Source: Limonium bicolor (taxonomy: Eukaryota > Streptophyta > Magnoliopsida > Caryophyllales > Plumbaginaceae). Taken from it: DNA of 64,000 bases. The translations under genes were made by a program, and so were the position numbers. Within the stretch, counting starts at the first letter, position 1. Each line of letters begins with the position of its first letter. The notes under the pieces were generated by a model. The model ran no database searches. It was given only the letters and a program-made list of their open reading frames with translations, and was not told the origin of the DNA. The stretch spans positions 91,322,978 to 91,386,977 of the forward strand of contig CM041778.1 of the NCBI GenBank assembly GCA_023374045.1, read 5' to 3'. This document shows, piece after piece, positions 1 to 64,000 of this stretch.

Positions 1-3000
1 AGCATTTCTTGGCAAGACTTGAAGCAAACTCTTCCTAGCATAACAAGGAGTGTTCGGCACCAATTAGTTCTCCAAGGAGATTGTCCAAATCAACATTAAT
101 CCAAGGAGCATCTCAAGGTTATCTTAAGGTAGTTTTAATGCTTGAAAATCCTTAAAGCACATTTTTATGTGTAACCAAGTTCTACTTCTTCTAAGGTCTT
201 TTCCTCTTCATTTTCATGAAGGAAACTTTGTTCTTCATCTACCTTAGGAGTGCCGAATTCATAGGGAGAAAAGTCTAAGGTAAACTCTTGTAAAAATACT
301 TACAAATCTACTTAAGATCTTTATTCAAGATCTAACTCCTAAACTCCTTCACCACTTGCATATAACCGAAGTGGAGCATCAATATTACCTTGGAGAAAGC
401 TTGGAGATTCAAGAAGAGTTCAAGCACTTAACCACCTTTGTTAAGAAGTAAGTTTACTAAGTAAATCTTTATGTTATAAGCTTTGTTAAGCTTCTAAAAA
501 TTGTACAAAAATTATGTACATCTCCTAGGTTAATTAATACCGAAACTATATGGTTTTATATGCCAAAATATAATCTATAACATATATAGAAAATATTTAC
601 CTTAAGACACATTTTTGTGTCATAGAATTTATTTATGTTACAAATAAAATAAGGCCGAAATGTCTAGGGCAAAATGCTTATTTTTGAGCTAAGAATCAAT
701 ATAAGGCATTACAATAATTTTTACATAAGTTATATGACTCATATGAATTTATGTACATTTATTATGACATATAAATCCACTTTTATATACTATATGGTCA
801 CTATTTAATTATGGCCGAATTACCTAAGTGAAAAATGTATTTATGAGCTACTTATGTATATAAACTTATATCATAAAGTTTGATGAGTTAAAAATATTCT
901 ATTAGTGCTTAATTGGCTAATTAATTAAGTTATGTGGCTTAAATGTAATTTTTACAAAGTTTAGTGTGTTTATTATAAAAACCGAGAGTTAAGGGTATTC
1001 TTGGATATATATGATATATATAAGGTAGGAATTAAGTTTATGAATTTAGATAACTTAAACAAGTGTTAAGTAACACTTTATAAAGTTTTGAGCTATTATG
1101 TAATTTATAAAAGTTGTTATGAAAGTTTAGATATATTAGTGGGCGGATTCATAATTAAGAGAATTATTAGGTTCACTTTCGAAATTTTAAGGAATTAAAT
1201 ATTTAGACTATAGTTTATAAGTTATTAAGTAACTATTATAAAGTTTTGGGAGGAAAATGTAATTAAGAAGAATAAATGACCAAGCCGAATTACTTTGGGG
1301 TTAGTTTGGTAATTTAAAGAATTTATATATATATATATTCGGCATTTATGGATAAATTAAATTAAAACTATAGTTTACATGACATTATGTAAAGGTTATA
1401 AGATTTTGTGGTTAAATTGTAATTATAAGAAATAAATTATTAAGGCGAGAATTTAAGGGCTAAGTTGTAATTTTAGAAAGTTTAATATTCAAAAGCTATA
1501 TACCAAAATATTAGAGGTGGCTTTGTAATTTAACTAAATAAGAAGTTAAAAGCTCTATAACATAATGAGATTAGAATTTAATATAAGTTTATGAATTTAT
1601 GTGGTTGTTTTTGTAAATAACCGAAATAAAGGGTAGAATTTAGATTAAATAAATATAGGTCCTATATGGATATTTGGAGGAATTAGAAAGAAAGAATTTT
1701 GATTAAAGAGTTTATGAAGTTTAAACTATGACTTATATAGTTATAAGGAATTTAAAGGTAACCAATAATTATTACTTTTGGTTAAAGGAGGAATAATGAA
1801 AACTATAAGAATCTTATGTCCATGTGTGACATATAAAAATAGTTAAGGAATCATAAGTTGTTATGTCAACTAGACAAAAGAAATAATAACAATATAGTAC
1901 ATGAATAAATAAACACATTTATGTACATTAAAGGATTTATAAATAAATCAAAAGGAATAACAATAGGTTATACATAAAATCATGAGGTGATAAAAGAAAT
2001 AAACCTCACATGAAACAACAAATAAAGATTTGTTAAAATTCAATAGAATCATTATATAAGGGTAACATAAATTAACCCTCTCAGTTAATCCTATTCTAGG
2101 ACTTTGTTTGACCAGACGTTGACCGGGAACTAAACAGTACAGTCTACGGTGAACGGTATGGGATTCTTGCAACCTGTTTTCTACCGGATTACACCGGCTT
2201 GTGTGCTATCTGTTGTTTGAATTAACGACCAAGATAATTAATGTAAATGTTGTTACTCTTGTGCGCTGTTGTATTATTTCATGTGCGTGAATGATGCTGA
2301 CTACTACGTGTATGTCCCACGCATACAAACACTACTATACCAATGGATTAAATACCTGCGTTTCAGTATACCGAGGACTTGTACTCAAGTCTCTCACTGA
2401 CTTCACTTTATAACAAACGTCATTATCCTAAACGTGATAATTGACAATACACATTGTGTTCTTGTTTACTGTCTTTATATGACACTTAACAATTCTATAC
2501 TACGAGAACGAGGAGCCCAGTTGGATCTGGACATGCATGCTACAGGAGCTGTACCTGTCTCAGGTCGTCTCCTACCTACGTCGCGACGGAACATTTCAGT
2601 TGGGAGGAAGACTCTATTCCTCTCGGGTTTCTAATGCCCATCAGTTCAGTGTGAGGAAGACTTCATTCCTCTCGTGGGTTCTATTTCCCACATCTCTCAG
2701 TTCAGGGTTTAACTACGTTATCTCCTGGGGTTTTTAATACCCAACCTTTCAATCTTAACGAGGTCACTATACCTTCACTATTTCAGATATTCAGTTATAC
2801 CTGTCAGTCCCATTGTGTGGACCGAACATCATTAAAGAATTTCAGTACAGCTAACTTGACCTTCTGCAGTCTTGTTCTATGTGACATTATTGTCCTTGTA
2901 TGGATACTTGTTATTATCCTACTATGTTTGTTTACAGCTTTATAAAAATGAACTGTATGTATTCGACAAAGTAGTTGGTGTGGCCCGGTAGACGATGGGC

Positions 3001-3368
3001 TGCACGTTTTCCATACCAGCATTGTTTGCTGAGCCCCTTTGGGGGCACCCCCATTTTTCAGGTACCTGAAGTTGAGAAGATTACCACACCGAGTGTAGGT
3101 GGGGTAGATTCAAGCTATGGGAGTCTACTACTAGTCATTTGATTTTAATTAAGTATTTTACATTTCAGTTTGATTCCTAGTATCTCTCGTTGTATTCGTA
3201 TTCAGACCGTGACTTTTGGAGATTGTATTTGGAGTTAGCCTTGTTGGTCACAAGGGTGGCCAACGGCATTGTAATACCGCCCGGTTGTTGTATTTATTTC
3301 TGCTGCAGTCGTATTTTATTTGATGTGATCGCCGTTCAGATTATTGGATTTCGGGTTGGGGTGTTACA
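1..3368 (+). repeat. Element B left LTR, partial, inverted relative to its partner
   Basis: This is the reverse complement of most of the right LTR at 19748-24584. For example, the segment around 3061-3125 matches 20000-20060 inverted, and base 1 corresponds to about 23100. It ends GGGGTGTTACA at 3368, the U5 terminus of this LTR type. Its U3 end lies off the window, so about 1.5 kb is missing. An LTR element should have direct LTRs; here both U5 ends face inward. No coding sequence was recognised in it. The two copies differ by scattered substitutions and indels, visibly more than the A or D pairs, so this is probably an older insertion. Confidence 0.85.
2592..2750 (+). repeat. Imperfect tandem palindromic repeat inside B left LTR
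   Basis: Two to three imperfect units of roughly 50 bp repeat the pattern GAGGAAGACT..ATTCCTCTC followed by a short CCCA-type inverted repeat and CAGTTCAG. Each unit can fold (GAGGAA pairing with TTCCTC). The inverted copy is at about 20395-20525 in the right LTR. It is comparable in kind to the hairpin arrays in the A, D and F LTRs, but with a different sequence and a shorter period. Confidence 0.6.
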
Positions 3369-3737
3369 GCTATATTCATTGCTTGTTCCACAATTTGTAA
3401 AAATTCTTCTGGGAATTTTGGTACTTGCGCTCCATCTCCATTTCTTTGTATCCTGATAGGTCTTTGAGTAAGGATTCCAATCCTTTCCTAAGCACATCAT
3501 TTTCAGCTTCATCTTTAATCCTCCTGGAAATTCTGGAGTGTAGAACCCTCCTGGTCCCGCTCCCAATTCTTGACATCTTCTGATGATTGCAATTTGTGTC
3601 TCCGGTGTAGGTATCCTTTGAGTAATATCAACCTAGTTGGATAACCTTACATTGTTCGTTCCCTGGTTCTTGTACTTTGATAATGTTTTCTTCCAGGGAG
3701 GACGGTGAGGGGATAGGAAAGCATATCTTATAGCTTC
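3369..3737 (-). pseudogene. AlkB-like dioxygenase exon of element B, truncated
   Basis: The minus strand encodes the N-terminal part of an AlkB-like domain, including ELGAGPGGFYTPEFPGG and KMKLKMMCLGKDWNPYSKT, closely matching the complete copy at 11973-12711. The reading frame opens at a splice acceptor (CCACCTAG) in phase 1, matching the Gag donor at 3866/3867. The domain is cut at 3369, where the inverted LTR begins. The core with the HxD motif, distal His and arginines is therefore missing and this copy cannot be catalytic. An in-frame stop and a small frame break are also present upstream of the GGFYTPEFPGG motif. The family assignment rests on similarity to the A copy. Confidence 0.75.
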
Positions 3738-3866
3738 CTAGGTGGTTTAGATTTTTTACTAGTGAGTCTTACTAATTCTTTCCTATGCAGCTAGGCAATC
3801 AAGGCATGCAAGCACTTATTCACATCATCCATTGCTCAATAACAGGTTCACATGGTTTAGAAGTAC
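3738..3866 (-). other. Putative intron between Gag zinc knuckles and AlkB exon (element B)
   Basis: On the minus strand the segment begins GTACTTC after AGCCCAG and ends CCACCTAG. The donor splits a codon after its first base. The acceptor continues in the same phase and joins Gag to AlkB without a frame change. The same intron position occurs in element A (12712-12867) and element D (40164-40351). Splicing is inferred from consensus sites and frame; no transcript data were available. Confidence 0.65.
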
Positions 3867-4130
3867 CTGGGCTGGTAGAAGGACCAGCCTCATCTGAGCG
3901 GTCCATGACATGCAGGGCGGGTCCCGATGCTGAGCCTTTGCCCTTATTTCCCTGAGCTTGGTTTTTTGGTGGAGGGCGAGTATCGCTAGCTCCATTCTTA
4001 GGGCCGGTGTTTGCCTTTGCTCCCGGGCGGTAGTTCCTGCTCTCCGGTTCTTAATGCACTCGAAGGCTCGGTGTCCCCATATCTGACAGTGGCGGCACTG
4101 GACTTTCTCCCCCTTGGCAGTCTACGCCGG
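3867..4130 (-). pseudogene. Element B gag, C-terminal exon with second CCHC knuckle
   Basis: The minus strand encodes CRHCQIWGHRAFEC, a CX2CX4HX4C zinc knuckle used by Gag nucleocapsid to bind genomic RNA, followed by a basic, Pro/Ala/Gly-rich tail that ends at the phase-1 donor. The first knuckle lies on the other side of element A, ending at 18437. Element A inserted between the two knuckles and duplicated GCCGG. At least one indel shifts the frame between the insertion point and this knuckle. Confidence 0.75.
4126..4130. repeat. Target-site duplication of element A, left copy (GCCGG)
   Basis: The five bases GCCGG immediately precede the left LTR. The same five bases follow the right LTR at 18437-18441. 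This is the length expected for Ty3/Gypsy integration and shows A inserted as one unit into element B gag. Confidence 0.9.
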
Positions 4131-7100
4131 TGTAACACCCCAACCGTTAATCCTATGCTTACCGTCTAATCGTCCTGTTAATCCTACGAGTTCGCAGCGG
4201 AATATTACTACTTACTACGACGGGTGAAACAATGCCGCTAACCGCCCATACGGCTAGCTAGGCTACTAATACTTACAGTGACGGTCTGATGAACATAATT
4301 TACCGAGCTACTAATAAAATGCATACTGATTACCACATAACCTACTTACATCCTGGAATCACCGAGTATTTAAAGTGTATACTTACATCCCAATTCAACT
4401 TCCCAAAAGAATGAGTTCACCTACTACTCATCTATACCAATTCCCATTCTATCAATATCCAAAAAGGTGTACCCCATGGTACACCGGCTAATCAAAAGTT
4501 ACAGCCATGTACTACTTAGTATACCCATCACAATCAATGTTCATAACCAAAAAGAAGACAAGAAATAAACTAAGTCTTCAACATCCTCCTCCACCACGAG
4601 TACCTGCATTCATGATAAAAACGGTGCCCCAAGGGGCTCAGCAAAAGCTGCGCATGAACTCCGCATATACCGCGTGCTAGCTAGGGCACGCCGACTATTT
4701 GACGTCCACTAACATGCGGTTCATTTAATTTTTCATACATACATGCTCTTCATGCATCATACATGCTCATACAATACATTACACATTCAAGGCAACAATA
4801 CAAGAGTACACACCACACTTACCTTCACAAGGTTAGCCAATTATGCATCCGGGTTAATCGGAATGCTTTTACTCTTTTACTCATCATACATTACTTACTC
4901 TTACTATACTTACTTACTACCATTCATTTTACTTACTCATTCTTACTTACCTGCTTATACTCAAGTTAAGTCGTCGGGACCTCCGGCCCTGGGACTACTT
5001 CGTCCCACCTCCGGGATTTACTTGACTCACCAATCCGGGATGCTACCCATTTAAGGATTTGGGCCGCGACCAGTTTAAGAGTCAGGAATCGGATCCAACC
5101 TCTTGTGTCTCCTCATCCTCACGCGTGGCCGAAACTATATCGGACTTCTACTCATTCCAATTTAATTACCAATTTAAGTTAGAATGGTTAGCTTGTTAGG
5201 AATAAGTTAGAAGTCCATTCTCATTAATAATCGGTCACAATGTAATACAACATACACACACACGTTCATTATCATCCATACATTTCATGAATTATACAAA
5301 CTGAGGTTTAAAGAAAATATACAACATCATACAACACTACATATTCACAAGTAAGCATAATAACTCCTATTCGTGCATTTATCTTATTTGGTGATCAATT
5401 AGCACACAACACACAAATCAGAGTAACCAAGATAGCATACGGGGCATGAGGAATTCATACCGTTCACCGTCGTACTTGTATCCCAACGTTCCTTCGGTGT
5501 TCACAATCCAAGTCCTAACATATACATACAATTGGGTGGTTAATTACCCTTACTTACCTTACTAACTACTTACTAACATTTCTACTAACATTTCTTGGTT
5601 TATACTTTACTAATTCATTATTGTTCAATACATGTACTTATGTTACTTTCTTAAAATTATTTTCTAAACTTGTTTATGGCCTTAATGACCTTTAAACATC
5701 ATTAATTATGTCTTAATCATCTTATAATATCATTACCCATCATTACCCATCCTTACCTGAGCTTTAAAACACATTCTGTACAATTCTGTGTTGGTCCGGG
5801 TTAGTGTCCGGGTTTACAAACCCGGACCAACCCACTGGAACAACATACGGGTTTAAATATGCATGGTCCGGGTTTACACCCTAGTTTAAAAAACCCGGAC
5901 CAATCTGTCTGAAAAAGCTACGGGTATAAAATTGACACCGTCCGGGTTTGTGCCCTACTTTCAAACCCGGACAATCTGTTTTGGTAAACTTACGGGTATG
6001 ATTTTGGGGTGGTTCGGGTTTGCATCTTGGTTTGTAACCCGGACCATCCCATTGTAAAACCTTCTGTCATGTTTTCGTGCTAGTCCGGGTTTGCATTCTG
6101 GTTTGCAACCCGGACTAGTTGCAGTATTTTTATTTATGTAAGTTTTTGAGTTTGTTTAAATTCTAAACTTCTACTAATCTCTTCCCTAATATTTCTACAT
6201 ATAATCTAGCATGTTTTAACTTTGTTTAAGCATTTAAAACTAGCCTAAACCAACACTATACAAATCTGTTACATTAACACTCTCACTGTAATTTTTCCTC
6301 CTCTGTTGCATTTCTACTTCTTCTAACAATGCTACAGACCTTCCTATTCTTCTTCCCACTAACTAAATAACTCTCAAACTATCCTAACTTAGTTTGACAA
6401 CTCACGGTTTACCATTTACAACTCCACTCCATCACATTTCTTTTTCATGTTACAAAACAAAGTGAACAATCTCCTTCTCTCTTCTCTGTAATTCTCTTCT
6501 GTTTCTTTCTTTTCTAACTTCAACCAAGACTCTACATTCCTAAACAAATTTTGACAGAGGTTCCCTACATTTCTAAGTGTTCTCACCTCATAATTTTGCA
6601 CACTCAATATTCCTACAACCTGTTCAACACACACAATATTCTCACATATATTTCTAATACCTCCTGCACACTCAACATTTACACTTAGCATATTATTTTT
6701 TTGTTTTCAAAACTTCAAACTACAACTACAACTACCATCACATTAATGTACCCATTTCCCTACGGTTACAGTGGTTTAGACATTGTTACAGTTTTACACC
6801 TACACGTACTCAAACATGGAAGTTATACAGAGGCTTCACATTACCTTGGTTTCTTTGTTTCTTTTCCTTTTCTCCTCCTTCTCCTTTCTTGCTCCTCTTC
6901 CCTTCTTTGTTTTTCTTGTTTTATTTCAACCAAACTACACCACGTAGTAAGGTACACCCATACACACAAAACTAGTAAGTTTTTACATCTCACGTATTAA
7001 CCCTAGATCATAATAAACCGTTTAAACTCTTAAGAGATCTTACCTTGGGCTTCTAATGAGTTTTTTGGAGTGGAAAATGACAAGACTCCAACCCTCAAGA

Positions 7101-7998
7101 TGGAACACCGAAACGGCTAGCAATGGAATAGTGATACATACGTGAGTTTTATTTTTTTTTTTGCAAGGAAACGTAGAAAAGAGTGAAGTTTGGGTCTACT
7201 TCTTACCTCAGAACATGTAGAAGATGCTAGATCTGGAAATGGTGCTCTCGAAGCTCCTAACCGATAATACCCTCAAAATTAAAGTTGGTGGTTTTAGATT
7301 TTTGAAAGGTGGAGAATGATCTCCTTGACGATACGAATTCAACGGTATGTTTTTTGTGGCATTTGGTGAAGGTTTGACGTTTCAAAAATGAAGAAGGAAG
7401 TGGCTCTGTATGTGGGTTTTCTCAAATCGCCATAGTTGCGCAGAGAGGAAGAAGAAAGAAAATAAGAGAGGTTGCAGTACGTGGTTGTGAGTGAGTGAGG
7501 AGAGAGGATTATTTTTTTTTTTGCTTTTGTTTGATTTCCCTTGTCTGTAGCTCAAAAGGAGAAATAAAGAGGAGGGTATGGGCCCTAATGCGGCCGGCTA
7601 CCCACACAACACACACACACACAACACTCTCTTTCAGTTTTTATTTCTAAAAGTGGACACACTAACTTATTTTAATTACACTCTCACCCCACACACTTCC
7701 CGTTTTGACAGTTTTTACTATTTTCTCGTTTTATTGATTTTATTGTTCTAAAGCTTCACTAATATTTATTAATGATTATTTAGTTGACCACAATTGTTAC
7801 GAGTCTATTTGACCCGCTTAAACAAACGTTTTTCCCGTTACCTCGAAAAACGCGCTTTAATGTTTATTAGTGTTTTTAATCCATTTTAAGGATCCGTTTT
7901 CTTCGGGATTTGTTCCCTAATATTTATTTATACTTAATTAAGCTTCTAAATTATTTATTAGCCTAATTAATCACTATTTTTAATTACGGGGTATTTCA
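4131..7998 (-). repeat. Element A 3' LTR
   Basis: The LTR starts TGTAACACCCC at 4131 and ends GGGGTATTTCA at 7998. Its near-identical partner is 14576-18436. The U5-proximal part holds a block conserved between families (about 4190-4310) and a CCCC/GGGG palindrome near 4627. The middle carries the hairpin array. The U3 end contains an AT-rich block, around 7740-7998, shared with the D and F LTRs. No ORF of recognisable function was found. Confidence 0.9.
5793..6118. repeat. Five-unit hairpin array, about 72-bp period (A 3' LTR)
   Basis: Five units start near 5793, 5865, 5939, 6011 and 6081. Each has an inverted repeat of the type GGTCCGGGTTT..AAACCCGGACC with a short loop. The spacers vary while the CCGGG/CCCGG arms are kept. 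The copy in the 5' LTR is 16236-16561. Confidence 0.85.
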
Positions 7999-8000
7999 AT

Positions 8001-8012
8001 CTACCCCCCTTA
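8001..8012 (-). other. Polypurine tract of element A
   Basis: On the minus strand this reads AGGGGGGTAG, two to three bases upstream of the 3' LTR terminus TGAAATACC. That is the expected place and composition for plus-strand DNA priming. The same tract occurs next to the D, C and F LTRs. Confidence 0.85.
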
Positions 8013-8445
8013 AGAAACTTTGCCCTCAAAGTTGCTCAAGGTTAATAGTTTAAGTATTCTACTCATTAGGCAAACCAATTGTCCTAATGCGTCCTTCTAC
8101 ACCTATGAGGTGTTTACTCCTTTCACATTGCAAACATACACAATTCAAGCATCATACACAATTCACATACACAATACATCATATCCATTCATACCATACC
8201 ACAGTACAACATTGCAATTCACAAGACACATTACACCCATACATCACACATACACATTACACATACATGCACTACACATTACACATACATACCAAATACA
8301 CTTTGCACTACATGTGCCATACGAAATCTATTACAATGCCTACACACTAAGCAATGCTTACACCGACCGAGCAATGCAAAAGCAAAAGGGCTCTACCCCC
8401 CTTAAAGGGGTACGACCCGTACCCGTATACTAAATGCTAGACTAA
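8013..8445 (-). other. Element A 3' untranslated segment
   Basis: This is about 430 bases between the pol stop and the polypurine tract. It is low in complexity, rich in CATACAC and ATTACAC words, especially 8120-8340, and has a CCCCTT..AAGGGG palindrome near 8396-8410. No protein motif was seen. The equivalent segment of D (35405-35883) has similar texture. Confidence 0.6.
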
Positions 8446-9272
8446 CTAGTCTATGAATAACTGTGGGTACTTAGCCTTCATGGCATCTTCCAGCTCCCAT
8501 GTCGCTTCTTCTTCGACATCATGGTTTGACTATAGGACCTTCACCATTCGTATAGACTTATGGCGAGTGTCTCTGGTCTTCCTATCGAGGATTCTCACTG
8601 GGGTTTCAACATATCTCATGTTTGGCTCAATGGATAAGTGTTCGGGCTCTAGAACATGAGAAGGGTCAGCAATATACTTCTTGAGTTGTGACACATGAAA
8701 TACATCATGGACACGTCCCAAGTCCTCAGGTAGTGCTAACCTGTAGGCTACAGCTCCAACTCTCTCGGTGATAGCATACGGCCCTACAAACTTTGGGCTC
8801 AGTTTGCCCTTCTGGCCAAATCGGAAGACACCCTTCATAGGTGAAACGCGCAAGAACACTTGGTCGCCCACGGCGAACTCAAGGTCGCATCGTCGCACAT
8901 CCGCATAGGATTTCTATCTATCTTGGGCTGCCTTCATATTGGCTCGAATCTGCTGAACTTCAGTTTGCACTTGTTCAAGTATTCCGGTCCTATGATGACC
9001 GCTTCACTTGACTCATCCCAACATAAAGGTGTACGACAAGGTCTACCGTATAGAGCTTGGAAAGGCGACATCTTAATCGAAGCGTGATAACTATTATTGT
9101 AAGAAAACTCGATAAGATGAAGCTTATCTAACCAACTCCCCTGAAAGTCCAAGGCACATGCCCGAAGCATGTCCTCCAATGTCTGGATGGTCCTTTCCGT
9201 CTGACCGTCGGTCTAAGGATGGAAGGCGGTACTCAGCTTCAATTCTGTACCCAGCGCTTCCCGTGTAGCTCT
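8446..9272 (-). pseudogene. Element A integrase C-terminal half with GPY/F motif and chromodomain
   Basis: This is the continuation of the integrase after a break near 9272. It includes [16 protein letters not shown], with the catalytic Glu, then [21 protein letters not shown], the GPY/F module (KLSPKFVGPYAITERVG) and a C-terminal chromodomain with ATWELEDAM. The chromodomain is thought to direct integration to marked chromatin. A Trp codon inside the chromodomain is TAG (about 8533), and there are breaks near 8900-8935 and 9210-9272. The chromodomain after GPY/F is the main reason for the chromovirus call. Confidence 0.85.
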
Positions 9273-11186
9273 CTAGTATCTCGAAAGAAATCTGGTATCG
9301 CTGTCAGATACTATGGTCTTTGGGACTCCGTGGTGTCTGATAATCTCCTTATCAAATAGCTCAGCTAGTTTCATAACCTTCCAAGTGTCCTTCATCGGTA
9401 TGAATCTGGCAACCTTGGTAAGGCGATCAACTACAACCCAGATCATGTTGAGTCCTCCCCTGGCAGGTGGGAGTCCTACAACAAAATCCATGGAGATATC
9501 ATGAAATTTCCACTCCGGAACTGGCATCGATTGTACCATTCCGCCCGGTCTACGATGTTCGAATTTTACCTTCTGGCATGTTAAGCATCTCAATACGAAT
9601 TCTGTCACATCTGACTTCATTCCAGACCACCAGAAGTACCTCTTCATGTCTTTGTACATCTTGGAGGCTCCCGGATGGACTGATAATGTGGAACTGTGTG
9701 ACTCTCGCAGGATGCAATCCCTTAGCTCAGCATTGCTTCGGGGGACGCATAGCCTGCCATTCAACCGAATCAAACCATCTTCGTGTAGCTTGAAGTCATA
9801 CTTCTTCTTCTCAAATGTACCATTCTCAATCTTTTGTCTGATTTCGGTTAGGTAAGGGTCGCTCAACTGAGCGTCTCGCACTTCGTCAACCAAGCTAGAA
9901 GAAGCGAGTAGCGAATGGAGCGAGTGTGCTCGACGACTCAGGGCGTCGGCTACAACGTTTGCCTTCCCTTCCTTATATTGCAAGTTGATGTCATAGTCTG
10001 AAAGAAATTCCATCCATCTTCTCTGTCTCAGATTCAGTTCTTTCTGTGTGAATACATACTGTAAGCTCTTGTGGTCGGAGTAGATGGTGATGCTTACCCC
10101 ATAGAGATAGTGTCGCCATATCTTCAAGGCGAAGACAATGGCTCCTAACTCTAAGTCGTGAGTCGGGTAATTCTCCTCATGCTTTTTCAGCTGGCGGGAG
10201 GCATATGCAGCAACCTTGCCATGCTGCATGAGTACGCATCCCATTCCTTTGCCTGATGCATCACAGTATACCTCAAATCCCTCTGTGCCCTCTGGAAGAG
10301 TGAGGATGGGCGCTGAGGTCAATGAGTCTTTAAGGCTCTTAAATGATAGCTCGCACTCGTCTGTCCATACAAACGGTGCATCTTTCTTCATCAGTGTAGT
10401 CATGGGCTTAGCGACTTTCGAGAAGTCCTTTACAAATCTCCGGTAGTAACCGGCTAGACCAAGAAAGCTCCGAATGTCGGTAACAGTCTTAGGTCTAGGC
10501 CATGATCGTACAGCTTCTATCTTAGAAGGGTCCACTGAGATACCTGCGCTCGAGATGACATGTCCAAGGAATGATACCTGATCAAGCCAGAACTCGCATT
10601 TGGAGAACTTCGCATATAGCTGGTTCTCGCGCAGTGTCTCTAGTACTTTCCTCAAGTGAATTTCGTGTTCCTCTGCTGATTTTGAGTATACAAGGATGTC
10701 GTTGATGAAGACAACAACTGAAGTGTCCAACTGCTCACTGAATAAACGGTTCATGAGGTCCATGAATTTAGCTGGTGCATTTGACAGACCGAATGGCATC
10801 ACTGTGAATTCGTAGTGGCCATATCTGGTACGGAATGCCGTTTTCTCAATGTCTTGCTCTTTGATAGCAATCTGATGATACCCAGAACGAAGGTCAATCT
10901 TGGAGAAAACTGAGGCTCCTTTCAACTGATCAAATAGGTCATCGATGCGTGGCAATGGGTATTTATTCTTGACTATAACCGCATTCAACTCGCAGTAGTC
11001 AATACAAAGTCAGAGGCTACCGTCCTTCTTCTTCACAAAGAGGACCGGTGCTCCCCAGGGTGATACGCTCGGGCGTATAAACCCTTTATCGAGAAGGTCT
11101 CGTAACTGTTCTTTCAATTCCGTCATTTCTGCAGGTGCCATGCGGTACGGTGCCCTAGCAATGGGACCGGTACCCTGGCAAAAGAT
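9273..11186 (-). pseudogene. Element A reverse transcriptase, RNase H and integrase core
   Basis: A 571-residue frame (9273-10988) plus about 200 bases upstream of it. RT blocks include [43 protein letters not shown] and FLGHVIS. RNase H shows CDASGKGMG, the Glu in [16 protein letters not shown] and ADALSRR. Integrase begins with an HHCC finger ([23 protein letters not shown]) and the DFVVGLPP and IVSDSDTRF Asp motifs. The RT catalytic box reads FINDILVYS instead of FIDD, so the first catalytic Asp is Asn. A TGA interrupts the conserved CIDYRELN region just upstream. Polymerase activity is not expected from this copy. Confidence 0.9.
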
Positions 11187-11832
11187 CTATTTCAAATTCA
11201 ACTGCTCTCGGTGGTGGCATGCCGGGTAGCTCCTTAGGGAATACATCGGGAACTCGGATACAATGGGTACTTCATCATTGAACTCTAGATCTCTCTCCAG
11301 GTCTTGTACATAACACAAATATACTTCTTGGCCCTTTCTGAGCTCCCGGTACATAGCCATGGCAGTTATAAGTGTGGTCGAAGGCTCTCTCGGTCTCTGG
11401 CGGTAAGATATAGTAACCCCAGAAGGACTCTTGAGCAGCAATCGATGCTCGGCGCAGAGGATTCTACCCTTGTGCCGCTCCAACCAATTCATTCCGATTA
11501 TTAAGTCGAATCCCAATCCATTGAATTCGATGAAGGAAATGGAAACGCTTCATTTTTTATTTCGATGGTGGCTGATTGATAATATTTGGTGCACTTACTT
11601 TCTCGCTCCTTCGATGGGAGAGTAACCATGAAGTTCGGTAGCTCATCCGCATCTAGCTTCAACCTCTTCACAAAGGATGGTGATACGAAAGTGTGAGAGG
11701 CGCCGGAGTCGAATAATACATTGGCATCAATGCCATTTACTGGGAAGGTTCCCGTTAAGATGGTGCCGCTTCTTCTGCCGGCTTGTGCTTCGGTGAGGAT
11801 GCTCTGGTTACCTTCGGTACCGAGCCCACAAC
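11187..11832 (-). pseudogene. Element A aspartic protease, one frameshift
   Basis: The retropepsin catalytic box is LFDSGASHTFV, followed about 90 residues later by FDLIIGMNWL. The protease releases Gag and Pol proteins from the polyprotein. The frame runs back through a splice-acceptor-like TTCAATAG at 11833. The phase there is +1, matching the Gag zinc-knuckle donor, so spliced RNA could encode a direct Gag-PR fusion. A frame change near 11505-11520 splits the domain in two. The homologous acceptor in D is at 39278. Confidence 0.85.
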
Positions 11833-11972
11833 CTATTGAAGTCACAATTGGATAAGTATTGATGGTGGACACAAGTGGAATTTAAATCACACTGCTCTTT
11901 ATTGATAAACCAACCATCATACAAGCCGTGTCTCGAATACACGTTACTAATACATTACATGGTACTAAGAAT
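11833..11972 (-). other. AlkB 3' segment with AATAAA, and protease splice acceptor
   Basis: This follows the AlkB stop codon. It contains AATAAA on the minus strand (11898-11903) and ends with the acceptor TTCAATAG before the PR frame. Element D keeps both the AATAAA (39345-39350) and the acceptor. Two readings fit: a retroelement switch between an AlkB-terminated RNA and a Gag-Pol RNA, or a remnant 3' UTR of the captured host gene that became intronic. Confidence 0.55.
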
Positions 11973-12711
11973 TTAATACTTCCTAAAGGTAAGGTTCAGG
12001 CGTCCTGGTTTCATGTGTGTGGCATTGATTATTGCCGGTGGTGCTGTATTCAGCTTGATCTTGTTGATACCGTGATACAACATCCTAGAGTTTCCACCCA
12101 TGATTAGGACATCTCCTGATCTCAATACCAGTTTCTGTGCGAGGTCCACACGCTTCTGCTCGCTATACATAAATACGGCGTCATCACCAATGGACCAAGA
12201 CACTACGGGCACTCCCTGTTCAAGAGATTCCGCTGTCTCGTCCTTGTCTTGGTGTAACCCAAGTCGTCCTTCTTTCTCATAGAAGTTGACGATACAGAGG
12301 TCCGCTTCAAGTGCGGGGATCGGTTCATATTCGCATTGTTGTGCAAGTTCTACTGCTTGCCTGACGAGTGTCTGAAACTCTGGAGGTATTGTCGGTGGCG
12401 TCGCTCCATCTTGTGTTCGTGTCTCTTGGAATGTCTTGGTATAAGGATTCCAATCCTTTCCCAAGCACATCATCTTCAGCTTCATCTTCGCTCCACCGGG
12501 GAATTCGGGTGTGTAAATCCTCCTTGACCCGTTCCTAGCTCGTTGCATCGTCGGATGATTGAGATTTGTGCTTCAGGTGTCAGGTATCCCTTTAATAAGA
12601 TCATACCTGGTCGGATGACCTGACACTGTTCGCTGGTGTAGCAGTGGTTGGTGATGTCGATCTCTTCTTGATTCAGGTCTACCGGTATCGGATAACAGAT
12701 ACTAAAGTTTC
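11973..12711 (-). CDS. AlkB-like Fe(II)/2-oxoglutarate dioxygenase exon of element A
   Basis: About 245 residues forming a full AlkB-family domain, closest in motif pattern to plant nuclear ALKBH1-type proteins that oxidatively demethylate nucleic acids. Visible signatures in order: ELGTGQGGF, YTPEFPGGAKMKLKMMCLGK, DLCIVNFY (Asn-x-Tyr of the 2OG pocket), GRLGLHQDKDE (iron ligands His 12252-12254 and Asp 12246-12248), PVVSWSIGDDAVF, SGDVLIMGG, MLYHGI (third iron ligand, 12072-12074) and GRLNLTFRKY with two Arg six residues apart. It begins at a phase-1 acceptor after TAACCATAG, in frame with Gag, and ends in TAA. One base is missing from a T run near 12514-12517, which splits the frame; B and D carry the extra base. 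Host role is known only for the family; its substrate in a retroelement is unknown. Confidence 0.9.
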
Positions 12712-12867
12712 CTATGGTTACAAATTTCATCTACGGTGAGTACTAGTTTTAACTACTTCATTTCATGCTCAACATACACTTCAATTCATTTACTCATGCA
12801 TTCATTCAAATAATCATTCTACTACTTAGTCATGCTACTTCAAGGATTAAAGGTTTAGATTAATTAC
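12712..12867 (-). other. Putative intron between Gag zinc knuckles and AlkB (element A)
   Basis: Minus-strand GTAATTAATC follows GGCCCAG, and the segment ends TAACCATAG before the AlkB frame. The exon phase is 1 on both sides, giving an uninterrupted Gag-AlkB junction. If the protease acceptor at 11833 is used instead, the intron is about 1.03 kb and removes all of AlkB, again in phase. Confidence 0.7.
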
Positions 12868-13212
12868 CTGGGCCGGATTTCGAACCGGACCCATCACGGT
12901 CAATAACATGAAGAACAGGCTGCCTCTGGGGTGCGCCCCTCTTAGGACCCCGGGATCCCTGTCCCTGTGGTGCCTGCTGGGCCGGTGCATCGCCAGATGC
13001 CACCTCCTTGCCCTCTCTCTGCTTGTAGTTTTGAAAGTTTCCCTTTGGCTTCCCATTCTCCGGGCACTTGTTAGCTGTGTGTCCCAGCTTCTGGCAATTG
13101 TAGCACTTGATGTCTCTCCCAAAACAGTCTCTGCCGGGATGATCCTGGTTGCACTTTCTGCACACATAGGTGCGGCCATCGGAGAAGGTTTTGGCGGATC
13201 CGGAGCTAGAAC
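12868..13212 (-). CDS. Element A gag exon 3: nucleocapsid zinc knuckles
   Basis: Encodes FSDGRTYVCRKCNQDHPG, part of a CX2CX3HX4C knuckle, then CYNCQKLGHTANKC, a CX2CX4HX4C knuckle, followed by a Gly/Gln/Pro-rich basic tail ending IDRDGSGSKSGPG. These knuckles bind and package the element RNA. The exon opens at an acceptor AACCTCAG and closes at the phase-1 donor CCAG/GTAATT. The homologous exon is 40352-40695 in D and is split by element A in B. Confidence 0.85.
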
Positions 13213-13302
13213 CTGAGGTTAGAGGGTTAGCACATGTGTGCGTGGATATACTAGATATGATACTTGTATAGATACGAATTCGGTTTAGAAGTTTATTCTT
13301 AG
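13213..13302 (-). other. Gag intron 2 of element A, donor eroded
   Basis: The acceptor side (CTAACCTCAG) is intact, but the donor GT seen in D (40788) and B (18603) is not present here; the matching bases read CCTAAGAAT. The limits are therefore approximate. If unspliced, the reading frame from AAKPLRS runs through to the zinc knuckles without a stop. Confidence 0.5.
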
Positions 13303-13575
13303 GTGGGTGTGATCTCAATGGCTTCGCAGCCACCGGTGCAGTGTAACCTAGCTGAAGAAGCTCAACTGGTTTGCCCTACTCAGCATGGGCACTGCTCTCA
13401 CTTGGGGATTTCTTTTGAGATTGCTGAAAGAAATTCCCCTTCTTCTTTTTCCAGCTTTTCCCCTGTTCTGCTCCTCAGTACTGGTGTTTTTGTTGTTGGC
13501 TTTGCGCTTCAGCGCGGTCTCTTCATCCCTTAACTGGCAAGTGATCTCAACGCGAGAAGCCGCGTGATAACACTC
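13303..13575 (-). CDS. Element A gag exon 2
   Basis: Starts ECYHAASRVEITC after the intron 1 acceptor and continues through a Lys/Arg-rich, low-complexity linker to YTAPVAAKPLRS. The same phrases occur in B (ECYHAASVVEIT) and D (VCYHAASRVEITC). One single-base frame change is needed near 13345-13350 to stay in register with the D homologue. It is the linker between the Gag capsid-like domain and the zinc knuckles. Confidence 0.65.
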
Positions 13576-13680
13576 CTGAAGTTTCAGGTATTAGCCGGGA
13601 TTCTCGATATTGAAAAAGATTCAAAGAATTCAAGGAATTTCAAGGAATTGAATTGATACTAAGGGTTAACTGATATTTAC
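13576..13680 (-). other. Putative gag intron 1 of element A
   Basis: A 105-base segment with GTAAATATC at the donor after CTTCAG, and CTGAAACTTCAG at the acceptor. Both sides are phase 0, joining FTSLQ to ECYHAAS. The same position is interrupted in B (18845-18936) and D (41060-41147) by segments of different sequence, which supports a genuine conserved intron. Confidence 0.75.
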
Positions 13681-14347
13681 CTGAAGGGAGGTAAATCTTG
13701 TGTAGCCCATACCGTACCGAAGGCGATGGCTCAGACCGCCATAGAAGCGATCGACCAACACCTGGCCGGTGTATCCTAGACCAGGGAGAAGACAGAGAAT
13801 GGAGGTGAAGGTGCGGTAGTACTCATCCACAGACATCTTGTCTGTCATCTTCAAGGCGTCAAGTTCAAGCCTCTTCTTTGTCTTTACGTGCTCCGGATAG
13901 TACTTAGATCGGAGGAGAGATGCAAAGGACTCCCAATCGAATGTGGGGTCATTGACGTGCTCGTGCTTGATTAGCTTCCACCAATCCATAGCCGCATCCT
14001 TCAGATAATAAGCAGCAACTCTGACTCGAACTCCAGCAGGAGCTTCGAGGGTTTCAAAAGCAGTCTCCATTTCAGAGATGTATGCTTCTAGCTTAGCCGG
14101 ATCACTCTCGCCCCTAAAGCAAGGAGGGCGGAGTTCCGCTACAGCTTTTACCCAGTTTGCTTCTCTGGGTGGCGGGGGAGGGGTTGGCCCCGCTTGAGTT
14201 TGTTGGTTTTTGTTGATTCTGTTGCATTGCTTGTATTACTTGCGGTAGCATCTGCGCTACCGTGGCGGCGACGATCTCAGCTATCGTCTGCGCGCCAGGT
14301 CCTTCTGAGGCTTCGCCTCTAGCTCGGCCTCGGCCTCTTCCTGACAT
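13681..14347 (-). CDS. Element A gag exon 1: retrotransposon Gag domain
   Basis: The likely start is the ATG at 14345-14347, giving MSGRGRGRARGEASEG; element B has the same MSGRG start. Next come an amphipathic AQTIAEIVAATVAQMLPQVI segment and a Gln-rich stretch. The classic Gag domain follows: METAFETLEAPAG, YYLKDAAMDWWKL, LLRSKYYPEH, DEYYRTFTSILCLLPGLGY and LVDRFYGGLSHRL. Gag forms the particle in which reverse transcription occurs. One frame break lies near 14070-14115. Confidence 0.85.
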
Positions 14348-14558
14348 CGGAATATTTAACATCCACATTAGGCTCCGCAAGATATGACTCAAAGGTCTTG
14401 GCACTTAAGTAAGGTATCGTTCTTAAGAACGTAAAGGGTATCCGTTATTAACAACGGTAGTTCCTAGTTAGGTTTATAAGTATCCGTCTTAAGACGGTTG
14501 AAATCCTAACTCGGTAGTCCCCTATGCTCGGTAACTTAGGACATCAGAGCGTAACTAC
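14348..14558 (-). other. Element A 5' leader with three stem-loops
   Basis: Between the PBS and the Gag start lie three short inverted repeats: CGTTCTTAAGAACG (14418-14431), CCGTTATTAACAACGG (14442-14457) and CCGTCTTAAGACGG (14484-14497). Element D has counterparts at 41888-41901, 41912-41927 and 41954-41967 with partly compensating changes. By position they could act in RNA dimerisation, packaging or translation; this is inference. Confidence 0.6.
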
Positions 14559-14570
14559 GCTCTGATACCA
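14559..14570 (-). other. Primer binding site, initiator tRNA-Met type (element A)
   Basis: Minus-strand TGGTATCAGAGC is the standard plant initiator-tRNA-Met PBS, separated from the 5' LTR end (TTACA) by five bases. It primes minus-strand cDNA synthesis. Confidence 0.92.
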
Positions 14571-14575
14571 CTTTT

Positions 14576-17500
14576 TGTAACACCCCCAACTGTTAATCCT
14601 ATGCTTACCGTCTAATCGTCCTGTTAATCCTACGAGTTCGCAGCGGAATATTACTACTTACTACGGCGGGTGAAACAATGCCGCTAACCGCCCATACGGC
14701 TAGCTAGGCTACTAATACTTACAGTGACGGTCTGATGAACATAATTTACCGAGCTACTAATAAAATGCATACTGATTACCAATAACCTACTTACATCCTG
14801 GAATCACCGAGTATTTAAAGTGTATACTTACATCCCAATTCAAACTTCCCAAAAGAATGAGTTCACCTACTACTCATCTATACCAATTCCCATTCTATCA
14901 ATATCCAAAAAGGTGTACCCCTTGGTACACCGGCTAATCAAAAGTTTCAGCCATGTACTACTTAGTACACCCCCATCACATTCAATGTTCATAACCAAAA
15001 AGAAGACAAGAAATAAACTAAGTCTTCAACATCCTCCTCCATCACGAGTACCTGCATTCATGATAAAAACGGTGCCCCAAGGGGCTCAGCAAAAGCTGCG
15101 CATGAACTCCGCATATACCGCGTGCTAGCTAGGGCACGCCGACTATTTGACGTCCACTAAACATGCGGTTCATTTAATTTCGTACATACATGCTCTTCAT
15201 GCATCATACATGCTCATACAATACATTACACATTCAAGGCAACAATACAAGAGTACACACCTCACTTACCTTCACAAGGGTTAGCCAAATTATGCATCCG
15301 GTTAATCGGAATGCTTTTACTCTTTTACTCATCATACATTACTTACTCTTACTATACTTACTTACTACCATTCATTTTACTTACTCATTCTTACTTACTT
15401 GCTTATACTCAAGTTAAGTCGTCGGGACCTCCGGCCCTGGGGACTACTCCCGTCCCACCTCCGGGATTTACTTGACTCACCAACCCGGGATGCTACCCAT
15501 TTAAGGGATTTGGGCCGCGGACCAGTTTAAGAGTCAGGAATCGGATCCAACCTCTTGTGTCTCCTCATCCTCACGCGTGGCCGAAACTATATCGGACTTC
15601 TACTCATTCCAATTTAATTACCAATTTAAGTTAGAATGGTTAGCTTGTTAGGAATAAGTTAGAAGTCCATTCTCATTAATAATCGGTCACAATGTAATAC
15701 AACATACACACACACGTTCATTATCATCCATACATTTCATGAATTATACAAACTGAGGTTTAAAGAAAATATACAACATCATACAACACTACATATTCAC
15801 AAGTAAGCATAATAACTCCGATTCGTGCATTTATCTTATTTGGTGATCAATTAGCACACAACACACAAATCAGAGTAACCAAGATAGCATACGGGGCATG
15901 AGGAATTCATACCGTTCACCGTCGTACTTGTATCCCAACGTTCCTTCGGTGTTCACAATCCAAGTCCTAACATATACATACAATTGGGTGGTTAATTACC
16001 CTTACTTAACCTTACTAACTACTTACTAACATTTCTTGGTTTATACTTTACTAATTCATTATTGTTCAAATACATGTACTTATGTTACTTTCTTAAAATT
16101 ATTTTCTAAACTTGTTTATGGCCTTAATGACCTTTAAACATCATTAATTATGTCTTAATCATCTTATAATATCATTACCCATCATTACCCATCCTTACCT
16201 AAGCTTTAAAACACATTCTGTACAAATTTTGTGTTGGTCCGGGTTAGTGTCCGGGTTTACAAACCCGGACCAACCCACTGGAACAACATACGGGTTTAAA
16301 ATATGCATGGTCCGGGTTTACACCCTAGTTTAAAACCCGGACCAATCTGTCTGAAAAAGCTACGGGTATAAAATTGACACCGTCCGGGTTTGTGCCCTAC
16401 TTTCAAACCCGGACAATCTGTTTTGGTAAACTTACGGGTATGATTTTGGGGTGGTTCGGGTTTGCATCTTGGTTTGTAACCCGGACCATCCCATTGTAAA
16501 AACCTTCTGTCATGTTTTCGTGCTAGTCCGGGTTTGCATTCTGGTTTGCAACCCGGACTAGTTGCAGTATTTTTATTTATGTAAGTTTTTGAGTTTGTTT
16601 AAATTCTAAACTTCTACTAATCTCTTCCCTAATATTTCTACATATAATCTAGCATGTTTTAACTTTGTTTAAGCATTTAAAACTAGCCTAAACCAACACT
16701 ATACAAATCTGTTACATTAACACTCTCACTGTAATTTTTCCTCCTCTGTTGCATTTCTACTTCTTCTAACAATGCTACAGACCTTCCTATTCTTCTTCCC
16801 ACTAACTAAATAACTCTCAAACTATCCTAACTTAGTTTGACAACTCACGGTTTACCATTTACAACTCCACTCCATCACATTTCTTTTCATGTTACAAAAC
16901 AAAGTGAACAATCTCCTTCTCTCTTCTCTGTAATTCTCTTCTGTTTCTTTCTTTTCTAACTTCAACCAAGACTCTACATTCCTAAACAAATTTTGACAGA
17001 GGTTCCCTACATTTCTAAGTGTTCTCACCTCATAATTTTGCACACTCAATATTCCTACTACCTGTTCAACACACACAATATTCTCACATATATTTCTAAT
17101 ACCTCCTGCACACTCAACATTTACACTTAGCATATTATTTCTTTGTTTTCAAAACTTCAACTACAACTACAACTACCATCACATTAATGTACCCATTTTC
17201 CCTACGGTTACAGTGGTTTAGACATTGTTACAGTTTTACACACTACACGTACTCAAACATGGAAGTTATACAGAGGCTTCACATTACCTTGGTTTCTTTG
17301 TTTCTTTTCCTTTTCTCCTCCTTCTCCTTTCTTGCCCCTCTTCCCTTCTTTGTTTTCTTGTTTTATTTCAACCAAACTACACCATGTAGTAAGGTACACC
17401 CCATACACACAAAACTAGTAAGTTTTTACATCTCACGTATTAACCCTAGATCATAATAAACCGTTTAAACTCTTAAGAGATCTTACCTTGGGCTTCTAAT

Positions 17501-18436
17501 GAGTTTTTGGAGTGGAAAATGACAAGACTCCAACCCTCAAGATGGAACACCGAAACGGCTAGCAATGGAATAGTGATACATACGTGAGTTTTATTTTTTT
17601 TTTTGCAAGGAAACGTAGAAAAGAGTGAAGTTTGGGTCTACTTCTTACCTCAGAACATGTAGAAGATGCTAGATCTGAAATGGTGCTCTCGAAGCTCCTA
17701 ACCGATAATACCCTCAAAATTAAAGTTGGTGGTTTTAGATTTTTGAAAGGTGGAGAATGATCTCCTTGACGATACGAATTCAACGGTATGTTTTTTGTGG
17801 CATTTGGTGAAGGTTTGACGTTTCAAAATGAAGAAGGAAGTGGCTCTGTATGTGGGTTTTCTCAAATCGCCATAGTTGCACAGAGAGGAAGAAGAAAGAA
17901 AATAAGAGAGGTTGCAGTACGTGGGTTGTGAGTGAGTGAGGAGGAGGATTATTTTTTTTTTTGCTTTTGTTTGATTTCCCTTGTCTGTAGCTCATAAGGA
18001 GAAATAAAGAGGAGGGTATGGGCCCTAATGCGGCCGGCTACCCACACAACACACACACACACTCTCTCTTTCAGTTTTTATTTCTAAAAGTGGACACACT
18101 AACTTATTTTAATTACACTCTCACCCCACAACTTCCCGTTTTGGACAGTTTTTACTATTTTCTCGTTTTATATTTGATTTTATTGGTTCTAAGCTTCACT
18201 AATATTTATTAATGATTATTTAGTTGACCACAATTGTTACGAGTCTATTTGACCCCTTAAAGACACGTTTTCCCGGTTACCTCGAAAAACGCGCTTAATG
18301 TTTATTAGTGTTTTTAATCCATTTTAAGGATCCGTTTTCTTCGGGATTTGTTCCCTAATATTTATTTATACTTAATTAAGCTTCTAAATTATTTATTAGC
18401 CTAATTAATCACTATTTTTAATTACGGGGTATTTCA
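14576..18436 (-). repeat. Element A 5' LTR
   Basis: Partner of 4131-7998, with the same termini (TGTAACACC and GGGGTATTTCA). Differences between the two are few and are mainly one-base indels in runs, for example CATTTCTTTTC against CATTTCTTTTTC near 16877. It should contain the element promoter and the start of the genomic RNA, but I could not place a TATA box or start site with confidence. Confidence 0.92.
16236..16561. repeat. Five-unit hairpin array, about 72-bp period (A 5' LTR)
   Basis: Copy of the array at 5793-6118, with all five CCGGGTTT..AAACCCGG units retained in the same order. Confidence 0.85.
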
Positions 18437-18441
18437 GCCGG
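18437..18441. repeat. Target-site duplication of element A, right copy (GCCGG)
   Basis: Matches 4126-4130 and closes the element A insertion. Confidence 0.9.
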
Positions 18442-18526
18442 GGTGATCCTTTCCACACTGTCTACAGTTGAAGCGGCGGACATACTTCTGGCCCGTGTTT
18501 GAGCCATGTCCAGAACCTAATACAAT
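18442..18526 (-). pseudogene. Element B gag exon 3, first zinc knuckle
   Basis: Encodes GSGHGSNTGQKYVRRFNC followed by RQCGKDHPG, the first knuckle of the Gag pair, cut by the element A insertion before its last Cys. The rest continues at 4130. It opens at the acceptor TGTATTAG in phase 1. Confidence 0.75.
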
Positions 18527-18603
18527 CAAGTCAATTATGCATTCCAACGGTACTGAAGTAATCGCAAAAGTTTCAAATTTAACTGTTTGATTAGAGTGCC
18601 TAC
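18527..18603 (-). other. Putative gag intron 2 of element B
   Basis: A 77-base segment from GTAGGCACTC (donor after CTAAGG) to TTGTATTAG. Both sides are phase 1, joining SKG to SGHGSN. The position matches D (40696-40788). The segment is also open in frame, so retained-intron translation is possible. Confidence 0.55.
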
Positions 18604-18844
18604 CCTTAGATGGGTAGGTTTTCTGTGAAGTTGCCGCTCCGTGGGTTCCTGACTGGGGGTTCCCAGTAGTTTGGTTCCCCTTCCCTTGATAGGACCCCTG
18701 GCCTTTCTGATAGGGTTTGTTCCTTCTGTTGGAGTTCCCCTGCTTGGCATCTTCGCCACCAGGTCCGTCCTTCTTCTTTTGGGAGCTCAAAGCATCCCTT
18801 CTCTTACATGTGATCTCCACAACGGAGGCAGCATGATAACATTC
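18604..18844 (-). pseudogene. Element B gag exon 2, basic linker
   Basis: Begins ECYHAASVVEITCKRRDAL and continues as a Lys/Gln/Gly-rich linker ending KTYPSKG. It is equivalent to 13303-13575 of element A, and divergent from it in the linker. Confidence 0.7.
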
Positions 18845-18936
18845 CTGAAATCTCAAGGTATTAATCTCCAAATCTCCCATGACGAGGTATAGTAGGTAAT
18901 AAAATTTTCAACTGGTTTATGTCTCTCATGTTTTAC
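18845..18936 (-). other. Putative gag intron 1 of element B
   Basis: Donor CTTTACAG-type exon end followed by GTAAAACATG, and acceptor GAGATTTCAG, both phase 0. The length is 92 bases. It is homologous in position to the A and D introns. Confidence 0.7.
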
Positions 18937-19565
18937 CTGTAAACTGGTGGGGATGATTGGTCCCATCCCAAACTGGAGTCGAGGGCTCAGTCCCCCGTAG
19001 AACCGGTCGACCAACACCTGGTCCGAGTATCCTATTCCGGGTAGTAGCCGGAGTAGTGAAGTGAACTTTGCATAATACTCATCCACGGTCATTTTTCCCG
19101 TCTGCTCCAGGGCGTCAAACTCCCTAGTCTTCACCATCCTGGTGTGGGCCGGTAGTATTTGCCCCTTAGTAGTGCGGTGTAGTGTCCCCAAGTAAAAGCT
19201 GGGTCATCCAGGTGGTCGGCCTTCACCATATTCCACCAATCTCTTGCTGCATCCTTCAGGTAAAAGACAGCAAGCCTTACTTTTTCCCTAGCTGGGACTG
19301 CAAGTGTTTCGAACGCTGTCTCCATCTCCATGATATATGTCTCCAAGTGAGCAGGGTCAGTCTGTCCCTTGAATGCAGTTGGCCTCAGATCAGCCAAGCT
19401 CTTCACCCAATCTTTGTCTCTGGGCGGTGGTGGTGGAGGTAGATGCTGCTGCTGTGTGCAACCCCCGCCTGTGCAAATGCCTGAGCGATCAGAGTAGCAA
19501 TATCCGCCAGCCTGACAGGCGAATTCTCAGCAGTCTGTCCGCGGTGTCCTCCTCTTCCTGACATC
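18937..19565 (-). pseudogene. Element B gag exon 1
   Basis: Starts with ATG at 19563-19565 (MSGRGGHRGQ). It carries the Gag domain: SLADLRPTAFKG, METAFETLAVPA, FYLKDAARDWWNM, DEYYAKFTSLLRLLPGIGY and LVDRFYGGLSPRL. Frame changes near 19430 and 19150 break it into three frames. It is clearly the same family as A and D but a distinct lineage. Confidence 0.8.
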
Positions 19566-19730
19566 TGCAGGATGTTGAGGTATATTAGATACTGTGGTCA
19601 CAATCTTGGTCTTGGATAGTAGTCTAAGTAGAAACTAACTTAAACTCCTTTCAATACTATCTCTCAACCCGTAACCTAAAGTCTTAGAAATCCTAATCTC
19701 GGTGTATCCCTGTATCCAGTGCGTAACTAC
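19566..19730 (-). other. Element B 5' leader
   Basis: About 165 bases between the PBS and the Gag start. It lacks the clear stem-loops of the A and D leaders. Nothing else was recognised. Confidence 0.5.
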
Positions 19731-19742
19731 GCTCTGATACCA
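19731..19742 (-). other. Primer binding site of element B
   Basis: Minus-strand TGGTATCAGAGC, initiator-tRNA-Met type, five bases from the LTR terminus. Confidence 0.9.
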
Positions 19743-19747
19743 CTTTT

Positions 19748-22700
19748 TGTAACACCCCAACCCGAAATCCAATAACCTATACGGCGATCACTCCCAAATA
19801 AACATAAACTGCAGCAGAATAAAATACAATAAACCGGCGGTATTACAATGCCGTTGGCCACTCTTGTGACCAACAAGGCTAACTCCAAATACAATCTCCA
19901 AAAGTCACGGTCTGAATACGAATACAATCCGAGATACTAGGAATCAAACTCAAAGGTACAATACTTAAGTAAAACAAATAACTAGAAGAAGACTCCCATA
20001 GCTTGAATCTACCCCACCTACACTCAGTGTGGTAACCTTCTTAACTTCAGGTACCTGAAAAATGGGAGTGCCCCCAGGGGGCTCAGCAAACAATGCTGGT
20101 ATGGAAAACGTGCAGCCCATTGTCTACCGGGCCACACCAACTACTTTGTCGAATACATGCAGTTCATTTTTATAAAGCTGTAAACAAGCATAGTATGATG
20201 ATAACAAGTATCCATACAAGGACAATAATGTCACATAGAACAAGACTGCAGAAGGTCAAGTTAGATGAACTGTAATCCTTTAATGATAGTCGGGTCCCAC
20301 AATGGGACTGACGGGTTTAATGAATATCTCAAATAGTGAAGGTGTAGTGACCTCGTTAAGATTGAAAGGTTGGGTAATTAGTCCCTCAGAAGATAACGTA
20401 GTTAACTCCTGTACTTAGAAATGTGGGAATCGAACCCTCGAGAGGAATGAAGTCTTCCTCTCCACTGAACTGTTGGGAATTGAACCCTCGAGAGGAATAA
20501 AGTCTTCCTCTCCACTGAAATGTTCCGTCGCGACGTAAATAGGAGATGACCTGAGACAGGTACAGCTCCTGTAGCATGCATGGCCAGATCCGACTGGGCT
20601 CCTCGTTCTCGTAGTATAGAATTGTTAGGTGTCATATAAAGACGTTAAACATGAACACAATGTGTATTGTCGATTATCACGTTTAGGATAACGACGTCTG
20701 TTATAAAGTGAAGTTAGTGAGAAACTTGAGTACAAGCTCTCGGTATAATAAAGCGCATGTATTTAATCCACTGGTATTGTAGTGTTGTATGCGTGGGACA
20801 TACATGTCGTAGTTATATCATTCACGCATATAAAATCACACAACAGTGCACAAGAGTAATTCAACATTTTACAATGATTATCTTGGTCGTTATTCAAACA
20901 CACAGAGCACACAAGCCGTGTAATCCGGCAGAAAACAGGTTGCAAGAATCCCATACCGTTCACCGTAGATTGTACTTGTTTATTTCCCGATCAACGTCTG
21001 GTCAAACAAGGTCCTAGAATAGGATTAACTGAGAGGGTTAATTTATGTTACCTTATATAATAATTCTATTGGATCTTTTAACAAATCTCGTATTTGTTAT
21101 TTCATGTGAGGTTTATTTCTTTTAATTACCTCATGATTTTATGTATATCTTATTTGTTATTCCTTTTTATTCGTTATAATTCCTTTAATGAACAAAAATG
21201 TATTTATTTATTCATGTATTATATTTGTTGTTTATTTTGAGTGTCTAGGTGACATAACAATTTATAGTTTTCTTAATTATATTTATATGTCATATATGGA
21301 CATAATATTCTTATAGTTTTTATTTTCCTCCTACCTTAACCTTAAATTATAATTATTGGTTACCTTTAATTTCCTTATAACTACATAAGTCATAGTTTTA
21401 TCTTCATAATTCCTTTATTCAAAAATCTTTCTTCTAATTCCTCCTCCAAATATTCATATAGGACCTATATTTCTTTAAATCTAATTATTACCCTATATTT
21501 CGGTTATTTACAAAACAACCACATTAATTCATAAAATTTACATTTAAATTCTAATCTCTTTATATAACATAGTTTTAATTCCTATCACAAAACTACCATT
21601 AATATTTTGGTATATACTTTTAAATATTGTAACTTTGAAAATTACAACTTAGCCCCTCCAATTCTCGGCCTATATATATATATTTCTTATAATTGCAATT
21701 TAGCCACAAAATCTTATAATCTTTACATAATGCCTATAAACTATAGTTTTAATTTTAATTCTCCATAAATGCCGAATATATATATATATAATTCTTAAAT
21801 TACCAAACTAACCCCAAGTATTCGGCTTTGTCATTATTTTCCTTAATTACATTTTCATCCCAAAACTTTATATAGTTTCTTAATATCTTATAAACTATAG
21901 TCTAAATATTTAATTCCTCAGAATTTCGAAGGTGAACCTAATAAATCTCTTAATTATGAATTCGCCCACTAATAAGTTCCAAATTTTCATAACAACTTTA
22001 TAAATTACATAATAGCCCAAACTTTATAAAGTTATTTTAACACTTGTTTAAATTATCTAAAATTCATAAACTTAATTCCTAACCTTATATTATATCATAA
22101 TTACTCCAACCTTCCCTTAACTCTCGGCTTTCACAATATATACCCACACAACTTTGTAAAAATTACATTTTAGCCACATAACTTAATTATTAGCCATTTA
22201 AGCACTAATAAATATTTTTAACTCTCCAAACTTTATAATATCAGTTTATATACCTAAGTAGGTTCGTTAATACCTATTTATCACTTAGACCATTCGGCCA
22301 TAATTAAGTGACCATATAGTAATATAAAAGTGGATCTATATGTCAAAATAATTATCCATAAATTCATAGGAGTTTATAACTCATGTAAATTATTGTAATG
22401 TCTTATATTGATTCTTAGCTCAAAATAGAACATTTTTAACCCTTGGTAATTCAGTTTGAATTTGTACCTAACATAGATAAATTTTGTGACACAAAAATGT
22501 GTCTTAAGGTAAATATTTTCCATATAGGTTATAGATTATATTTTTGGTATATTCTACCATGTAGTTTCGGTTTTATATAACCTAGGAGATGTACATAATT
22601 TTTGTATAATTTTTATAACTTAACAAGCTTAAAACTTAGAGATTAACTTAGTAAACTTACTTCTTAAACAAAGGTGGTTAAGTGCTTGAACTCTTCTTGG

Positions 22701-24584
22701 ATCTCCAAGCTTTCTCCAAGGTAATCTTGATGTTCCACTTCGGTTATATGCAAGTGGTGAAGGAGTTTAGGAGTTAGATCTTTAACAAAGATCTTAAGTA
22801 GATTTGTAAGTAGTCTTTCAAGGATTTACCTTAAGCTTTCTTCTTATAATTCGGCACACCTAAGATGGATGAAGAACAATCTTTCCTTCATGAAAATGAA
22901 GAAGAAAGAACCTTAGAAGAAGTAGAACTTGGTTACACATAAAAATGTGCTTTAAGGGTTTTTCAAGCATGAAAACTACCTTAAAGATATCCTTGAGATG
23001 ATCCTAGGTTTAATGTTGGTTTGGACAACCTCCTTGGAACATTAGTTGATGCCGAATGCTATGGTGTGCTAGGAGAGTTTTGCTTCAGGCTTGACAAGAA
23101 ATGCTAGGAAATTACCTAAAGATGAAGATAGAAGTTAAAACTAAACTGAACACAAACTTTAATGACTTAAAGAGCTTTCAAAGGAAAGAATGAGCAAGAA
23201 GATAGAGGAGGGAGCCTTACCAATTTGGAAATGATGAGTGCAAGGGAAAGAATGAGACTAAGCTCACGTAAGAATAAGAGAAGGTAAGTTTGATTGATTT
23301 TTTTTTGTTAATTTTTAATGTCATTTGACTAGTCTTTTCATTAATTTAATTCATGGGTTATTGGCTCAATAAATGCCCATGTTCTGCATAATTTCGGACA
23401 TGTGGGGTGACAAGAAGGTGAAGAAAATAATGTGAGCTAGAAGACAAGGAAATTTAGGTAAGTTTGTTCTTTTGATTTTTCTATGTTTTGCTTGTCTTCT
23501 CCTTCTCTTGTAGGTAACCAAATTCAAGACTCAAATGGAGCCTCTCAACCGTTGATGAAGAGCCAAGGAAGAGCAAAGGAAGGTCACTTGCTTAAGAAAT
23601 CAAAAGGCAAAAAAGAAGGATCTATTTTTGCTTTTAGTATTTGTTTTTTGTCTAGCCAACTATGTTCTCTTGCATACTTTCGACATCTCTCTGGTCAAAT
23701 GAGACACATTTTTCTTTTCCATTAAGTTTATAGCACATGGGAGGTTGAGTCACCATGTTTTTATGCTTTTATAAAATTCTAATGTAAGTTTTTATACTAG
23801 TTTTTTTTGGACATAAAATCGGCCCCTATAGAGCACCTTCTTTGACACACTGCCTTCAACTGATTTAGAGGGTCATTTAACCCCTATTTAAGATTCTTTA
23901 TTCGTGGCATGTCAAAAACTACAAGGTAATTGCGTAAAACGCGTTTTAGTGACACCGAAGGTGTGTTTTTTTGCTCTAACGAAATTTTTGGAAATAAATT
24001 GTCTTATAAGTTCCAAGTGTTTATAAACATTATTATAGTAAATAAACATATGTTAAGATATTACATTGAGTTATATGGGGTTACATCATCATCCCATACA
24101 TAATTTACGGGCCATCGGACACTCCCGGCAAAAAGGAGCGTTAAGAAAGCCTCCTGAGGTTTTTGTTGAATTTTGAGAAACCACTTCGTGTGTTCTCTTT
24201 AGGATGGTTAAAAATGATGTTTGGAACTCTAAGAATTAATTTTATAGGAGTTCGTGCCACCTCGGCACTCCTCCGGGCTTTTCGTGCTTTAAGGGGCGTG
24301 CGTGAGCACTCCCGAGCGTTTGCGTTTTTGACTGAATATAGCCTATGGAATATGTTTATATATTCATATAATGAGTGTATGACCATTTGGTTTGAGTTTT
24401 AGAAGGTCATACAAGGTCATGCTTGATGACATGTTTCTAGGCGTTTTAGCGTTTATGGTGAAACGACTATTTTTACGTAACGTTCTCATGCATGGGTTTG
24501 CATGCGTACGTGAAATGATTTATATTTGGATTATTTTCCATTAAATAATGGTTTTATAATGTTAATAAGATTTGGGGTATTTCA
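19748..24584 (-). repeat. Element B right (5') LTR, 4.8 kb
   Basis: Starts TGTAACACCCC and ends GGGGTATTTCA at 24584, where C LTR sequence resumes. The first 3.35 kb match 1-3368 inverted. Very AT-rich between 21000 and 22700. Two hairpin-forming repeats lie at about 20395-20525. The U3-side portion (23100-24584), absent from the left copy in this window, contains a GC-rich patch around 24240-24320. No credible coding region was recognised. Confidence 0.88.
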
Positions 24585-27005
24585 ATTTTATTTATTCTTT
24601 CGTTATCTATATATTAGGGTTTATTTAAGACATTCTTACGTAGCCTTATTGTATTTAATTACTCCTATTAACTTGTATACACATCTATATCCAATATATG
24701 ATTTATAACATAAAGTATTCTTCGTTATCTTTTATATTAGGGTTTAATTCCTTGATTTAACCTAAGATAATCCTTTATTTCTTTATTTCTCCATTTCTAC
24801 TCAAAAGTTTATAGCGTACAATATTTGTTAACATTCTGTATTAAAGGTTAGTTTAACCTTCTTATATTATTTCTAACCTATAAAGTTTATTATTCAACTA
24901 TACTTTGATTTCCATTACATTAAAACCATAGGTTATAAGATAACTTATGAAAATTCAGAAAATACAATTATTAAACCTATTTCCTCTTACCTAAAAGTCT
25001 CAAATTAAATATATAGTAACTGTGATATTTTAGACATATTATAAAAAATTTATTTCATAAAAATCTCTTTGTTAATTATCTAAATAAATCTATAATACTC
25101 ACAACTTACAAAATTATAACTTACGTTTAAAAACTCAAACCCGTATTAATTTACACGAAAATAAACTAGATTTTATAAGGAATCTATGGTTAAAATTTCA
25201 TGTCAAATACATTAGGGAAGATCATTAAATAAATCTAGCAAGTTAGAGTATTATTCTGTGATTTATATTAACTTAAAACATTACTAATCTTCCACGTTAT
25301 AATCTCGGCCGTCGTTCTCCTTAACTACGATCGGATGCCCCACACTCCGCGAGTTCTTACGATAAACCCTAAAACACTACGAATGGGATTCGATCGAATT
25401 CTCACAATCAACAGAATGAAATTCAACGATTCTTGTTTTGTACGACTCGAAACCTCACAACGATTATAATGGTACCGGTTTCACGATCTATAACGCAAGG
25501 CGCTACGATTTTGATTCTGGGTTCGAATAGAATTATGGTTTATACTGTTTTGATTCGAATTCGACAAATTCTCTCGACATAGTGCATTATAGGTCAAATT
25601 AACAGGTGGGTATGATCGGTAATGTAATAACGAATGGCAACATCGGTGTAATTTGATCAAAACGTACCGGAATAGCAGTGGCGAGGAGATCTGATAAGGT
25701 TTTTCTGGAAAGCTCACGACTTCCTGAGCGAGTGAGGGTCGAACTTTGCGAATCTATAAAATACAGTGTAGATCGAGTTAGGCTATGGTTTTGGGCTTAA
25801 TCAATAAAGGACATATAGCTCTATAAGCTGGCAGAAAGGCTTGATCTAACTCGTAATACACACAAAGAAATCTGAGTCGAAAGATTCGGGTTTATACCTT
25901 GAGTTTTCTAAAAACTTAAGATTTTATGTGCAGACCAAGTAGGCCACTTCACGGATCAACTCGTGCCAACTGAGAGCGATTCGATCCACGAAACCTATCA
26001 CATTTGAAACAATGAAAATTCATGTACCATACCTTGTTTTCTAGATCATTAAGTGCTCTGCAACTCACCAAGGCTGATTCTCGATCGTGTGGAAGATCGA
26101 GGCGTCTAAAGTCCCTAACTCGATCTGGCAGTGTTCTTGCCCTTAAATTTTCCCATAAATGAAATGGTAAACCCAAATCTTTCGAGATCTATAACTTCCT
26201 CCATAGTCTATTGTTTTCAATGATTCTTTCACTCGCATTTAGAGTTACATACATTCACACGAACGAAGAAGATAGGGTTAGCAAAGTTTTACCTTCCCTA
26301 CAGGATTTATGGGTTTCTAGGTTGCAGATACTCGGGGAGGTAACTTGAGCACCATTTTGTGACAAATGTGGGGAGAATTAGGTCAAGTGGAGGATGGTTC
26401 GAATGTAGGGTTGTAGAAGGGTTTAATGCAAAAGACGACTCCCAAAAATGTGGATCTATGGCTGAGAAATAGGAGTCTAAAGTTTGCTCATCGTTCTGAA
26501 AAGTCAGTACTTAGCCAATTTTGTAGAAACTGGCTAACTGGCTTGGCACAAAATCCGAGGTGCGCGGCTGAGTCAGAAACCCTAGCCACGTTAGCAAACT
26601 TTAAAATTTTGGCTCTAAACTTCCCTAGATCATATCTTGAGCTAGGATGATCCATTATTAACGTTCTTATTATCAATCTTCTTGATTTTCCATAATATTT
26701 TTATTGATATAGGTTTCATGGGCTGGTTAGACCATTCTCAAAAAGTCAACCCTAGCAACGCTTAAGGAGCTTTAAGGTTTTTATGATTTATATTGATCTT
26801 TATGATTCAAATCAATGCTCTAAATATTTCTAAAATCTTTATAATATAATTAGAGTGTCTCAAAATTTTTCCAAGATTTATTGACTTATAAATCTTATTA
26901 TTAAATTCATAATACCATATAATAATTTAGTGTTTAATAGTATTATTTAGGGTTTAATAAAAGAAATCCCTTAAATTAATTTAGATTAATTTTTGGGATA
27001 TTTCA
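24585..27005 (-). repeat. Element C 3' LTR, remaining U3-side portion
   Basis: Colinear with about 55290-57743 of C's right LTR at high identity, for example the CACACTCCGCGAGTTC region at 25340 and the TGGATCTATGGCTGAGAAA region at 26450. The U5-side part lies beyond element B, off the left edge. It ends GGGATATTTCA at 27005. B's insertion point corresponds to about 55290, with ATTTT as the likely TSD. Confidence 0.88.
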
Positions 27006-27006
27006 G

Positions 27007-27018
27007 TCTACCCCCCTT
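27007..27018 (-). other. Polypurine tract of element C
   Basis: Minus-strand AGGGGGGTAGAC lies directly upstream of the 3' LTR start TGAAATATCC. Confidence 0.8.
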
Positions 27019-27410
27019 AAAAAGAAACTTCGTCTCGAAGTTTGAAATCAACTAATAGCTACTCACACCGCTTCGGGTGTGCTGGCAAGAATTCCAAGAT
27101 GTCCATCCAATATAATTCCAAATGCATTTCCATACCAATCCTTTATTTCCATCCATTTCCATTTCCAAATTCCACTCAAGATTACTCAAAATCAAACCAA
27201 ACCAAGATATTTCATAGATAGAAATCAAGAGTCACACATGTGTAAACCAAGTACATATACCTCTCCATCACTCTACTAATAAAACAAACAGGGCATAATC
27301 TGGATGAGGTGACGAAGAAAGAGTATGCACTAGCCCCCTTAAAAGGGCTAAGGTACGCCCTCATACCGCTACTAACGAGAACCCATAGAAGGAATGAATA
27401 CAGGGAAATA
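27019..27410 (-). other. Element C 3' untranslated segment
   Basis: Between the pol stop and the PPT. CATTTCCA-rich low-complexity sequence and a CCCCTT..AAGGGG palindrome near 27334-27349. No gene was seen. Confidence 0.55.
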
Positions 27411-28163
27411 TCATGGGAATAGGTGTGGGTATTTCAATATCATGGAGTCCTCAGTCTCCCAAGTAGCTTCCTCAACCCCATGATGCTCCAAAGAACTTTC
27501 ACTAGCTTGACTGACATGCCTCTCGTTTCTCGGACCTTCGTGTCCAAGATCTGAATAGAAGTCTCCTCATACCGTAATGTAGGCTCAATCTCTAATCTCT
27601 CTGGCTGCAACACGTGAGAAGGGTCAGGTACATACTTCTTCTGCTGATACATGAAAGACGTCATGTACCTTCCCTAACTCTGCTGGTAGATCTAGTCTGT
27701 ATGCTGCTGGGCCCACTCGCTCCGTAATCCTATACGGGTCGACATACTTAGGGCTTAGCTTCCCTCTCATCCCAAACCTGAAGATGCCTCTCATCGGAGA
27801 CACTCGTAGGAAGACCATGTCACTGATATGAAATTCGAGCATCTGGTACGCTGATCTCTGTAAGATTCTGCCTTGACTGTGCTGCCCTCATATGCTGATG
27901 AATAACTCTGACGTCACCCTGCAGTGTCTGAATGTACTCTGGCCCAGTCAAGACAACCTCAGTAGTGTTTCTCCATGATAAGGGAGTCTGGCACGGTCTG
28001 CCATACAGGGTCTGGAATGGTGCCATGCCGATGGATGAGTGATAGGAGTTGTTGTAGGAGAACTCTACCAGGTGTAGACGCTCTACCCCAACTCCCCTGA
28101 TAGTCTAAGGCGACTGCTCTCAACATATCTTCCAGCGTCTGAATCGTCCTCTCGGTCTGCCCA
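27411..28163 (-). pseudogene. Element C integrase C-terminus and chromodomain
   Basis: Fragments in shifting frames: [18 protein letters not shown], the GPY/F-like KLSPKYVDPYRITERVG (Gly of GPY replaced by Asp), and SVKLVKVLW followed, after a one-base shift, by the chromodomain tail and stop. Frame changes are near 27460, 27640 and 27840, and the segment around 28030-28163 is damaged. Confidence 0.75.
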
Positions 28164-28502
28164 TCAGTCTGAGGGTGGAAGTTGTGCTAAGGCGTAGTTG
28201 AGTACCAAACGCCACCGGACCAGACGCCAAAACCTGCAGAGGAAACGTGTGTCACGATTAAAGACGATCTTCTTCGGTAACCCATGGTACTGGATATGCT
28301 CTGTGGTGAACACCTCAGCTAGTTTGGGCACCTTCCATGTGTCCTTGATAGGTATGAACCTGGCTGTCTTGGTTAACCTATCGACTATCACCCATATCGC
28401 GTTCAGTCCTTCTCTAGCTGGAGGGAGACCTACCACAAAATCCATGCTGATGTCGTCAAACTTCCAGCACGGTACGGGTAATGACTGAATCTGGCCTCCT
28501 GG
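28164..28502 (-). pseudogene. Element C integrase catalytic core, damaged
   Basis: Contains [35 protein letters not shown] and IVFNRDTRF. The second catalytic Asp of the DDE triad (SDRD in A and D) is Asn here. The frame is lost after about 28240. Not expected to integrate DNA. Confidence 0.8.
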
Positions 28503-29426
28503 TCAACGATGCTCGAACTTCACCTTCTGACAGGTGAGGCATCGGGGGACGAAGTCTGCTACAACCCTCTTCATCCCGTTCCACCAGAATAACTGCTTCA
28601 AATCCTTGTACATCTTGGTGGCTCCAGGGTGTACTGACAATGTAGAGGAATGAGCCTCAAAGAGGATCCTGGTCTGAAGTTCTATCACATCCTGAGGAAC
28701 GCAGAGTCTGCCTCTGACTCGAAGGTGTCCCTCGCTGTCTAGCTCGTAGTCATACTTCAGAACATCAGTCAAACCATCTGCTAACTTCTGCCTGATGCCC
28801 TGTAGATTAGCATCACTGTCCTGGGCTGCATATACCTCCTCAGCTATCGTGGTCATCTCTATCAAAGCAAGGAGTGAATATGCTCTTCTGCTCAGAGCGT
28901 CTGCCATGACATTCCCTTTACCTTCAGTGTACTGGAGGTTGATGTCGTAATCGGCTAGTAGCTCTACCCATCGTTGCTGTCTCAGGTTCAGCACCTTCTG
29001 GGTCCAGATGTATTTCAGACTCTTGTGGTCTGTCATAATCCGGACTGTGGCTCCATACAGGTAGTGTCGCCAGATCTTCAAAGCGAAGAATATGGCGAGG
29101 AGCTCAAGGTCGTGTGTGGGATAATTTTCTTCGTGCTTCTTCAGCTGTCGAGAAGCGTAAGCTACAACTCTGCCATTCTGTATCAATACCCCACCGATCC
29201 CTCTGCCAGAAGCATCACAATATACCTGAAATCCCTCATTCCCTTCAGGGATTACCAGCACTGAAGTTGTGCTTAGGGCAACCTTCAGCGCCTGGAAGGA
29301 GACCTCGCAAGCCTCTGTCCATACAAACAGGTTATCCTTCTTCATCAGAGAGGTTAGGGCTTGGCTAGCCAGGAGAAATCCTCCACGAAGCGTTTGTAGT
29401 AGCCAGCCAACCCAAGGAAACTCCAA
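28503..29426 (-). pseudogene. Element C RNase H and integrase zinc finger
   Basis: A 307-residue frame. RNase H carries [11 protein letters not shown], the THDLELLAI Glu, MTDHKSL and ADALSRR. The integrase HHCC finger follows ([23 protein letters not shown]). RNase H residues appear complete. It is broken from the RT upstream by a frame change and from the integrase core by a stop. Confidence 0.85.
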
Positions 29427-30040
29427 ATCTCTGTCACTGTGTGGGGTCTATGCTAGCTCTTCACCGCCTCAATCTTAGCTTGGTCTATTGAAACTCCCTC
29501 AGCTGAGATCACATGACCAAGAAATGATACCTTGTCCAGCCATAATTCACACTTGCTGAACTTGGCATAAACTTGCCTTTCTCTCAGGGTCTCCAAGACT
29601 GTCCTCAAATGCTGCTCATGTTCCTCTCTGCTCTTGGAGAAGATCAAAATGGCATCTATGAATACGACCACTGACTTGTCTAGCTGGGCTTGGAAGACTT
29701 TATGTATCAGGTGCATGAATCTTACTGGTGCGTTGGTCAGTCCAAACGGCATCACTGTGACCTCGTAGTGGTCGTATCTGGTCCGGAATGTTGTCTTCTC
29801 TATATCTGATTCAGCTACTGTGATCTGATGATATCCGGAACGCAAATCAATCTTGGAGAACACTTTTGCTCCCTTTAGCTGGTCAAATAGGTCATCGATC
29901 AAAGGCAGTGGGTACTTGTTCTTGATTGTGACGTTGTTTAGCTCCCTGTAGTCGATACAGAGTCTCATGCTTCTGTCCTTCTTCTTGACGAACAACACTG
30001 GAGCGCCCCAAGGTGAGACACTAGGTTTGATGAAGCCCAT
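29427..30040 (-). pseudogene. Element C reverse transcriptase
   Basis: A frame of about 195 residues with [53 protein letters not shown] and FLGHVIS. The catalytic box reads FIDAILIFS, so the second Asp of FIDD is Ala. The sequence is about as far from A and D as expected for a different Tekay-type lineage. Confidence 0.87.
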
Positions 30041-30428
30041 GTCTAGTAGCTCCTGCAGTTTTTTTCTTCAGTAACCATCTCTACAGGGCCCATCCGGTAG
30101 GGAGCCTTTGCAATTGGTCCCGTGCCAGGTATGAGGTCGATGTTGAACTCAACTTCTCTCAGCGGTGGCAGTCCAGGTAGCTCCTCTGGAAAGACGTCGG
30201 GGTACTCCGACACAATGGGAACATCGCTCCTGAACTTTGGATATGTCCTCAGATCCTAGGCATAATAGTAGTAGGCGGTAGCGCCCTTGGACACCTCCTA
30301 CATCAATGATAATGCCGATACAACCTTCACAGTTGGCTGCTGGGCTGCATTTGGTATGATACTGTGACTCCTGTAGCTGACTTCAAGAGGAGACGATGCT
30401 CTGCATAGTGTAGTCTGCCTCTGTATCG
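30041..30428 (-). pseudogene. Element C protease-RT linker, degraded
   Basis: Still recognisable by the [10 protein letters not shown] and PGYE-type phrases before the RT, but with stops and shifts in all minus-strand frames. No independent gene. Confidence 0.55.
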
Positions 30429-30746
30429 CTATAGCGTGTCCATGCCCACAATTAGGTCGAATCTCATTCCAGGGTAAACAATGACATCAAGAAGAAAGTA
30501 TGCCCCCCTGATGTGTATGCTCAAGTCCTTGCATTGCTTACTGCACTTGATTAACTCTCTGAATGGCAATAAGACTGAGCAGTCATGAATATCCTCTATA
30601 GGGGCATTTATCTTAGCATGAAATGTCTGGGATATAAATGAATGGGAGGCTCCAGAATCAAACAGAACAGTGGCCTCAGCTCCATTAATTAAGAAAGTGC
30701 TTGTGATAACCATCCCATTGCTCTTTGCTTGAGCTTGGTTCAACAC
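30429..30746 (-). pseudogene. Element C aspartic protease
   Basis: Retropepsin core with TVLFDSGASHSFIS and FDLIVGMDTL. It follows the zinc knuckle region within about 40 bases, with no AlkB exon between Gag and PR, unlike elements A, B and D. Confidence 0.85.
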
Positions 30747-30785
30747 ATTCAGCCTGATCCCTGAGTTTCCAACCCCATGTGAACT

Positions 30786-31418
30786 CTAGTCGTCACTTGC
30801 TGCCTCGACACGGTCCACCAAGCTAAGATTTGGTGCTTTGTCTGGCCTCTGAGGGTAGTTCTGGGCAAGGCGGTTGGTAGATGGTCCAGCACCTCCTGTG
30901 CCACCTCTACCTCCATCTCCAGTAGTATTAGTAACTGGGGCTCTAGTCGCTGTCCCGGTGCGTGGCTTGTAGCTCTTGGAATCCGGGTTCGAGAAGCATT
31001 CGAACGATCTGTGCCCCTTCCGGCCGCAGTAGTGGCAAGTCACAAGGGTTCCATCACACTCCTTGCCTGGGTGGTCCTGCTTTCACTTCTTGTAGAAACA
31101 TTTCCTCACGGGTCTGTCTCCCCTGGGTAGCTCGTAGCGAAGTGGCTTGGCATCAGCATGAGAAGAAACGATGGCTTCTCATTTCCTCCTCCCTCCCTTG
31201 AAAAATCTTCCCCTTCTTTCATTGTTCTGAGAGGGACCTCTTCCATTTCCTCCTCTATTATCATTCCTCCTCTTGCCTAACACCGAATCCTGGTAGGTAA
31301 TGGTGGTTTCGCAGTCATTCGCATCATCAGCAAGTTCCTGCAGAGTCATTCCTCACGTGGAACCTATCATAGTCATATTCCCAAAGTTTAAGCCGGTGTG
31401 GAACTTGTCTACCAGGTA
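30786..31418 (-). pseudogene. Element C gag C-terminal half with zinc knuckle
   Basis: Contains CHYCGRKGHRSFEC (CX2CX4HX4C) at the start of an 85-residue frame, a Gly/Thr-rich tail, and a damaged upstream knuckle (KQDHPGKEC). Further upstream TLQELADDANDCETTITYQDS is readable with one stop. No intron-like interruption was seen here. Element D inserted immediately upstream at 31419; the remainder is 52532-53080. Confidence 0.75.
31414..31418. repeat. Target-site duplication of element D, left copy (AGGTA)
   Basis: The right copy is 52532-52536. A further copy of this flank lies inside D at 41975-42012. Confidence 0.88.
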
Positions 31419-34400
31419 TGTAACACCCCAACCGCTAATCCTTCCTTTATCCTCTAATCATGCTCATAATTACCAGATTCGCAGCGGAATACTTACCTAC
31501 TTACTTACTCCCGGCGGGTGGTACAACGCCGTTAGCCATCCAAGACTAACAAGGCTACTACTACTTACAGTAACGGTCTGACGATTAGAATAACCGAATA
31601 CATACTTCACAATACCAAATACTTACTTACAATTGATTACCGAGTAACTGAGATTTAAGAATTACATTCCAGGGTTATCTCCAAAAGAATTTAAGAGTTT
31701 ACAACTACTCTTTCCTATCCAATCAGAATTCATGATCCCAAAAAGGTGTACCACATGGTACACCGGCTACTCAAAAAGCTTTAGCCGTGTACAACTCGGT
31801 ACACTATTCCAATCCTACTAACTACCCAAAAGAATACAGCAAGGTCCTTACTCGGCCATCACGCCTCGCGGGTACCTGTAGAATAAAAACATTCCCCCTA
31901 GGGGGTCAGCTTACGCTGCATATGATAACCGCATACCCCGCGTACTAGCGAGGGTACGCCAACTACTTGGTCGAGTACATGCGGTCCGTTTCATTCATAC
32001 ATACATACATGCTTTACTCAATACAATTCAATACGTTCATTTCACAAGCATACATACATACAATACATACAAGGAGGACAATTCGAGTCGACCGTTCATA
32101 CTTACCCATACTCACCGCATCACGGAGATACAATTCTCCAATACATACAAAGGTCTTGTTAGCCTTATTACACACCCGGGTTAATCGGGTGTTCAATACT
32201 CTTTTACTCCGGGTCAATGACTTACAATAGTCAAGACTAATACAATACAATACTTACATTCTTACATACTTTACTTCCAGTTAAGTCGGTATGACCTCCG
32301 GGCAGGGAGTACTACCTCCCACCACCAGACTTTAGGGTGGCCCACTGATCCAGGATGCTACCATTCAAGGGAATTGGTCCAAGGAAAAGATTATAGCCAG
32401 GATTCGGATCCAACCTCTTGTGTCTCCTTATCCTCACGCGTGGCCGAAACTATATCGGGCTTCTACTCATTCCATTTTACTCATTACTCATGTTAGGAGT
32501 TAGATTGTTAGGAATTAGTAGAAGTCCATACTTACTTCCCATACATACATACAATATGCAAATACTTACCATGTACACGTACACTTCATACCCATTCATT
32601 CATTTCATGAATTATACAAACTAATTGTTCAAGAGTTACAACAAGAACAAAGTAGTCAAACACAATTAAGTGCAATAAAAGTCCGATTCATGCATTTATC
32701 TTATTGGTGATCACATAAGCACACAAATCGGGGTAACCAAGTTAGGATACAGGGCATGAAGAAATCATACCGTACACCGTCGATTTCGTACTACCGGGTC
32801 CTTTGACAATCAACTTATTCGATTCCTATACATACATGAAGTAGTATGATCAATGATCTATTATTGATCTAACTTACTCCTTCATTAATACTTTCAATGT
32901 ATATTTACTACTTTATTACTTGCTTACTTGGTTGTAAAACCATTCTTTTCTTTACTACTACTTAACTTGTTTCCTTACTCACTTACTCACTTTCTTACAA
33001 TTACTACTTCATTAAGGGTGTACTACTACATACATATGCATATATGTATATAGGCATATATATACATATATATAACTACTATAGTCATATAATAAAACAT
33101 TTTTTTTGTTTTGATCCCGACCGACCCACCCTGGGTCGGTCCCCTGGGTCGGTCGGGTGCAGAGACCTGATTACAGAAAATTTCAGTCCGACCGACCCAT
33201 CCAGGGTCGGTCCAACGGGTCGGTCGGTTACAGAAAGAATTCGAGTACCAATTTATTCTCGACCGACCCAGCCAGGGTCGGTCCCCTGGGTCGGTCGGCT
33301 GCAGAAACATTTCCGACCAAAAATTCCCACTCGACGCCGACCCAGGCAGGGTCGGTCCTATGGGTCGGTCGGATGCAGAAGCTTCTCAGATTACAGATTT
33401 TCGGGTCGACCGACCCTGCTAGGGTCGGTCCTAGGGTCGGTCCAGCCCAGTACCCCATTTTAATTACTTATTTTGAACTTCAAACTCTACTCAATTCACA
33501 CCCAATCCTTTCCTACTCATTCCCAACATGTTACCACTCATTTTGATACTCTATTTCACCTTGGTCCTCCACCAACTTAATGCCCAATACTAGATACACT
33601 CATAAAGTTTTTCCTCAATTCTTTCCAACATTTACATCAGTTTTCCTCACACTAATGCTACAGATTTTGGTTTCTTCATTATGCTACAGATTTTTCCCTC
33701 AACACTTAACCTCCAATACTCCCTCGTCCAATGCCACTCTTAGCATCTTAAATACATTAACTCACAACCTAGTTCATCCCATTTACAAACTCATATTCAA
33801 ATCTGTTACAAGATACTAAACTTCTCCCATTACACTCTCCAAATACACCTAGTTACTTCCTAGGTTACTTCCTCTTCTTAAACACTTAAGTCTTCTCATT
33901 TCTACACAAAATTCGACATGGTCTCCCCTATATTTCTAACATTCGCCACACACTATTTCAGCTCACAAGTTCACATTCTCACAACCTGTTTATACAATAC
34001 ATTACTCTCACAATCCAACACTACTACAACACATAAAATTCCTGCACACATTCACTACCCAATGTTTCCCAAGTTTCAAACATCATTAAAACTTCAAAAA
34101 CTGTTACATTCTCTTCTCCAATACACTACTACATTACTACTACTCATTACTCAATTACATTACTCATTTTACTTACTCAAAAACTGTTACATGCAATACA
34201 CACTAACCCAAGGTAAGAGCATTACTTGACTTGCTAGTTTCTTTCTTTCCTTTTCCTCTTCTTCTTTTCCTCTCTCTTTCTCCTTGTTCTCGGTTTCAAT
34301 GAGGTTCACACACCAAGTGCTACAACCCATACCAATACACAATACCAATTTAGCATCCATTTTATACTAACCCTAGAATTTAAGTTTTAGGGTTTAGAAA

Positions 34401-35390
34401 AGAGTGTTACCTTCCAATGAGTAGATGAAGTTCTTAACTAGCAAGAGGACAATTTTCTAGCCCAAGGAGGAGCCAAAATCGGCTGAAGCAACAAGGAAGA
34501 AGCATTCAAAAACTGAAAATTCTTAAAATGCTAATGAGAGCTAGAAACGATGGATTTTCGAACTACTTTTTACCTCAAGATGATAAGGAGGTGAAGGTGC
34601 TTCTAATGGTGGCTTCAAATCTCCAAATGGTGAATACCCACAAAAATGAAAATGGAGCTTTTGGATTTTTGAAAGGAGGAAAGTGTTCTCCTTTGCAAGG
34701 GGATTACAATGGTACTAATTTGTAATTTTTGGAGCAAGTTTAGTGGGTTAACAAGAGGAGAGAAGGAGGGAGTTGAGTTGGTTTCTTCTTCTTCCTTCCT
34801 CCATGGATGTCGCAGGTGCAAGGAGGGAGTTCAGAAATATAGAAAGAGAGGAAGGAGGGTGCGTGAGAGGAGGAGGGGAAAGTGAGGAGAGAGACTATTT
34901 TTTTTTCTCTTTTATTTACTTTGCTTGTCTTTTAGCACATAAGAGAAATAAAGAGAGGGGGGGAAGGCTAATAAAAATCGGCCCACATGTGCACACACAC
35001 TCACATTTTTATTTTTATTTGCAAAGTGGACACACTTATTTGTTTATTTGCATTCTCACCCCACAACTTACCGGTGTTACAATCCTCACTAACCGGTACC
35101 CGTTTTCCGGAATTTCTCGTTCAATTAATTTTATTGGTTCTTAAGCTTCACTAATATTTATTAGTGACTATTTAGTTGACCAAAATTGTTACGAGTCTGT
35201 TTGACCCGCTTAAAATCATGTTTTTCCGGTTTCCTCGAAAAACGCGCTTTAAGGTTCGTTTATGCTTTTAACCCATTTTAAAGGTCCGTTTTCTTCGGGA
35301 TTTGTTCCCTCGTATTTATTTAAGTGTAATTAAGCCTTTAAAAATATAATTAGCCGAATAAATCACTGTTTTTAATTACAGGGTATTTCA
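31419..35390 (-). repeat. Element D 3' LTR
   Basis: Starts TGTAACACCCC and ends AGGGTATTTCA. Near-identical to 42013-43665 plus 50208-52531. It shares the conserved U5-proximal block and the U3-end block with A, while the middle diverges. An A/T dinucleotide tract lies at about 33035-33075. No coding region was recognised. Confidence 0.9.
33116..33445. repeat. Five-unit hairpin array, about 71-75-bp period (D 3' LTR)
   Basis: Units start near 33118, 33189, 33260, 33332 and 33407. Each holds GACCGACCC..GGGTCGGTC, often followed by a second GGGTCGGTC. Spacers carry GCAGA or CAGA words. Period and copy number match the A array, but the stem sequence differs. Confidence 0.85.
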
Positions 35391-35392
35391 AT

Positions 35393-35404
35393 CTACCCCC
35401 CTTA
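35393..35404 (-). other. Polypurine tract of element D
   Basis: Minus-strand AAGGGGGGTAGA next to the 3' LTR. Confidence 0.85.
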
Positions 35405-35883
35405 AGGAACTTGCCCTCAAAGTTGCTCAAGGTTTACGGTTTACTACTCCTACTCATTTGGCAATCAATTGCCATAATGCATACTACTATCACCTTACAA
35501 GGTGTTCCCAATTCTTACACTACCAGCATACACCATTCAGATACCATACACCATACTCAATTCCAATGCCATACACAATACTCATCCAATTGCACATCCA
35601 CAATACATTCACAATGTCATTCGTGTCATATACCGTACAACACAAATGCATTACTCATTACACACATACCCTACACATACTGCACTCCTCGTACTACATA
35701 CTTGATGCTACTAGCACTACTTTGTGCCAATAAATACAATTAGCACTACATGTGCCAACAAAATACAATTACAATACATACATACTACGCAATGCTAACC
35801 CGAAGCAATGCAAAAGCAAAAAGGCTCTACCCCCCTTAAAAGGGGTACGCCCGTACCCTCTGTACTATACGGACGCTAGACAT
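35405..35883 (-). other. Element D 3' untranslated segment
   Basis: CATACACA-type low-complexity sequence and a CCCCTT..AAGGGG palindrome near 35832-35846. No gene seen. Confidence 0.55.
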
Positions 35884-37232
35884 CTAGTCTACAAATAGAT
35901 TCAGGTACTTCGCCTTCATGGCGTCCTCTAGTTCCCAAGTCGCTTCCTCGACATCGTGGTTAGACCACAAGACTTTCACCATTCGTACAGATTTATGGCG
36001 AGTGTCTCTTGTCTTTGTATCAAGGATTGGCAATGGAGTCTCGACATATCTCATCGTCGGCTCTAGGGATAAGTGTTCGGGTTCTAATACATGAGAGGGA
36101 TCGGCTATGTATTTCTTGAGTTGTGATACATGAAGACATCATGAACACGCCCCAATTCTTCAGGCAATGCTAGCCTATAAGCTACGGCTCTAATCCTCTC
36201 GGTAATGGCATACGGGCCTACATATTTCGGGCTCAGTTTGCCCTTCTGGCCAAATCGAAAGACACCCTTCATAGGTGAGACACGCAAGAACACTTGGTCG
36301 CCCACGGCGAACTCAAGGTCGCGTCGTCGCACATCCGCATAGGATTTCTGTCTATCTTGGGCTGCTTTCATATTGGCTCGAATTTGCTGAACTTCAGCTT
36401 GTACTTGTTCCAGATACTCCTGTCCTATGATGACCGCTTCGCTTGACTCATCCCAACACAACGGGGTACGGCAAGGTCTACCATATAAAGCTTGGAATGG
36501 CGACATCTTAATCGAAGCATGATAGCTATTGTTATACGAAAACTCGATAAGATGAAGCTTCTCAATCCAGCTCCCCTGGAAGTCTAAGGCACATGCCCTA
36601 AGCATATCCTCTAGTGTCTGGATGGTCCTTTCTGTCTGACCGTCGGTCTGTGGATGGAAGGCGGTGCTAAGCTTCAACTCAGTACCAAGCGCTTCCCGTG
36701 TTGCTCTCCAGTATCTCGAAAGAAATCTGGTGTCGCGATCAGATACTATGGTTTTCGGGACTCCGTGGTGTCGGATGATCTCCTTGTCGAATAGCTCTGC
36801 GAGCTTCGCCACCTTCCAGATGTCCTTCATCGGTATGAATCGGGCAACCTTGGTGAGACGATCGACTACTACCCAGATCATGTTGAGTCCTCCCCTAGCA
36901 GGTGGGAGTCCAACAACAAAATCCATAGAGATATCGTGGAATTTCCACTCCGGAATGGGCATGGATTGCACCATTCCTCCCGGTCTTCGGTGCTCAAACT
37001 TCACCTTTTGGCACGTGAGACACCTTAGAACATACTCAGTCACGTTGGATTTCATTCCTGACCACCAGAAGTACCTCTTCATGTCTTTGTACATTTTTGA
37101 GGCTCCCGGATGGACATGTAATGTCGAACAATGTGACTCTCGCAGAATGCGATCCCTTAGCTCAGCATTGCTTCGGGGGACGCATAATCTACCATTCAAT
37201 CGGATCAGACCATCTTCATGCAGTTTGAAGTC
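35884..37232 (-). CDS. Element D integrase with chromodomain
   Basis: A 364-residue frame (36105-37199) runs from the HHCC finger ([23 protein letters not shown]) through the DDE core: [17 protein letters not shown] and [16 protein letters not shown], with all three acidic residues present, to the GPY/F module KLSPKYVGPYAITERI. After one frame change near 36130 the chromodomain follows (VKVLWSNHDVEEATWELEDAM) and ends in TAG at 35884-35886. This is the best-preserved integrase in the window. The chromodomain is intact, unlike A's, which has a stop at the Trp. Confidence 0.88.
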
Positions 37233-38177
37233 TTACTTTCGGCTCTCGAAGGTACCTTCTGTAGTAATTTTCTGTCTGATCTCTGTGAAGTAAGGGTCGC
37301 TCAACTGAGCGTCTCGCACCTCGTCAACCAAGCTAGAAGAAGCGAGTAGCGAATGGAGCGAGTGTGCTCGACGACTCAGGGCGTCGGCTACAACGTTTGC
37401 CTTCCCTTCTTTATACTGGAGGTTGATGTCGTAATCTGAGAGAAACTCCATCCACCTCCTCTGTCGTAGATTCAATTCCTTCTGTGTGAATACATACTGT
37501 AAACTTTTATGGTCGGAGTAGATGGTGATGCTTACCCCATAGAGATAGTGTCGCCATATCTTCAAGGCGAAGACAATGGCTCCTAACTCTAGATCATGTG
37601 TCGGGTAATTCTCCTCATGCTTTTTCAGCTGGCGAGAAGCATAGGCTACTACCTTGCCATGCTGCATGAGTACGCATCCCATGCCCTTGCCCGATGCATC
37701 ACAATACACCTCAAATCCCTCTGTGCCCTCTGGAAGTGTGAGAATTGGCGCTGAGGTCAATGAGTCTTTTAGTTTCTGGAAGGATAGCTCGCACTCCTTT
37801 GTCCATACAAAGGGTGCATCTTTCTTCATCAATGACGTCATGGGCTTAGCGACTTTTGAGAAGTCCTTTACAAACCTTCGGTAATAACCGGCTAAACCAA
37901 GAAAGCTCCGGATGTCGGTAACAGTCTTAGGTCTAGGCCATGATCGCACTGCTTCGATTTTGGATGGGTCTACTGAAATGCCCGCGCTCGAGATGACATG
38001 ACCGAGGAAAGATACCTGATCTAGCCAGAACTCGCATTTGGAGAACTTCGCATACAGCTGGTTCTCGCGCAGTGTCTCAAGTACTCTTCTCAAATGGTTT
38101 TCGTGTTCTTCTACTGACTTCGAATACACAAGGATATTGTCGTCGATGAATACTATACTGAAGTGTCCAGTGATCAC
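37233..38177 (-). pseudogene. Element D RT C-terminal part and RNase H
   Basis: A 314-residue frame with [22 protein letters not shown], the RT connection, then RNase H residues [25 protein letters not shown] and ADALSRR. The RT box keeps both Asp but gains one extra codon (Asn) directly after FIDD. Broken from the integrase by a stop near 37235 and from the RT N-terminus by shifts near 38170. Confidence 0.85.
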
Positions 38178-38699
38178 TGATAACGATTAATCTGGTCCAT
38201 TGGACTTTGGCTGGTGCGTTAGACAAAAACCGAATGGCATCACCGTGAATTCGTAGTGGCCATATCTTGTTCGGACTGCTGTTTTCTCGTATATTGCTCT
38301 TTGATAGCAATTTGGGTGGTAACCGGATCGGAGATCAATCTTAGAAAAGACCGAAGCTCCCTTTAGCTGATCGAACAGGTCGTCGATGCGTGGCAATGGG
38401 TACTTGTTTTTTACAGTGACCGCATTCAATTCGCGGTAGTCGATGCAGATTCGGGGAGACTACCGTCCTTCTTCTTCACGAAGAGGACCGGTGCTCCCCA
38501 GGGTGATACGCTCGGGCGTTATAAACCCTTGTCGAGTAGATCACGTAGTTGCTCTTTCAGCTCTGTCATTTCTGCTGGTGCCATACGGTATGGTGCCCTA
38601 GCAATGGGACCAGTACCAAGTACAAGGTCGATTTCGAACTCTACTGCTCTCTGTGGTGGCATACCAGGTAGCTCTTTTGGGAATACATCAGGAATTCTG
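38178..38699 (-). pseudogene. Element D RT N-terminal part, frameshifted
   Basis: Pieces in different frames: [40 protein letters not shown] and, upstream, [13 protein letters not shown] and [13 protein letters not shown]. Several one-base indels lie near 38215-38240, 38280-38320, 38450 and 38515. Confidence 0.75.
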
Positions 38700-39277
38700 A
38701 GACTACTACTACATCATCACTGAATTCTGGATCTCTCTCCAGATCTTGTACATGGCATAGGTACACTTCATGCCCTTTCTGAGCTCCCGATACATTGCCA
38801 TAGCGGAGATGACTGTAGTTGAAGGCTCTCTCGGTCTCTGGCGGTATGAAATAGTGACCCCGGATGGACTCTTGAGCAGCAATCGTGCTCGGCGCATAGG
38901 ATCCGTCCCTTGTGTCACTCCAACCAGTTCATTCCGATTATTAAGTCGAATCCCAATCCGTTGAAGTCAATGAAGGAAATGGGAAACGTTTCACCTTGAT
39001 TTGGATTGTGGCGGTTGTGTGCGGTGTGGTAGTACTTAGTGCATTTTACTCGCTCCTTCGACGGAGAGTAGTAACCAAGAAGTTTGGTATCTCCTCTGCG
39101 TCTAGCCCAACCTTGTAGCGAAATGATGGCGATACAAAGGTGTGAGAGGCGCCGGAGTCGAATAATACTGAGGCTTCGATGCCGTTTCTGGGAATGTTCC
39201 CGTTAGAATGGTGCCACTTTTGCCGGCTTGTTCTTCGGTGAGGATACTCAGGTTACCTTCGGTACCGAGTCCACAAC
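38700..39277 (-). pseudogene. Element D aspartic protease, frameshifted
   Basis: Readable phrases are CGLGTEG after the acceptor ATCAATAG, FDSGASHTFVSPSF (in shifted frame) and LLLKSPSGVTISYRQRPREPST. The catalytic DSGA codons are intact at about 39150-39165. At least four indels separate the phrases. The acceptor phase equals that in A. Confidence 0.72.
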
Positions 39278-39419
39278 CTATTGATTCATGAGATTATAAG
39301 TAAAGATGGCGGAACGCAAGTGGAAATTAATAACCAACACTGCTTTTATTGAATAACCAACCATCATACATACAGTGTCTCTAATACACGTTTCTACTGG
39401 ATTACATGTTACTACAAGA
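39278..39419 (-). other. Element D AlkB 3' segment with AATAAA
   Basis: Equivalent to 11833-11972 of A. It keeps AATAAA (39345-39350) and the acceptor ATCAATAG at the PR edge. Conservation in two elements argues for function or recent common origin. Confidence 0.55.
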
Positions 39420-40163
39420 TTAATACTTTCTAAAGGTGAGGTTCAGGCGTCCTGGTTTCATGTGTGTGGCATTGATTATTGCGGCGGTGCCGTGTTCAAC
39501 TTGATCTTCTGGATCCCGTGATACAGCAACTTGATTTTCCACCCATGATTAGAACGTCTCCTGATCTCAATACCAATTTCTCTGCGAGGTCCACACGCTT
39601 CTGCTCGCTATACAAGAATACGGCGTCATCACCAATGGACCAAGACACTACGGGCACTCCTAGTTCAAGAGATTCCGCCGTCTCGTCCTTATCTTGGTGT
39701 AAGCCAAGTCGTCCTTCTTTTCTCATAGAAGTTGGACAATACATAAATCTGCTTCAAGTGCAGGGATTGGTTCATCTTCGCATTGTTGTGCAATTTCTAC
39801 AGCTTGTGTGACAAGCGTCTGGTATTCAGGGGGTATTACTGGAGGTGTTGCTCCGTCTCCTGCTCGCGTTGTTTGGTATGTCTTTGGTATAAGGGTTCCA
39901 ATCCTTTCCCAAGCACATCATTTTCAACTTCATTGTAGCTCCACCGGGGAATTCGGGTGTATAAAATCCTCCTGGACCCGTTCCTAACTCGTTGCATCGT
40001 GGATGATTGAAACTTGTGCTTCGGGTGTCAGGTATCCTTTTAATAAGATCAACCTGAGCGGAGCGGATGACCTGACACTGATTGTTGTCGAAGTGGTGAG
40101 TGGCGATGTCGCCTCTTCATGTGGTGAGTTCGAGAGGTATTGGGTAACAGATAAGGAATTTCC
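39420..40163 (-). pseudogene. AlkB-like dioxygenase exon of element D, several indels
   Basis: Nucleotide-level homologue of 11973-12711 along its full length, including the terminal TAA. Catalytic codons are preserved at the DNA level: CTTGGCTTACACCAAGATAA (HxD region, about 39695-39715), TTGTATCACGG-type distal His and the terminal Arg-x5-Arg segment. About six one-base indels, near 39525, 39725, 39745, 39890, 40010 and 40060, break the frame. Against A, over the indel-poor 39545-39725 stretch, seven synonymous and three replacement differences are seen, which suggests selection before decay. Confidence 0.82.
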
Positions 40164-40351
40164 CTAAGGTGGTAATTACATCTAGTGTGAGTTCTAGGCT
40201 TACTAATTCATTTCATGCTCAATACATACTTCCATGTTACTTACTCATACTCAATTTCATACTTCAATTACTTACGTGTTCATGCTTTCACTCATACAAT
40301 TACTTTGATACTTAGACATGCTCCTCGAGGATTAAAGGTTACGATAGTTAC
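40164..40351 (-). other. Putative intron between Gag knuckles and AlkB (element D)
   Basis: Donor GCCAG/GTAACTATC and acceptor CACCTTAG. Same position as A and B, with diverged interior. One C is missing before the donor relative to A, which alters the phase in this copy. Confidence 0.62.
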
Positions 40352-40695
40352 CTGGCCGGACTTAGTCCCGGACCCGTTACGGTCTATGATGTGTAAGGCC
40401 GGCTGCCTCTGCGGTGCGCCCTTCTGCGGACCCCGGGATCCCTGTCCCTGTGAGGTGTGCTGGGCATGAGCATCGCCAGATGCAACCTCCTTGCCTTCAC
40501 GCTGCTTGTAGCCCTGATAGTTGCCCTTGGGCTTAGAGTTTTCTGGGCATGCATTAGCACGGTGCCCCGGTTTCTGGCAGGTGTAGCAGCGGATCTCCCT
40601 TCCTTGGCAATCTGTGCCGGGATGATCCTTGTTGCAGTTACGACATATGTAGTTGCGGCCATCAGATTGGTTCTTACCTTGGCCAAATCCAGAAC
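40352..40695 (-). CDS. Element D gag exon 3: zinc knuckles
   Basis: Encodes GSGFGQGKNQSDGRNYIC, then RNCNKDHPGTDC (first knuckle with the preceding Cys), CYTCQKPGHRANAC (CX2CX4HX4C) and a basic QREGKEVASGDAHAQ tail ending at the donor. The frame is intact through the exon. Confidence 0.83.
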
Positions 40696-40788
40696 CTATA
40701 GCTTCTAAGTTAGCAAGGTTCGGTATACTTACAATACTCCACATACATACTAATTTACAAATGTACTAATTCGGTTTCGGGTTCTTAC
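40696..40788 (-). other. Putative gag intron 2 of element D
   Basis: Donor ACAGGG/GTAAGAACC and acceptor GAAGCTATAG, phase 1 on both sides. Contains an in-frame stop (KPN*), so splicing is required for Gag to continue to the zinc knuckles. Confidence 0.72.
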
Positions 40789-41059
40789 CCCTGTAGGGCT
40801 GAGACCTCAGTGGCTTCGCTGCCACTGGTGCGGTGTAGGCAAGCTGCAATGGCTCAGCTGCCTTGCCCTTCTCAGTATGGGCACCGCCGTCTCCAGAAGT
40901 GTTCTTCTGATGGAATTGCTTCCCCTTCTTCTTCTTCCAAGGTTTGGATTGGTTTTGGTCATCGGAGGTGTTTTTGTTGCTTGCCTTACGCTTGAGCGCT
41001 TGATCCTCATCCCTCAGCTGGCATGTGATCTCCACTCGGGAGGCAGCATGATAACAAAC
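40789..41059 (-). CDS. Element D gag exon 2, basic linker
   Basis: VCYHAASRVEITCQLRDEDQ, a Lys-rich stretch (SKPWKKKKGKQFHQKN) and YTAPVAAKPLRSQPYRG. Open in one frame. Confidence 0.75.
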
Positions 41060-41147
41060 CTGAATTACTTAGGCATAAGGTTACACTTACATACGGGAAT
41101 ACTAATTCACATTACCCATGGCTTTTTAAGGGTTCAACGATGTTTAC
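41060..41147 (-). other. Putative gag intron 1 of element D
   Basis: Donor CTTCAG/GTAAACATC, acceptor TAAGTAATTCAG, phase 0, 88 bases. The interior shares little with A's intron 1 although the exons are very similar. Confidence 0.72.
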
Positions 41148-41821
41148 CTGAAGGGAGGTAAACCGTGTGAAGCCCATGCCATACCAGAGTCGATGGCTCA
41201 ATCCGCCGTAAAAGCGGTCGACCAAGACTTGGCCGGTGTACCCAAGGTCGGGTAGAAGTCTTAGAAGAGAGGTGAAGGTGCGGTAATATTCATCAACCGT
41301 CATCTTCTCTGTCATCTTTAGTGCGTCGAGCTCAAGCCGTTTCTTGGTCTTGACATGCTCGGGATAATACTTAGATCGGAGGAGAGAGGTGAATGCCTCC
41401 CAACCGAATGCGGGGTCGGCTATGTGCTCGGCCTTAATGAGCTTCCACCAGTCCATAGCCGCGTCTTTCAGGTAGTACGCAGCTATCCTCACTCGAACTC
41501 CAGCGGGAGTCTCAAGTGTCTCGAAGGCCGTCTCCATCTCGGAGAGATAGGCCTCGAGTTTGGCGGGGTCGCTCTCGCCTCTAAAGCATGGAGGTCGAAG
41601 GTCGGCGGCTGCCTTTACCAATTTGTTTCACGGGGATGAGGCGGGTCGGGCTGCTGCTGTGTTGTTGCTGCTGTTGGTTCTGCTGTGTAGCTTGTACAGC
41701 GGTGATTACTTCCGGTAGCATCTGTGCTACCATGGCGGCGACGATTTCAACTATCGTCTGCGCGCCTGGTCCCCCAAAGGCTTCGCCTCTAGTTCTGCCC
41801 CGGCCTCGTCCTAACTTCTGA
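41148..41821 (-). CDS. Element D gag exon 1
   Basis: Gag domain with DLRPPCFRGESDPAKLEAYL, METAFETLETPAG, YYLKDAAMDWWKLIKAEH, DEYYRTFTSLLRLLPDLGY and LVDRFYGGLSHRL. The upstream part matches A's GRGRGRARGEA region, but the ATG used by A and B (MSGRG) reads AAG here and a frame change lies near 41620. A start loss in this copy is therefore possible. Confidence 0.82.
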
Positions 41822-41974
41822 ATAAGTGTGGATCACATTAGATGTTGGGATACTATGACCTCATGGTCTTTATTCAAACAATGGTATCGTCTTTGCAGAC
41901 GTTAATGGTATCCGTTATTGCTAACGGTAATTCCTAGTTAGGTTCCTAAATATCCATCTTAAGACGGTTGAAAT
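41822..41974 (-). other. Element D 5' leader, truncated, with stem-loops
   Basis: Leader homologous to A's 14348-14510, including inverted repeats at 41888-41901, 41912-41927 and 41954-41967. It stops at 41974; the PBS-proximal 60 bases and the PBS itself are absent. Confidence 0.7.
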
Positions 41975-42012
41975 CCCAAGTTTAAGCCGGTGTGGAACTT
42001 GTCTACCAGGTA
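41975..42012. repeat. Copy of element C target flank inside element D
   Basis: Thirty-eight bases ending TTGTCTACCAGGTA match 31380-31418 next to D's left LTR, with one A missing, and replace the PBS region. They include the AGGTA target site. Confidence 0.88.
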
Positions 42013-43665
42013 TGTAACACCCCCAACCGCTAATCCTTCTTTTATCCTCTAATCATGCTCATAATTACCAGATTCGCAGCGGAATACTTACCTACTTACT
42101 TACTCCCGGCGGGGGTGGTACAACGCCGTTAGCCATCCAAGACTAACAAGGCTACTACTACTTACAGTAACGGTCTGACGATTAGAATAACCGAATACAT
42201 ACTTCACAATACCAAATACTTACTTACAATTGATTACCGAGTAACTGAGATTTAAGAATTACATTCCAGGGTATCTCCAAAAGAATTTAAGAGTTACAAC
42301 TACTCTTTCCTATCCAATCAGAATTCATGATCCCAAAAAGGTGTACCACATGGTACACCGGCTACTCAAAAGGCTTTAGCCGTGTACAACTCGGTACACT
42401 ATTCCAATCCTACTAACTACCCAAAAGAATACAGCAAGGTCCTTACTCGGCCATCACGCCTCGCGGGTACCTGTAGAATAAAAACATTCCCCTAGGGGGT
42501 CAGCTTACGCTGCATATGATAACCGCATACCCCGCGTACTAGCGAGGGTACGCCAACTACTTGGTCGAGTACATGCGGTTCGTTTCATTCATACATACAT
42601 ACATGCTTTACTCAATACAATTCAATACGTTCATTTCACAAGCATACATACATACAATACATACAAGGAGGACAATTCGAGTCGACCGTTCATACTTACC
42701 CATACTTACCGCATCACGGAGATACAATTCTCTAATACATACAAAGGTCTTGTTAGCCTTATTACACACCCGGGTTAATCGGGTGTTCAATACTCTTTTA
42801 CTCCGGGTCAATGACTTACAATAGTCAAGACCAATACAATACAATACTTACATTCTTACATACTTTACTTCCAGTTAAGTCGGTATGACCTCGGGCAGGG
42901 AGTACTACCTCCCACCACCGGGCTTTAGGGTAGCCCACTGATCCAGGATGCTACCCATTCAAGGGAATTGGTCCAAGGAAAAGATTATAGCCAGGATTCG
43001 GATCCAACCTCTTGTGTCTCCTTATCCTCACGCGTGGCCGAAACTATATCGGGCTTCTACTCATTCCATTTTACTCATTACTCATGTTAGGAGTTAGATT
43101 GTTAGGAATTAGTAGAAGTCCATACTTACTTCCCCCCATACATACAATACGCAAATACTTACCATGTACACGTACACTTCATACCCATTCATTCATTTCA
43201 TGAATTATACGAACTAATTGTTCAAAGTTACAACAAGAACAAAGTAGTCAAACACAATTAAGTGCAATAAAAGTCCGATTCATGCATTTATCTTATTGGT
43301 GATCACATAAGCACACAAATCGGGTAACCAAGTTAGGATACAGGGCATGAAGAAATCATACCGTACACCGCCGATTTCGTACTACCGGGTCCTTTGACAA
43401 TCAACTTATTCGATTCCTATACATACATGAAGTAGTATGATCAATGATCTATTATTGATCTAACTTACTCCTTCATTAATACTTTCAATGTATATTTACT
43501 ACTTTATTACTTGCTTACTTGGTTGTAAACCATTCTTTTCTTTACTACTACTTAAACTTGTTTCCTTACTCACTTACTCACTTTCTTACAATTACTACTT
43601 CATTAAGGGTGTACTACTACATACATATGCATATATGTATATAGGCATATATATATATATATAAC
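42013..43665 (-). repeat. Element D 5' LTR, U5-side portion
   Basis: Colinear with 31419-33073. It ends at ATAAC, where element E inserted; the rest resumes at 50203. Differences from the left LTR are mostly one-base indels. Confidence 0.9.
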
Positions 43666-44141
43666 TGAAGATGTAACAGAGGTTACTCTCCCGACTCGAT
43701 TTCCACACCGTGATGTATAGTGGTTCGGCCAATAATCCGGCCTACGTCCACTTCTAGACAGAGCTATTATTCATTCTTTGGTTTACAACCCTAGAGAGCT
43801 TGTGGGATGTGAGCTCCCTTTTCTAACTTGAGTCCCCTACAAATGAGCCCTCTACTCCTATTTATAGACTTTGTATTACTAGGTTTACCCTTTCGCCCCT
43901 ATACATGCTATAGTATTGCATAAATATAGCTATCAGTCCTTTTACGGGTAGTCTCTCCGGACTGGAATACCGCTTCCGCCTTGGACTAACTCTTCCGGAC
44001 CGTCACTATAACAATAATCCTTCCGGTAGTAGGGTTCCAACGATAGGCCTTCCGACAATTGGCCTCCGGTAGTAGTCCTTCCGCTAGCAGGCCTTCGGTA
44101 GACACTTTAACCTTCTGCATGGTATATTTCATACCATTACA
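43666..44141 (-). repeat. Element E 3' LTR
   Basis: Plus strand starts TGAAGATGTAACA and ends CCATTACA. Between about 43935 and 44110 it has at least seven CTTCCGG or CTTCCGA-type words (CTTCCGGACTGG, CCTTCCGGTAG, CCTTCCGCTAG and others), making a degenerate motif array. The partner is 49724-50202. Confidence 0.88.
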
Positions 44142-44380
44142 TCAGTCCCACAAGTTCTACTTTTTAACACTAAAAAGTGGAACTTATAAAAAGAAGATGC
44201 AATTTACACTTTGTACTCTTTTCTTTCTACTATATACCTCCTAGTCCCACAAGTTCTTTTTCTTTTGCCTAAAAAGGAAATGAACTTAAACACTTTAGCC
44301 TATGTAAGAGCTTGTCTTCCGGAAACAAAAAAGTCCCACATGTTCCGAGGGCGATGAAGTCCCACTTGTACTCCTGAGAG
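44142..44380 (-). repeat. Element E polypurine tract and three repeats of it
   Basis: AGTCCCACAAGTTCT (minus strand purine-rich) abuts the LTR at 44144. Similar words recur at about 44243 (AGTCCCACAAGTTCT), 44331 (AGTCCCACATGTTCC) and 44360 (AGTCCCACTTGTACT). The first is the likely plus-strand primer site. Confidence 0.6.
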
Positions 44381-44430
44381 AAGGTCTCCGCTCGTTGAAC
44401 GTGCCATAATAAGAAATCCAAAGATCGAAG

Positions 44431-44505
44431 GGCCATAATAATCCCAGAAGACCATAATAATTCCAGAAGACCATAAAATTCCAGAAGACCATAATAATCT
44501 CAAGA
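44431..44505. repeat. Short tandem repeat, about 21 bp (element E)
   Basis: Four imperfect copies of CCATAATAATTCCAGAAGA. The open frames across it are repeat artefacts. Confidence 0.75.
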
Positions 44506-44894
44506 AGTCCGAGATAATAATAATATGGGATATTACTTCATAATCATATTCCCGCTTTAATCACTTTATTCCTTGGACCTGCATACCTAAATTTAACAGA
44601 CTAAAAGATATTTGTCTCTTGGGCTGCCGGAGCGACCGGACTTCCCAAGAGTTTTTTGTTAGTTAGAGTATATTAATCACGGGGATAAAAAACCCAAATA
44701 TACAACCTATAGGTTGCTTAGAGCAGCCTGACTAAGTACATGGATAGCACAAGTCTGAAGTGAACAAAAGGAATTACTATAAATTCTATTGCTTCCCAAA
44801 AGTTGGAGATTCTTATAATGAATAATTTTAGACTGCTCTTTTGTTTTTTGCCAAGATTTCTTTTGGTAACCCTTAGTTACACTTTTATGCTTTC

Positions 44895-45091
44895 ACACTC
44901 TACCACTGTACACATGGTGAGATCGCGGTTTAACACTCTACCGACTTTGAGCCGGTGAGATCGTCGGATTAACACTCTACTGGCAGGACGCTGACAGTGA
45001 GATCGTCGGATGAATTACACTACCATCGTTGATGGTAGATCGTCGGATACAAAAACACTCTACCATGGTCAATGGTGAGGTCGTCGGATAC
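44895..45091. repeat. Five-unit covarying hairpin array (element E)
   Basis: Units share CTCTAC at the start and GTGAGATCGTCGGAT at the end. Between them a stem changes in a paired way: ACCA/TGGT, ACCG/CGGT, ACTG/CAGT, ACCATC/GATGGT, ACCAT/ATGGT. Confidence 0.75.
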
Positions 45092-46030
45092 ATTCTTTTG
45101 TCTTTCTCTTTCTTTCTCTTTTTTTTCAAGACTCGCTGGTCTTCATTTAAGTAAATCAGAAATTGTTTTAAAATATTTCTTTTTTGAAAACTAGAGGGTG
45201 ATCAATCCTCTAGAGAAAGTTTTGTAAACTTCCGGTGGAAAAATATCCATAATGAAATATCAAAAAAGTTTGGTACCTCTTTTTACCTGTGGAATAATAT
45301 TACTGGCGGATGTCAAACTGCTACCGGTGGAATGTGAGAGGGTGCTATTGTTGAAAATTTTTACTGCACGCGAACCGCAATTTGCTACCGGTGAAGATGA
45401 TAAGTTGCTACCGGTAGAAACTGCAACTGGCCTCCGGATGATGTCTATTTATCTGGACTGGCCCTCCGATAAGAATGACAAGTTGCCTTCGGAGAGGAAT
45501 CCAAGTTGTTGGAGATTTCAACTTTCTACCGGTGAAAAATCCCAATTTGCAGATCTTTGCTGGCGAACAAGAACATACGTGTTCATCTCCCCATGCTGAC
45601 AAATTGCTGGGGTTATGCACCTTGCGCTTCCGTTTTAGGGAAACTTGGCAAGGCTTGTGCATTTCCTTTGCGGATAAATTTTTAGTTTCCCTCTACCGCA
45701 TCTGACTAATATCTTTATTTCAGTCCTTGTGATTTCATCGCCCGGTGCTAAGCTTCTTCGGAGGCTCTTACTTGTAACTGTGCAGACTAACTGTACAGAG
45801 TAAATTGATGTGTGGTAGTCTTCCTGTTTGGTTCTTGCCATGTTTGCAGAAATGCTTCCTCCTTGTTGTCCCTGTGCCGCTGAAGATATTTCAACCCCCA
45901 GAGCTGTTCCTACTGTGTTTATCTTGGTGATACCGACGGTATTTGCTACTGGTGGAGATGTCATTAGGCCAGCGGTGAAGACTTCTGGAAGCTCATGTCT
46001 GGCGCTGTTCCTTCTGGTAACAATGGGGTG
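45092..46030. other. Element E internal region, left part, no gene recognised
   Basis: Contains scattered TACCGGTGGAA and TACCGGTAGAA words (45230-45540). A plus-strand frame at 45252-45599 and a minus-strand frame at 45635-46114 are open but match nothing known to me. Confidence 0.5.
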
Positions 46031-46033
46031 AGA

Positions 46034-46240
46034 AGTTTCTACCAGAGATGATATCCAAATTTCCACCGGAGAGGATATCCAAATTTCTACCGGAGAGGAA
46101 TTCCAAATTTCCACCGAGAGAGGAATTCCAAATTTCTACCGGAGAGGAATTCCAAATTTCCACGGAGAGGAATTCCAAATTTCTACCGGAGAGGAATTCC
46201 AAATTTCCACCGGAGAGGAATTCCAAATTTCTACCGAAAG
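46034..46240. repeat. Tandem array of about 24 bp, GAGAGGAATTCCAAATTTCTACCG (element E)
   Basis: Eight or nine copies of a unit beginning GAGAGGAATTCC and ending AAATTTCTACCG. Alternate copies use TCCAC or TCTAC. Because the unit length is a multiple of three, open frames run across it on both strands; these are probably not genes. Confidence 0.85.
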
Positions 46241-49200
46241 CTTCATAGGGGAGTGAAACTCCAGGCCTGCTTCCAATACTCCTTGCGGAGGCTTTACCAC
46301 TGTTATACTTTGACTTCATATGTCCTTGAGGAATATTGCCCGTTTGAGAGATGTCGCGGCTCGTGTCTGTCCGGAAAGAACTTTCAATTTGCTCCGGTAG
46401 AGGCTCGCGCCTTGTCCTATCTTACCATGCGCAGCCCTCAATTCATCTTTCAGTGCCCAACTGTCGAATCTTTTGCAGCGGAGGTTTCGAGTTCTGCCAC
46501 GAAAGTTTGGTACTCCACCGGTACCAACTCAAAATCTCTACCGGTAGCATTTTAAAACCTCAACCAGTGCCAAGCTCAAAATCTCTTCCGGTAGCATTTT
46601 TCCTTTTAATTCTTGTCTTTGCTCAATATTCTTCATCTTACTCCTTCGTTGCCCTAGGATCGAGGCCTGCCCCTGCCTGGCTCGAAACTGACGATATTCT
46701 CACCCCTGATAAACCAAATGACTTCATCGTCTTCAAAGATTTCTTGATATCGATTCCCATGCGTCCTCTGTATATTGTTCATGCTGAACCGGAGACAGAG
46801 GTAAATCTTAGACGGTCTTAGCCCGGTAGAAGTAAACATACTGCCACATCAAGCTTCCGGTAGAACAGATTCCTTCAATCGTAGCTCCTCTCTGTTTATT
46901 TGAGCTGATAGTCTTCTTTCTTCTTGTTTCAAAGCAACCGGAAAATAGAGTTGACTTCTGGACGTTGGAACCTTCCGGGAGAACTTTTGTATCTTTGCAA
47001 CCTTTGCGTTCCTTTCTGGTAAATATAGATTTTCCTCGTATCATAAACATCATGCCACTATGGTCAGAAAGTTAGACAAAGTATAATCCAGTGCTCCCAT
47101 AGTTGCAGTATAACAGAGGTTGATCTCGACTTACGCCATGTCTACAATGAATCTTTGAATAATAATGAAGGTTGAACCAGAATTGTACACTATCCTAGAC
47201 TCTAAATTGGCAGCAATAAACTATTATCGTAGTGGAAAGGTGTAAAGTGTAAATTACTGACAAACGAAGGGATAGCTAAAAACTCACAATAACACCTCGA
47301 CACATTTTGGCAATGGGAAATGCAGTTATATAATCAAGTAAATGTGGTAGGCAATAACCATATAAAAACGCGAGATAGCATCATTCGAAGATGCAAACTT
47401 GCTGAAACTATCTTATCTAAAGTGAGATAGCCGCCTAGAAATTGGGTAGGATTTTGAGAACAAAATTTTGACATAGCTAAACAATGTAGCAGCTATTCCC
47501 TTAATCTGATATGAGATGGGTTATGACAGCTTAACAGTCTGGAATAGGTACATGATCAGAATTTTATCATCATTGGGGCTTAAACTAAACTTGTGCATTG
47601 TTTCCCTTTTCCAAGCAACAGTATATAGTCACTAAGGTTCGAAAACAAAAGAGTAAATAGTAGCCAGATCGAACAGAAATTTGGAATGAAGTTTCAGAAA
47701 TGATACCATGAGCCAGCGAAGTTTAACAAAATATGAGTAGGAAAGACTATAATTTAGGAACAGTAAACTGAAGCAGGACAAATCAGGAGCAAATAGAGTG
47801 CACAATTCTACCATTCTTTATTTATCCAGTGATAACAGATTACGCATTATTTATAATAAGAATGAATCAGCAAAACCATGAAGTAGAGTGGTGCATTTCG
47901 AACCGAGTTAACAGGAGCGAGAAACATCTGATCTCAAGCGATTATGTATCTTTGTAACAGACCTATTGAAAGCCAAAAACTAGAGTACCGGTGGAAAACT
48001 TTTGGAGCAGGATCAGTAATGCTTCCTATCTGTAGCAGGATTGTAAGCAGGAAATCAAAGTAAAGCAGTGATATTGTAATTTTAAACCATGGCTCGGACG
48101 ACAGTAAAGTTGTGGCAAATGTGAGGTTGCAGTAAGTGGGGTTGGGTAAAATTCATCAGAACAATACTTTGACAGGTATTGTAGAGGCAATTGATGTTTG
48201 TTCAACACTTTGATTAAACAAGCCAATACGTGAACTCAAACAGAAGTTTAAGTGAACGCTACAGTGGAGCATAAAAGCAGAACAAATGATTTCAGAAGCA
48301 GTTATGATATTACCGGTAAGAATGATATGTAAAACTACCGGTAATATGCTGTATTGACTCCTCTCTTATTCCGATGAATGAAGGCTTAGGTAAATTGGGA
48401 TCGAACAGTTACCTTGCAATGCCTGGTGCGATCAAGGCCACCGTATATCGATGTACCTCTATGATGTACCTCTATCGGTACTTTCGTGATATAAACTTCT
48501 TCCGGTAATGCGGTGACTTGCGCCTACATCTGCTTACCTCAGCGCGGAGCTCCAACCTGGCTAAACTCCAGTTCCCGTAACAACTTCATATCTCTGATGA
48601 TCGTCAAGTTTGCCAATCCTTCCTTTCCCCAGGGTATACGATCAGCCTTCACTTTGAGGATTCCTTGACTGCTCGAAATAATGCATCTCGAGTTCGATCC
48701 TTTTCGTCATTTCGCATTCTGTCGCTTTCAAGTTTTCCTTATAGACTGAAGTTTATTAAAGATTTGGAATTTCTGTCGTACATCCAACTTTCATTTATCG
48801 TGTAAACTTGGTCTAAACCAAACTTTCATGTTTCCGATTTCGCTTTCTCCTCTTTGGATGAGTTTCTCCTCTTTCGAATGGTGAAATCGTCTTCTGATTT
48901 TCTCAATCCTGGAATGCGCCTGAAATTGATTGTTGGACTCGGATGAATATGGAATGAGACTTTGTGGTTGAGAGTGATGTCGATTGCGCATCATAGATCC
49001 TGCTACTGGTCGGATCGAGTTCCTTTGACTGAATTCCTACGCAATCTTCCCTTGTCTTTTTTCGTAAATGATTCTTGTTGCAGGTGGAAGTTTCTCTGAG
49101 TTGCCTCCGCGTCGTTCTCCGATTGTTTCCGACCGGGATATAGCTCCGATCATCATCGACTTGTGGGAGAAGCTAATGCTAAAGTCAATCTTCGTTCGCT

Positions 49201-49704
49201 TCCGAAAACATGGCCTTCGGCAATAGGAACTGACTAATCTTCACTTGAAGATCGTCGACTTCCTCTTTTCTGACGAAAATGATAGTTAATCGTACCTCTT
49301 GTCTTGAAATTCCTCAGCTGCTTCCCTTGATCGTGCGACAAAGATTTTTCCGCATTAGATCAAAGGAGAGGATGCTCGCGAAATGGAGTTCCTGAGCATC
49401 GCTTTTTCATCTCGCTTCGAGAAATGCAGTTCTTGGATGTATCCGATCCCTTCGGCTTCATGCCTTGATCGAATAAGGCGTTTGGATGCGCTACTTCGTC
49501 GTTCACCGTACATGACTATCAGTGGCTTCTGAGCGATGTAATTGATGCAGAAAAGTGATGTTGATTATCGCTGCTACTTTTCGTGTCGTCGCATCTTGGT
49601 GAAATTCTACGTATGGAGATTCACAAAATCTTCCATTCTATGTTTCCGATCGAACGATTATATCCCGCCGTGGCTAATCGTGGTCTCCATTGTTGGTTGT
49701 TCGA
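46241..49704. other. Element E internal region, right part, no gene recognised
   Basis: About 3.5 kb with short frames only. CCGGTAG/CCGGTGG words continue to about 48500. No LTR-element protein motif was found on either strand. The 49020-49700 part, next to the PBS, would be the leader of the element RNA. Confidence 0.5.
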
Positions 49705-49722
49705 TTCCCACAGACGGCGCCA
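49705..49722 (-). other. Primer binding site of element E
   Basis: Minus-strand TGGCGCCGTCTGTGGGAA one base from the 5' LTR terminus. TGGCGCC-type sites are common in other plant Gypsy lineages and differ from the tRNA-Met site of A, B and C, so E belongs to another lineage. The exact tRNA is not assigned. Confidence 0.75.
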
Positions 49723-49723
49723 A

Positions 49724-50202
49724 TGAAGATGTAACAGGTTACTCTCCCGACTCGATTTCCACACCGTGATGTATAGTGGTTCGGCCAATAATCCGGCCTA
49801 CGTCCACTTCTAGACAGAGCTATTATTCTTCTTTGGTTTACAACCCTAGAGAGCTTTTGGGATGTGAGCTCCCTTTTCTAACTTGAGTCCCCTACAAATG
49901 AGCCCTCTCTTCTCCTATTTATAGACTTTGTATTATAGGTTTACCCTTTTCGCCCCTATACATGCGATAGTATTGCATAAATATAGCTTATCAGTCCTTT
50001 TACGGGTAGTCTCTCCGGACTGGAATACCGCTTCCGCCTTGGGACTAACTCTTCCGGACCGTCACTATAACAATAATCCTTCCGGTAGTAGGGCTTTCCA
50101 ACGATAGGCCTTCCGACAATTGGCCTCCGGTAGTAGTCCTTCCGCTAGCAGGCCTTCGGTAGACACTTTAACCTTCCGCATGGTATATTTCATACCATTA
50201 CA
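49724..50202 (-). repeat. Element E 5' LTR
   Basis: Near-identical to 43666-44141, including the CTTCCGG motif array. Low divergence indicates the youngest or one of the youngest insertions here. Confidence 0.88.
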
Positions 50203-52531
50203 ATAACTACTATAGTCATATAATAAAACAATTTTATTTTTTTTATTTTATTTTTACCCGACCGACCCACCCTGGGTCGGTCCCCTGGGTCGGTCGGGTG
50301 CAGAGACCTGATTACAGAAAATTTCAGTCCGACCGACCCATCCAGGGTCGGTCCAACGGGTCGGTCGGTTACAGAAAGAATTTCGAGTACCAATTTATTC
50401 TCGACCGACCCAGGCAGGGTCGGTCCCCTGGGTCGGTCGGCGGCTGCAGAAACATTTCCGACCAAAAATTCCCACTCGACCGACCCAGGCAGGGTCGGTC
50501 CTATGGGTCGGTCGGATGCAGAAGCTTCTCAGATTACAGATTTTCGGGTCGACCGACCCTGCTAGGGTCGGTCCTAGGGTCGGTCCAGCTCAGTACCCCA
50601 TTTTAATTACTTATTTTGAACTTCAAACTCTACTCAATTCACACCCAATCCTTTCCTACTCATTCCCAACATGTTACCACTCATTTTGATGCTCTATTTC
50701 ACCTTGGTTCCTCCACCAACTTAATGCCCAATACTAGATACACTCATAAAGTTTTTCCTCAATTCTTTCCAACATTTACATCAGTTTTCCTCACACTAAT
50801 GCTACAGATTTTGGTTTCTTCATTATGCTACAGATTTTTCCCTCAACACTTAACCTCCAATACTCCCTCGTCCAATGCCACTCTTAGCATCTTAAATACA
50901 TTAACTCACAACCTAGTCCCATTTACAAACTCATATTCAAATCTGTTACAAGATACTAAACTACTCCCATTACACTCTCAAATACACCTAGTTACTTCCT
51001 AGGTTACTTCCTCTTCTTAAACACTTAAGTCTTCTCATTTCACAAAATTCGACATGGTCTCCCCTATATTTCTAACATTCTCCACACACTATTTCAGCTC
51101 ACAAGTTCACATTCTCACAACCTGTTTATACAATACATTACTCTCACAATCCAACACTACTACAAACATAAAAATTCCTGCACACATTCACTACCCAATG
51201 TTTTCCTAAGTTTCAAACATCACTAAAACTTCAAAAACTGTTACATTCTCTTCTCCAATACACTACTACATTACTACTACTCATTACTCAATTACATTAC
51301 TCATTTTACTTACTCAAAAACTGTTACAATGCAATACACACTAACCCAAGGTAAGAGCATTACCTTGACTTGCTAGTTTCTTTCTTTCCTTTTCCTCTTC
51401 TTCTTTTCCTCTCTCTTTCTCCTTGTTCTCGGTTTCAATGAGGTTCACACACCAAGTGCTACAACCCATACCAATACACAATACCAATTTAGCATCCATT
51501 TTATACTAACCCTAGAATTTAAGTTTTAGGGTTTAGAAAAGAGTGTTACCTTCCAATGAGTAGATGAAGTTCTTGACTAGAAGAAGAGGACAATATTTCT
51601 AGCCCAAGGAGGAGCCAAAATCGGCTGAAGCAACAAGGAAGAAGCATTCAAAAACTGAAAATTCTTAAAATGCTAATGAGAGCTAGAAACGATGGATTTT
51701 CGAACTACTTTTTACCTCAAGATGATAAGGAGGTGAAGGTGCTTCTAATGGTGGCTTCAAATCTCCAAATGGTGAATACCCACAAAACGAAAATGGAGCT
51801 TTTGGATTTTTGAAAGGAGGAAAGTGTTCTCCTTTGCAAGGGGATTACAATGGTACTAATTTTGTAATTTTTGGAGCAAGTTTAGTGGGTTAACAAGAGG
51901 AGAGAATGAGGGGGAGTGAGTTGGTTTTTCCTTCCTCCAGGGATGTCGCAGGTGTGCAAGGGCGGAGTTCAGAATAGAGAAAGAGAGGAGGAAGGGTACG
52001 TGAGAGGAGGAGGGAAAGTGAGGAGAGAGACTATTTTTTTCTCTTTTATTTACTTTGCTTGTCTTTTAGCACATAAGAGAAAATAAGAGAGGGGGGGAAG
52101 GCTAATAAAAATCGGCCCACATGTGCACACACACTCACATTTTTATTTTTATTTGCAAAGTGGACACACTTAGTTTGTTTATTTGCATTCTCACCCCACA
52201 ACTTACCGGTTGTTACAATCCTCACTAACCGGTACCCGTTTTCCGGAATTTCTCGTTTAATTAATTTTATTGGTTCTAAAGCTTCACTAATATTTATTAG
52301 TGACTATTTAGTTGACCAAAATTGTTACGAGTCTGTTTGACCCACTTAAAATCACGTTTTTCCGGTTTCCGTTCCTCGAAAAACGCGCTTTAAGGTTCGT
52401 TTATGCTTTTAACCCCATTTTAAAGGTCTGTCTTCTTCGGGATTTGTTCCCTCGTATTTATTTAAGTGTAATTAAGCATTTAAAATATAATTAGCCTAAT
52501 AAATCACTGTTTTCAATTACGGGGTATTTCA
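50203..52531 (-). repeat. Element D 5' LTR, U3-side portion
   Basis: Continues D's right LTR after element E, starting with the duplicated ATAAC, and ends GGGGTATTTCA at 52531. Colinear with about 33075-35390. Confidence 0.9.
50257..50585. repeat. Five-unit hairpin array (D 5' LTR)
   Basis: Copy of 33116-33445, with GACCGACCC/GGGTCGGTC arms retained in each unit and the same period. Confidence 0.85.
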
Positions 52532-53080
52532 AGGTACCTCGTAGCGTAAACTCCCTCTCCAATAACAGCAGACAACCCCCACAAATTTGTTTAGTACTCA
52601 TCAACAGAGAAGTCCTTGCTTCAGCAGCTCAAATTCACTTCTCATCCTCTTCTATAGATAGGATGGATAAAACTTAGCTCTCTGGGCCACCAGGAATGCT
52701 TGGAAATCAAAGTTCGTCTGGGCAGTCAGCTTGGCTCTGGCGGTCTGCCACCATCGATGAGTGGGTCCTTGGAGAAAGTAGGCCGTTATTTCCACTTGGC
52801 GATCTACTGGGACATGTAGAGAGGTGAAAGCTTTCTAAATCTTGTCGATGTATTTCTCCAAAGCCTTTGGTACTGGCTGGCCTTCGTAGACTGGGGGACG
52901 AAGATCGTTGACCGCTTTCAGCCAGTTGAACTCCCGGGGGTTGTTAACCGTGGTGGTGGTGGTTTTGGAATCTGCTGAGCGATAGCTACTACAACAATTT
53001 AAGCAATCACCTCCAGTGTAACAGTGTCGGGTCCATAGCCTCCTGGGGGACCCCCTCCTCTTCCTCCTATTCGGGCCATT
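52532..53080 (-). pseudogene. Element C gag N-terminal half, degraded
   Basis: Readable on the minus strand as PREFNWLKAVNDLRPPVYEG, then YFLQGPTHRWWQTARA and FQAFLVAQRAKFYPSYL, a Gag domain of another subfamily (RWW where A and D have DWW). Contains at least three stops. It starts with the AGGTA TSD of D, and the downstream half continues at 31418. Confidence 0.72.
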
Positions 53081-53365
53081 TAACTAAGTAATGTGAGTTA
53101 AGTGTTACTCAATAGTTACATGTCAAGTCTATAAGTCAAAGTAGTAGAATTGTGAGATTTTATGACGTCCTATGGACGGTGCATAGATGGAGTGTTCATA
53201 AATACGTGAAGTAATGTAAACACAAGTAAAGTGAAGTATGGGGTAAGGGTAACGTGCCTTTCTGGAATCCCATTTCCCAATTCTACCCCAATTCCCCAGT
53301 TTTAGGTGCACCTATATTCTAACTATTTCACTCGGCTTGTTTTCTCGGGTTCAGAATGTAACTAC
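53081..53365 (-). other. Element C 5' leader
   Basis: AT-rich leader between Gag and PBS, with no stem-loops comparable to A or D and no gene. Confidence 0.5.
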
Positions 53366-53377
53366 GCTCTGATACCA
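53366..53377 (-). other. Primer binding site of element C
   Basis: Minus-strand TGGTATCAGAGC, initiator-tRNA-Met type. Confidence 0.9.
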
Positions 53378-53382
53378 ATTTC

Positions 53383-56300
53383 TGTAACACCCCTATTTGA
53401 AGTAATACAGCGGAATATAAAATATCTACTGGTGTTTACAGATCATTGGGCACCAAACACCCATAAAACCTCACTTGATTACATCAATTACAATCGTCTA
53501 AGTTGCGGTCTGAACTCGAGAAATGTAAGCATTAAATAAACCATAAGCAAAATAAATAACTCTCAACTAATCCCGACCTATCTATCAGTCACTTCGTGGT
53601 TACCTGCAATCAGTGTACCTGCCATGATGAAACCAAAGCAGCCCACCCTGGGAAGGGTGAGTCGGTTCCCTGGAAAGGAACTGGTACAATTCTCTAAAAC
53701 AATAACTTAAACATAACCCTTAAAAAAACAGTAACTTGAAAATAAACTCTTAAAAGTAAAACAGAGTAATAAAGCACTTCAAAACAATCAAATCATAGAG
53801 AAAAGAGAATAAGACAAAGATAGAGATAAATAACTTAAAACCAAGTCAATCACTTAAGAAGTCACACCATAAAGTTAATAAGCATTCATATTTATGTTAG
53901 ATCCAGTTCCAGTTAAGAAGAGAAAGACTTAGGTAGTCATAAAGGACTACGAATGATAAGAATACCCATAACCCGTGGTAGACAATTTATGTCACCACCA
54001 TTCCCGAAAGTTGATTCCCATAGACAAACATACTCAAGAGTGGAATAGAAACAAAGAGAGAGATGGCCCCCACCGCCAGTCAAATGTCCACATGAACGAG
54101 GTAAAGCAGACCTCCACTGCCACCGACCCGTGCTCGGTCATCGGTGAAAGTGTGTGCACCACTTAATAAAAAGACTCCATACTCAAGTAGGTTGACCAAG
54201 ACTCGACTCATGGATGAAATAGTACCCATAGTCAAAGGAAGAATTTACCAAGATTTGACATTTTCCCGTATTCCTAGCTATCCCACTAGATCATTAACTG
54301 CACAAGTGCAATACCAAAACACTCAGTCATACAGAGTGTAGAGGCGTAAAACTTTGCAGTTAATAGCCTAGTGAAACAACTAAGGTAGGAAGAAACAGTA
54401 ACCATGCAAGTTATACATCCAAGGCTCAGTTAGTCACATCAAGCTAGGTTAGTCACACAAGTAGTTTCCCTTTTGAAATTCATTTTAAGCTTAGTTAGCA
54501 TTTTTCAAAAACGTGTCCATAAATCTTTTAGTAGAAGTATCTGAGTACGAGAAATCGTACCTGGTATGAGTAGAAGCAGTAACCAACTTGAGTGTGCGAA
54601 CTTCCACTAATACCCTATAATTAAGGTGTTTCAAGTATTGATTAGCTAAGGAACTTATAATGCTAAACATCTTTTATTCTTAATGGTTTGTAGCCTTCGG
54701 TTTACAATTATTCTCTCATTAGGATTTGGGCTTGGTTCTGTTAATTAAATCTTCCATTAGGCCCATTTCAATTAATCTAGAACGATTTAGGGTTTTATCC
54801 TGAGAGTGGCCCAAGCTCTCGTTGAATTGTTTTAAGTGGGCTTTTGGAGTTCATGGACTTAGGCCCAGTAGGTTAGCCCAAGTCCGCGTTACATTTTCGC
54901 CAACTGATTAAATTTCTAAAAATGGTTTTTACAAGGTTTCGAACGCACAACCTTAATTTAGTTATGGGGTTGACTTGACCATCTACGCCATTGAATTTGC
55001 ACGTCTTAAGTGTACATTAAATTTTCGTTTGTATAATCCATTAATTTTATTTCATTCTGGATTCTAAAACAATTAATATTGTAGATATATCTTCCTTATG
55101 AGTTTTAAATCTCAAGATTTCAAGGATTCCCTTTTCATTAATTTCCCTAGCAAAGTCTAATTAACTCTTTATCTCATAACCTTAATTAGTTTCGTCTAGA
55201 TGTTGTATTATAATCCAAGACTACTAATATTGTGTATAAGTTTAGTTTAACCTATTAATTTCTTCATATTCTGTTATCCATAAAGTATTTTATTTATTTT
55301 ATTTATTCTTTTGTTATCTATATATTAGGGTTTATTTAAGACATTCTTGCGTAGCCTTATTGTATTTAATTACTCCTATTAACTTGAATACACATCTATA
55401 TCCAATATATGATTTATAACATAAAGTATTCTTTCGTTATCTATATATTAGGGTTTAATTCCTTGATTTTACCTAAGATAATCCTTTATTTCTTGTATTT
55501 CTTTATTTCTCCATTTCTACTCAAAAGTTTATAGCGTACAATATTTGTTAACATTCTGTATTAAAGGTTAGTTTAGCCTTCTTATATTATTTCCAACCTA
55601 TAAAGTTTATTATTCAACTATACTTTGATTTCCATTACATTAAAACCATAGGTTATAAGATAACTTATGAAAAATTCAGAAATACAATTATTAAACCTAT
55701 TTCCTCTTACCTAAAAGTCTCAAATTAAATATATAGTAACTGTGATATTTTAGACATATTATAAAAAATTTATTTCATAAAAATCTCTTTGTTAATTATC
55801 TAAATAAATCTATAATACTCACAACTTACAAAAATTATAACTTACGTTTAAAAACTCAACACCCGTATTAATTTACACGAAAATAAACTAGATTTTATAA
55901 GGAATCTATGGTTAAAATTTCATGTCAAAATACATTAGGGAAGATCATTAAATAAATCTAGCAAGTTAGAGTATTATTCTGTGATTTATATTAACTTAAA
56001 ACATTACTAATCTTCCACGTTATAATCTCGTCCGCCGTTCTCCTTAACTACGATCGGATGCCCCAGATTCCGCGAGTTCTTACGATAAACCCTAAAACAC
56101 TACGAATGGGATTCGATCAAATTCTCGCAATCTACAGAATGAAATTCAACGATTCTTGTTTTGTACGACTCGAAACCTCACAACGATTATAATGGTACCG
56201 GTTTCACGATCTATAATGCAAGGCGCTACGATTTTGATTCTGGGTTCGAATAGAATTATGGTTTATACTGTTTTGATTCGAATTCGACAAATTCTCTCGA

Positions 56301-57743
56301 CATAGTGCATTATAGGTCAAATTAACAGGTGGGTATGATCGGTAATGTAATAACGAATGGCAACATCGGTGTAATTTGATCAGAAACGTACCGGAATAGC
56401 AGTGGCGAGGAGATCTGATAAGGTTTTTCTGGAAAGCTCACGACTTCCTGAGCGAGTGAGGGTCGAACTTTGCGAATCTATAAAATACAGTGTAGATCGA
56501 GTTAGGCTATGGTTTTGGGCTTAATCAATAAAGGACATATAGCTCTATAAGCTGGCAGAAAGGCTTGATCTAACTCGTAATACACACAAAGAAATCTGAG
56601 TCGAAAGATTCGGGTTTATACCTTGAGTTTTCTAGAAAACTTAAGATTTTATGTGCAGACCAAGTAGGCCACTTCACGGATCAACTCGTGCCAACTGAGA
56701 GCGATTCGATCCACGAAACCTATCACATTTGAAACAATGAAAATTCATGTACCATACCTTGTTTCTAGATCATTAAGTGCTCTGCAACTCTTCTTAAGGA
56801 AACCAAGGCTGATTCTCGATCGTGTGGAAGATCGAGGCGTCTAAAGTCCCTAACTCGATCTGGCAGTGTTCTTGCCCAGAAATTTTCCCATAAACGAAAT
56901 GGTAAACCCAGATCTTTTGAGATCTATAACTTCCTCCATAGTCTATGGTTTTCAATGATTCTTTCACTCGCATTTAGAGTTACATACATTCACGAACGAA
57001 GAAGATAGGGTTGAGCAAAGTTTTACCTACCCTACTGGATTTATGGGTTTCTAGGTTGTAGATTCTCGGGGAGGCAACTTGAGCACCATTTTGTGATGAA
57101 TGTAGGGAGAATTAGGTCAAGTGAGAGGAATGGTTCGAATGTAGGGTTGTAGGAGGGTTTAATGCAAAAGAAGGCTCCCAAAAATGTGGATCTATGGCTG
57201 AGAAATTGGAGTCTAAAGTTTGCTCATCGTTCTGAAAAGTCAGTACTTAGCCAATTTTGTAGAAACTGGCTAATTGGCTTGGCACGAAATCAGAGGCGCA
57301 CGGCTGAGTTAGAAAACCCTAGCCACGTCAGCAAACTTCAAAATTTTGGCTCTAAACCTCCCTAGATCATATCTTGAGCTAGGATGATCCATTTTTAACG
57401 TTCTTATTATCAATCTTCTTGGTTTTCCATAATATTTTTATTGATATAGGTTTCATGGGCTGGTTTTACCATTCTAAAAAAGTCAACCCTAGCAAGGCTT
57501 AAGGAGCTTTAAGGTGTCTATGATTATATATTGACTTTTATGATTCAAATCTGTGCTCCAAATATTTCTAAAATCTTTATAATATAATTGGAGTGTCTAG
57601 AAATTTTTCCAAGATTTATTGACTTATAAATATTATTATTAAATTCATAATACCATATAATAGTTTAGTGTTTAATAGTATTATTTAGGGTTTAATAAAA
57701 GAAATCCCCTAAATTAATTTAGATTAATTTATGGGGTATTTCA
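53383..57743 (-). repeat. Element C 5' LTR, complete (4.36 kb)
   Basis: Starts TGTAACACCCC and ends GGGGTATTTCA. About 55290-57743 matches 24585-27005. The U5-side third (53383-54700) has no partner in the window. It lacks the 72-bp hairpin arrays of A, D and F. No coding region was recognised. Confidence 0.88.
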
Positions 57744-57775
57744 AAACATGTCATCAAACTCTATGTTTTTCAATT

Positions 57776-57813
57776 AATTAAGTATTATTTAGGGTTTAAT
57801 AAAAGAAATCCCC
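57776..57813. repeat. Short duplicate of the C LTR terminus
   Basis: TATTATTTAGGGTTTAATAA and the following AAGAAATCCCC repeat the LTR sequence at about 57676-57711, 30-odd bases beyond the LTR end. Confidence 0.7.
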
Positions 57814-58308
57814 TTGGAAACACACAATATGAATTTTATTGAGCTTACGATACTTTTAAATTTTGTTATCCAACTTGACCATCTTAAGACTTCTAACTTG
57901 ATAATCATTATTATCTACCAAACAACAAATATAACAATAGAAAAAAACATATTATTATGCACTACAACACTATAGTTTTTCCTCCTTTATTTAGAGGAAC
58001 TATTCACAAAAATTTTCAATTATCTAATCCCTTTCTCAGAAAAATAAAGAAAGAGAAAGTAACAATAAGCTAGTAGATTTGATCTTGTACGTAAGCCAAA
58101 ATTAGAGAGATATATTACTTTACCTTGAGTAAAGCTGTAGAAAACTCAAAGTTTGATGTTGCTAGTCCTAAAAATGAACAAGAAAAAAAGAAAGAGAAGA
58201 AGATAGACTCTTCATCTTCAAAAGAGAAATGTGAAATTTGAAAGTGAAGTGATTGAGTGAGAAGTGAACAAAAGTGAAGTGAAAAGAAATGAGTTTGAAG
58301 CTTCAAAA

Positions 58309-58820
58309 CGTGTGTGTATAGTGTATGTATTACTAGTCTATTAGTATATAGGTGTAATGAAGATTTATTTTATACTCCCTTCATCCTGAATTGACTGTGT
58401 TGTTCACTATTTGGACATGTCGTTTGACTTTAATATTTAGCATATAAGATAAAATTATTTTAAAAGTTTAAGTTTTGTAAATGATTCCTTATATAATAAA
58501 CTATATATTACAAAACTTAGTTTTATGAAATTATTTTATCTTATAAACTTAATATTGAAATGGAAAATGTGCCATAAAACAAACAAGACGATTAATTCAA
58601 GACGGGGAGAGTATTACTTATTAGCTTGTGTGAGAGGGAGACTTAAAATAAAGAAATAAAAAAGTTCTCACTTTTCTTTCCTTTTAATGTGTGTATCTAA
58701 TGTACTACTAGAGTACTAGTCTATTAGTATACACAGGTAATGATGATCCTTTTTACGTTATTTATTAACTTTGTGTGAGAGAGAATTTAAAATAAAGAAA
58801 TAAAAAATTCAATTTTCATT
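58309..58820. repeat. Imperfect local duplication around the MITE
   Basis: The pair CTAGTCTATTAGTATA and TGTGTGAGAG..TTAAAATAAAGAAATAAAAA occurs at 58333-58680 with the MITE between, and again at 58715-58812 without it. Confidence 0.75.
58375..58611. mobile_element. Stowaway-like MITE
   Basis: A 237-bp element with terminal inverted repeats CTCCCTTCATCCTGAATTGA and, inverted, CTCTCCCCGTCTTGAATTAA, flanked by TA on each side (58373-58374, 58612-58613). Its interior is itself largely palindromic. The CTCCCTCC-type end and TA target are typical of Tc1/mariner MITEs. It has no coding capacity. Confidence 0.85.
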
Positions 58821-59109
58821 CTTATCTTTACCGGAACAAAATGTTAATAGAAAAGTACAAACTATTTGAGATGAATCAATCACACTCATAATAGATGGTT
58901 ACTATTTGGGAGTTCAAAGATGCAATAGAATTACTTAGATGATCACTAGGGGGTAGAGGGTGGTGTATTAGTAGAATACATATGATTAATAAAAGAAATG
59001 TACTACTGATTGATTTTTTCCATATTATTGACGGGTGTGTTGCTCCCTCCTATAACCCATTGTCTCCGCCATTGGCCGGGACAATCTGAACCTTAACACA
59101 AAACCAACT

Positions 59110-59355
59110 TTGACGATTCAAAGTCCAAAGAAGCTGATGCATGACCTGGTTAATGAGGTGACCCTGGTTGATTATCCAGTTCTCATTCAAACTGGTGATT
59201 CAATGGAACTTATGGGTGGGAGGAAGAGAAATACAGATAAAATATTTGATGGTAGTTCTTTAAGAGATGTTGGGAGCACCATAGAAGTAGCTCAAATCGT
59301 AAGGGGAAAACCTCCCACCCAAACAGTGAACTTAGTTTGCCGCCAAGTTCTTTGA
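59110..59355 (+). CDS. Unrecognised open frame beside element F
   Basis: An 81-codon frame with normal-looking amino-acid composition (MTIQSPKKLMHDLVNEVTLV at the start, TVNLVCRQVL at the end) in a locally GC-richer stretch than its surroundings. It ends just before the element F insertion, so it could be a truncated gene or old transposon fragment. No motif was identified. Confidence 0.3.
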   Translation: MTIQSPKKLMHDLVNEVTLVDYPVLIQTGDSMELMGGRKRNTDKIFDGSSLRDVGSTIEVAQIVRGKPPTQTVNLVCRQVL

Positions 59356-59362
59356 TCATTGA

Positions 59363-62300
59363 TGTAACACCCCTACCGCTAATACCGTCATTACTGTACA
59401 AATACTTACCTTCGCAGCAGATAATACATACACAACGGCGGGTGTACAATGCCGCTAGTCACCCACGTGACTAACAAGGCGAGTTACAATTCTACATACT
59501 ATCGGTCTGATGAATATGAACATACCGAGTGCTCTACACAATACAATACTTCCCCTTGCATACTAATCCATAATTAAATACAACTCCAATACAATGCTAT
59601 ACCGAGTATACTACAATCCTTAATTTACCGATACAATTTGGACTTCCAATTTCATAATACATTACAAGTAGAATCCCTTTATACGACTACCCATGCTTAC
59701 ATAGCAGTCCCCGTCCTACTCTCTCGAACGGTGGTCAGCTTCGAGTACCTGCACACTAAAAACGGTCCCCCGAGGGGGTCAGCTTACGCTACGCATGAAA
59801 TTCGCATATACCGCGTGCTAACCGCGGTACGCCGACTACTTTGGGTCGGATATACATGGAGTTCATTTACATGCATACATACATACAATTATACACTATA
59901 CATTCAACAATACTTACATACACATACAAGGTTCAATATCTACTAAGGAAGACAATTCGATAGTCGACCGTTCGTATTAGTTACTTGCTCATTACTACGT
60001 CGTGGCTTATTCGATACTTGTTACTCTACTCATACCTACTCCTTACTTGTTACTCGTTACTTTACTCTTACATGTTCATCACTCCATGCTCATACCCTTA
60101 CTCGTACACACTCCTTACTCCACACTCGTTACTATACTTGTACATACTCACTGCTCAATACTCTATACTTACTCATACGTACTCTATACTCAATACTCAG
60201 TGCTTACTCATACATACTCAATACTCGGTACTCATTTCATACTCATACTTACGCAATACTCAATACTCATTACTTGGTCTCTGGGCGGAGTCATACACAA
60301 GACTCGCCACCGGGCCTACAATTCGAAGGCTATACACTTAGCTCCTCAGATATACAATTGTTCATTTCTACCGGACTACTCAAATTCCCAACACTCCTCT
60401 CATGGAGTATCTTACAATCTCATGGATTAGCCTAGAAGTATCTCTCTTGATAACCTCCACTAGCTTAGGGAATTACTACCGTCTAGTATTCTCAGGTTTA
60501 AGGGTTTCCCCAACGTATCGAATACTCTCATGTTCGGGACATTACTTACATCAGTCGGGTCCTCTCATAGTGGGTCGACTAATTTGCTAAGGGGTTTAGA
60601 GATCCCTCATCATTCTTTACTACTCTCATGGTTCATGACTTGCACCAACATTAATTCCTCTAGTAGAGTTTGTTTACATACTTCCACTACTGATTGTTTG
60701 TGGATTATTCATTTTGGTTCTCCTTCCGTTATCGAGAGGTTACTACTCCCGTACACTCTTTCACATTCGAGTGAGTTCATTGGTTTTCGTTAACATTATT
60801 GGTTTATAAGTTTAGTGCGTTGTTACGGTTCCATTAGTTCACAACATGACTCTTGCTACGAGTCAATACACAAGGAGACTCATATATGAGTCGGTCTACG
60901 CACTAAGTGAGGCCACACAATCAATCAAGAGAGGTTAGCTCATACAACATACAACAAGACATACAACGAAAGGCAATAAACCGTTTTCATGCTTTAGTCT
61001 TGATTAGCCGGTATACAACACACAAATCAACGTAACTCGGTTAGCATACGGGGCATGAGAAAATCATACCTTACACCGGGGTTAGCTTTACCATGTGTTC
61101 CCTTGTTCCTTGGTTCACACTTGTTCCACTGATAACGTTTCAAACATTGTTATTAATGCTATACTCTTACGGTACATCAATAACTACTACTCCCGTACTT
61201 ACCCCGTTGTCCCGTTGTTTCGGTTTAACTTAATGTTCTTAAACCTACAACTTTCCTAATGACTTCTCAAACTTGTTTACACTTCTTAGGGCCTTTAAAT
61301 ATCACCAAACAAGGCCTTAACAACTTCTAAAACCAATACCATTCACTTCCCCATCATTCAGAGACTTAAAACCACTTTCTGTTGCAATTTTAGTCTGGTC
61401 CGGGTTTGTGTCCGGGTTTACAAACCCGGACCAAGTCCGGAAATAAGTTTCTGCCTACTTTTATGTGTGGTCCGGGTTTGTGTCCGGGTTTACAAACCCG
61501 GACCACCCCCTGGGATGGCCTTCTGCCTAGTTTTTGCTATCGTCCGGGTTTGCGTTCCGATTTGCAAACCCGGACCACCCCTGGAACTGTCAAAAATTAC
61601 AGTTTTCCATCAGTTTTCAACCCCTAATTCACCTCTAATCATTTCCTAATCTTTCCACCTGTTTAAGCATCCTAAAACATGCCTTAATCCAGTCCCAAAC
61701 CTCCTCAACACATTAGTCAAATCCATACTCAATACTTACTCCATTTCTACAGATTTTTCTTCCTCTCTGTTACAGTTAGCACACTTGTGCATTTCCTTTA
61801 CTCCTCTTTGCATTTTGCATCTTGTCCTAACTTCATCTTACCATTCCAATTCCTTTCCAAACAACTACACTACCTACACCAAAGTCCAACTCCCTTTTTA
61901 CCAAATCTTGTACACTAGTTTTTCCCTAGTTTCTACAATTGTTTTTGATACTCTTTGCTGCAGATTTTCATCTTCTTATTTCTCATACTACCATTACCAT
62001 TCCATAGCTACTAAACATCTCTACTAACTCCAATACACACCTTGGTTCTCCCATTCACCAAGTCATCCTTAATGCACCATTCCCACTAAAATTTCGCCAT
62101 AGTTCACCTACTTTCCTTACTTATCCACACATACCCTTTTTATCCAAATCATTCCTATTCTAGCCACACCCATACAAGGGTCCTACCAGCAATAACAACA
62201 ATCCTTAATACATCAATGCACTACCAAACATTAATACCAATCCTCATACACAATATACTTGGCTCCAATGCCTACAATTCACTTACTAATTCACAAATAC

Positions 62301-63728
62301 TCAAAACTTCATAAACTTCAATATTAATACAATAGTTTAGGTTCTTTTATTTGTTTACCCATTCCCAAATCCTAAAGCATTCAAAATAGCATTAGGGTAA
62401 CTTAATTACCTTATTTCTCCATTCTTTGTTTCCAAGCTTCTCATCTCCTCTTCTTGGTCACAATCGGTCAAATGGGAATGGAGTTGTCAAACTCCATCCC
62501 AACACCCAAGAAGCACAAAATTGAACTTAATTAATAATCCTAACCCTTGGAAATATACTAATCCACTTAAGGGCTTGAAACACCATAGTTAGGGTTTACC
62601 TTTTAGAGCTTTTTAAGAGGTGCTTTCACCCTTGAATCAAGAAGGAAATTACTCCACCATTGGAGGGTTGAAACAAGGCTCCAAAACAAGAGGAAACAAG
62701 GCGTGAGAATGGCAAGAATCGGCCAACAATACAAGGTGGGAAAAATATGAGTTTTCTTAGAAACTTTTTACCTCAATGGAATGAGAGGACTCCAAGCTAC
62801 AAGGTGGTGCCATTTTCTCTTCAAATGAGTAAAACCCATGGAGATGAAGTTGCTCATTTTCGGATTTTGAAAAGATAGAAATGTAGAGCTTAAAGAGGGG
62901 AGTTCGAATATGTAATTATTTTTGGATTTGGAGCTTGGATGTAGCTTGTGTGAGCAAGAGAAGGTGAGGAAGCCACAGAAGAGAGCTTCATTTTCGTAAC
63001 AGAGAAAGGAGGAAGAAGAGAATCGGCAGAGAGAGGAGGGAGCAGTACGTGGGGAAAAGAAATGAGGAAAGAGAGAGGTAAGGTGCTTTTAACTTTACTT
63101 TTGCTTTTACCCTTTTTTTGTTTTTGCTTTATTTCTTTCTCTCTTTATTTCTAGCTAGTTACTACTTGTGAGTGAGCTGATTTATTAAATAAAACCGGTC
63201 CCACCTATACATATGATCTGAAGCGTTTTTTCTTCTTTTACAGAAAACGCTCGTTAATTTACCCGGTTTAGCACTATTCACTAACCGGGCCCGTTTTCCG
63301 GAATTTTCTCGTTTCTTTAATTTTATTGGTTATTAAGCTTCCATTAATGTTTAATTATAGTTATTTAATGAACTATAATTTTTACGGGTTCGTTTGACCA
63401 CTTAAAATCACGTTATCGGGTTTTCTCGAAAAACAGGTGCTAAAGCTCTATTAGCGTTTTAATATATTATTTGATTCCATTTTCTTCGGGAATCATTCCC
63501 GTATACTATTTAGGCATGAATAAGCATTAGGAATCCTTACGATACTATAACCGAGGTCTCGTACCTCCTATGGTTATTTAACGCTTATTTTAGCGTTTTT
63601 CGCTTTCTAAGCGTTTTTCTCATTTCTTTTGGATTTATTTTCCTTACCAAAATTACTTAGGCACTATTAGGCCCTTAAATACCATATTAAAATATTCTAA
63701 TCACCATATTTAAGTTCGGGGTATTTCA
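59363..63728 (-). repeat. Element F 3' LTR (4.37 kb)
   Basis: Starts TGTAACACCCC and ends GGGGTATTTCA. It has the conserved U5-proximal block (59400-59530), a CCCCCGAGGGGG palindrome near 59767, low-complexity TACTCAT-rich sequence (60010-60280) and the U3-end block shared with A and D (63300-63728). A third subfamily of the A/D group. The five bases before it are ATTGA. Confidence 0.85.
61397..61576. repeat. Three-unit hairpin array, 72-bp period (element F LTR)
   Basis: Units start near 61397, 61469 and 61541, each with GTCCGGGTTT..AAACCCGGACC arms. Same period as A and D, with three copies instead of five. Confidence 0.85.
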
Positions 63729-64000
63729 ATCTACCCCCCTTAAAGAACTTTGCCCTCAAAGTTGGTGAATCTAAAATTGTTACTTGTATAAATACTCTAT
63801 GCTAAGGTTATGACCTCTACATATTACTTGTCAAACTCCAATGTCTGACATGATGCATACTACGCATCCAAACAGCATGTCACTATGATGCATAGCAATC
63901 AAAAATATCCGTTACAAGCTTTCCATGGGGTCCGTCCGCAGATAAATGAGGTACCATCCTCTCCCATGTCAAGCGATCCCTCAGGTACCGGTCACGTTTG
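63729..64000 (-). mobile_element. Element F internal region, 3' end only
   Basis: Begins with the polypurine tract (minus-strand AAGGGGGGTAGAT, 63731-63743), then a 3' untranslated segment with the TTTGCCCTCAAAGTTG phrase also seen in A and D. It runs off the window before any clear coding sequence. Whether F carries an AlkB exon cannot be seen. Confidence 0.7.

What the first reader, a model, noticed from the sequence alone, without database searches (positions are those of the whole stretch)
11973..12711. AlkB-type nucleic-acid dioxygenase encoded inside Ty3/Gypsy retrotransposons
Seen: a complete AlkB-like domain between Gag and protease in element A, with HxD, distal His, N-x-Y and Arg-x5-Arg all present. 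A frameshifted full-length copy lies in D (39420-40163) and a truncated one in B (3369-3737), each at the same place. Known: AlkB-family enzymes remove alkyl groups from DNA or RNA, plants have nuclear ALKBH genes, and some plant RNA viruses carry AlkB domains. Inferred: an ancestor captured a host ALKBH1-like gene, perhaps to erase methyl marks on its RNA or cDNA and escape host control. I cannot rule out that such elements have been reported before.
Basis: partly seen in the sequence, partly recalled or inferred. Interest (0 to 1): 0.95.

Follow-up and report, generated by a model that had tools for sequence, protein, structure and literature searches.

The report
Retrotransposons carrying a spliced AlkB demethylase
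A family of jumping genes in a large plant genome carries, inside its own gag-pol gene, a well-kept copy of a plant enzyme type that strips methyl groups from DNA or RNA, laid out like an optional exon; a similar capture is known from orchids, but with a different enzyme type in a different kind of jumping gene.

Summary

Donor to acceptor 1 gives Gag-AlkB with its own stop; donor to acceptor 2 removes AlkB and restores the Gag-Pol frame seen in an AlkB-less relative (element C). Most likely a spliced Gag-AlkB fusion demethylates element nucleic acid in particles; splicing and activity are inferred.

Precedent: orchid Tat/Ogre elements with an m6A-demethylating ALKBH5-like ORF (PMC9289625). 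Verdict: new variant of a known kind.

The parts
4131..7998 (-). element A, 3' LTR
   Evidence: 97.9% identical to 14576-18436; ends TG...CA
14576..18436 (-). element A, 5' LTR
   Evidence: flanking direct repeat GCCGG at 4126-4130 and 18437-18441
14559..14570 (-). element A primer binding site TGGTATCAGAGC (initiator Met tRNA type, recalled)
   Evidence: sequence read
8004..8011 (-). element A polypurine tract AAGGGGGG
   Evidence: sequence read
13669..14232 (-). element A gag capsid exon
   Evidence: PF03732 E 9.8e-16, PF19259 E 4.6e-11
13576..13680 (-). proposed gag intron 1 (CAG|GTAAAT ... TTCAG|GAG)
   Evidence: sites kept in most of the variants listed (that script stopped with an error after printing them)
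13213..13297 (-). proposed gag intron 2; acceptor CTCAG|GTT; the donor (GGGTAAA in L035) is changed in copy A
   Evidence: donor end approximate
12868..13212 (-). element A nucleocapsid exon with zinc knuckle, ending CCAG
   Evidence: PF00098 E 4.2e-06
12712..12867 (-). proposed intron between donor (GT at 12867-12866) and acceptor 1 (AG at 12713-12712)
   Evidence: donor GT 49 of 50 rows, acceptor 1 AG 48 of 50; only 1 of 14 GTs conserved against D and three family 2 copies, and it is the donor
11973..12711 (-). AlkB exon of element A (ALKBH1C/D type), one frameshift near the N-terminus, stop at 11975-11973
11898..11903 (-). AATAAA, possible poly(A) signal after the AlkB stop
   Evidence: 46 of 50 rows; AATAAA also in 3 of 4 family 2 copies by eye, AATGAA in family 3
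11833..12867 (-). proposed long intron that skips AlkB: same donor to acceptor 2 (AG at 11834-11833)
   Evidence: acceptor 2 AG 49 of 50 rows; 1 of 8 AGs conserved against D and three family 2 copies, and it is this one
11642..11832 (-). protease start (LFDSGASHTFVS), phase 1
9276..11009 (-). reverse transcriptase, RNase H, integrase zinc-binding part
   Evidence: PF00078, PF17917, PF17919, PF17921
39423..40163 (-). AlkB of element D, frameshifted
3369..3737 (-). AlkB fragment of element B, cut at 3368 by another repeat
28230..31091 (-). element C, related, no AlkB: nucleocapsid 30954-31091 runs into protease 30609-30776 in one frame (one stop)
35884..36117 (-). chromodomain-like C-terminus of the element D integrase
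   Evidence: PF00385 E 0.0009, below Pfam's cut-off (19.6 against 25.1 bits)

Best explanation
An ancestor of these Ty3/Gypsy (probably Tekay-type chromovirus) elements captured a plant ALKBH1C/D gene, most likely from spliced mRNA, between nucleocapsid and protease, and the insert became a spliceable exon (inferred). The unspliced RNA serves as genome (inferred). From one donor after nucleocapsid, acceptor 1 yields a Gag-AlkB fusion ending at the AlkB stop, near a poly(A)-like signal; acceptor 2 skips AlkB and yields Gag-Pol (sites shown, splicing inferred). Fused to Gag's RNA-binding end, AlkB would enter the particle and remove N-methyl groups (m1A, m3C, 6mA/m6A types) from element RNA or single-stranded cDNA, improving copying or avoiding methyl-based control (inferred).
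Against: No RNA evidence: no transcript or junction was seen, and the searches for genomic copies of the spliced junctions did not complete. 39 of 50 rows have an ATG just before acceptor 1, 30 of them in frame, so a separate AlkB ORF is possible there. D and L070 have the Gag frame broken just before the donor; D's exon has 7 indels against L035. AATAAA is not kept in family 3, and L075 lacks AG at the aligned acceptor 2. The end of the nucleocapsid exon varies as much as the intron (0.068 against 0.064). Most copies read were picked by protein similarity, which lowers dN. All three window copies are broken. Substrate cannot be read from sequence.
Confidence: 0.6

Rival explanations
1. AlkB is made as a free protein from its own start codon (ATG just before acceptor 1, or the Met of RPGMILL), not as a Gag fusion, as in the orchid elements where it is a separate ORF.
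For: An ATG stands just upstream of acceptor 1 in 39 of 50 rows, 30 of them at the spacing that keeps the AlkB frame. Database proteins P0001 and P0004 were called from the internal Met. Orchid ORF2 is separate (PMC9289625).
Against: The upstream ATG is absent from the four family 2 copies read (ATA) and from the four of family 3, and 20 of 50 rows lack it (11) or have it out of frame (9), while AG of acceptor 1 is kept in 48 of 50 and in all eight copies of the other two families. The exon is open and alike upstream of the internal Met back to the acceptor.
Confidence: 0.2
2. The enzyme works on m6A in RNA as epitranscriptomic evasion, as proposed for the orchid elements, rather than on DNA or damaged bases.
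For: The orchid Gypsy AlkB removes m6A in vitro (PMC9289625); host ALKBH9B frees ONSEN RNA (review PMC12786077, passages).
Confidence: 0.25
3. AlkB is a passenger: a captured host fragment carried along without benefit to the element.
For: All three copies in the window are broken; 24 of the 150 best places carry stops (hand count), and D's exon holds 7 indels.
Against: dN/dS about 0.08 over near-saturated silent sites with no exon indels between L035 and L069; kept in three families and in unnamed relatives; 137 of the 150 best-scoring places for P0001 have no stop (hand count; a list ranked by similarity).
Confidence: 0.04
4. Protease and polymerase are reached by recoding or an internal start rather than by splicing, and the GT/AG sites are incidental.
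For: No transcript data.
Against: About 1 kb with the AlkB stop lies between the frames; exactly the donor (1 of 14 GTs) and acceptor 2 (1 of 8 AGs) survive where 16-22% of dinucleotides do (4 of 14 AGs survive in the intron, acceptor 1 among them); phase 1 throughout.
Confidence: 0.06

Closest known systems
Orchid (Phalaenopsis) Gypsy_Pa_2799 lineage with paALKBH5-like ORF2 (PMC9289625)
   Same: Plant Ty3/Gypsy elements that captured a host AlkB-family domain, keep its iron and 2-oxoglutarate ligands and are abundant.
   Different: There (as the paper states): Tat lineage, sister to Ogre, 25 kb, tRNA-Arg primer site, dual RNase H, ALKBH5-type domain in a separate ORF2, recent acquisition, activity shown in vitro. 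Here: no second RNase H matched by Pfam, chromodomain-like tail, iMet-type primer site, 14.3 kb, ALKBH1C/D type, exon inside gag-pol, apparently older capture, no biochemistry.
Plant ALKBH1C/D proteins, OsALKBH1 (PDB 5xoi, 5xeg)
   Same: Whole catalytic domain from the FDIC-like motif to the C-terminus; 44-54% identity between L035 and the 19 host-type proteins aligned; same fold.
   Different: The element version lacks the variable N-terminus, has no intron inside the domain, and forms its own clade on a long stem.
Ogre elements of pea and Medicago (intron between GAG-PROT and RT ORFs, spliced in a subset of transcripts; as told in PMC6317226, passages)
   Same: Splicing of some transcripts used to join the coding parts of a plant Gypsy element.
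   Different: No enzyme is described in Ogre's intron; here the skipped stretch holds a conserved exon with its own acceptor and stop, before protease. Splicing is shown there, inferred here.
Plant RNA viruses with AlkB domains (named in PMC9289625; not examined here)
   Same: A viral genome encodes an AlkB domain that can act on RNA.
   Different: Unrelated replication system; no homology test was made.

Membership tests
AlkB / 2OG-FeII_Oxy_2 (PF13532) | Profile match above the curated cut-off | tested here: met
   137.6 bits against 31.2 for the copy A piece, 158 for relative P0001
AlkB / 2OG-FeII_Oxy_2 (PF13532) | HxD...H iron ligands and RxxxxxR 2OG ligands | tested here: met
   Present in copy A and in uninterrupted copies L035 and L069; H154, D156, H214 invariant in 26 sequences
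Plant ALKBH1C/D type | Closest to OsALKBH1 and plant ALKBH1C/D in sequence and fold | tested here: met
Plant ALKBH1C/D type | 6mA demethylase activity | not testable with these tools
   No biochemistry for the element protein
Ty3/Gypsy LTR retrotransposon | LTRs, PBS, PPT, target duplication, order Gag-PR-RT-RH-IN | tested here: met
Chromovirus, Tekay clade | Chromodomain after integrase; RT in the Tekay clade | tested here: inconclusive
   PF00385 E 0.0009 below cut-off; no RT tree against reference clades was made; 'Tekay' is recalled
Orchid AlkB-Gypsy lineage (PMC9289625) | ALKBH5-type domain | tested here: not met
Orchid AlkB-Gypsy lineage (PMC9289625) | AlkB as a separate ORF2 beside a single Gag-Pol ORF | tested here: not met
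   AlkB lies between nucleocapsid and protease in 50 of 50 rows
Orchid AlkB-Gypsy lineage (PMC9289625) | RT of the Tat lineage, sister to Ogre | not tested
   No reference RT tree made here

The most novel reading that the evidence does not exclude
A long-lived plant retroelement lineage that uses alternative 3' splice sites to choose between Gag-Pol and a Gag-AlkB fusion, packaging a DNA-type (ALKBH1) demethylase with its genome to clean or unmark its RNA and cDNA: a second, independent AlkB capture of another subfamily, showing convergent counter-defence or repair.
Probability: 0.4. Interest if true: 0.85.

Novelty: new variant of a known kind. Interest (0 to 1): 0.72.

Why it matters
Two plant Gypsy groups taking up different AlkB subfamilies suggests that methylation or alkylation of nucleic acid is a repeated obstacle for retroelements. 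The ALKBH1 type points at DNA or single-stranded intermediates, not only m6A in mRNA. The exon layout would make dose control by splicing directly testable from RNA reads. Conservation across three families and unnamed relatives gives natural replicates for asking what the enzyme acts on.

Tried and rejected
Rejected: AlkB as a late insertion in three copies. Rejected: an inherited frameshift in copy A's subfamily. I first suspected this because top hits shared it, but my query contained the frameshifted residues and so favoured such copies; on the tree the length change is scattered and A's sister is uninterrupted. Led nowhere: in viral contigs 2 stretches matched a pattern but none encodes a relative. 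The search with host-type P0005 (answered) did not show the host gene: the four of its 136 places that I opened (L073-L076) were a third element family, and a host gene split by introns would score low; the other 132 were not opened. LTR comparison failed for 4 of 10 elements. The donor plant lineage of AlkB is unresolved (the bootstrap had not settled). No count of elements of this family without AlkB was made. P0002 as a genome query did not complete.

Limits: copies read are 48 of the 150 places listed (L001 is copy A itself; 40 of them chosen by me among rows without stops), 4 of 150 and 4 of 136. dN/dS uses simple Nei-Gojobori counts. The mutation rates behind the ages printed are recalled, and I give no ages.

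Full report
What is there. On the minus strand the window holds nested Ty3/Gypsy elements. Element A has LTRs at 4131-7998 and 14576-18436 (97.9% identical), TG...CA ends, the flanking repeat GCCGG, an iMet-type primer site (type recalled) and a polypurine tract. Between its nucleocapsid zinc knuckle and its protease lies an AlkB domain: PF13532 E 7.7e-40, rice 5xeg E 4.4e-58 and E. coli AlkB 1.2e-19. All cofactor residues are readable, but the domain is split by one frameshift. D is frameshifted too. B is cut by another repeat and split by element A. Element C, 67% alike in pol, has no AlkB: its nucleocapsid runs into protease in one frame with a single stop.

How common and how fixed. The window lies in a 2.92 Gb genome. 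A 30-base AlkB probe has 9,329 places with up to 2 mismatches, reversed control 0. In 50 rows (48 loci, of which L001 is copy A, plus window A and D), all picked for AlkB, it sits between nucleocapsid and protease every time; capsid is also found in 48. Searching with the database relative P0001 gave a second family: the 150 best of 50,036 first-look candidates are 73-77% identical to P0001, 137 without stops by hand count; four were opened. Searching with host-type P0005 gave a third: four loci of 136 opened, capsid 42-45% and protease 41-46% (3 of 4) identical to element A, AlkB 64-66% identical to P0001. The layout is the same; in L073 the protease start follows in frame but its active-site stretch is missing.

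Origin. The copies and P0001, P0002, P0003, P0004, P0006 form one clade with 100/100 support on a long stem in trees of 43 and 50 rows, and with P0055, family 3 and a piece of B in a tree of 29 rows. No host protein falls inside; the donor lineage is unresolved. P0001 and P0004 join families 1 and 2 (91/86), apart from family 3, so the families had split before these sequences parted; whether P0001 comes from another species is not known. A profile search of 5.8 billion proteins listed no named plant with this type: after P0001-P0004 the listed hits (120 of 3,383) are host-type proteins. The domain begins at the FDIC-like motif of host proteins and has no intron, while one unnamed host-type relative, P0087, carries inserted residues after GLHQ that look like a retained intron; this suggests capture from spliced mRNA (inferred).

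Spliceable exon. The nucleocapsid exon ends CCAG|GTAA; AlkB starts after ...TAG|GAA; protease starts after ...ATAG|GTTG. Over 50 rows GT is kept in 49, AG of acceptor 1 in 48, AG of acceptor 2 in 49, and AATAAA after the AlkB stop in 46 (rows). Against D and three family 2 copies, only 1 of 14 GTs in the intron survives, the donor; 4 of 14 AGs survive there, acceptor 1 among them; after the AlkB stop 1 of 8 AGs survives, acceptor 2, and 3 of 13 GTs. The donor-to-acceptor-2 join gives a continuous Gag-protease frame in 3 of 5 copies shown (A, L035, L069); D and L070 are damaged just before the donor. In family 3 the donor phase and the open protease frame agree in 4 of 4, though the nucleocapsid frames of L073 and L076 carry stops. 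The joined frame is colinear with element C. Against the reading: in L075 the aligned acceptor 2 lacks AG, and family 3 has AATGAA where AATAAA stands in the others. Two more conserved candidate introns lie in gag, so full-length Gag too would need splicing; unspliced RNA is presumably the genome.

Selection and age. Between families 1 and 2 dN is 0.15-0.16 and dS about 1.9 (near saturation), ratio about 0.08. L035 and L069 show no indel in the exon but 9 and 8 in its flanks; D, a decayed copy, shows 7 in the exon and 5 and 3 in the flanks. L035 against D gives 0.21, against A 0.14, against B 0.09 with saturated dS. Seventeen uninterrupted copies give a median of 0.11 over 136 pairs, but these were picked by protein similarity, which lowers dN. 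In 6 of 10 elements LTR pieces could be compared: 0.28-2.9% substitutions; 4 of 10 gave no match. So elements with open AlkB seem to have moved recently.

Known work. PMC9289625 (parts 1-5 of 7 read) reports Phalaenopsis Tat/Ogre-related elements with an ALKBH5-like ORF2 that demethylates m6A in vitro; in its screen of 121 plant genomes no genome but the two Phalaenopsis showed the domain. The review PMC12786077 (passages) names that case. PMC7264820 and PMC6317226 (passages) hold no mention of AlkB in the main text; the latter describes the partly spliced Ogre intron. Literature searches for this case were made; no listed title or abstract start showed an ALKBH1-type or gag-internal AlkB element (searches listed only part of their hits). 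They cover open-licence PubMed Central papers only.

Verdict. Real, abundant and selectively kept, with a published cousin of different make: a new variant of a known kind.

Noticed in passing
43666-44141 and 49724-50202: Direct repeat of about 477 bases (96.9%) bounding an insertion in the 5' LTR of element D; looks like a nested element with short LTRs.
   Followed up: no
24578-27005 and 55291-57743: Direct repeat of 2.4 kb, 95.9% identical; could be LTRs of a large nest.
   Followed up: no
1-3368 and 19748-23105: Inverted repeat, 87.6% identical, one arm cutting the AlkB of element B.
   Followed up: partly
31381-31418: The repeat match between the D LTRs runs about 38 bases past the LTR end suggested by comparison with A, into sequence like the primer-site region; hints at a tandem or recombined arrangement.
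   Followed up: no
5792-6115, 16235-16558, 33117-33442, 50258-50585: Imperfect tandem units about 72 bases apart inside the LTRs of elements A and D.
   Followed up: no
13213-13680: The gag gene itself shows two conserved candidate introns, unusual for a Ty3/Gypsy element (recalled); intron 2's donor is changed in copy A.
   Followed up: partly
11833-11972: The non-coding stretch from the AlkB stop to acceptor 2 varies as little as the exon among the rows (mean minor-allele fraction 0.027 each, against 0.064 in the 5' intron and 0.068 at the nucleocapsid exon end); possibly poly(A) or splicing control. Between families it does diverge (60% identity).
   Followed up: partly
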